The position numbers were made by a program, and so were the translations under genes. Source: a virus. From it: DNA of 33,810 nt. The notes below the pieces were generated by a model. The model did no database searches. It was given only the letters and a program-made list of their open reading frames with translations, and was not told the origin of the DNA. Below, piece after piece: positions 1 through 33,810 of the stretch; position 1 is the stretch's first letter; the number at the start of each line of letters is the position of its first letter. Location of the stretch: IMG/VR virus record IMGVR_UViG_3300020404_000757, positions 1-33,810 of that record. One strand, given 5' to 3'.

Positions 1-135
1 CCAGAAGAAAAAGCAAAAGAAAAATACGTCAAAGGTATGAAAAAAGCCAAAGGCGATTTTAAAGACCGTTATGGTGACGATGCTGAGGCAGTAATGTATG
101 CGACTGCTACCAAAATGGCAAAGAAAAACGCATAA
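1..135 (+). CDS. C-terminal end of small conserved phage protein (partial, 5' truncated by window)
   Basis: An open frame runs from base 1 to a TAA at 133-135 and gives the last 44 residues of a protein. The segment is very rich in Lys, Ala and Asp and holds a KGMKKAKGDFKDRYGDDAE stretch followed by VMYATATKMAKK. From memory this Lys-rich tail type occurs in small structural or prohead-associated proteins of T4-like marine phages, but I cannot name the gene. It lies 43 bases upstream of the terminase, so it is part of the morphogenesis region. The start and full length are outside the window. Confidence 0.6.
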   Translation, partial: PEEKAKEKYVKGMKKAKGDFKDRYGDDAEAVMYATATKMAKKNA

Positions 136-164
136 TCAAAAAGCAATACACCACCAATTTTCAG

Positions 165-172
165 CATAAGTA
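165..172 (+). promoter_or_regulatory. T4-late-like promoter box before terminase
   Basis: The octamer CATAAGTA resembles the T4 late promoter consensus TATAAATA with two changes. It ends 6 bases before the terminase ATG at 179, the same spacing seen before the genes at 1779 and 6978. If the start point falls 6 bases after the box, as in T4, the mRNA would have at most one untranslated base. No Shine-Dalgarno sequence is visible in between. Confidence 0.45.
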
Positions 173-178
173 TTATAT

Positions 179-1762
179 ATGAGTAATAAAAGTTTAGACG
201 GTGTCCTTACCAAAAAAGCACACCAACGTGAAAGGTTTACAGAAGAACAAATAGCAGATTTAGTTGCCTGCTCAAACGAAAAAACTGGCTTCGAAGCATT
301 TGCTAAAAAGTTTTTCTTTATACAACATCCTGTAAAAGGAAAATGTATTTTTGAACCTTTTGATTATCAAACAAGATTACTTCACAGTTATCACGATTTT
401 AGATTTAATATTAATATGCTACCAAGACAAAGTGGTAAGACAACAACTGCCGCTTGTTATCTTTTATGGTATGCTATGTTCCACCCTGACCAAACAATTC
501 TAATTGCGGCACACAAATACACAGGTGCTCAAGAAATTATGCAACGTATAAGATATGGATATGAACTGTGTCCTGATTTTGTCAGAGCAGGTGTTACAAA
601 CTACAATAAAGGTTCAATGGAATTTGAAAATGGATCACGTATTGTATCAGCAACTACCACAGGTAACACAGGTAGAGGTATGTCTATATCATTATTATAC
701 TGTGATGAGTTTGCGTTTGTAAATCCAGGAATAGCACAAGAGTTTTGGACTTCTATTTCTCCAACACTAGCAACAGGTGGACGAGCGATTATTACTTCCA
801 CACCTAACTCAGATGAAGATGTATTTGCGACTATTTGGCGAGAAAGTCAAAACAAATTTGATGAACACGGCAACGAACAAGAATTAGGAATCAACGGTTT
901 TCATGGATACACAGCAAGTTGGGACGAACATCCTGAGCGAGATGAAGAATGGAAAAAACAAGAATTAGGACGTATTGGTGAAGAAAGATTTAGACGTGAG
1001 TACGGTTGTGAATTTTTAGTTTACGATGAAACATTAGTCAACAGTTTAGTATTAACAACTTTAGAAGGTGCAGATCCTGTTTTAAATATGGGACAAACAC
1101 GTTGGTACAAAAAACTTGATCCCCATGCCACTTACGTTGTCGCATTGGATCCAGCAATGGGTACAGGTGGAGACAATGCCGCAATTGAAGTATTTGAATT
1201 GCCTACATACAAACAAGTAGCAGAATGGAAACACAACACAACGCCTATTCCACAGCAAATTAGAATAATGCGTGACATATGTAACTACATAAAAGAAGAA
1301 ACAAAATCATCAGGCTCAAACATATATTGGAGTGTTGAAAACAATACCATAGGAGAATCAGCACTGTTAGTTATAAACGACTTTGGTGAAGACTCTATAC
1401 CCGGTCTATTTGTATCAGAACCAATCAGAAAAGGACACATAAGAAAATTTAGAAAAGGATTTAATACCACACATAAAACAAAAATCACTGCTTGTTCAAG
1501 ATTAAAAAATATGATTGAAAAAGAAAAATTAAAAATTTATAGCAAGCCACTAATTAGTGAACTTAAAAGTTTCATTGCCGCAGGTTCATCATTCAAAGCA
1601 AAATCAGGTCAAACAGATGATTTAGTGAGTGCTACACTGTTAATCATGCGTATTATTAGTGTGCTTAAAGACTGGGATCCAAAAATATACTCGTCTTTTA
1701 GCCAGGCTGATGAAGACACCCAAGACAAGGTGATGCCAATGCCTATATTTGTAAGCCACTAA
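179..1762 (+). CDS. gp17: Terminase large subunit (gp17-like DNA packaging motor)
   Basis: This 527-aa protein is the ATPase-nuclease that pumps DNA into the prohead and cuts the concatemer. The ATPase half shows a Walker A motif PRQSGKTT at residues 82-89, a Walker B LLYCDEF at 172-178 with catalytic Glu177, and a coupling motif TSTPN at 206-210. The nuclease half is RNase H-like, with acidic residues at LDPAMGTGGD (Asp324), VENNT (Glu387) and QTDD (Asp480/481). It is somewhat shorter than T4 gp17 (about 610 aa). The small terminase gp16 is not recognisable in the window. A late-like box sits 6 bases before the ATG, which fits late expression. Confidence 0.95.
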   Translation: MSNKSLDGVLTKKAHQRERFTEEQIADLVACSNEKTGFEAFAKKFFFIQHPVKGKCIFEPFDYQTRLLHSYHDFRFNINMLPRQSGKTTTAACYLLWYAMFHPDQTILIAAHKYTGAQEIMQRIRYGYELCPDFVRAGVTNYNKGSMEFENGSRIVSATTTGNTGRGMSISLLYCDEFAFVNPGIAQEFWTSISPTLATGGRAIITSTPNSDEDVFATIWRESQNKFDEHGNEQELGINGFHGYTASWDEHPERDEEWKKQELGRIGEERFRREYGCEFLVYDETLVNSLVLTTLEGADPVLNMGQTRWYKKLDPHATYVVALDPAMGTGGDNAAIEVFELPTYKQVAEWKHNTTPIPQQIRIMRDICNYIKEETKSSGSNIYWSVENNTIGESALLVINDFGEDSIPGLFVSEPIRKGHIRKFRKGFNTTHKTKITACSRLKNMIEKEKLKIYSKPLISELKSFIAAGSSFKAKSGQTDDLVSATLLIMRIISVLKDWDPKIYSSFSQADEDTQDKVMPMPIFVSH

Positions 1763-1764
1763 CA

Positions 1765-1772
1765 GATAAATA
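1765..1772 (+). promoter_or_regulatory. T4-late-like promoter box before the 758-aa gene
   Basis: GATAAATA is one base from the T4 late consensus TATAAATA. It lies just after the terminase stop (1760-1762) and ends 6 bases before the ATG at 1779. No ribosome-binding site fits between, so the transcript is predicted to start at or beside the start codon. Confidence 0.55.
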
Positions 1773-1778
1773 CACTAT

Positions 1779-4055
1779 ATGAACTTAAATGTTATAGCAA
1801 AAGACCTTTTTAACAAGATTAGAGGGCAATTTCCTCAGGTTACATTGGGTGATTCACAGGGTAAAGCAACCACTGAACCCACTGAAGCAAGGTTCTTTGA
1901 CTTCGATTTCAAAGAGGGCGGAAACACTCTAGGAAAGGTAAGTATTAGCATAAGTGAAGAAGATGGCTTGGTTGTAATGCACAGCAAAGACTTTGTAGAA
2001 CAGTCAGATGAGCCATTAAAACACGGTTGGTACAACTTTTTAAAAGAATTAAGAAGTTTTGCTAAAGCAAGAGTGCTTGGGTTTGATACAAGAGATATCA
2101 CAAAAAGCAATCTTGAAAAAAGAGACTACGATTTTTTAGGACAAGGAAAAGAGGTAGAAAAAGTGAGCGAATCAAATTTATACGGTACAACAAAAACAAG
2201 TTTTCAATCTGTGGGCGAAGCACGTTTAGTAATTAAACATTCTGCTCCAGTAAATCCAACAGTAGCAGGTGGTAGAACACACAGAATAGAATCTCTTTTC
2301 ATAGAAAACAATGCAGGCGAAAGATTCAAATATCCATTTAAACATTTAAACGGTGCTAGAGCAATGGCACGTCACGTATCAGAGGGCGGCAATCCATTTG
2401 ACGACTTTGGTAAGCACATTTCTGAAATGAGTTCAGAATTAAATCAATTAAGAAAATTCAAAACATACATGAACAGATCAAGTGTGATGGCAGAAGGTCT
2501 TAAACAATATCAATCTGTTGTAGATGAAAGAATTGAAGAAATTAAATCAAATTGTTTAAAATTACAAAAACAATCAGCATACAAAGAATCATTTGAAAGT
2601 TACAGTAAATCAGAATTAGCAGAAGTTCCAGAAGATGTGAAACAATCTTGGATAGACGAATTAACTATTAAAACATTCAACGAAGAATTACAAGATGTGT
2701 TTCCTTACATCTACAAACTTGTTTCTGAAAGAACAGCAATAGAAGAATTAGGTCCAACATCATTTGAAGCACATGGATACCAAGGTGGAACAGAACCAAG
2801 AACATTAAAATATGATTTAGTTGGCGACTTTGATCCTGAGAATCCAGTTGGAGACATGGATGTAGATAATATTCAAAACTTATTATCCAAAGCAGGAATA
2901 TCAGCAGATGTACAACCAGATGAATCTAGATTCCAGGGCGTAGTTGTACACACAGATACAAATCCAGAAGAAGTTGAAAAAGTTTTAGGCGGAATGATTG
3001 AGACTGTGGATAACTTTCATGAATTTGAATCAGCAATGGATGATATTGTAAGAGAAGACAATGGTTTATTTTCAGATGATGCTGAAGAACAACAACAAGC
3101 ATTAGAACAATTAAACAAATTAATGGCTAAACATTTTCCTGTAGGTATCAATGGTACAAACGGTATTGAAAGTCTAGCAGGTATAATTGATGATCAAGAA
3201 TTAAATTCACAAATTCAAAAAGCGGCTAAAGAAAATTCAGATGCTTGTATGCGTCCAATGATAATGGATTATGTATCACAAAAAGATCCTACACTGGTTT
3301 CAAAAATTGACACAGGTGATATGAATAATGAACCTAAAGAAGATGAAGCAATTACATTTGAAGACATCAAACCTTATGTGTCTATGTATCAAGGCAAAGA
3401 TGGTAAAATGGTATATGATGTGTTAGGTAAAGATGGCGAGTCAGTAGAAAAATTTGGTGATGCCAAAGCGGCAATGGCTTATTTAAAACAGAATTTCGAC
3501 AAATTAAGAAACAAAGGTGTAAAAGAAAAAACAACAGCACACGATCTAGATACAGATTACGAAGGATCATTTGATTATGAACTTACAGGTGATGATGGAG
3601 AAATGGCTCACGGTACAATCAAATACAAAGCAATCAACGGACAAGTTGATCCTAACAGTTTAGAAGGTGAATACACATACGATGGCAATCATAAAATTGA
3701 CGACGATACAGCAGATGAAATGATTAAGCCAGGTGGCTCAGAACATGAAGAAGCATTGAAAGCCGCACAAGAAGATTATGATCACGTATCAGACAAGATG
3801 CGTTCAAAGTTTGGTATGGAAGACAAAGAAGATAAAGCATTCAACAACAAAGAAGAAACTGTAGAAGACTTCGTAAAAAGTTTCTTTGACTACACTTCAA
3901 ATCAATTTCCTAAAGGTGAAACAGCAGTACTAACTTCAGTAGAAAAGAAGTTTGGTGACAGTGCTGTGGCAACTGCACAGGAAACAATCAAAGACTTAAT
4001 GGCAAATAAAGATCCCGAGATTGCCAAAATCAAAAGATTAGCAGGCGTTCAGTAA
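1779..4055 (+). CDS. Large acidic conserved phage protein, probable virion-associated
   Basis: This 758-aa protein has no enzyme motif that I recognise. The N-terminal 130 residues (MNLNVIAKDLFNKI, then ARFFDFDF and FLKELRSFAKARVLGFDTRDITKS) look like a folded domain. Residues from about 370 on are very rich in Asp, Glu and Lys, with stretches such as DPENPVGDMDVDN and EEQQQALEQLNKLM, and appear hydrophilic and partly helical. There is no signal peptide or membrane segment. The place after terminase and the late-like box suggest a morphogenesis or virion protein; T4 has tail sheath gp18 at this place, but this is not gp18. Similar long proteins are, from memory, common in marine T4-like phages. 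Function unknown. Confidence 0.75.
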   Translation: MNLNVIAKDLFNKIRGQFPQVTLGDSQGKATTEPTEARFFDFDFKEGGNTLGKVSISISEEDGLVVMHSKDFVEQSDEPLKHGWYNFLKELRSFAKARVLGFDTRDITKSNLEKRDYDFLGQGKEVEKVSESNLYGTTKTSFQSVGEARLVIKHSAPVNPTVAGGRTHRIESLFIENNAGERFKYPFKHLNGARAMARHVSEGGNPFDDFGKHISEMSSELNQLRKFKTYMNRSSVMAEGLKQYQSVVDERIEEIKSNCLKLQKQSAYKESFESYSKSELAEVPEDVKQSWIDELTIKTFNEELQDVFPYIYKLVSERTAIEELGPTSFEAHGYQGGTEPRTLKYDLVGDFDPENPVGDMDVDNIQNLLSKAGISADVQPDESRFQGVVVHTDTNPEEVEKVLGGMIETVDNFHEFESAMDDIVREDNGLFSDDAEEQQQALEQLNKLMAKHFPVGINGTNGIESLAGIIDDQELNSQIQKAAKENSDACMRPMIMDYVSQKDPTLVSKIDTGDMNNEPKEDEAITFEDIKPYVSMYQGKDGKMVYDVLGKDGESVEKFGDAKAAMAYLKQNFDKLRNKGVKEKTTAHDLDTDYEGSFDYELTGDDGEMAHGTIKYKAINGQVDPNSLEGEYTYDGNHKIDDDTADEMIKPGGSEHEEALKAAQEDYDHVSDKMRSKFGMEDKEDKAFNNKEETVEDFVKSFFDYTSNQFPKGETAVLTSVEKKFGDSAVATAQETIKDLMANKDPEIAKIKRLAGVQ

Positions 4056-4074
4056 TAAACTTTACCAATTCAGG

Positions 4075-4103
4075 TTGACTAAATAGTAATATTAGTATAT
4101 ATT
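4075..4103 (+). promoter_or_regulatory. Sigma70-type promoter P1 upstream of gp32
   Basis: TTGACT at 4075-4080 is followed by exactly 17 bases and TATATT at 4098-4103. This matches the bacterial sigma70 consensus in 10 of 12 positions. Its -10 box overlaps the -35 box of a second promoter by one base, so the two are in tandem. It would serve the gp32-uvsX-uvsY early block. Confidence 0.6.
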
Positions 4104-4137
4104 TGACAATATGTTTGTCTTGTGCTATACTAATATT
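4088..4137 (+). repeat. Nested inverted repeat over the gp32 promoters (operator-like dyad)
   Basis: Perfect 12-base arms occur at 4088-4099 (AATATTAGTATA) and 4126-4137 (TATACTAATATT). Inside lies a second dyad, GACAA at 4105-4109 and TTGTC at 4115-4119. The centres are at 4112.5 and 4112, so the dyads are effectively concentric. The left arm reaches the -10 box of P1 and the right arm contains the -10 box of P2. It could be a protein operator or, in the P1 transcript, an RNA hairpin. Confidence 0.6.
4103..4131 (+). promoter_or_regulatory. Sigma70-type promoter P2 upstream of gp32
   Basis: A perfect TTGACA at 4103-4108, a 17-base spacer, and TATACT at 4126-4131 give 11 of 12 matches to the sigma70 consensus. 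The start point would fall near 4138, leaving a leader of about 50 bases with a strong Shine-Dalgarno AAGGAGG at 4172-4178. This is the only clear sigma70 promoter here that leaves a conventional leader, and it serves the most abundantly needed early protein, gp32. Confidence 0.8.
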
Positions 4138-4186
4138 TTAAAGGCACATAATATAATAATAACAGGCAATAAAGGAGGCTTAAATT

Positions 4187-5149
4187 ATGGCAACACTACA
4201 AGAGATAAGAGCAAAACTGAAAGAACAAGAATCTAAATCAGGTGGCTCTAATTCAAGAACAGGCGGAGACAACGCCATTTACCCATTTTGGAATCTAAAA
4301 GAAGGAGAGCAGGCAACTGTTCGTTTCTTGCCAGATGGTGACAAAGAAAACACTTTTTTCTGGAAAGAAAGGTTAATGATCAAATTACCTTTCGCAGGAA
4401 TTAAAGGTGAAACTGATTCAAGACCAGTCCAAGTACAAGTTCCATGTATGGAAATGTACGGCGAGTCTTGTAATATCTTATCCGAAGTAAGAGGATGGTT
4501 CAAAGATCCTAAATTAGAAGATTTGGGGAGAAAATATTGGAAGAAAAGAAGTTACATTTTCCAAGGTTTTGTAAAAGACGATCCAATCGGTGAAGAAAAC
4601 ACTCCAGAGAATCCAATTAGAAGATTCATAATTGGTCCACAAATATTCCAAATAATTAAAGGAGCATTGATGGATCCAGATATGGAAGACCTTCCAACTG
4701 ATTCTGTGAACGGTGTTGATTTTAGAATTATCAAAACATCCAAAGGCGGATATGCTGATTATTCAACATCAACATGGTCTAGAAAATCTACTCCATTAAC
4801 AGAAGAAGAAAACAAAGCGATTGAAAGCAATACTCTTTTCAATCTTAATGATTTCCTTCCGAAAAAACCTAGCGAAGTAGAAGTTAAGGTTATGAAGGAG
4901 ATGTTTGAAGCATCTGTTGACGGTGAAGCATATGATCAAGATAAATTTGGTCAATACTTTAGACCGGCAGGCTTGTCATCAAGAACTGGTGATCCAGTAA
5001 CTCCGAAAGCAGAAACTCCAGCACCAGCGGCTGAAGTGAAAGCACAACCGGTTGCTGAAACAAAGCAAGAAGCACCAAAGCCAACTGCTGAATCAAGCGG
5101 AAAAGCAGAGGACATCTTAGCAATGATAAGAGCAAGACAACAAAAATAA
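4187..5149 (+). CDS. gp32: Single-stranded DNA-binding protein (gp32-like)
   Basis: This 320-aa protein coats single-stranded DNA during replication and recombination. The N-terminus is a short basic helix (MATLQEIRAKLKEQ) like the cooperativity domain of T4 gp32. The core has YPFWNLKEGEQATVRFLPDG at about residues 32-51, then FFWKERLMIKLPF and the VPCMEMYGESC region with Cys87 and Cys95, where T4 has its zinc site. A SRKST segment resembles the T4 LAST motif. The C-terminal 60 residues are an Ala/Pro/Glu-rich linker ending in EDILAMIRARQQK, probably the protein-interaction tail. It is first in the block gp32-uvsX-uvsY, with a strong ribosome-binding site. Confidence 0.93.
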   Translation: MATLQEIRAKLKEQESKSGGSNSRTGGDNAIYPFWNLKEGEQATVRFLPDGDKENTFFWKERLMIKLPFAGIKGETDSRPVQVQVPCMEMYGESCNILSEVRGWFKDPKLEDLGRKYWKKRSYIFQGFVKDDPIGEENTPENPIRRFIIGPQIFQIIKGALMDPDMEDLPTDSVNGVDFRIIKTSKGGYADYSTSTWSRKSTPLTEEENKAIESNTLFNLNDFLPKKPSEVEVKVMKEMFEASVDGEAYDQDKFGQYFRPAGLSSRTGDPVTPKAETPAPAAEVKAQPVAETKQEAPKPTAESSGKAEDILAMIRARQQK

Positions 5150-5161
5150 TAATAAGCACAT

Positions 5162-5183
5162 TGTGGGGAGGCAACTCCCCACA
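5162..5183 (+). terminator. Strong GNRA-loop hairpin between gp32 and uvsX
   Basis: Bases 5162-5170 (TGTGGGGAG) and 5175-5183 (CTCCCCACA) form a perfect 9-bp stem closed by a GCAA loop, a GNRA tetraloop. It is strikingly GC-rich in an AT-rich genome. There is no T run after it, so it is not a standard intrinsic terminator. It sits 12 bases after the gp32 stop and 20 before the uvsX start, so it could protect the gp32 mRNA 3' end, attenuate readthrough, or be a processing site. Confidence 0.7.
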
Positions 5184-5203
5184 CAACTTAAAGGTAAAAA
5201 ATT

Positions 5204-6265
5204 ATGGTAAAGGCATTTGACGTTAGTAAGTTTAGAAAAACTTTAACAAAATCCATCACTGGAATGAGTGCTGGGTTTCATGATCCAACAGATTGGATCT
5301 CTACAGGCAATTACGCACTTAACTATTTGGTAAGTGGTGATTTTAACAAAGGTATTCCATTAGGAAAAGTAACTGTATTCGCAGGTGAATCAGGAGCAGG
5401 TAAGTCATATATTTGTTCTGGTAACATTGTAAAAGCGGCACAGGATCAAGGTATCTTTGTAGTATTAATTGATTCAGAGAACGCACTAGATGAAACTTGG
5501 TTACAAGCATTAAACGTAGACACTGATGAGAAAAAATTATTAAAATTAAACATGAGTATGATTGATGATGTTGCTAAAACAGTATCAACATTTATGGATG
5601 ATTATAAAGCAATGAGTGACGAAGACAGACCAAAAGTATTATTTGTTATTGATAGTTTGGGTATGTTGTTAACTCCAACAGATGTAGATCAGTTTACAAA
5701 AGGTGATATGAAAGGTGACATGGGTAGAAAACCTAAGGCACTTACAGCACTTGTAAGAAACTGTGTTAATATGTTTGGTAGTCATAATGTAGGACTTGTT
5801 GCTACAAACCACACATACGCATCGCAAGATATGTTTGATCCAGATGATAAGATATCAGGTGGACAAGGATTTATCTATGCTTCTTCAATTGTAGTAGCAA
5901 TGAAAAAATTGAAACTAAAAGAAGATGAAGATGGTAACAAAGTTACTGATGTAAGAGGTATCAGAGCCGGCTGTAAAGTTATGAAAACTAGATATGCTAA
6001 ACCTTTTGAAGGCGTACAAGTAAAAATTCCATATGAAACTGGAATGAATCCTTACTCAGGACTTGTAGATCTTTTTGAGAAAAAAGGTATATTAGTAAAA
6101 GACGGTAACAGACTTAAATATGTTGATTCAAAAGGAACAGAAACAAAAGAATATCGTAAAGTTTGGGAAAGCGGTGGAGAATTGCTGGACAATATTATGA
6201 AGGAATTTGTTGATACTGATTCTAATGAAACTGAAAAAGAAACCGTTAACGCAGTTGAGGAATAA
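5204..6265 (+). CDS. uvsX: UvsX, RecA-like recombinase
   Basis: This 353-aa protein forms presynaptic filaments on single-stranded DNA and drives strand invasion for recombination-dependent replication. It has a Walker A GESGAGKS at residues 61-68, a RecA-like DSENALD segment at 90-96, a Walker B VLFVID at 145-150 followed by SLGMLL, and an ISGGQGF segment that resembles the DNA-binding loop region. The C-terminus is acidic. It is a little shorter than T4 UvsX (about 390 aa). The start at 5204 has AAAGG 8-12 bases upstream. It lies between gp32 and uvsY, its two functional partners. Confidence 0.95.
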   Translation: MVKAFDVSKFRKTLTKSITGMSAGFHDPTDWISTGNYALNYLVSGDFNKGIPLGKVTVFAGESGAGKSYICSGNIVKAAQDQGIFVVLIDSENALDETWLQALNVDTDEKKLLKLNMSMIDDVAKTVSTFMDDYKAMSDEDRPKVLFVIDSLGMLLTPTDVDQFTKGDMKGDMGRKPKALTALVRNCVNMFGSHNVGLVATNHTYASQDMFDPDDKISGGQGFIYASSIVVAMKKLKLKEDEDGNKVTDVRGIRAGCKVMKTRYAKPFEGVQVKIPYETGMNPYSGLVDLFEKKGILVKDGNRLKYVDSKGTETKEYRKVWESGGELLDNIMKEFVDTDSNETEKETVNAVEE

Positions 6266-6484
6266 ATGATTGAAGGAACTCAAGTAGTTGAAATTTGGCA
6301 ATTTTTTAGAGAGTACATGGATAGAAAACAACCTGTCGAAGTAGTTGCTGAAAAATTTGTAGATTTGATGGCAGACTATGGTGTTGGAGATGAAGATTTT
6401 CAAGATGCCTTAGGAGCAGATGACGATCTAGACAAAGCAATTCAATATTATTTAGATACAGATTCCGAAGAAGAGGATTATTAA
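6266..6484 (+). CDS. Small acidic conserved protein between uvsX and uvsY
   Basis: This 72-aa protein starts immediately after the uvsX stop and its own stop overlaps the uvsY start by one base, so the three are translated as one unit. GAGGA lies within the last uvsX codons at suitable spacing. The protein is strongly acidic (GVGDEDFQDALGADDDLDK and DTDSEEEDY at the end), helical by composition and has no recognised motif. The linkage to uvsX and uvsY suggests a role in recombination, such as binding one of the two proteins, but this is inference from position only. Confidence 0.8.
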   Translation: MIEGTQVVEIWQFFREYMDRKQPVEVVAEKFVDLMADYGVGDEDFQDALGADDDLDKAIQYYLDTDSEEEDY

Positions 6485-6942
6485 TGGCTGGGTGGTATCA
6501 GAAAATAGCAAAAGATATTGGTGTTATTCCTGATGCCATCAGACATTATGAAAACGAATTAGAACAAGCAAAATCAGAAATAAGAATTAGAGGCAATATT
6601 GAAAAAGCATCAGCAGATATGCCTGGTATTGTAGAACAAAGATTTAATCAATTACAAGAAATTGAAGCAATACTACAATACATGAACATAGAATTACGTA
6701 GATTACGTTCAAAACATTTCAAAAAATATTTAGAAAATTATCAAAGAGCATTATCCAGCAGAGACGTTGAAAAATATGTAGACGGTGAGTCTGATGTTGT
6801 TGATTATGAAAAAATTATCAATGAATTCGCACTGTTAAGAAATAAATGGTTAGGTATTACAAAAGGACTTGACCAAAAGCAATGGCAAATGACTAACATA
6901 GTCAAGTTGAGAGTTGCTGGTATGGAAGACGCTTCTATATAA
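6484..6942 (+). CDS. uvsY: UvsY, recombination mediator
   Basis: This 152-aa protein fits the length and location of UvsY (137 aa in T4), the mediator that loads UvsX on gp32-coated DNA. Sequence likeness to T4 is weak by eye. It is mostly helical and charged, with a central ELRRLRSKHFKKYLENYQRA segment at about residues 70-89 that fits the basic DNA-binding helix, then a DYEKIINEFALLRNKWLG helix. The call rests on size, composition and the gp32-uvsX-uvsY order, the standard arrangement in marine T4-like phages. Confidence 0.8.
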   Translation: MAGWYQKIAKDIGVIPDAIRHYENELEQAKSEIRIRGNIEKASADMPGIVEQRFNQLQEIEAILQYMNIELRRLRSKHFKKYLENYQRALSSRDVEKYVDGESDVVDYEKIINEFALLRNKWLGITKGLDQKQWQMTNIVKLRVAGMEDASI

Positions 6943-6963
6943 CATATCACCAAAAAACATTCC

Positions 6964-6971
6964 AATAAATA
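6964..6971 (+). promoter_or_regulatory. T4-late-like promoter box at the head of the glycosyltransferase island
   Basis: AATAAATA differs from the T4 late consensus at the first base. It lies in the 35-base gap after uvsY and ends 6 bases before the ATG at 6978, the same spacing as at 179 and 1779. It implies that the sugar island is transcribed late, separately from the early recombination genes. Confidence 0.6.
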
Positions 6972-6977
6972 TTCAAA

Positions 6978-7718
6978 ATGAACTTGAATATTCCATCATA
7001 CATAATCACAATGCAGGGAAATACTGTCAGCGAAACATTAGCAAAAGAATGTATGGACTCTGCTAAAAAATTTGGATTGAATCCTGAAATATTTCCTGCT
7101 GTACATGGAAATCAAATTGATTCAGCATGGCGAGAGCACAATTTAAAATATTTTAAATTTAATCAACGTATAAAAAAATTAAATCAAGGCACGATTGGTT
7201 GCTTAATATCACATCTGTTATTATGGAAAAAATGTATTGCTATTAAGAAGCCTATTTTAGTCCTTGAACACGATGCCGTTGTAATTCGTCCTATACCTAG
7301 TGTAATTACAGAAAAATTTACTGAAGTCTGCAACTTAGATTGGTTAAGCAGATTAACATCAAACTACGATGAGGAAGTACAAGAAGATAGAGGCGATGAT
7401 GTCACAATTTTTATGAAAAAACGTCCATCTGCATCAGGTTTAGAACTTTATAATAAAACACACATCAAAGGTTCCCATTCATATATTGTTAAACCTCAAG
7501 GTGCACAAAGATTAATAGATTGGGTTTGGGCCGCAGGTGCTTTGTCTCCTGATGTTGCTATGAATAGTATCAGTTGTTCCCTAACGTATTCAAATACAAG
7601 TTATTGTAGAATAAATCCTAAATTTTGGGACTCTAAAAGGATGAAAGGTACTCGTTCTTTTTGTAGACCAACTGCAGAAGAGAAAATACAAATGAAAGAG
7701 ACAAGAAATGCTGTTTGA
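6978..7718 (+). CDS. Glycosyltransferase family 25-like protein
   Basis: This 246-aa protein has the hallmarks of the GT25 family (lipopolysaccharide biosynthesis type glycosyltransferases). The N-terminus has a YIITMQGN strand, followed by GCLISHLLLW at residues 74-83 and LEHDAV at 96-101, the family's acidic metal or nucleotide-sugar site. A HIKGSHSYIVKPQGAQRLI segment at about 163-181 is the usual GT25 acceptor-side motif. It probably transfers a sugar such as galactose to a surface glycan; donor and acceptor cannot be read from sequence. It is the first gene of the island and its 3' end overlaps the next gene by 11 bases. Confidence 0.85.
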   Translation: MNLNIPSYIITMQGNTVSETLAKECMDSAKKFGLNPEIFPAVHGNQIDSAWREHNLKYFKFNQRIKKLNQGTIGCLISHLLLWKKCIAIKKPILVLEHDAVVIRPIPSVITEKFTEVCNLDWLSRLTSNYDEEVQEDRGDDVTIFMKKRPSASGLELYNKTHIKGSHSYIVKPQGAQRLIDWVWAAGALSPDVAMNSISCSLTYSNTSYCRINPKFWDSKRMKGTRSFCRPTAEEKIQMKETRNAV

Positions 7719-8559
7719 CCATCAAGAAATTAAAGGAGACTTACCGGTAAACAAATCACACGTGTTGTTTTTTAGTTGTGACCCAAAATACTGGGCTGAA
7801 CATGGTCAATATTTGGCAAAAAGTACTTTAACTTTGAATAAACAAAATCATATACACGTACACGTCCACATGATTTATGAATATGATCAAACACATAAAT
7901 TAAAAAATTTGATAGACGATGAAAATATTACATACACCTACGAGATTCATGATAAAGGTTTTTATGACCAATTCACGCTGGCAAAAGACCATCCAATGTT
8001 CGGTAGAGGTCCAGAAATTTGTAACACAACCACTGATGATGAATTAAAACGAAAAATTTATCTTTCTAGTGCAAGATTTTTTTACTTTGATAAATTTTTT
8101 ACTAAAAATCAACACGTATTACAATTAGATGCCGACGGACTTGCTAGAGTAAGAGTACCATTGCAGGAATTTAAAGAGATTACCACAGAGCCTGCGGCAA
8201 TGCGTAAACCTAAAGACCCAAAAGTGTACATTGCTAGTTGTGTAACACCTGGAATAGGTGATCTTGGAGATAAATTTAAAAAAGAATTATCGAGTAGTAT
8301 GATCGAAGCATTCAAAAAACCAATTTACTGGTTTGTTGATCAACATATACTGAAAGAACTTTTAGATGCACGGGAGTTTGTTTCAATACCATACAAATGG
8401 AACAGTTGGGGACTTAAATCAGGAGGTGAAATTTTCAGTACAGCAAAAGGCACAAAAAAATATGGATTTAGATACAAGTCATTAAAATACGCTTGGTTCA
8501 AAGATAAAGAAAAATTAAAATTTCACAAAGAAATGGCAAAAAAACATGACAAATCCTAA
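7708..8559 (+). CDS. Putative GT-A glycosyltransferase (LDADG motif)
   Basis: This 283-aa protein has a DxD-type motif, QLDADG at residues 139-144, preceded by the helix SSARFFYFDKFF, a layout typical of GT8-like or related GT-A enzymes. Later IPYKWNSWGLKSG matches a Trp-Asn motif that recurs in the neighbouring transferases. The first 18 residues precede the first beta strand (HVLFFSCDP). The start at 7708 overlaps the previous gene by 11 bases. It lies between two GT25 genes. Donor and acceptor unknown. Confidence 0.7.
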   Translation: MLFDHQEIKGDLPVNKSHVLFFSCDPKYWAEHGQYLAKSTLTLNKQNHIHVHVHMIYEYDQTHKLKNLIDDENITYTYEIHDKGFYDQFTLAKDHPMFGRGPEICNTTTDDELKRKIYLSSARFFYFDKFFTKNQHVLQLDADGLARVRVPLQEFKEITTEPAAMRKPKDPKVYIASCVTPGIGDLGDKFKKELSSSMIEAFKKPIYWFVDQHILKELLDAREFVSIPYKWNSWGLKSGGEIFSTAKGTKKYGFRYKSLKYAWFKDKEKLKFHKEMAKKHDKS

Positions 8560-9127
8560 AGGTTATATTATACATTTAAAAAATCATGGAAACTCTATAG
8601 AATGGGCCAATCATGCTTTGGACACTGGTACAAAACTTGAATGGCAATTAGAATTGTATGACGGAGTAGACGGCACAAAAGAAAATTTAGACGACTATGG
8701 AGTAAAAATTTTCCCGCACAACAAAAAATGTGTAAGATTATTATCTCGACCAGGTACACAAGGATGTTTTCTAAGTCAATACAAATTATGGAATAAATGT
8801 GTGGAAGAAAATCAAGAAATTTGTATATTTGAACATGATGTTGTTTTCAAAAAAACATTTTCGATAGACCAAAGTTTTAATGATGTTTTAAAATTTGAAG
8901 GATTTAAACCTGCTAAACCAATGCCAGTAGGACAATGGTGGGAAGGTGCTAGAGCATACTGTTTGAAGCCGGAAGGTGCAAAAAAATTGATTAATTTTGT
9001 AAAAACACAAGGTGCCATGCCAGCAGATTGGTGTCTGAACTCAGGCATCTTGGACGTTGTTTTTGATAAATCTAATAAAGTAACATTTGATCAGAAAAAA
9101 TTCAGTTTTACAAAGGATTTAAAATGA
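8546..9127 (+). CDS. Glycosyltransferase family 25-like protein (short)
   Basis: This 193-aa protein is the second GT25-type enzyme of the island. It shows YIIHLKN near the N-terminus, GCFLSQYKLW at residues 73-82, FEHDVV at 95-100 and ARAYCLKPEGAKKLINFV at about 134-151, in the same order as in the gene at 6978. Some family members carry His in the first motif (SH) where this one has Gln, a conservative change. Overlaps of 14 bases upstream and 4 bases downstream show translational coupling. Substrate unknown. Confidence 0.83.
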   Translation: MTNPKGYIIHLKNHGNSIEWANHALDTGTKLEWQLELYDGVDGTKENLDDYGVKIFPHNKKCVRLLSRPGTQGCFLSQYKLWNKCVEENQEICIFEHDVVFKKTFSIDQSFNDVLKFEGFKPAKPMPVGQWWEGARAYCLKPEGAKKLINFVKTQGAMPADWCLNSGILDVVFDKSNKVTFDQKKFSFTKDLK

Positions 9128-9903
9128 AAAAGTTAATATTTCAAGTTAGTGTGGGTAAACCAAGCAAACTTTATACAACTTGTATTGATAGTGTAGCAAA
9201 ATATTGTAAAAAATATAGTATAGATCACATTGTTCTGACTGAACCCAAACTAAGAATACGTCCTGACTTGAATAGAACAGGTAGAAGCAAACAAGCAGTA
9301 GAAAAATTAGGTTATTTGCCTATCTACGAGAAAGAAAATGCTTTTGAATATTTCGATAGATACGATCAGATAGCCATAGTGGACAGCGACATATACATAA
9401 AGTCAACTGCACCTGATATATTTTTAGACTTACCACAAGAATATGACTTCGGTGGTGTTGCTGAAAGAGAATTACCATTAACACCTAAATATCAAAACAA
9501 AATTACCAAATATTCACGTAGTGCTTTTACAAATCTGAAAGATGTTGACTGGCGTTGGAATAATTTAGGAGCAGAATTTTATAACATGGGTCTAATGGTG
9601 ATGAATAAATCATTCGCTACATATTTGAAAGGACAAACCCCTAAAGAATTTATTTCAAGACCTGAATTTAAGGATTTTGTTGATGGCGTTGGATTTTACA
9701 AATGGAGCACAGATCAGATGTTGTTGAACTGGTTTGTAAAAAAAGAAAAAATGAAATGTAAAAACATGGACTGGCGTTGGAACTCATTATACACAGCAGT
9801 AACGAAGGATAGACAACAAGAAAGTTTCTTCACACACTTCTTTTTAAGAGATCATTTACCCAACCGCGGTGAAAACATAGAAGAATTATTAGGAAAAATA
9901 TGA
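9124..9903 (+). CDS. GT-A type glycosyltransferase with duplicated DWRWN motif
   Basis: This 259-aa protein has a DxD motif in IAIVDSDIYIK (residues 83-93), an FYNMGLMVMN segment and a late THFFLRDH segment whose His could bind the metal as in GT8 enzymes. DWRWN occurs twice, in VDWRWNNL and MDWRWNSL about 75 residues apart, encoded by an identical 14-base string at 9547-9560 and 9769-9782. Its start overlaps the previous stop by 4 bases (ATGA). Probably adds a sugar to a glycan; substrate unknown. Confidence 0.75.
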   Translation: MKKLIFQVSVGKPSKLYTTCIDSVAKYCKKYSIDHIVLTEPKLRIRPDLNRTGRSKQAVEKLGYLPIYEKENAFEYFDRYDQIAIVDSDIYIKSTAPDIFLDLPQEYDFGGVAERELPLTPKYQNKITKYSRSAFTNLKDVDWRWNNLGAEFYNMGLMVMNKSFATYLKGQTPKEFISRPEFKDFVDGVGFYKWSTDQMLLNWFVKKEKMKCKNMDWRWNSLYTAVTKDRQQESFFTHFFLRDHLPNRGENIEELLGKI

Positions 9904-10562
9904 AAAATATAATATTACAACATTGGTCAGGAGAACTAGGACCTCTAGAATTGGCATCTAAAGCAAATATGGAAAAATATGCCAAACATTGTGGTGCTGA
10001 ATATCAATTAATTTTAGGAAACCAGTTTCATCCAAAGTTACATTCATGTTATCAAAAATTAATAATGTTAGACAAAAGATTTGACAAATATCAAGATACA
10101 TTAATGGTAGATTTAGATATGTTTGTGGTAAAAAATGTTAAAGAAAATGTGTTCCATGTACCAGGAGTTGGATTAAATTCAAAAGTACAAAAAGATATTT
10201 TCAAGGCTATGTGTAAAGGTAAAAAATATCGATCAGTTACAGATAAAAATGGTCCTTTTTGGGGTGGAGCATTTTGGAAATTTACCAATGAGCAAAGAAA
10301 ACAATTAAGAAAATTTATAGTGGATAAAGAACTGAAAATATTCAATAAAAATTTTAATGATGAGGGAGCAATTCACAGATTAGCAACTCTAGCCGGTTTA
10401 AAACAAATAGATGTGCCAGAAGAATGGTGTTGGGGAAATTGTTTTCCTGGATATGAAAACGCAAAAATGATACATATCAGACACAAATTTAAATACGCAG
10501 GACCAAAAGTTCCTAAATTAGAAGTTTTTGAACAACTGAAAAAAGAAGGAATTTTTGAGTAA
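9900..10562 (+). CDS. GT-A type glycosyltransferase (VDLDMF motif)
   Basis: This 220-aa protein contains MVDLDMFVV at residues 69-77 as a DxD motif, after YQKLIMLDKRF, then a GPFWGGAFWKF acceptor-side stretch, VPEEWCWGNCFPGY, and MIHIRHKFK near the C-terminus with His residues placed like the metal ligand of GT8 enzymes. It starts in the ATGA overlap with the previous gene and is the last gene before a 59-base gap with a new promoter-like box. Substrate unknown. Confidence 0.72.
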   Translation: MKNIILQHWSGELGPLELASKANMEKYAKHCGAEYQLILGNQFHPKLHSCYQKLIMLDKRFDKYQDTLMVDLDMFVVKNVKENVFHVPGVGLNSKVQKDIFKAMCKGKKYRSVTDKNGPFWGGAFWKFTNEQRKQLRKFIVDKELKIFNKNFNDEGAIHRLATLAGLKQIDVPEEWCWGNCFPGYENAKMIHIRHKFKYAGPKVPKLEVFEQLKKEGIFE

Positions 10563-10593
10563 TCAGTTGTGCCGATGATGTCAAATAGTGGCA

Positions 10594-10601
10594 CATAAAT
10601 A
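10594..10601 (+). promoter_or_regulatory. T4-late-like promoter box before the epimerase gene
   Basis: CATAAATA, one base from consensus, lies in the 59-base gap 10563-10621. Unlike the boxes at 165, 1765 and 6964, it leaves a 20-base interval before the ATG, and that interval holds a strong Shine-Dalgarno AAGGAGAT (10611-10618). A weak inverted repeat (TGTGCC at 10568-10573, GGCACA at 10590-10595) borders the box on its upstream side. Confidence 0.5.
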
Positions 10602-10621
10602 TTTTCCAACAAGGAGATATA

Positions 10622-11476
10622 ATGAAAATATTGGTAACAGGTGCAACCGGATACATCGGTGCCCACTATGTTAAAGTTGCGGCAGAACATGGTCATGAAG
10701 TAGTCGCTACTGATTTTAATTTTAATCAAAATAACATAGAAAAATATTCATCACAAATTATTGATTGGGACTTTCGTAAACCTTCGCCAATGAAGATGTC
10801 GTTTGACAAAGTAGTGCATATTGGAGCAATGGGTTCAGTGCCTTTGTCAGTAAAAAATCCTTGGTTATATTATGAAACGAATGTAGTTGGTACAAAGAAC
10901 GTAATTGACTTTGCTGAATGTGATCACTTTGTTTATTGTTCTACAGGTTCAGCATTTGACCCTGCGGCATCACCATATGCTACTACAAAGTATGGTGGCG
11001 AATTACTTACAAAACAGTTTAAAGAGAATTACAGTCTCGTTCGATTCTACAATGTGTGTGGTAATGACGGCTTTAATAAATTTGACACCAAATATTCTCA
11101 TCTAATAAGAAAAGCCGCGGCAGTGGCAAACGGAAAATTTGATACACTTGAAATCTTTGGTACTGATTATGATACTCGCGATGGAACTTGTATTAGGAAT
11201 TATACTCATGTAGTAGACATTGTTGATTCTCTACAAAAAGTTGTAGAAAATAAACCAACCGGAGTTATAGATTGTCTTGGATCGCCAGAAGGTGTATCTG
11301 TGAGAGAAGTTATTGATACAATGTGTAACGTATCAAAGAAAAATCTACATATCGTTGAAAAAGGAAGAAGACTAGGTGATATTGCTATATCAACTGTACC
11401 AGATAAATCAATTTACTTTAAGCAAACTAAATCAGTTGCTGATATGTGTATAGATGCTCTGGAGCATGAAGTATGA
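10622..11476 (+). CDS. NAD-dependent nucleotide-sugar epimerase/dehydratase (extended SDR)
   Basis: This 284-aa protein is an extended short-chain dehydrogenase of the UDP-glucose epimerase type. It has a Rossmann motif TGATGYIG at residues 6-13, an acidic residue DF at 31-32 that favours NAD, catalytic Ser107 in YCSTGS, and the YxxxK pair Tyr119/Lys123 in SPYATTK. RFYNVCGND and RNYTHVVDIV are typical nucleotide-sugar binding segments. It probably converts one NDP-sugar to another to supply the surrounding glycosyltransferases. The exact sugar cannot be told. It is a little short for the family (about 310-340 aa). Confidence 0.87.
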   Translation: MKILVTGATGYIGAHYVKVAAEHGHEVVATDFNFNQNNIEKYSSQIIDWDFRKPSPMKMSFDKVVHIGAMGSVPLSVKNPWLYYETNVVGTKNVIDFAECDHFVYCSTGSAFDPAASPYATTKYGGELLTKQFKENYSLVRFYNVCGNDGFNKFDTKYSHLIRKAAAVANGKFDTLEIFGTDYDTRDGTCIRNYTHVVDIVDSLQKVVENKPTGVIDCLGSPEGVSVREVIDTMCNVSKKNLHIVEKGRRLGDIAISTVPDKSIYFKQTKSVADMCIDALEHEV

Positions 11477-12198
11477 CCTTATGGGAAAGGATGTTAACAA
11501 GTATTCAATTTGAATTTAGAAATAAAGAAAACTTCCTACAGCATAAAACTATTTCAAAAACAATCAGTCCAAATCAAAGAAAAAATACATTAATTCATTT
11601 AAATTACGTTAAGAAAGACAAATATTTTTTGAATGAAGTCTTACCTAAAGTTCTTGATTCAACAGTTGGTGGCCCAAAACTATTCCAAGGAGTCAGTCAA
11701 GGAACTGCTCAGCATTGTCATTACTTAATGGTGATGCTAGAACATCTTGGTTTAAAGATAACAGACTTTAATCATATATCCGATATTGGAGGCGGGTATG
11801 GTAATTTCTATAGAATGGCAAAGTTGTTAGGATACAAAGGAAATTTTGATATAGCCGATTTTCCAGTGATGCATGAAATACAAGAATATTATATAAAGCA
11901 ACATAATCTTGATATGCCAAATTTTATCGGCATTAGAGATTTAAATCCAGTTAGTAAAAGCATTCTTTTTGGATTTCATAGTATTAATGAAATGCCTCTT
12001 TCTGATAGAAATATTCTTGAAAAAAAGTATTATCTTTATGACCATGTAATGATACTTTACAATAGTATATTTGACGGTATTGACAACTTTGAATATTTTA
12101 GTAGTTTAAAAGAACGCATGAGTAAAGATTTCACAGTAAACATAATTCAAGCACCACTGAAATCTAACGGTGCTTTTTTTATAGGATCAAAAAAATGA
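11473..12198 (+). CDS. Putative sugar O-methyltransferase
   Basis: This 241-aa protein has a class I SAM-binding motif DIGGGYGNF at residues 104-112, preceded by QHCHYLMVMLEHL and followed by DIADFPVMHEIQEYY. This matches a family usually called putative sugar O-methyltransferase that sits in bacterial polysaccharide clusters. It would methylate a hydroxyl of a sugar in the glycan. The start overlaps the epimerase stop by 4 bases and the end overlaps the next gene by 4. Confidence 0.75.
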   Translation: MTLWERMLTSIQFEFRNKENFLQHKTISKTISPNQRKNTLIHLNYVKKDKYFLNEVLPKVLDSTVGGPKLFQGVSQGTAQHCHYLMVMLEHLGLKITDFNHISDIGGGYGNFYRMAKLLGYKGNFDIADFPVMHEIQEYYIKQHNLDMPNFIGIRDLNPVSKSILFGFHSINEMPLSDRNILEKKYYLYDHVMILYNSIFDGIDNFEYFSSLKERMSKDFTVNIIQAPLKSNGAFFIGSKK

Positions 12199-13349
12199 AC
12201 CCAAATGATTTGTTAACGCACAAACGATTTGACGTCGTTGTCAAATATATGTATGCGAAGAATCTAACAAGTGAATTTTATAAAAGTGTCTACAAAGAAC
12301 ATCTCAGAATTTGGAATGGCTTTAAGGAAGGAAACCCAAAAAAGAATGGGTTTGAAGAATTTGACAATGCCTTTAAATCAATTATTAATAACACAGTCGA
12401 TGAACCAGTTCCAGTAAATCCTGACGGACATATTGCCAATGGTGCTCATAGATTAGCCGCCGCATTATATCATCAAAGACCTATTAATACTAGAAGTACA
12501 AATTCAGATGAAAATTATCCCATTGAAGCCGATTATAGAGTCTTTTTAAATAAAGGGTTACATAAGCATATGTTACAAAGAACTGCACTGGAGTATGCTA
12601 AACTAAAATCCAATACTCATGTTATATGTTTGTTTCCTATTGCCCATTCACGCTTTGATGAAGTAATCAATATAATTAAGAAACATTCTAATATATTTTA
12701 CAAATCATCAGAAGTAATAAATCGCACAGGACAACTTGGTTTAATAAAAGAAATATATCTTTCTGATGGTTGGGCAAGTGAAAAAGGAATAATGAAAAAA
12801 TGTAAACAGTGTTTCAGAGGAAATAACAATGTAACCTTTCTGTTAATAGATGCACAAAATCTTGAAATTGTAAAAGAAATGAAAAAAGAGATAAGAGCAT
12901 TATTCAAAGTTGGTAATCATTCTGTTCACATTAATGACTATCATGAAGACACAATTCGCATAGCAAAAACAGTATTCAATGACAATAGCCTACATTTTCT
13001 TAATAATAGGAAAAACGTTTTGTTTCCCAATTACAAAAAACTAATGACTAACATTAAACCAAATGACAATGAAATAATCACAGGTTCAACAGTCCTATCA
13101 TTATATGGATTACGAGACTGTAAAGATATAGACAAAATTTATTACAATAATCCACCTGCTGACTCTCATAATCAATATGTGGGAACACTGTATAAATTGA
13201 CTCTAGATGATATTTTTAATAATCCAAAGCATCATCTATATTACAATGGATTTAAATATGTTTCTCTTGAAGTTATAAAAAATATGAAGCAAATACGGAA
13301 TGAACCAAAAGATATTATAGACGTAAGATTAGCAGAGCAAATAAAATGA
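12195..13349 (+). CDS. Multidomain protein: ParB-like N-terminus and nucleotidyltransferase-like C-terminus
   Basis: This 384-aa protein is not a glycosyltransferase I know. Residues 75-92 read NPDGHIANGAHRLAAALY, which resembles the ParB/sulfiredoxin-fold signature NG.HRL.A found in small ParB-like domains. A middle region of about 140-270 has CLFPIAHSRFDEVINII and a HEDTIRIAKTVF segment. Near the C-terminus IITGSTVLSLYGLRDCKDIDKI (from residue 294) resembles the GS and DxD pattern of nucleotidyltransferase-fold or kinase-like enzymes. The gene overlaps both neighbours by 4 bases. A role in activating or transferring a group to the glycan is a guess. Confidence 0.55.
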   Translation: MNPNDLLTHKRFDVVVKYMYAKNLTSEFYKSVYKEHLRIWNGFKEGNPKKNGFEEFDNAFKSIINNTVDEPVPVNPDGHIANGAHRLAAALYHQRPINTRSTNSDENYPIEADYRVFLNKGLHKHMLQRTALEYAKLKSNTHVICLFPIAHSRFDEVINIIKKHSNIFYKSSEVINRTGQLGLIKEIYLSDGWASEKGIMKKCKQCFRGNNNVTFLLIDAQNLEIVKEMKKEIRALFKVGNHSVHINDYHEDTIRIAKTVFNDNSLHFLNNRKNVLFPNYKKLMTNIKPNDNEIITGSTVLSLYGLRDCKDIDKIYYNNPPADSHNQYVGTLYKLTLDDIFNNPKHHLYYNGFKYVSLEVIKNMKQIRNEPKDIIDVRLAEQIK

Positions 13350-14164
13350 AAAATTTAATTTATCAAGTGTGGGCTGGTGAGATGAGACCTGGTTGTAGAT
13401 ACAGTGAAAAACTTTTTAGACAATATGCACAAAGCATTGGAGCAGATTACAGATTAGATATAGATCCTAATATTGCCAGCAAGTATGTTAAAGGTAAAAA
13501 CGGTATGTACTTTGAATGGTTGAACCCTATGTTAGATGATTCATTTTTAGAATACGACAAAGTCTGTGTAATTGATTTAGATGTTTTTCCAGTCGAGAAT
13601 TTGACAGCAAATATTTTTGACGAGCCAATTAAAGACTTTGGCATCTGTACTGAACCCTTCCAAGGCAAGTATCGCGAATCTACAACTATAGGTAAAAACA
13701 TAAACAAGAAAAGTGATGAACGTTGGGCTCAAGCAATTAAATCAAAATACGGTGCGACTATGCCTCGAGATTCCGACGGTCATCTCAAAGTATATAATGC
13801 TGGTATGGTGATGTTCACAAAGAAAGGTATGCAACTCGCTAGAGAAAAATTTGTACCCTTTAAAGAATATATGCATTATATTAAATCTTGTGGCTTAGGT
13901 AGATTCTATAGAGTGGATCAAAATTATTTTCATGCCATGATGGTGACGCATAGTGAATACACTGAAATGCATAATGGATGGAATAATTATATCCACGGTG
14001 TTTGTGGTCCTTTAGCATTACAAGATACAATTAATGATAGTAGGGACACATCTACTAAATTTGTTCATGTTCAATTGCGTGGTGCAGATTATTTTAGTGA
14101 CGAACAACTATATCATATTACAAATTCAGCAAGATCAAAATGGAACGTGGAAGGTATATCATGA
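13346..14164 (+). CDS. GT-A type glycosyltransferase (VIDLDVF motif)
   Basis: This 272-aa protein opens with MKNLIYQVWAGEMRPG, close to the opening of the gene product at 9900. It has CVIDLDVFPVENL at residues 74-86 (DxD), KVYNAGMVMFTKKG as acceptor-side segment, MHNGWNNYIHG, and KFVHVQLRGADYF near the C-terminus with the putative metal-binding His. The order of these segments is the same as in the genes at 9124 and 9900. Starts in an ATGA overlap. Substrate unknown. Confidence 0.75.
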   Translation: MKNLIYQVWAGEMRPGCRYSEKLFRQYAQSIGADYRLDIDPNIASKYVKGKNGMYFEWLNPMLDDSFLEYDKVCVIDLDVFPVENLTANIFDEPIKDFGICTEPFQGKYRESTTIGKNINKKSDERWAQAIKSKYGATMPRDSDGHLKVYNAGMVMFTKKGMQLAREKFVPFKEYMHYIKSCGLGRFYRVDQNYFHAMMVTHSEYTEMHNGWNNYIHGVCGPLALQDTINDSRDTSTKFVHVQLRGADYFSDEQLYHITNSARSKWNVEGIS

Positions 14165-14721
14165 TAGTAGCAAATCTTAAAGAAGCAACAAACATCACTG
14201 AGTATCAAACTTCGTTAAAACAACAATTACAAAAAGCACATGGCGAACAATACACAGATTATCTAGACGAAATTTCTAGATTAACAAAAAATTGTAAATC
14301 TTATAGAGAAATAGGTACGTTTCAGGGTGCTTCTACATCTACAGCATTGATGAACAATATCCCATATGTTGAAACTATTGACCTTGACTTTGTTCATATT
14401 AATCCACATAAACATATTTTTGAAACACACGCACAACAAAATCAAATCGAATTTAAAATGATTCAGACTGATTCACTGAAATACAACATAGATAAAAAAA
14501 CTGAAGTGCTTTTAGTAGACGGATATCATAACGCAAAACACGTGGCAAAAGAATTAAACAAGTATGCTCCGTGGACAGCACACACTATTGTTCTACATGA
14601 TACGACACTATTTCCAAGATTATGGAAAACTGTAAATAATTTTTTATCGTCTAATCAAGACTGGAAACTTGTTTATAGGCACACAGTGAATGCAGGCTAC
14701 ACGGTATTAGGAAAGAAATAA
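14161..14721 (+). CDS. Class I SAM-dependent methyltransferase
   Basis: I place the start at 14161, where ATGA overlaps the previous stop and GGAAGG lies about 8 bases upstream, giving 186 aa; an in-frame ATG at 14140 is less likely. The motif REIGTFQGASTST (residues 49-61) is a class I SAM-binding loop, with TIDLDFVHINP as the acidic strand and VLLVDGYHNAKHVAKEL as motif following it. The layout resembles the Methyltransf_24 or cephalosporin-hydroxylase-like group seen in glycan clusters. The next gene is of the same type, so the two form a tandem pair. Confidence 0.72.
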   Translation: MIVANLKEATNITEYQTSLKQQLQKAHGEQYTDYLDEISRLTKNCKSYREIGTFQGASTSTALMNNIPYVETIDLDFVHINPHKHIFETHAQQNQIEFKMIQTDSLKYNIDKKTEVLLVDGYHNAKHVAKELNKYAPWTAHTIVLHDTTLFPRLWKTVNNFLSSNQDWKLVYRHTVNAGYTVLGKK

Positions 14722-14722
14722 A

Positions 14723-15325
14723 ATGAGTTTAAAAGAAATTTTTATAAAAAACAAATGCGATAAAGCAACAAAGCATAGATATTATGAATTGTATCAACAA
14801 GATTTTGACAAATTTAAAAATGATCAAATTAACATATTAGAAATTGGCACTTTCAAAGGTGAAAGCACTCAATCCTGGCTTGATTATTTTTCCCAAGCAA
14901 AAATTTACACAGCAGACACATTTGAAAGAGTGGCTCCAGAGAAAGTTCCTGCTTTAAAAAATAATCGTGTAAAATGGTTCAAGGTTGATAGTACTTCAAC
15001 AAACTGTAAAGCAAATTTTAAAAATCTAAATATTCAATTCGATTTGATCATTGATGATGGACTACACACACCTGAAGGTCAGAGATTGACCTTTGAAAAT
15101 TTGATTGACTTTTTAAAACCTACAGGTTCATATTATATTGAAGATGTATGGATGCTGGACAAAGGAAACAATATGTCACACTGGTGGGTTAAAAAACATC
15201 CAAAAGACTTTACCATAGAAAAATATAACCAATTAATACAATCAATTAATAAGTTCAAAGTTACAGAATATGATTATAGCAGTAAAAAAATTCCTGACAG
15301 TTTTATTTTAAAAATTAACAAATGA
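14723..15325 (+). CDS. Class I SAM-dependent methyltransferase, second of a tandem pair
   Basis: This 200-aa protein shows ILEIGTFKGESTQSW at residues 38-52 as SAM-binding loop, TADTFER as the acidic strand, FDLIIDDGLHTPEGQ with metal-binding-like acidic and His residues, and SYYIEDVWML. It resembles its neighbour in the EIGTF.G.ST core and in the D..H segment. This DDG.H pattern is typical of the cephalosporin-hydroxylase-like sugar methyltransferases. It probably methylates a sugar of the phage-made glycan. It ends in a 4-base overlap with the next gene. Confidence 0.75.
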   Translation: MSLKEIFIKNKCDKATKHRYYELYQQDFDKFKNDQINILEIGTFKGESTQSWLDYFSQAKIYTADTFERVAPEKVPALKNNRVKWFKVDSTSTNCKANFKNLNIQFDLIIDDGLHTPEGQRLTFENLIDFLKPTGSYYIEDVWMLDKGNNMSHWWVKKHPKDFTIEKYNQLIQSINKFKVTEYDYSSKKIPDSFILKINK

Positions 15326-15990
15326 AAGCATTTATAATAACATTAATGAATGACGCATGGAGTTTATCCTATGCTGAACGCTGTTTACAGAGTATACAAG
15401 ACACAGAAAGTGATATAGAAGCCACACTATTCGACGCCACTACTCCACAAACAATTTTTCCTGTTGCGTGGACTTGGCCCACAGGCAAAAAAATTACTTG
15501 TCCTAAAACAAATTTATTTCTAAAACCATACAAAACTTATGACAATAACAAACGCATAGCCGCGGCACAAAGTCATTTTAGATTATGGCAAATGTGTGCG
15601 TCTATGAACGAACCTATTATGATATTAGAACATGACGCTTTATTCACACGTAAATTTACAGCACAAGAAACGTCTGCTAAAGTTGTAGGAGCATACAGTA
15701 TAAATGACCCAAAAGGTGCAACGTTTAAATCAAAAGATTATTCAAACAAATTAAAAGAAGGATTTAATGAGGTGCCTTGGGTTGCACCTGAAAATATTCC
15801 GCAAGGACTGCCAGGTCATTCTGCTTATGTAATAACTCCTTGGGCGGCAAGAGACATAATACAAAAGCAAGACAGTATAGGTTGGTGGCCCAACGACGCC
15901 ATAATGTGTAAGCAGTTGTGTAATTGGTTGTATGTTTACAAACCATTCTTTACCAAAACACAAGGCATCAAATCTACTACTTCCTTATAA
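15322..15990 (+). CDS. Glycosyltransferase family 25-like protein (third copy)
   Basis: This 222-aa protein has AFIITLMND at the N-terminus, RIAAAQSHFRLWQMC at residues 78-92, MILEHDALFTRK at 100-111 and GLPGHSAYVITPWAARDII, which is the GT25 order seen also at 6978 and 8546. The DQ.W loop found in those is here a longer insert. The ATGA overlap with the methyltransferase upstream suggests coupled translation. Substrate unknown. Confidence 0.82.
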   Translation: MKAFIITLMNDAWSLSYAERCLQSIQDTESDIEATLFDATTPQTIFPVAWTWPTGKKITCPKTNLFLKPYKTYDNNKRIAAAQSHFRLWQMCASMNEPIMILEHDALFTRKFTAQETSAKVVGAYSINDPKGATFKSKDYSNKLKEGFNEVPWVAPENIPQGLPGHSAYVITPWAARDIIQKQDSIGWWPNDAIMCKQLCNWLYVYKPFFTKTQGIKSTTSL

Positions 15991-15997
15991 ATTTACC

Positions 15998-16005
15998 AAT
16001 AAATA
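15998..16005 (+). promoter_or_regulatory. T4-late-like promoter box inside the island
   Basis: AATAAATA, identical to the box at 6964, lies in the short gap after the GT25 gene, in a CCAATAAATATTT context shared in part with the 6964 site (CCAATAAATATTC). It is 16 bases from the ATG at 16022, so a short leader of about 10 bases is expected. Confidence 0.5.
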
Positions 16006-16021
16006 TTTCAAACAATACACC

Positions 16022-16702
16022 ATGAAAATATACGTAGGATATGACACAAGAGAAGACATTGCCTATCAAGTGTGTGAACATTCAATATACAGCAATTCTT
16101 CAGATGCTCAAGTTGTTCCATTGAATCAACAATCATTGCGACAAGATAAATGGTATTGGAGAGAATTAGACAAACTAGCCTCAACAGAATTTACATTCAC
16201 AAGATTTTTAATACCAGCACTAGAAAATTATAAAGGTTGGGCATTGTTTTGTGATTCCGATATAGTTTTTACAACTGATATAAAAGAGTTATTTGACCAA
16301 GCAGATGACAAGTATGCTGTAATGTGTGTCAAACATGACTACACACCCAAGCCAGGAATCAAAATGGACGGACAAAAACAAACTGTGTATCCAAGAAAAA
16401 ATTGGAGTTCTGTTGTGCTATACAACTGTGGACACAAATCAAATGAAAAATTATCAGTAGATTTAGTAAACAATCCAAACTATGATGGAGCATATTTTCA
16501 CAGATTTAGTTGGTTAAAAGATGAAGAAATAGGCACACTGTCGCATGAATGGAATTGGCTTGTGGGTTGGTACAAAGAGCCACAAGATGGTGAGCCGAAA
16601 GCCTTACACTACACTGAAGGCGGCCCGTGGTTCAAAAATTATCGTAATTGCGAATACGGTGATGTTTGGAAAAAATATCTCAACACCATGATGAGCAAAT
16701 GA
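16022..16702 (+). CDS. GT8-like glycosyltransferase
   Basis: The start at 16022 (MKIYVGYDTRED) is chosen because it opens a clean beta strand and lies after the late box; an in-frame ATG at 15932 would lie inside the upstream gene. The 226-aa protein has ALFCDSDIVF at residues 74-83 (DxD), SSVVLYNCGH, LSHEWNWLVGW and ALHYTEGGPWFKNY near the C-terminus, which matches the GT8 pattern of a metal-binding His and Gly before PW. Similar proteins are common in marine T4-like phages from memory. Substrate unknown. Confidence 0.8.
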   Translation: MKIYVGYDTREDIAYQVCEHSIYSNSSDAQVVPLNQQSLRQDKWYWRELDKLASTEFTFTRFLIPALENYKGWALFCDSDIVFTTDIKELFDQADDKYAVMCVKHDYTPKPGIKMDGQKQTVYPRKNWSSVVLYNCGHKSNEKLSVDLVNNPNYDGAYFHRFSWLKDEEIGTLSHEWNWLVGWYKEPQDGEPKALHYTEGGPWFKNYRNCEYGDVWKKYLNTMMSK

Positions 16703-16703
16703 T

Positions 16704-17501
16704 ATGCACTACTATTTTGATGGGGAAGATCAGATATTACAACATTGGAACCAAGGATTAGGTAGCCATTATCTTCCTTACGAAGAAATAAAGAAAACAT
16801 CACTAGATAACACAGTAAGTTTTAGAAGTTTAGCCAAAAGAAAAATAATAAGAGACTGTAAACAATCCGGTAGAACTTTTTATTATATTGATACAGGATA
16901 TGTTGGAAATCTTATTAAAACAAAATTATATCATAGAGTAGTTAAAAATGACGTACAACATAGCACAGTGTTTGACGCCCCAGACGATCGTTGGCGTAAA
17001 ATACAATCACGAAGTCCGGAATTGGAATTTGTAGAGTGGCGTAAAAATCATAAAGGCAAAATTTTACTTGTAACTCCAAGTGAAAAGCCTTGCAAGTTTT
17101 ATAACATAGACAGAGATCGTTGGGTCGCAGATACAATAGAAACATTGAAGAAACACACTGATAGAGAAATAATTGTAAGAGACAAAGGTAAAAGGCATGA
17201 AAGAGTTGGCGAAGGTAGTGTGCCTAAATATCTAATAAAAGAAAAAATATATGCAACTGTAACTTATCAATCTATTGCGGCAATAGAGAGTGTGTGCGTA
17301 GGAGTACCTGCTTTTACAATGGAAAAAACTGCGGCTGACAGTGTTACATCTAAAGATTTAAGTAAAATAGAAACACCTTTTTATCCAGATAGAGATCAAG
17401 TACACAAATGGCAACATTGGTTAGCATACTGCCAATATCATGTAAGTGAACTTGGTTCCGGAGAAGCAAGTAGGATTATGGAGAGATACAAATTGTTATG
17501 A
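16704..17501 (+). CDS. GT-B-like glycosyltransferase family member A
   Basis: This 265-aa protein belongs to a paralogous family with the genes at 17498, 19268 and 32753. It has GKILLVTPSE, DRWVADTIETLKKHTDREIIVRDKGKR and IYATVTYQSIAAIESVCVGVPAFTME, which correspond position by position to the others. The last segment resembles the donor-binding part of GT-B enzymes, where a Ser/Gly-rich loop follows VV.. and the E.. G.P motif. The acceptor and donor are unknown. It shows no DxD motif. Confidence 0.6.
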   Translation: MHYYFDGEDQILQHWNQGLGSHYLPYEEIKKTSLDNTVSFRSLAKRKIIRDCKQSGRTFYYIDTGYVGNLIKTKLYHRVVKNDVQHSTVFDAPDDRWRKIQSRSPELEFVEWRKNHKGKILLVTPSEKPCKFYNIDRDRWVADTIETLKKHTDREIIVRDKGKRHERVGEGSVPKYLIKEKIYATVTYQSIAAIESVCVGVPAFTMEKTAADSVTSKDLSKIETPFYPDRDQVHKWQHWLAYCQYHVSELGSGEASRIMERYKLL

Positions 17502-18445
17502 TAAATGTTGTAGCCTACATGAAGGTTATTCCTCCTGGGAATAAAAAACCACAAAAGCCTTTAATAATAAAAAACTTTATCGATGGTGTTAATGCCTGCG
17601 GAGACAAAGGAGTAATAAGCAATTCTTGGCAGTTAATACCTGCAGATGTTTCTGTATTACAAGGATTTGTACATCAGCAACCTCAAAAACATAGACATCT
17701 TATGTTAAGAAAAACTGTGTTTGAACAACAGCAAAAACGAAACAAACGCACTATGATTGTAGACTCTAGTTTATTTTTGTATGCTGATCCCAAGCAATCA
17801 AAAAATTATTTACGATATGGTTATGATGGAATTTTTCCTAACACAGCAGAATATTGTTGGGACAATCCAGATCCACAACGTTGGGAAGTAATTAAAAAAG
17901 ATTTAGGTATAGATTTAAAACCATGGAGATTGAGTGGAGGAAAATATATTTTAGTTTGTTGTCAAAGAGATGGTGGCTGGAGCATGGACGGCTTAAAAGT
18001 AAATGTTTGGTTACAACACGTGATTGAACAAATTAGAAAATTTACAAAAAAAGAAATAAGAATTAGATTTCACCCTGGTGACAAAGCATCATCGCAATGG
18101 GCATCACTTGTGAGACAATGGATAAACAGTGGACAGCCAAAATATCAAAATATTGAAATAAGTGGTGCAAAAAATCTTATAGATGAATTTGCACTTGCTC
18201 ATGCGGTAGTTGGTCATAACTCTAGTCCTACTGTTGCTTCTGTGATTGAAGGTATCCCAACACTAGTTACTGATCCAGAGAGAGCACAGATAAACGGAGT
18301 CAATCAAGTTAAATGGGAAGACTTAGATTCACCTACTCCGTATGACAGAGAATTATGGATTAGAAGACTTGCACAAATACATTGGACACTAGATGAAGTA
18401 AAATCAGGATTGGCATGGAAACATTTAAGGAAGTATGTCAAATGA
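17498..18445 (+). CDS. GT-B-like glycosyltransferase family member B
   Basis: This 315-aa protein, the longest of the four paralogues, has KPWRLSGGKYILVCCQRDGGW, VIEQIRKFTKKEIRIRFHPGDK and LAHAVVGHNSSPTVASVIEGIPTLVTD. The HP and NSS...E.IP pattern is like that of capsule and CDP-glycerol type GT-B transferases. Its start overlaps the previous stop by 4 bases and its stop lies in an ATGA with the next gene. The clear internal match to the other paralogues is the evidence; the biochemical role is inferred. Confidence 0.65.
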   Translation: MINVVAYMKVIPPGNKKPQKPLIIKNFIDGVNACGDKGVISNSWQLIPADVSVLQGFVHQQPQKHRHLMLRKTVFEQQQKRNKRTMIVDSSLFLYADPKQSKNYLRYGYDGIFPNTAEYCWDNPDPQRWEVIKKDLGIDLKPWRLSGGKYILVCCQRDGGWSMDGLKVNVWLQHVIEQIRKFTKKEIRIRFHPGDKASSQWASLVRQWINSGQPKYQNIEISGAKNLIDEFALAHAVVGHNSSPTVASVIEGIPTLVTDPERAQINGVNQVKWEDLDSPTPYDRELWIRRLAQIHWTLDEVKSGLAWKHLRKYVK

Positions 18446-19278
18446 TTACAACACTTACAACTTTTCATAAACCTGGATTAGACTTATATGGACAAAGATT
18501 CATAGATAGTTTTGCTAAAAATGTAGATAAAAAGATTAAATTATTGGTGTACGCAGAAAACTGTACACCTGTAAATCCAGATAATAAACAAATAACAATA
18601 ATAGATGCTAAAGAACTTATAAAATTAAATCAATTTAAATCACGTTGGGGTAATGTTCCTAAAGCAAATGGTAAATGTCCTTTCCCAGAAAAGCGACCAA
18701 GAGATCATCATAAAGAATTTAAATGGGACGCAATAAGATTTGCCAACAAAGTTTATGCTGTGTTTGATGCTGTAACAAGAACAGATGATCAGTGGACAGT
18801 ATGGATTGATGCAGATACATTTGTACATAGTCCTATATCTTACGAACAATTTGAAAATTTACTCCCAAATGATAAATGGATAACTTTTGTAGGTAGAGGT
18901 AAAGGTTCACAAACATGGCCCGAGTGCGGTTTCTATGGTTTAAACACGCAGACCGAAACTTGTAAAAGATTCTTATCTGAATTTGAACGTATGTATGAAG
19001 ATGCTGACAACGGTATTTTTAAATTAGACGAATGGCATGATAGTTTTGTGTTTGGAAAAATATTAAATCAACTAACTCCTTTAGATAAAAATTTTTATGA
19101 TTATTCAACAGGCATATACAACAAAACTGCTAAAACAGGAGGCGGTGGTCATCCTTTAATTAATTCAGTATTGGGAAATTATTTTGATCACATGAAAGGA
19201 GCACGTAAAACAAAAGGTAAAAGTCAAAAAAAAGATTTGATATCCAATCGTGCTGAATCTTACTGGAATGAAGTTTAG
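18442..19278 (+). CDS. GT-A type glycosyltransferase (WIDADTF motif)
   Basis: I choose the ATG at 18442, which overlaps the previous stop as ATGA, giving 278 aa; an in-frame ATG at 18415 would add nine residues inside the upstream gene. VWIDADTFVHSP at residues 120-131 is a DxD motif of the kind seen in hypothetical marine phage transferases, followed by CGFYGLN and a DEWHDSFVFGKIL helix. A KFKWDAIRF-like KEFKWDAIRFANKVYAV helix precedes the DxD, as expected for GT-A enzymes. Substrate unknown. Confidence 0.72.
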   Translation: MITTLTTFHKPGLDLYGQRFIDSFAKNVDKKIKLLVYAENCTPVNPDNKQITIIDAKELIKLNQFKSRWGNVPKANGKCPFPEKRPRDHHKEFKWDAIRFANKVYAVFDAVTRTDDQWTVWIDADTFVHSPISYEQFENLLPNDKWITFVGRGKGSQTWPECGFYGLNTQTETCKRFLSEFERMYEDADNGIFKLDEWHDSFVFGKILNQLTPLDKNFYDYSTGIYNKTAKTGGGGHPLINSVLGNYFDHMKGARKTKGKSQKKDLISNRAESYWNEV

Positions 19279-20104
19279 TCTATTCACAAACAATGGTCCT
19301 CTGAACAGTCCTTTAGTCTGGGAGGCAGTCAAAGCAGGTCTTAATAGATTAGGACACAGTGTTGATGAAAATAATTTAGATACAGATATACCTGTAATCT
19401 GGTCACTGCTATGGAATGGCAGAATGATGAAAAACAAATCTATTTGGAACACATTTAGACAACAACATAGAAAAGTGCTTGTTATAGAAGTAGGTGGCAT
19501 CAAAAGAAATATAACATGGAAAGTAGGAATAAACGGAATCAACAGAGCAGGAGAGTTTGGTCCGTTGAATAATAATGACTCAAGAGTAAAACAGTTTGAA
19601 TTATCATTGCGTCCTTGGCGTACTGAAGGAGATCATATATTATTGTGTTTACAACACGACAAAAGCGAACAGTGGGCAAGTATGCCTCCTTTAGAAAAAT
19701 ACGTCAAAGACACTGTTGAAAAAATACGACAATATACAGATAGAAAAATTGTTGTGAGACCTCATCCTAGATGTCCTTTAAAAACTATGCCTGTGTTAGA
19801 CAACGTAGGTTATGAAATACCAAGACAGATTAAGAATACATATGATGATTTTGACCTAAATTTTGCCAATGCTTGGGCAGTGATAAGTCACAGCAGTAAC
19901 CCAGGAATTCATGCTGTATTGAATGGAATACCTGCTTTTGTCAGTGAAGAAAGCCTAGCATATGATGTAGGAAACTCTGATTTCAGCACCATTGCCAGCC
20001 CAAAGACCCCCGATAGACAGCAATGGCTGAATGATTACACACATACTGAGTGGACTATTGAAGAAATAGCACAAGGCATTCCTTTTTCCAGATTGACTTT
20101 TTAA
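19268..20104 (+). CDS. GT-B-like glycosyltransferase family member C
   Basis: The start at 19268 (MKFSLFTNNG) is preferred; an ATG at 19250 is also in frame. The 278-aa protein has RPWRTEGDHILLCLQHD, VEKIRQYTDRKIVVRPHPRCP and NAWAVISHSSNPGIHAVLNGIPAFVS, the same three blocks as the genes at 17498 and 32753. The RPHPRCP segment is close to the HP motif of polysaccharide GT-B enzymes. The last codons of this gene contain the -35 box of the downstream early promoter (20093-20098). Confidence 0.65.
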   Translation: MKFSLFTNNGPLNSPLVWEAVKAGLNRLGHSVDENNLDTDIPVIWSLLWNGRMMKNKSIWNTFRQQHRKVLVIEVGGIKRNITWKVGINGINRAGEFGPLNNNDSRVKQFELSLRPWRTEGDHILLCLQHDKSEQWASMPPLEKYVKDTVEKIRQYTDRKIVVRPHPRCPLKTMPVLDNVGYEIPRQIKNTYDDFDLNFANAWAVISHSSNPGIHAVLNGIPAFVSEESLAYDVGNSDFSTIASPKTPDRQQWLNDYTHTEWTIEEIAQGIPFSRLTF

Positions 20105-20121
20105 CCAAAATCTATTATAAT
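20093..20121 (+). promoter_or_regulatory. Near-consensus sigma70 promoter, predicted leaderless start
   Basis: TTGACT at 20093-20098, a 17-base spacer and a perfect TATAAT at 20116-20121 give 11 of 12 consensus matches. The ATG at 20128 is 6 bases after the -10 box, exactly where a sigma70 start point is expected, so the mRNA would begin at the start codon. The -35 box lies in the last codons of the preceding gene. It marks the border between the late sugar island and the early uvsW operon. Confidence 0.8.
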
Positions 20122-20127
20122 AATGGT

Positions 20128-21411
20128 ATGCGTTCAATTACCATAGAAGAGTGTTTAGAATTAATGGCAGGATTTTCTGCCAAAGCGGTTACGCCAGCAT
20201 TTATTCTATTAGACCGTGATAAAAAAATTATTACAGATATTGCTAAAAAAGTTTATAAAGGCACAGCATTAACTGATAGACAACTAGATGCTGTAAAAAA
20301 AATATTAATTACCAGATATAAATCACAATTTAGAATGAGGGGAATTGATTTAGAAAACAGTGTTAACAATCTAAGACAACCTTTAAGACATTTAGACAGA
20401 AGCGAATACATAAGAATTGAAGAAGGATCTAATTATTTAGAACCGTATTGGTCAGGGTTTACTCCAAGCAAAGTTGTGGTAACAAGATTTCCATTCAACA
20501 TGACTTACTCAAAACAGATTACCGAAGTAAGAAAATTACTAGGACCTTTAAACAGTAGATTTTATTCACAAAAATTAAAAGACAAATATATTTTGCCTTA
20601 CACAGAAAAAATTGTACATAGACTGATTGGTAAATTTAAAAATAAAATAAAAGACATTGATCCTATTTTATTAGATGTATATAATGAATGTGAAAAAATT
20701 TACAAAAAAGAAAGTGAATACGTTCCAGGAATCTACAATTACAAAATACAAAATAGTTCAGAAACAGTTACAAATTACTATCAAGAATATTTTGGTGATC
20801 CAGTAAATGAAAATTTATATCTTTATTTTGACAGAAAAGAAAAAATGGGATTGAAATATTTTGATAAGGATATGTTAAAAGAATCAAGTAAAGATTTATC
20901 TCCTTTGAGTACCGCAATATTACACAGAACATATGCCCGAATTAATTTAGATACAAAAAAATGGCCCTACGAACAAATTATTAATACAATAAGTGAACTA
21001 CGACGTTTTCCTTTATTGGTGGTATTATCTGGTACAACCGAAAAAGATAGTTTGAAAGATTTACACAAAACACATAAACTGTTTAAAAATATTGTTGATG
21101 ATAAAGATGTTAGTGTATTAGTAAGATGTAAAAATGGAACGACTTTTGGTAAAGAATTTAACGATTACATTAAAGACAACAGATTAAATAATTCACTTGC
21201 GAAAAGTACAAAAATAGTGTATATTACAAGTAAGAAGATTCCAAAGCCTTTGCTAACATCTGAATGGGAACCTGAAGCAGTACTAATTGGAGACAGTACC
21301 AGAAGTTATACAAAGGTTGACAAATATATTGGCACCATTGATTTACAATTACAAATTAATGGACAAGACAGTTATTGGAATCAAATCCATGTTGGAGCAG
21401 ACACTATATGA
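20128..21411 (+). CDS. Unknown early protein upstream of uvsW
   Basis: This 427-aa protein has no motif I recognise. The N-terminal 60 residues (ALTDRQLDAVKKIL) look helical; the middle is rich in Lys and Tyr; the C-terminal third has FPLLVVLSGTTEKDSLKDLHK, VSVLVRCKNGTTFGKEF and KIVYITSKKIPKPLL, alternating strands and helices like a degenerate RecA or Rossmann fold, without P-loop or DEAD box. It is first in the operon with UvsW, overlapping it by 4 bases, and has its own promoter, which suggests an early DNA-metabolism role. Inference only. Confidence 0.7.
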   Translation: MRSITIEECLELMAGFSAKAVTPAFILLDRDKKIITDIAKKVYKGTALTDRQLDAVKKILITRYKSQFRMRGIDLENSVNNLRQPLRHLDRSEYIRIEEGSNYLEPYWSGFTPSKVVVTRFPFNMTYSKQITEVRKLLGPLNSRFYSQKLKDKYILPYTEKIVHRLIGKFKNKIKDIDPILLDVYNECEKIYKKESEYVPGIYNYKIQNSSETVTNYYQEYFGDPVNENLYLYFDRKEKMGLKYFDKDMLKESSKDLSPLSTAILHRTYARINLDTKKWPYEQIINTISELRRFPLLVVLSGTTEKDSLKDLHKTHKLFKNIVDDKDVSVLVRCKNGTTFGKEFNDYIKDNRLNNSLAKSTKIVYITSKKIPKPLLTSEWEPEAVLIGDSTRSYTKVDKYIGTIDLQLQINGQDSYWNQIHVGADTI

Positions 21412-22865
21412 GATGTAAAATTGTAATCACAGATGAAGTCAATGTAAAGATTGAAGGATTACCTGTGGATGTCCGCAGAAAAATTGCTAACAAATTTAAA
21501 TTTGCTGTTCCTTATGCTCGTTATCTTCCTCAATATAAACTAGGACGCTGGGATGGTAAAGTTGGTTTCTTTGGTTTAGGTGGTAACGGTTATGTGAATC
21601 ATTTAGATAAGATTATAGAATATCTTCACGAATCTGGAGTTGAGATAGAAGAAGTTAATGATAAAAGAGAAAAATTTGACTTAACATTTGATCAAGTAGA
21701 CAAAAATTATTTTAGTGCTAAGACTTGGCCCAAAGGACATTTATGCGAAGGTCAACCAATTGAACTGCGTGATTATCAAGTCGATGTTATCAACAATTTT
21801 ATTAAAGAACCACAAAGTTTACAAGAAGTTGCCACAGGCGCTGGAAAAACTATTATCACAGCGGCACTGAGTAGCATTTGCGAAAAGTTCGGACGTACTT
21901 TAGTAATTGTTCCAAACAAAGGACTTGTAACTCAAACTGAAGAAGACTATATTAACGTAGGATTAGACGTTGGTGTTTACTTTGGAGATAGAAAAGAATT
22001 AAATCGTACACACACAATTTGTACTTGGCAAAGTTTAAACGTGTTAGATAAAAAAGGTAAAGCAGGTGAATCTGTTTTTACATTAACAGATTTTTTAGAT
22101 GGTGTTAAAACTGTTATCATTGACGAAGTACACCAAGCAAAAGCAGAAGTATTGAAAAAATTATTAACACAGCATCTTAAAAATGCTCCGGTTAGATGGG
22201 GATTAACGGGCACTATTCCAAAAGAACAATTTGAATTTCAAAGTATATTAGCAAGTATTGGTCCTGTTGTAAATCAAATTTCAGCAAAAGAATTACAAGA
22301 TAAAGGCGTATTATCTAAATGTCATGTGAATGTTGTACAATTAATAGACACAGAAGTTTATAAAAATTATCAAGAAGAATTAAAATATCTTGTGACCAAC
22401 GACAAAAGATTAGAATACCTTGGCAAATTAATTAACAAAATAAAAGACAGCGGAAATACTCTTGTGTTAATAGATAGACTTACAGCGGGTAAACGACTTG
22501 CTGAGATCATTGATGACAGTGTCTTCATACAAGGAGAAACAAAGTTAGCAGATAGAAAAGAACAATATGATGAGATAAGCGATTCAGATAACAAAGTGAT
22601 TATAGCAACTTATGGTGTAGCATCAGTTGGTATAAACATACCAAGAATATTCAATTTAATTTTGATAGAGCCGGGCAAGTCATTTGTACGTGTTATACAA
22701 TCAATTGGAAGAGGTATACGTAAAGCCAAAGACAAAGACTTTGTTCAAATATGGGACTTAACATCTAGTTGTAAATTTGCTAAAAGACATTTAACGCATA
22801 GAAAAAAATTTTACAAAGAAGCAAACTATCCGTTTACGATAGAGAAAGTAGATTGGACGAAATGA
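21408..22865 (+). CDS. uvsW: UvsW, SF2 DNA helicase
   Basis: This helicase unwinds R-loops and remodels branched DNA in T4, shutting off origin replication and aiding recombination. The start at 21408 (MRCKIVITDEVN, ATGA overlap) is chosen over the in-frame ATG at 21375 and gives 485 aa, near T4 UvsW (about 503). It has RDYQ at residues 121-124 (Q motif), Walker A ATGAGKT at 142-148, a DEVH box at 239-242, LTGT at 266-269 and QSIGRGIRK as motif VI. An N-terminal domain of about 110 residues precedes the helicase core, as in T4. Confidence 0.93.
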   Translation: MRCKIVITDEVNVKIEGLPVDVRRKIANKFKFAVPYARYLPQYKLGRWDGKVGFFGLGGNGYVNHLDKIIEYLHESGVEIEEVNDKREKFDLTFDQVDKNYFSAKTWPKGHLCEGQPIELRDYQVDVINNFIKEPQSLQEVATGAGKTIITAALSSICEKFGRTLVIVPNKGLVTQTEEDYINVGLDVGVYFGDRKELNRTHTICTWQSLNVLDKKGKAGESVFTLTDFLDGVKTVIIDEVHQAKAEVLKKLLTQHLKNAPVRWGLTGTIPKEQFEFQSILASIGPVVNQISAKELQDKGVLSKCHVNVVQLIDTEVYKNYQEELKYLVTNDKRLEYLGKLINKIKDSGNTLVLIDRLTAGKRLAEIIDDSVFIQGETKLADRKEQYDEISDSDNKVIIATYGVASVGINIPRIFNLILIEPGKSFVRVIQSIGRGIRKAKDKDFVQIWDLTSSCKFAKRHLTHRKKFYKEANYPFTIEKVDWTK

Positions 22866-23197
22866 ACTGTTTAGGATTATTTTTAGCAATGTCAATGCAC
22901 GTTGGTTTAGAAGCAAATTATAATAATGTACACCCACACGCAAGATGCACTGTAGACAATAATATAGCAGGAGTATTTTACAACTCCGAAGATAGAATCA
23001 GCACATACATCGGTAAGGAGTTTGAATTAGACGAGTATTGGAATATTGAATTAGGACTTGTAACAGGATATAAATCTGAGGATATACTACCAATGATTAG
23101 ATACAAAGCAGGAGGCTTATTTGTTTCTCCTGCATATGAAAAACATAACGGCGAAGAAAACTACGGTGTAGTAATAGGTTGGGAGATAGGAAAATGA
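22862..23197 (+). CDS. Small beta-rich conserved protein, possible outer-membrane-like barrel
   Basis: This 111-aa protein, starting in the ATGA overlap with uvsW, has a short hydrophobic N-terminus (MNCLGLFLAMSM) followed by NYNNVHPHARC and alternating glycine- and aromatic-rich strands (IAGVFYNSED, STYIGKEF, NIELGLVTGY, NYGVVIGWEIG). The pattern of strands separated by turns resembles small beta-barrel proteins. Similar proteins occur, from memory, in marine phages near uvsW. A real signal peptide is not certain. Function unknown. Confidence 0.7.
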   Translation: MNCLGLFLAMSMHVGLEANYNNVHPHARCTVDNNIAGVFYNSEDRISTYIGKEFELDEYWNIELGLVTGYKSEDILPMIRYKAGGLFVSPAYEKHNGEENYGVVIGWEIGK

Positions 23198-24018
23198 GAA
23201 TAGCAGGAGCACAAATACCGGTCACAAATGACGTAGGTAAGAACTATGAAGCAATTAAAAAGGCTTGTGATTGGGCAATAGAAAATAATGTAGATTATTT
23301 GTTCACACCAGAAAATGCGTTGAGTGGTTACGTTGCCGAATCCTTCAACATCAATACTTGTAAAGAAACAGAAGAAGCAATGGCAAAATTAGTAGAATAT
23401 GCTTCAAGCAACAAGTTAGGTTTAATAGTAGGCACACTATGGTTAGATGATAAAGATAAAATTAACGGTCCTTTCTTTGGATTTAAATCTAATCAATTAA
23501 GATTTTATAACCAAGAAGGAGAATATATTGGTTCAACAAAGAAAACAAAGTTAGTAAGTTTTGATGCTGATTGTGAAAAAGAAACAAAAGCACCAGTGAT
23601 TACTTTGACCAAAGGCGAAGCAAAGTTAAAAGTTGGAGCATTAATATGTAACGATCTTGTAGGCAATTACTATGGGGGCGGTGACAATCTTGCTTCTAAA
23701 CTAAAAGATGAACAGGTTGCTCTTATAATTCATGCCAGCAATACACAAAAAGATCAAGGCCCGCATATTAAATTGTTACACGATAACTTCCATGATGCTT
23801 GTACTCAATTTATTACATATGCTACTAATATTCCAATATTAAGTGTGGACAATCCGTGGCACTTACATGGAGTAGAAAGCAAAGACGGAACATCATTTAC
23901 ATCAGGCATATATTTCCCATTAGAGGCAAAATACCAAGCACCAAAGACAGGCACTCAATATTTTTACTATGATCATAGTGATATAACTTATTCATTCTCG
24001 GAAGGAACAGACAAATGA
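23194..24018 (+). CDS. Carbon-nitrogen hydrolase (nitrilase superfamily)
   Basis: This protein of 274 aa, taken from the ATGA overlap at 23194, has the nitrilase-type catalytic triad: Glu40 in FTPENALSGY, Lys119 in STKKTKLVSF and Cys152 in VGALICNDLVG. RIAGAQIPV at the start and the LGLIVGTLW strand fit the alpha-beta-beta-alpha fold. Members hydrolyse amides or nitriles, for example in NAD synthesis or polyamine and amino-acid metabolism. The substrate here is unknown. The gene sits inside the early uvsW operon. I know of no such enzyme among T4 core genes. Confidence 0.85.
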   Translation: MRIAGAQIPVTNDVGKNYEAIKKACDWAIENNVDYLFTPENALSGYVAESFNINTCKETEEAMAKLVEYASSNKLGLIVGTLWLDDKDKINGPFFGFKSNQLRFYNQEGEYIGSTKKTKLVSFDADCEKETKAPVITLTKGEAKLKVGALICNDLVGNYYGGGDNLASKLKDEQVALIIHASNTQKDQGPHIKLLHDNFHDACTQFITYATNIPILSVDNPWHLHGVESKDGTSFTSGIYFPLEAKYQAPKTGTQYFYYDHSDITYSFSEGTDK

Positions 24019-24521
24019 AAATATTAACAGTGGAAAATATTCCATATGATCTAAACAAAATGCCTCAAACAGTTTCAGACGACATGGCATTTAGTGTATT
24101 AGATAACAGTAATCCAAAAGAACCTGATTTCTTTTTCTTGCCATTAATTTACATTGAATCATTCAATGCTCCGGCAATAGTTTTAGAAATAGGAGGCAAA
24201 GAAGTAACTATGCCGCTTGATTGGAGCATAGCAGTAGGAGACAAAGAAGACAGTAACACAGTTGAAGTTGTACCATTAACTAGTATAGCAGACAGAGGAT
24301 TTTCAGCATTTATTTTTAATCCGTTAAATGGATTCAAAGCAGACTTTTACGAAGTAAATGTTGTTAATTTTTATAATGACGTGAAATGGTACTTTCCAAA
24401 AATTAAAAACAATCAACTTTTATCTACACCTTTAACTGATAACAAAAGTCCAGATTGTGCATTTTTTGTAAAAGATATTTCTAGACAGTGTGAAAGTATA
24501 GAATACACTAATTTGCTCTAA
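24015..24521 (+). CDS. Conserved marine phage protein, unknown function
   Basis: This 168-aa protein has FFFLPLIYIESFNAPAIVLEIGGKEVTMPLDWSIAVGD, DRGFSAFIFNPLNGFKADF, KWYFPKIKNNQLLSTPL and PDCAFFVKDISRQCESI as recognisable blocks. It has no membrane segment or enzyme signature. I remember closely related proteins in T4-like cyanophages and pelagiphages, but no assigned function. It overlaps its neighbours by 4 and 1 bases, so it is coexpressed with the nitrilase-like gene and the rest of the operon. Confidence 0.75.
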   Translation: MKILTVENIPYDLNKMPQTVSDDMAFSVLDNSNPKEPDFFFLPLIYIESFNAPAIVLEIGGKEVTMPLDWSIAVGDKEDSNTVEVVPLTSIADRGFSAFIFNPLNGFKADFYEVNVVNFYNDVKWYFPKIKNNQLLSTPLTDNKSPDCAFFVKDISRQCESIEYTNLL

Positions 24522-24772
24522 TGCCAAAAAAGAAAAAAGAAACAGCAATGATTTATGAAAGTCCAGATGGTGGGGCGACTGTGTACGCAAGACCTATTGA
24601 TGGGAAAGGTGAACGTGTTTTAATTGAACAACCAAATTTTCCGGATTGGTATTTAAATGAAGTAGAAATTTCCGAAATAGTAGATTATGCAAACGAAGGA
24701 AACAAGTCTTTACAAATACAATTAAAGAAGTTAAAATTAATGTATGATTTAATAAAGGACAATAGATGGTAA
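24521..24772 (+). CDS. Small conserved phage protein, unknown function
   Basis: This 83-aa protein starts with MPKKKKE, then has IYESPDGGATVYARPID and a C-terminal helix rich in Lys and Leu (KSLQIQLKKLKLMYDLIKDN). It looks like a short basic-ended soluble protein. The ESPDGG.TVY core is familiar from cyanophage genomes, without function. It shares one base with the previous stop and overlaps the next start by 7 bases. Confidence 0.7.
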   Translation: MPKKKKETAMIYESPDGGATVYARPIDGKGERVLIEQPNFPDWYLNEVEISEIVDYANEGNKSLQIQLKKLKLMYDLIKDNRW

Positions 24773-25248
24773 CAAAAACAAACAAACTACCTTTAAAAGA
24801 CATATTAGCGGCTATCGATATGAATGCCAAGAACGTGTGGGACGAATTGTCAGATGATGAACGCAAACAAGTTTCATTCTATTTGTTGAATAGATACGTA
24901 AGTGCTATAAAAGGTAAAACAGAAGACAAGCAATTACAGATATTCAAAACAAATCAATATTATAATAAAAACTTTTTTACACTATCTTCTAAACACAAAA
25001 AATTACTTTGGTATCTTTTGTGTATGACTGCTAATACTTCTAAAAGCATTAGATATCATGAATGGATTGGTTACAAACAGAAAGTAAGCAATAGCACAGC
25101 AAAAGCAATAAAATTTTTAGAAAAACTGTATCCAACTAAAAAGCAAGATGAATTAAAATTATTAGCAACTATAAACACAACAAAAGAATTAAAACAATTA
25201 GCAGAAGATATGGGTATGCCCAAAGAACAAATTAAGAAAACATTTTAA
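24766..25248 (+). CDS. Conserved phage protein, helical, unknown function
   Basis: This 160-aa protein is mostly helical: LKDILAAIDMNAKNVWDELSDDERK, FYLLNRYVSAIKG, KLLWYLLCMTANTSK, then HEWIGYKQK and a C-terminal helical tail ending in MGMPKEQIKKTF. I recall similar proteins in cyanophages near the replication genes. I considered the clamp-loader small subunit gp62, but the match is not convincing. It overlaps the next gene by one base. Confidence 0.68.
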   Translation: MVTKTNKLPLKDILAAIDMNAKNVWDELSDDERKQVSFYLLNRYVSAIKGKTEDKQLQIFKTNQYYNKNFFTLSSKHKKLLWYLLCMTANTSKSIRYHEWIGYKQKVSNSTAKAIKFLEKLYPTKKQDELKLLATINTTKELKQLAEDMGMPKEQIKKTF

Positions 25249-25694
25249 TGAGTAACAGATTTCATTTAGCCATTGAGGCCGGCAATTTAAAAACAGCAGT
25301 AGACTTTTATGTCAATGTGCTAGGGTGTACAAAACATAACAGTGAATTTAAGTATCCAGATGCTTGGGTAGATATAAACTTTTGGGGCAACGAATTGACA
25401 CTACACGGCTCAGATCCTACAAAGAAAAAGCAAGGAGAAAGACACAATGTGGACATGGGCAATGTCAGTGTACCACACTTTGGTGTACACTTGTCTAGAG
25501 AAGCATTTGATGAAGTAAAGAGAAGATGTATTGAACACAATGTAGAATTCATAGACAAGCCGTACTTAAGATTCGAAGGCACTGATCTAGAACAAGAAAC
25601 AATGTTCATTGCTGATCCACACGGCAACGCAATGGAAATTAAAACAATGAAAAATCCTGAGGAGTTATGGAAGATACAATCCAAACAAAATTAA
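25248..25694 (+). CDS. VOC-superfamily (glyoxalase-like) protein
   Basis: This 148-aa protein has the paired beta-alpha-beta-beta-beta layout of the vicinal oxygen chelate fold: FHLAIEAGNLKTAVDFYVNVLGCT at the N-terminus, NELTLHGSD, PHFGVHLSREAFDEV and MFIADPHGNAMEIKT. Metal-binding candidates are His6, His in PHFG, and Glu in AMEIK. The length fits one complete VOC domain. Members include glyoxalases, dioxygenases and antibiotic resistance proteins, so the reaction is not predictable. It lies in the early operon next to a SufE-like gene. Confidence 0.83.
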   Translation: MSNRFHLAIEAGNLKTAVDFYVNVLGCTKHNSEFKYPDAWVDINFWGNELTLHGSDPTKKKQGERHNVDMGNVSVPHFGVHLSREAFDEVKRRCIEHNVEFIDKPYLRFEGTDLEQETMFIADPHGNAMEIKTMKNPEELWKIQSKQN

Positions 25695-26083
25695 ACGAAT
25701 ACAAAGAGCATATAGAAACTCTTAAAAGCATAGATGAACTTGAAGTTTACAATTGGATGATGAGTCTGGGTGCAAAATTAAATGATGATGCTTTGTCCGA
25801 AGACAAGCGAATAATTGATAACAAAATAAAACAATGTCAATTTGACCTTTACGTTGACAGAGAAGATAATAAATTTAAAGCATGGAGCAACGGAATGATT
25901 GCGGCTGGATATGCCTATATCCTATTAGATATTTTTAATTCTTTACCCGCAGAAGAATCTAAAAAGATTACTGAAGAACATTTTCAAACGATCAAATTGG
26001 ATGAAATGTTAACTATGAATAGAAAAACAGGATTCTATGAAATGGTGGGTCTGATGATTAACAAAGTAAAGGAAGTAAAATGA
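25667..26083 (+). CDS. SufE-like Fe-S cluster assembly protein
   Basis: This 138-aa protein matches SufE in length and pattern: a helix YNWMMSLGAKLNDDALSEDK, then KIKQCQFDLYVD with a conserved Cys57, the sulfur-acceptor position of SufE (GCQS.VWL in bacteria), an AWSNGMIAAGYAYILLDIF helix, and a late MNRKTGFYEMV segment that matches R.NG...M. SufE takes persulfide sulfur from the SufS cysteine desulfurase. The Gly before Cys is replaced by Gln. GAGGAG precedes the ATG, although the start lies 28 bases inside the VOC gene. Confidence 0.75.
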   Translation: MEDTIQTKLNEYKEHIETLKSIDELEVYNWMMSLGAKLNDDALSEDKRIIDNKIKQCQFDLYVDREDNKFKAWSNGMIAAGYAYILLDIFNSLPAEESKKITEEHFQTIKLDEMLTMNRKTGFYEMVGLMINKVKEVK

Positions 26084-26763
26084 TTGAAAAACTTTACACG
26101 TGCAAATACTGTGGAGCAAAATTCGCCAAAGAAAAAACTTTAACTGTACATATGTGTGAACAAAAAAGAAGATTTACACAAAAAGATGAACGTAGAGTGC
26201 AACTAGGATATCAAACATTTGTAAGATTCTATGAACTATGTCAAAAGTCTAGCAAACCAAAAACATACGAAGACTTTTGTAAATCTCCATATTATACAGC
26301 ATTTGTTAAGTTTGGTAGTTTTATCAGCAATGTAAAACCATTATATCCTCACAAATATATTGACTATGTGGTAACATCGGGTGTAAAATTAGATCACTGG
26401 TGTAGAGAAGAAATGTATTTGAAATATGCAGGTGATTTAATATTAAGAGAAAAAGTAGAAACAGCAATGGAACGTTCTATAAAAACTATGATGGATTGGG
26501 GAGATGAAAAAGAAGCACCGTGGAGTGATTATTTTAGATATGCTAGTTTGAATAGAGCAGTTATTGATATTAAAGATGGCAAAATAAGTCCTTGGTTAAT
26601 ATTAAATTGTAAGAGCGGAAAAGAGATGATGAAAAAATTTAATGACGAACAATTACAGATTGTGTATCCGGTTATGGATCCATCTCATTGGGCATTAAGA
26701 TTTAAAAGACTGCCAGCAGATATTGAAATGGTCAAAGAAATTGTAAAGGAGGCAAAATTATGA
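26080..26763 (+). CDS. Zinc-finger protein, conserved in marine T4-like phages
   Basis: The 227-aa protein begins with a C2HC finger: Cys8, Cys11, His24 and Cys26 in YTCKYCGAKF and LTVHMCEQK. The rest has KTYEDFCKSPYYTAFVKFGSF, LDHWCREEMYLKYAGDL and SPWLILNCKSG as conserved-looking blocks. The finger suggests binding to DNA, RNA or a protein. From memory closely related proteins occur in cyanophages without function. The start overlaps the SufE-like gene by 4 bases. Confidence 0.75.
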   Translation: MIEKLYTCKYCGAKFAKEKTLTVHMCEQKRRFTQKDERRVQLGYQTFVRFYELCQKSSKPKTYEDFCKSPYYTAFVKFGSFISNVKPLYPHKYIDYVVTSGVKLDHWCREEMYLKYAGDLILREKVETAMERSIKTMMDWGDEKEAPWSDYFRYASLNRAVIDIKDGKISPWLILNCKSGKEMMKKFNDEQLQIVYPVMDPSHWALRFKRLPADIEMVKEIVKEAKL

Positions 26764-27410
26764 TTACAGAAAACAATGTTGTTCCATTATTTGGTATACC
26801 ACTATGTAAAACAAAGATAAGACCTTATGAAGAAAGTGAAGACTTTATCAAAACAAAATTAGAATATGAAGAAAGGTCACACAAAGTTTCTTTTATATCT
26901 AAAGATGATTATGTATTAGACAAAGAAAACTTGCTACCATTGAAAACCGAGATAATGAATCAAGTTAGTGAATTTATGCATGGATATTTGGATATACACC
27001 CAAAACATCAATTTGTAATGACAACAAGTTGGTGTAATAGATATGAACAAAATCATTTCATACAAGAGCATTATCATAGCAACAGTTTAGTATCAGGAGT
27101 ATTGTTTTTAACAGATTGTAAAGATACAGCAGATATTGTGTTTCATAAAGACAAGAATCACACTAACATATGTACAGACACAGTTAGATTAGATCACAAA
27201 GATAATTTCGATGTGTCACAAAAGAGAAGTTATCTTTATCATCAATCGCAGATAGGTATATCTCCTGAGAAATGGGATTTGATAATGTTTCCAAGTTTTT
27301 TAAATCACAGTGTAAATGTAAACCAATCCAACAATATAAGATATACATTGTCATTTAATGTTTGGGTAAAAGGTGAAGTAGGTGGAGGACATAGTAAACT
27401 TGTTTTATAA
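26760..27410 (+). CDS. 2-oxoglutarate/Fe(II)-dependent oxygenase
   Basis: This 216-aa protein has the facial triad and 2OG anchor of the family: His104 and His106 in EHYHSNSL, a later His183 in FLNHSVNV, and Arg194 in NIRYTLSFNVW. The N-terminus VVPLFGIPLCKT is typical of phage and bacterial proteins of the putative 2OG-Fe(II) oxygenase group. HxH replaces the usual HxD, a common variant in this group. It hydroxylates an unknown substrate. The start is the ATGA overlap at 26760. Confidence 0.82.
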   Translation: MITENNVVPLFGIPLCKTKIRPYEESEDFIKTKLEYEERSHKVSFISKDDYVLDKENLLPLKTEIMNQVSEFMHGYLDIHPKHQFVMTTSWCNRYEQNHFIQEHYHSNSLVSGVLFLTDCKDTADIVFHKDKNHTNICTDTVRLDHKDNFDVSQKRSYLYHQSQIGISPEKWDLIMFPSFLNHSVNVNQSNNIRYTLSFNVWVKGEVGGGHSKLVL

Positions 27411-27412
27411 AA

Positions 27413-27970
27413 ATGTTTGATATAGATATAGATTTTGCTGATAGAAATGTGTTGTTAGAAAAACTAAAGCACAGAATTGCTAAATTAGAAAATGGCAAGA
27501 AGCATAATACAGGCGTATACTTCACAGAGATTCCGCATGATCCAGCAACAAACTTATCTACTTTAGATTATGAAACTGCTGAAGATAGAAACTATTTTAA
27601 GATTGACTGCTTAAATGTAAGCATATACAAAGATGTTAAAGACCACGATCATTTGAATAAACTTATGACAACAAAGCCTATGTGGGAATTACTTGAAGCA
27701 AAAGATTTCAGTGACCAAGTGTTTCATTTAAATGGACACAATGAAATACTGAAGAAACTTAAACCCAAGAATATAGAACAATTGGCGGCTGTTTTGGCAA
27801 TCATAAGACCTAGCAAAAGATATCTACTGAATAAAGATTGGGATACAATAATGAAAGAAGTTTGGGTTAAACCAACTGATGACAAATACTTCTTTAAGAA
27901 ATCACACGCAACATCATACGCATTCGCAGTTGTGGTACACATGAATCTTATTTGCGAACAACTAACTTGA
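27413..27970 (+). CDS. Miniature DnaE-like (C-family polymerase) protein
   Basis: The 185-aa protein begins MFDIDIDFADR, which matches the catalytic PDFDVDF..R motif of DnaE (Asp5 and Asp7 at the positions of E. coli D401/D403). HNTGVYFTEIP fits the DnaE HAGGVVI segment, and FKIDCLNV at 62-69 fits VKFDFLGL with Asp65 at the third catalytic Asp. VFHLNGHNEILKKLKP, IIRPSK and FKKSHATSYAF follow in the same order as DnaE's FQLE, RPGP and NKSHSAAYAL. About 90 residues between the Asp motifs are missing, so activity is uncertain. The gene is last in the operon. Confidence 0.7.
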   Translation: MFDIDIDFADRNVLLEKLKHRIAKLENGKKHNTGVYFTEIPHDPATNLSTLDYETAEDRNYFKIDCLNVSIYKDVKDHDHLNKLMTTKPMWELLEAKDFSDQVFHLNGHNEILKKLKPKNIEQLAAVLAIIRPSKRYLLNKDWDTIMKEVWVKPTDDKYFFKKSHATSYAFAVVVHMNLICEQLT

Positions 27971-28336
27971 TTACTTAGGTTTTCGGACTAATTGAACTGA
28001 TTTTCTCTTGCTTCTTTTCATAGCAAGATTGTTAAGACTTGTTACAGGACCTATTTTTACACTGACATCTTTGGTATTCATCATCATTAAAACGTCCTTG
28101 AATTTCATTAATTCTTTCCTTAGAAAGATGCCAATTGGGATCATTCTGTTGCTTTCCCACCACCACGTTTGACATAAACCCATAAATTTTTCTCTAGCAT
28201 TCACATGAATGTCTTCATATACATACATCGAGGTAATGGAGTTGTCTTGGTTGTTAATCACACCAACGTACTCTTTTCCACCGTATTCGACGACCGATAT
28301 GAACGGGAAGTTCTTTTCTATGTCGTTTAACAGCAT
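27971..28336 (-). CDS. Lone minus-strand conserved phage protein
   Basis: This 121-aa protein is the only credible gene on the minus strand. It has EKFMGLCQTWWWESNRMIPIGIFLRKELMKF and GPVTSLNNLAMKRSKRKSVQLVRKPK, a basic tail that suggests nucleic-acid binding. I recall similar proteins in cyanophages and pelagiphages, function unknown. Its stop codon abuts the stop of the convergent DnaE-like gene with no base between. The start codon at 28334-28336 has no visible Shine-Dalgarno sequence upstream. Confidence 0.8.
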   Translation of the reverse strand: MLLNDIEKNFPFISVVEYGGKEYVGVINNQDNSITSMYVYEDIHVNAREKFMGLCQTWWWESNRMIPIGIFLRKELMKFKDVLMMMNTKDVSVKIGPVTSLNNLAMKRSKRKSVQLVRKPK

Positions 28337-28345
28337 TTTAATATC

Positions 28346-28353
28346 AATAAATA
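28346..28353 (+). promoter_or_regulatory. T4-late-like promoter box before virion protein
   Basis: AATAAATA lies in the 26-base gap between the divergently oriented starts of the minus-strand gene and the gene at 28363. It ends 9 bases before the ATG, so the predicted leader is only about 4 bases. It agrees with late expression of a structural gene. Confidence 0.55.
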
Positions 28354-28362
28354 CATAAGATT

Positions 28363-29148
28363 ATGCAACTTGTGCCAAAATATTTATTAAATAACAATGT
28401 ATCTCTTACCGCGAATCTGGCAGGAGAAATAACGGAGTATAGATCAGTGTATCAAAGAAATTTAAATGTAGTCAGAGGAATAGACAACACAATACAGTTC
28501 AACGTGCTAAACGCAGATCAAAAACCGGTGTCTATATTGAACACATACACACCAAAGTTTCAATTGTATGACGAATCAAACAGATTGATTGTTGAAAAGG
28601 ACGGCACAGTCATAGAAACATCAACACCAAGTAAAGTAGGACATTTCACTGTCACAATTAGCGAAAATGATTTACTAAATGTTAAATCACAATATATGCA
28701 TTACACTGTATATCTTTCAAAAGATTCTGATGCTTCTAAAACTATCCTACATAGTGGTACAAATTTTACAAACAAAGGCATAATATATGTCAGTACAGAA
28801 GAATTTCCAGGACCTTTAAATTCATATTCAATCACAACGTTCACAGAAGATAATCCAAGTTCTGGTATATTTTTATCTGAAACAGTAACAGCAGAACCAA
28901 CAATTAATGGTAATTCTGCTTTACACACTGTGGCTTATTATCTAGATGAAGCAATAGGTGACATTGTTGTACAAGGCACACTTGATAATCAAATAAACGG
29001 AGCAACATATTGGTCAGATATCAATACTTTCACAGCAACTGATTCTGATACAATCAAGTATGTAAATTTTAATGGCGTGTTCAGTCATTTAAGATTCAAA
29101 CATACATTAAGTTCTGGTAGTGTTACCAAAATATTAGTTCGAAACTAA
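28363..29148 (+). CDS. Probable virion structural protein
   Basis: This 261-aa protein starts MQLVPKYLLNNNVSLTANL and continues EYRSVYQRNLNVVRGIDNTIQFNVLNADQKPV, a segment I remember from structural proteins of T4-like cyanophages, followed by beta-rich repeats (VIETSTPSKVGHFTVTIS, SGSVTKILVRN). No signal or membrane segment. The composition is Ser/Thr/Asn-rich and beta-like, as in tail or baseplate proteins. A late-like box precedes it, and it is separate from the early genes on both sides. Exact role in the virion unknown. Confidence 0.75.
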   Translation: MQLVPKYLLNNNVSLTANLAGEITEYRSVYQRNLNVVRGIDNTIQFNVLNADQKPVSILNTYTPKFQLYDESNRLIVEKDGTVIETSTPSKVGHFTVTISENDLLNVKSQYMHYTVYLSKDSDASKTILHSGTNFTNKGIIYVSTEEFPGPLNSYSITTFTEDNPSSGIFLSETVTAEPTINGNSALHTVAYYLDEAIGDIVVQGTLDNQINGATYWSDINTFTATDSDTIKYVNFNGVFSHLRFKHTLSSGSVTKILVRN

Positions 29149-29177
29149 TTGACTTTTTCATTATTTTAAATTATAAT
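29149..29177 (+). promoter_or_regulatory. Near-consensus sigma70 promoter of the primase gene, predicted leaderless
   Basis: TTGACT at 29149-29154 directly follows the previous stop codon; a 17-base spacer and TATAAT at 29172-29177 complete it. The ATG at 29184 is 6 bases after the -10 box, as at 20128. Both sites also share the run TTGACTTTTT and a T before TATAAT. The primase mRNA should start at its first codon. Confidence 0.8.
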
Positions 29178-29183
29178 ACAAGC

Positions 29184-30188
29184 ATGAATATTGTGCTTGA
29201 CGTTTTACAAACTTATCTTCCTTCCAAAAGAAAACAAACTCCTAGCGGTTGGTTGGCTTTTAATGCTCCTTGTTGTGAGCATAATGGTACAACACCAGAT
29301 ACAAGACAAAGAGGCGGACTGATAGCAAAAGCAGATGAAAGTGTAAGTTTTCATTGCTTTAATTGTGGATTCAAAACAAGTTGGAGATTAGGAAGAAACT
29401 TATCTTATAAAATGAAAAAATTTATGAGATGGTTAAATGTTCCCGATGATGTAATAACAAAACTAGCATTACAAGTTTTACAACACAAAACAGACGACAG
29501 TGGTTTTAAATCTATTGTTACACTGCCAAAATTTGTAATGAAACAGTTGCCACCTAAAGCAAAGCCAATACATGAATGGGCAACTTATAAAGATTTGGAA
29601 CCAGGTGGTGTTGATAAAGATTTATTTTCTGTAATGGAATACATTGCTAAAAGAAAATTAACACTAGATGATTATGATTTTTATTGGAGTCCTGAAGCAG
29701 GTTATAGAGATAGATTAATAATTCCATTTACGTATCAATCCAAAGTTGTTGGCTATACAGCAAGAAAAGTTGTTGAAAGCAAAGTAAAGTATTTGTCAGA
29801 GCAACAACCAGGATATGTTTTTAACACAGACGCTCAAGATGATGATAGAAAATACATTGTGGCTGTAGAAGGTCCCATTGATGCTATTGCCATAGATGGT
29901 GTAGCACTTTTAGGAAGTGAGGTCAAAGACCAACAAACAGCACTTGTAAACAGTTTAGGTAAACACGTGATTGTGGTTCCTGATAGAGATGAAGCAGGAC
30001 AAAAATTAGTTTATGATGCGATGGAATCAGGCTGGAGTGTGAGTATGCCTGAATGGAGTCAAGATATCGGAGATGTAAACGATGCTGTGTGTAAATATGG
30101 TAGGCTTCACACATTATACACAATAATTAAAAATGCTGAAGATTCACAACTTAAAACTAAACTGAGGATGAAAAAATGGTTCGCATAA
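29184..30188 (+). CDS. gp61: DNA primase (gp61-like)
   Basis: This 334-aa protein makes RNA primers for the replisome. It has an N-terminal zinc-binding pattern (Cys30, Cys31, His33 then Cys58, Cys61 in HCFNCGF), RDRLIIPF at about 175-182, and a TOPRIM domain with VAVEGPIDAIAIDG (Glu229) and VVPDRDEAGQK (Asp267, Asp269). The length matches T4 gp61 (about 342 aa). It starts at a predicted leaderless promoter, and its end overlaps a 44-aa gene. It lies upstream of gp41, its helicase partner. Confidence 0.92.
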   Translation: MNIVLDVLQTYLPSKRKQTPSGWLAFNAPCCEHNGTTPDTRQRGGLIAKADESVSFHCFNCGFKTSWRLGRNLSYKMKKFMRWLNVPDDVITKLALQVLQHKTDDSGFKSIVTLPKFVMKQLPPKAKPIHEWATYKDLEPGGVDKDLFSVMEYIAKRKLTLDDYDFYWSPEAGYRDRLIIPFTYQSKVVGYTARKVVESKVKYLSEQQPGYVFNTDAQDDDRKYIVAVEGPIDAIAIDGVALLGSEVKDQQTALVNSLGKHVIVVPDRDEAGQKLVYDAMESGWSVSMPEWSQDIGDVNDAVCKYGRLHTLYTIIKNAEDSQLKTKLRMKKWFA

Positions 30189-30310
30189 AGATTTTTTTAA
30201 AAAAAGCGATTTCTATTTTGTTTTTTCCTATCACTAAACTTGTAAACTACATCAAGTATAAGAAAAAGATAAGAGAATTACAGAAGAGAGACCCGTTTAT
30301 ATACAAATAG
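30176..30310 (+). CDS. 44-aa basic protein between primase and helicase
   Basis: This small gene overlaps the primase end by 13 bases, with GAGG at 30164-30167 about 8 bases before the ATG. The product has a hydrophobic stretch (residues 12-24, ISILFFPITKLVN) flanked by basic residues (VRIKIFLKK, KYKKKIRELQKRD) and ends DPFIYK. The layout resembles a small membrane-attached or amphipathic peptide. I recall similar short proteins in this position in cyanophages. Function unknown; the coupling to primase makes translation likely. Confidence 0.7.
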   Translation: MVRIKIFLKKAISILFFPITKLVNYIKYKKKIRELQKRDPFIYK

Positions 30311-30317
30311 GAGAGAC

Positions 30318-31328
30318 ATGATAATTTGGGGAGTAACAGGAAACAATCACGATGCCAGTCTGGCTGTCATGGAATGGCGAGTAGCAGGACTAACAGATCA
30401 CTATCATTTGAAATTAAAATGGGCAGGAATGTCTAAGGACTTCAGCGGTATACCTGGAGACCCTACACTTTGTCCTAAACTGATGGCAGAAGTAAGAGCA
30501 AATCCTAAATGGGCCTTCCCTGCCAAGATATATTTTTATGAAAAACCTTTCAAAAAAACTATGCGTCAATTGATAGCGGGTCAAGGTTGGAAATGGAAAG
30601 AAAACAATATTAAAAAGTTTTTAAGTAAAGCAGGAATACACAATGTACCAATTGAATACATAAATCATCATGAAAGTCATGCCGCATATGGATATTATAC
30701 TTCTCCATATAGAAATGCCGCAGTGGTTGTATTAGATAGTATAGGAGAGTTTGAAACTTTTACTATATGGCATGGACACGGTAACAAATTAGAAAAGAAA
30801 TACACACAAAGTTATCCGCACAGCATTGGTCTATTTTATTCAGCAATGACACAAAGAGTTGGTCTAAAAGCAAATGCAGAAGAACATAAGTTTGAACAAC
30901 TTGCCAAAAAAGGCAATTGGAGAAAGTATTACAGAATGTTTATGGAAGAATTAGTTGATACAAGAATGCCTTTCAAAACAAGAATTAATTTACACAGAGG
31001 TTGTAATTGGTGGAGACCAGAATTAAACACAGAACAAGATATGGCAGACATTGCCGCAACTACACAACACATTTTTGAACAAGTGTTGATGTGTGCTAGT
31101 TCATGGATACAAATGAATATCAAAACATCAAACATAATTTTGGTTGGTGGTTGTGCGTTAAACAAAACAGCAGTCACTAAATTGGAATCAGTTTGGGATG
31201 ACATATGGGTGCCAAAAAATCCTGGAGATCCAGGAAGTTGTATAGGTGCTGTTCTTGCCAAATATCATAAGCACATTGACAATTCAAACGAAATGTGGTA
31301 TAATAAGGACAATGGTAAAACAAAATAA
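30318..31328 (+). CDS. Carbamoyltransferase (NodU/TobZ family), N-terminal Kae1-like domain only
   Basis: This 336-aa protein opens MIIWGVTGNNHDASLAV with the HDAS motif of the family, has INHHESHAAYGYY at residues 115-127 with the metal-binding His residues, and VGGCALN near residue 275. These are signatures of NodU/TobZ O-carbamoyltransferases. Full-length enzymes have about 570 aa; here the YrdC-like C-terminal domain, which makes carbamoyl-adenylate in TobZ, is missing. The start has AGGAGAG upstream. The 3' end contains the gp41 promoter and overlaps the gp41 start by 17 bases. It may carbamoylate a sugar or nucleoside. Confidence 0.85.
   Translation: MIIWGVTGNNHDASLAVMEWRVAGLTDHYHLKLKWAGMSKDFSGIPGDPTLCPKLMAEVRANPKWAFPAKIYFYEKPFKKTMRQLIAGQGWKWKENNIKKFLSKAGIHNVPIEYINHHESHAAYGYYTSPYRNAAVVVLDSIGEFETFTIWHGHGNKLEKKYTQSYPHSIGLFYSAMTQRVGLKANAEEHKFEQLAKKGNWRKYYRMFMEELVDTRMPFKTRINLHRGCNWWRPELNTEQDMADIAATTQHIFEQVLMCASSWIQMNIKTSNIILVGGCALNKTAVTKLESVWDDIWVPKNPGDPGSCIGAVLAKYHKHIDNSNEMWYNKDNGKTK
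31276..31304 (+). promoter_or_regulatory. Perfect-consensus sigma70 promoter of gp41 inside the carbamoyltransferase gene
   Basis: TTGACA at 31276-31281, a 17-base spacer and TATAAT at 31299-31304 match the sigma70 consensus at all 12 positions. The gp41 ATG at 31312 is 7 bases after the -10 box, so the mRNA would have at most one untranslated base. AAGGA at 31305-31309 looks like a Shine-Dalgarno site, but it would lie upstream of the predicted start point, so it could help only transcripts from the upstream genes. The whole promoter lies in coding sequence. Confidence 0.85.
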
Positions 31329-32760
31329 AGATTATGGATATGAGATACAAAAACTGTATCTCGAAATGATGTTGGGTGACGCAGAAACGTTTGTGCGTTG
31401 TCAATCTATATTTGATCATTCATTGTTTGATAGAAAACTTCAAGAGACAGCAGACTTTGTTAACAAGTATGTGGCAGAATATAATTCATTGCCGACATAT
31501 GATATTGTAAACAAATCTTGTAATGTTAATTTAAAACAAGCAGAAAATTTAACAGAAGAGCATTTTACTTGGTTGTTAGATGATTTTGAAACTTTTGTTA
31601 GACATAAAAGTTTAGAAAGAGCAATATTGAAATCTGCTGATATGCTTGAAAAAGGTGAATATGGTCCAGTAGAAGAGTTGGTTAAAAAGGCTGTACAAAT
31701 AGGACTACACAAAGACATAGGTACAGATTACTTTGATGATCCAAAAGCAAGACTTATGGGACTGAAAAATCAAAATGGACAAGTCAGCACAGGCTGGGCA
31801 ACACTAGATAAAAAATTGTTTGGTGGATTCAACAAAGGTGAGTTGAATATATTTGCTGGTGGATCTGGTGCTGGTAAAAGTTTATTTCTTGCTAACTTAG
31901 GTTGTAATTGGGTGCTAAATGGATTGAATGTTGCTTATGTTTCATTTGAATTAAGTGAAGCACTTGTATCAATGAGATTAGATTCAATGCTAACAGATGT
32001 TCCTGCTAGAGAAATTTTCAAAGATTTAGATGGTGTAGAAATGAAAGTTAAATTGCTTGGTAAAAAAGCAGGTAAGTTTCAAATCAAATACATGGCAAGT
32101 GGTAAAAACGCAAACGACTTGAGAAGTTATATCAAAGAATATGAAATAAAAACAGGCACAAAATTAGATGTGATACTTGTAGATTATTTGGATCTTATGA
32201 TGCCTATCAGTAGAAAAGTATCGCCAAGTGATTTGTTTGTTAAAGACAAATTTGTATCTGAAGAATTAAGAAACTTATCAATGGAATTGAATGTTATCTT
32301 TGTTACAGCATCACAGTTGAATAGAGGTGCTGTTGAAGAAATAGAATTTGATCACTCGCATATATCTGGTGGTTTAAGTAAAATACAAACTGCTGACAAT
32401 GTGTTTGGTATATTCACAAGTAGAGCAATGAGAGAACGTGGTAGATATCAAATACAATTAATGAAAACAAGAAGTTCTAGCGGAGTTGGTCAAAAGATTG
32501 ATTTAGAATTTGATGTGGACAGTTTGAGAATAAGAGATCTTGCTGAAGATTCTGAATATCAAGAGTTTGATAAACGTAAGAGTACAATATATAATTCACT
32601 AAAAAAGACATCAACAGTTACTGAAAACGATGCTGAAGAACCAAAAGAACTTAAAGCACCAGACCCAACAAAAGGCGACACTGTTGGTCGTATCGAAACA
32701 GGCAACACTGACCAAACAAAGTTGAGGGACTTTTTAAAGAACCTTGATGGCGATGAATAA
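31312..32760 (+). CDS. gp41: Replicative DNA helicase (gp41-like, DnaB family)
   Basis: This hexameric helicase opens the fork and stimulates primase. I choose the start at 31312 (MVKQNKDYGYEIQKLY), because it follows the promoter and gives 482 aa, near T4 gp41 (475); an in-frame ATG at 31246 lies upstream of the promoter. It has Walker A GGSGAGKS at residues 183-190, LDVILVDYLDLM as Walker B, and TASQLNRGA, typical of DnaB. The last 60 residues are acidic and probably disordered. The stop overlaps the next gene. Confidence 0.94.
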   Translation: MVKQNKDYGYEIQKLYLEMMLGDAETFVRCQSIFDHSLFDRKLQETADFVNKYVAEYNSLPTYDIVNKSCNVNLKQAENLTEEHFTWLLDDFETFVRHKSLERAILKSADMLEKGEYGPVEELVKKAVQIGLHKDIGTDYFDDPKARLMGLKNQNGQVSTGWATLDKKLFGGFNKGELNIFAGGSGAGKSLFLANLGCNWVLNGLNVAYVSFELSEALVSMRLDSMLTDVPAREIFKDLDGVEMKVKLLGKKAGKFQIKYMASGKNANDLRSYIKEYEIKTGTKLDVILVDYLDLMMPISRKVSPSDLFVKDKFVSEELRNLSMELNVIFVTASQLNRGAVEEIEFDHSHISGGLSKIQTADNVFGIFTSRAMRERGRYQIQLMKTRSSSGVGQKIDLEFDVDSLRIRDLAEDSEYQEFDKRKSTIYNSLKKTSTVTENDAEEPKELKAPDPTKGDTVGRIETGNTDQTKLRDFLKNLDGDE

Positions 32761-33583
32761 ACAATACAAAAGAATAGTAATTCCAAAAGGTTTAGATTTA
32801 GGAACCAGCAGACGTACTTGTACTCAGTTGGCAAACACAATCAGTATAAGTTCTGGTTTAGAAATATTTTCAGATGTTGAACATATTCAACAAGGAGATT
32901 TAGTAATACTTGGCGGTGTTGGTGGACACGATGGTTTTCAAAAGTATCATGAGTCTTTTCAAGAGAAAAATATCGATTATGTGAATGTTGAAAAAGGATA
33001 TTGTAATTGGTGGAAACCTGTTTTCTGGAGAGTTACATTCAATGAAAATCAAATTTCAGATATTAAAGGTGAATGGACAAATGAACGTTTTGTAAAATTT
33101 AATATGACAATTAAGCCTTGGCAGATGGGGGATCAAGTTTATATTGTTGCTCCTAGTCAAAACGGTTTAGAAGTATATGGTATCAAACAAAATGTGGATC
33201 AATGGATAGAATCCACCACACAAGAAATTAAAAAATACACAAATAGACCAATAAAGGTTAGAAAAAAGATGCCTAAGAAAGCAAGAGGTTCGAGAGGATT
33301 CTGTGATTCATTAGAAAATATATACTGTGTGGTCAGTTTACACACAATGGCAATGACAGAAGCATTGCGAGAAGGATGTCCTGTAATCAGTCTTGTTCCA
33401 GGATGTTTAAAAGATTACAGTGTGAACTCAATTGATAAGATTAATAATTTGTACTACCCAGAAAATAGACAATATCTGTTTAACTGTTTAACCAATTTAC
33501 AATTCAACTCTGACGAATTAATATCCGGCTTTGCGTGGAACACCATTAGCAAATACTACGGAATCAATATTACCAAAATTTAA
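32753..33583 (+). CDS. GT-B-like glycosyltransferase family member D, outside the island
   Basis: The start is uncertain: ATG codons at 32747 and 32753 and a TTG at 32744 are in frame; I prefer 32753 (MNKQYKRIVIPKG, 276 aa). The protein has KPWQMGDQVYIVAPSQNG, TQEIKKYTNRPIKVRKKMPKK and IYCVVSLHTMAMTEALREGCPVIS, in the same order as in the genes at 16704, 17498 and 19268. It is therefore a distant paralogue of the island genes, but sits between gp41 and the polymerase-like gene. Sugar transfer is inferred. Confidence 0.65.
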   Translation: MNKQYKRIVIPKGLDLGTSRRTCTQLANTISISSGLEIFSDVEHIQQGDLVILGGVGGHDGFQKYHESFQEKNIDYVNVEKGYCNWWKPVFWRVTFNENQISDIKGEWTNERFVKFNMTIKPWQMGDQVYIVAPSQNGLEVYGIKQNVDQWIESTTQEIKKYTNRPIKVRKKMPKKARGSRGFCDSLENIYCVVSLHTMAMTEALREGCPVISLVPGCLKDYSVNSIDKINNLYYPENRQYLFNCLTNLQFNSDELISGFAWNTISKYYGINITKI

Positions 33584-33602
33584 TCACCACACAATCAGAT
33601 AT

Positions 33603-33610
33603 AATAAATA
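33603..33610 (+). promoter_or_regulatory. T4-late-like box, overlapping a TATAAT, before the last gene
   Basis: AATAAATA at 33603-33610 overlaps TATAAT at 33600-33605. No good -35 box is found at a 16-18 base distance, so a late promoter is more likely than a sigma70 one, although dual use is possible. The ATG at 33634 is 23 bases further, with AGAAAGG as a ribosome-binding site. Confidence 0.4.
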
Positions 33611-33633
33611 TTGTTTTAGGCAGAAAGGCAATA

Positions 33634-33810
33634 ATGACTGATTTAGAAAATATACAAAGGCTCACTGAACGTTTTAAAAGGCAAATGCCCAACGGTGAAG
33701 TGTACCAACAAAGACTCGCAGAAGAATTTGAACTAATTCTTAAACAAAGATTCACAGAATATTTCTTAAAAATTTGTGACATCATAGACATCACATCAGA
33801 TTTAAAACAC
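33634..33810 (+). CDS. Start of a second DnaE-like protein (partial, 3' truncated by window)
   Basis: The frame opens with MTDLENIQRLTERFKRQMPNG and continues for 59 residues to the window end. The part VYQQRLAEEFELILKQRF and the following TEYFLKICDIIDITSD line up with the DnaE segment YDERLETELQVINQMGF, GYFLIVMEFIQWSKD, which lies just before the GPGRGSGAGS loop and the catalytic palm. If that loop and the DxD motif follow, this would be a C-family polymerase lacking the usual N-terminal PHP domain. The N-terminus is short, so the PHP domain is absent in any case. The rest is outside the window. Confidence 0.6.
   Translation, partial: MTDLENIQRLTERFKRQMPNGEVYQQRLAEEFELILKQRFTEYFLKICDIIDITSDLKH

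Follow-up and report, generated by a model that had tools for sequence, protein, structure and literature searches.

The window, a 33,810-nucleotide stretch of viral DNA (IMG/VR record IMGVR_UViG_3300020404_000757, positions 1 to 33,810), contains at 27413–27970 of the plus strand an open reading frame (ORF) that starts with ATG, ends with TGA and encodes a protein of 185 amino acids (MFDIDIDF...FKKSHATSYA). Residues 2–183 of this protein match phrog_11778 ("DNA polymerase", 197 positions) at 8.1e-59. On the basis of profile matches, homologues and a predicted model, we regard it as the putative C-terminal half of a split minimal DnaE and refer to it as the C-half.

Upstream of the C-half gene lie a DNA helicase identified by profile (phrog_16; 21408–22865, plus strand, in a listed ORF that starts at 21375), which we take to be UvsW-like, a gene whose product weakly matches a zinc finger, and one for a 2OG-Fe(II) oxygenase. 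Profiles identify two replication genes downstream, both on the plus strand: a Toprim DNA primase (phrog_47; 29184–30188) and a DnaB-type replicative helicase (31309–32760; the longest listed frame starts at 31246), presumably similar to T4 gp41. A primase or helicase is also annotated downstream of the C-half in six of the eight jumbo phage regions that we compared; the other two, XacN1 and RAS14, have no such annotation within the stretch examined.

Immediately after the C-half gene, and facing it, is a small convergent ORF (27971–28336, minus strand; phrog_11637 by profile). Judged by position, a convergent ORF of similar size occupies the matching place in all eight jumbo phage regions and in a 203-kb metagenomic contig (G038), with one extra ORF between it and the C-half in XacN1 and RAS14.

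The C-half derives from the palm and fingers of DnaE

The conserved blocks of the protein are colinear with those of DnaE, in the order that the first-pass annotation had described. By alignment, and all on the plus strand, the first catalytic strand D3-I-D5-I-D7 (27419–27433) places D3, D5 and D7 at E. coli D401, D403 and D405; H31..G34 (27503–27514) is the equivalent of DnaE GKHAGGV (E. coli H511 and G514); K63-x-D65 (27599–27607) aligns with K553/D555; the fingers motif R132-P133-x-K135 (27806–27817) places R132-P133 at R639-P640; and FKKSHATSY (27893–27919) is the equivalent of FNKSHSAAY, with H165 at H760. The three catalytic Asp of the palm are thus D3, D5 and D65. The first-pass annotation had numbered them 5, 7 and 65; all three are present and D65 was correct, but the first pair lies two residues earlier.

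The protein is strongly reduced relative to E. coli DnaE. The second and third catalytic Asp are 60 residues apart, compared with 152 in E. coli, a loss of 92 that agrees with the earlier estimate of about 90, and we take the DnaE thumb to lie in this lost stretch. From D65 to the KSHA-type motif, the C-half (65 to 165) is about 105 residues shorter than E. coli DnaE (555 to 760). Everything before E. coli ~400, including the PHP domain, and after ~780 is also missing. The GRGS dNTP-binding motif is absent from the 185 residues. The C-half is a C-terminal piece that has the Mg-binding Asp and the template-binding part and lacks other Pol III domains, such as PHP and a complete thumb. The tandem HhH, clamp-binding motif and OB domain, whose positions we take to follow the DnaE polymerase core, are also absent, as the C-half model ends at E. 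coli ~780. PMC3919608 likewise places these three regions after the polymerase core in DnaE.

Searches with the single C-half sequence are too weak to establish this relationship. The Pfam fingers domain matched at 7e-4, which falls short of its curated cut-off, the NCBIfam Pol III alpha model matched at 1.5e-4, far short of its cut-off, and the best PDB chain had an E of 3.6. The assignment to a known family is firm because of profile-profile and structure comparisons. A profile of 72 aligned C-half sequences, searched against PDB, retrieved two DnaE chains (E 0.0097 and 0.025); three of the aligned blocks followed the DnaE order, and one further block, which scored negatively, was stray. When the C-half profile was compared by hhalign with seven aligned DnaE proteins (one from E. 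coli, four from phages and two of the compact form), residues 27–134 matched with probability 90 and E 1.6e-6. Since significant C-family matches were found by both profile-profile and structure comparison, the DnaE-like identity first proposed for the protein holds.

An AlphaFold2 model of the C-half (mean pLDDT 94.1, pTM 0.84) superposes along its entire length on DnaE structures. VIA-align placed residues 1–185 on Taq 2hpi 461–837 (Z 9.8, 3.3 Å, 183 residues), Mtb 5lew 419–807 (Z 9.8, 3.4 Å, 183 residues) and E. coli 5fkw 401–780 (Z 8.3, 3.6 Å, 182 residues). For the E. coli chains the start of the VIA-align range is offset by two residues from the sequence alignment; Mtb and, judged by its known catalytic residues, Taq are in register. 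The top 13 rows comprised ten DnaE entries and three titled "DNA polymerase" (9qrn, 9qpc and 9qrl), which may be PolC; the first unrelated row followed at Z 3.5. The E-values of the PDB profile search and of Foldseek, whose best match was 6.7e-4, are modest. BFVD contained six matches at E ≤0.001 to proteins of 738–1176 amino acids (best 4.3e-5), of which those with names are DNA polymerases.

The C-half is one member of a large and conserved family of phage proteins whose origin lies in the palm and fingers of DnaE, the Pol III alpha subunit. A single-protein query of IMG/VR yielded 69 distinct loci, a query of INPHARED yielded 64 deposited phage records (in 63 of them at least 80% of the query was covered), and an alignment-based scan detected at least 571 relatives, from which we retained the best 80. 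The protein is 185–212 amino acids long wherever the contig end does not cut the gene. Twelve residues (D3, D5, D7, H31, G34, K63, D65, R132, P133, K135, H165 and Y169) are invariant in 72/72 aligned sequences and also in all 16 rows of a more diverse set. Among 190 complete frames, 141 of them distinct, DxDxD occurs in 141/141 distinct frames, with the stop codon 181–202 residues past its start, KxDxL in 134 and a HAxxY pattern in 138; since these motifs were part of some of the patterns used to collect the C-half and N-half frame sets, such counts are descriptive.

The gene at 27413–27970 is real and under purifying selection. Compared with relatives of 92–97% protein identity, its dN/dS was 0.011–0.035 in 14 rows, values that are rough because several rows are near-duplicates and dS exceeds 1 in most. 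Two further rows (L025 and L033) were dropped, as they contain a one-residue gap (549 bases, 184 residues) and had been compared without alignment. A scan of a genome collection returned 11 loci, all titled as MAGs, which are probably phage contigs in bacterial bins; this one scan gave no indication of a split form in cells. From the MAG titles, the lineage of the window is probably marine.

A complementary N-half is encoded elsewhere in related phages

A search of the eight named jumbo phages with PF07733 found one match above the family cut-off in each genome, away from the C-half gene and covering PF07733 positions 13–98, the part that contains GRGS; one of the eight had a second, insignificant match. 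The ORFs encode 169–183 amino acids from the first ATG and end in E-F-[LF] followed by one to three residues. We refer to this protein, which belongs to phrog_11127 (2e-47), as the N-half. It stops where the C-half starts; in 112/112 distinct N-half frames only 29–35 residues follow GxGRGS.

A profile of 74 N-half proteins matched E. coli DnaE 322–392 in the PDB profile search (E 0.0012), and hhalign gave probability 96 and E 1.3e-9. In a predicted model of the N-half from locus L152 (pLDDT 91.0, pTM 0.70), residues 70–173 superpose on Mtb 5lew 304–413 (Z 12.3, 2.1 Å) and residues 74–173 on E. coli 5fku 278–393 (Z 10.4); the best Foldseek match was 7.2e-3. Since the N-half covers DnaE 278–393 and the C-half ~400–780, the two halves tile DnaE with a gap at ~394–399. 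This complementarity supports the suggestion, one of three in the first-pass annotation, that the 185-residue protein is half of a split polymerase.

The two genes stand apart, as no locus that we fetched carried both halves, and no fused gene was found among these loci. One frame of the N-half set, L094, is 310 residues long because it was read as an open frame starting at the upstream stop, and we did not count it as a fusion, and two DxDxD matches inside N-halves are LDIDEF and were read as chance. Cyanobacterial DnaE has a split-intein arrangement. We dropped this arrangement for the phage halves, given the 29–35 residues after GRGS in the N-half and the 1–15 residues before the first Asp of the C-half (16 aligned proteins).

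The surroundings of the N-half gene vary. It lies near an annotated clamp loader in PBECO4 and Paride and, as judged by eye, is followed in locus L152 by clamp-loader-like and exonuclease-like ORFs. In Phosso no clamp loader is annotated in the 6 kb examined, where an AAA-ATPase and a GroES-like gene are found.

The two halves occur together in large relatives. Both, along with a family B polymerase, are present in all eight jumbo phages examined. A query of INPHARED with the N-half returned 528 records, and the 60 of these that were listed share 58 with the 60 listed of the 64 C-half records, four C-half records falling outside the comparison. Among the records with both halves is Sharanji, for which the recorded host is E. 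coli MG1655. Of the two unshared C-half records, MG592671 has an N-half by PF07733 search, and the other is PP728206 (109.5 kb). For two records from the N-half query, ON950054 and OR844993, there was no C-half among the records listed.

Within IMG/VR, we searched 22 contigs with a C-half, which include all six of at least 150 kb among the loci from the query and the alignment-based scan. An N-half was found in precisely those six and in none of the other 16, all shorter than 100 kb; matches in G005, G006 and G014 in this search proved to be the compact DnaE described below. In the converse search, 15 contigs were drawn from 80 N-half loci, including all ten of at least 150 kb. A C-half was present in eight, seven of which are among these ten. 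The remaining three large contigs (G025, G027 and G030; loci L094, L105 and L121; 156–359 kb) contain an N-half and gave no phrog_11778 match at E 10, with a profile that gives matches in 6 of 14 control genomes. Since a DnaB helicase was also not found in these three contigs and is present in 3/3 comparison contigs, sequence is likely to be missing from them; alternatively, they are a real exception.

Distance matrices of the N-half and C-half are correlated (r 0.67 over 23 pairs; 0/10,000 permutations as high), for which common descent alone would suffice as an explanation. A family B polymerase was detected in 5 of the 22 C-half contigs; a 166-kb contig with both halves (G008) had no family B match. 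Contigs with C-half relatives reach 203–365 kb, and the window is a 33.8-kb fragment in which no N-half was found.

A compact one-piece DnaE begins at the end of the window

The last 177 bases of the window (33634–33810, plus strand), on which the first-pass annotation was silent, encode the first 59 codons of a second C-family protein, with 93% identity to relatives; the window ends before its RGS motif. This gene starts ~5.7 kb downstream of the C-half. In relatives of the window it lies a gene or so past the helicase and encodes a one-piece DnaE of ~545 amino acids that matches PF07733 (8.7e-45) and the fingers domain (5e-16), has no PHP match in a profile search and by alignment keeps the DnaE RGS motif and the catalytic Asp.

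IMG/VR contains 55 loci with this compact DnaE. Its best match among deposited phages, at 36% identity, is an uncultured 484-kb record in which a family B polymerase is present and neither half was found. The C-half occurs in 9 of 12 compact-DnaE records tested; G001 has the C-half and no compact DnaE. Eight contigs of 22–88 kb, all fragments, have the C-half and compact DnaE, with no separate N-half found. All of these components are found together in G038, a linear metagenome assembly of 202,913 bases that encodes a C-half 48% identical to that of the window, an N-half of 175 amino acids, a compact DnaE of 566 amino acids and a family B polymerase of 886 amino acids, although the assembly may be chimeric. 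No special kinship between the C-half and the compact DnaE emerged, as hhalign of the C-half profile against a single compact DnaE gave a probability of 6. The frame of the compact DnaE in contig G039 (locus L309) has two TAG codons and one TAA codon inside the profile match, which may reflect recoding, damage or a frame artefact.

Discussion

From the alignments and predicted structures, the 185-residue protein is probably the C-terminal subunit of a two-gene minimal C-family polymerase whose N-half is supplied in trans; that it is a subunit of a split enzyme is slightly more secure. Since neither the window nor the 16 contigs shorter than 100 kb contain an N-half, the partner in the window's own phage is one that we infer. 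The first-pass annotation was right about DnaE identity, and a split half is the one of its proposals that the evidence supports; its first two Asp numbers are off by two, and its two other proposals, a minimal polymerase and an inactive regulator, fared less well.

How might such an enzyme work? In the C-half, the second portion of the DnaE palm would be combined with a shortened fingers domain; the protein would hold two metal ions through D3, D5 and D65 and also bind template. It would bind, non-covalently, an N-terminal subunit of ~175 amino acids that is encoded elsewhere in the genome and whose GxGRGS would hold the dNTP phosphates, the two halves together making up one nucleotidyltransferase active site of the Pol beta type. 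Synthesis by the pair may be short and distributive, as expected from the loss of PHP and most of the thumb and from an end that precedes the tandem HhH and clamp-binding regions.

One alternative is that the C-half is an inactive decoy or regulator that binds a partner of host Pol III, or its template, and slows host replication. The protein retains palm and fingers elements without the GRGS motif that it would need to bind dNTP on its own, as such a decoy might. However, the catalytic residues are invariant (D3, D5, D7, H31, K63, D65, R132 and H165 in 72/72), which a decoy would not need and which disfavors the inactive regulator first suggested, and all eight jumbo phages encode a complementary half with precisely the missing motif. 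Moreover, alpha binds epsilon through its PHP domain and beta and tau through its C-terminal regions, and these regions are absent from the C-half. We consider a decoy improbable.

It is just as improbable that the N-half has been lost in the lineage of the window, leaving the C-half as an accessory of the compact DnaE or the family B polymerase. The eight contigs with a C-half, a compact DnaE and no separate N-half, and the position of the compact DnaE gene ~5.7 kb downstream in the window, would fit this idea. However, those contigs are fragments, the 203-kb G038 has an N-half alongside its C-half, compact DnaE and family B polymerase, and the compact DnaE has an RGS motif and catalytic Asp of its own.

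A stand-alone minimal polymerase or nucleotidyltransferase that does not need the N-half is very hard to credit. Although all three catalytic Asp are present, the C-half starts at the first catalytic strand, and the triphosphate-binding motif and the helices preceding that strand are on the N-half; the term minimal polymerase, as first proposed, is at best true of the pair. That the gene is a decaying remnant of a former dnaE, to which its small size compared with DnaE might point, is scarcely conceivable given a dN/dS of 0.011–0.035 in 14 rows and the conservation of length and motifs over many loci.

If the C-half and N-half do form a polymerase, what would it do? Since the C-half gene lies near those for primase and helicase and, in some phages, the N-half gene lies near the clamp loader, the likeliest role is to extend primers or fill gaps alongside the family B replicase, although we would give this only an even chance. 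Somewhat more tentatively, some uncultured, probably marine T4-like phages related to the window may run three polymerase systems (a T4-type family B replicase, the split C-family enzyme and the compact C-family enzyme encoded near the helicase gene), which would divide the work at the fork into bulk synthesis, primer extension or gap filling, and bypass or repair. If this is true, few templated DNA polymerases would be as small as the split enzyme. A further question is why one or even two additional C-family enzymes are retained in phages that already have a family B replicase.

The split form is of a kind already known by prediction. For group 2.2 of the jumbo phages, whose genomes exceed 200 kb, PMC7824862 (Viruses 2021, 13:63) predicts a minimal Pol III alpha split into an N-terminal NTP-binding part and a C-terminal Mg- and template-binding part; the two genes lie far apart, and the phages also encode a family B polymerase. 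Its authors call this form previously unrecognised and propose it as a model for the ancestor of Pol III. By that description the two proteins are the same as those studied here, and Atu_ph07, which the paper names in group 2.2, is among our eight phages. To this we add an uncultured lineage, models of the two halves that tile DnaE, counts of their co-occurrence and, in some of these phages, the extra compact DnaE; what is apparently new is that the split kind extends to this lineage and that a compact PHP-less DnaE begins in the window. Among the open-licence papers searched, the split form is described only in PMC7824862, with no experiment on it and no description of its coexistence with a compact one-piece DnaE. 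PMC5259590 notes a truncated alpha-like protein of 172 amino acids, PMC6102473 lists an alpha subunit and PMC6892783 describes a family B polymerase in split form, with an intein.

With cellular DnaE and PolC the C-half shares the fold of palm and fingers, the three catalytic Asp and KH..G, RP and KSHA-type motifs. It differs in having no PHP, HhH, clamp motif, OB or C-terminal domain, in its strongly reduced thumb and fingers and in having the GS motif on another protein. Full-length phage DnaE proteins, such as those of Streptomyces phage Emaanora (1161 amino acids) and Vibrio phage VA-RY-3 (931 amino acids), are each encoded by one gene, whereas the family in the window, also C-family, uses two genes for ~170–210 amino acids each. 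The minimal polymerase of African swine fever virus belongs to family X and is encoded by a single gene; the likeness is one of analogy only. A replicase core of ~360 residues in two pieces, compared with 1,160 residues in E. coli, would show how little suffices for a C-family polymerase, and such a minimal pair would test the proposal of PMC7824862 on the ancestor of Pol III.

Finally, we note that genes of other kinds are interspersed in the replication region of the window. A carbamoyltransferase gene (30318–31328, plus strand; PF02543, 6.9e-31) lies between the primase and the helicase, and a long run of genes at 6978–20104 was judged by eye to be glycosyltransferase-like and sugar or methyl transferase-like.
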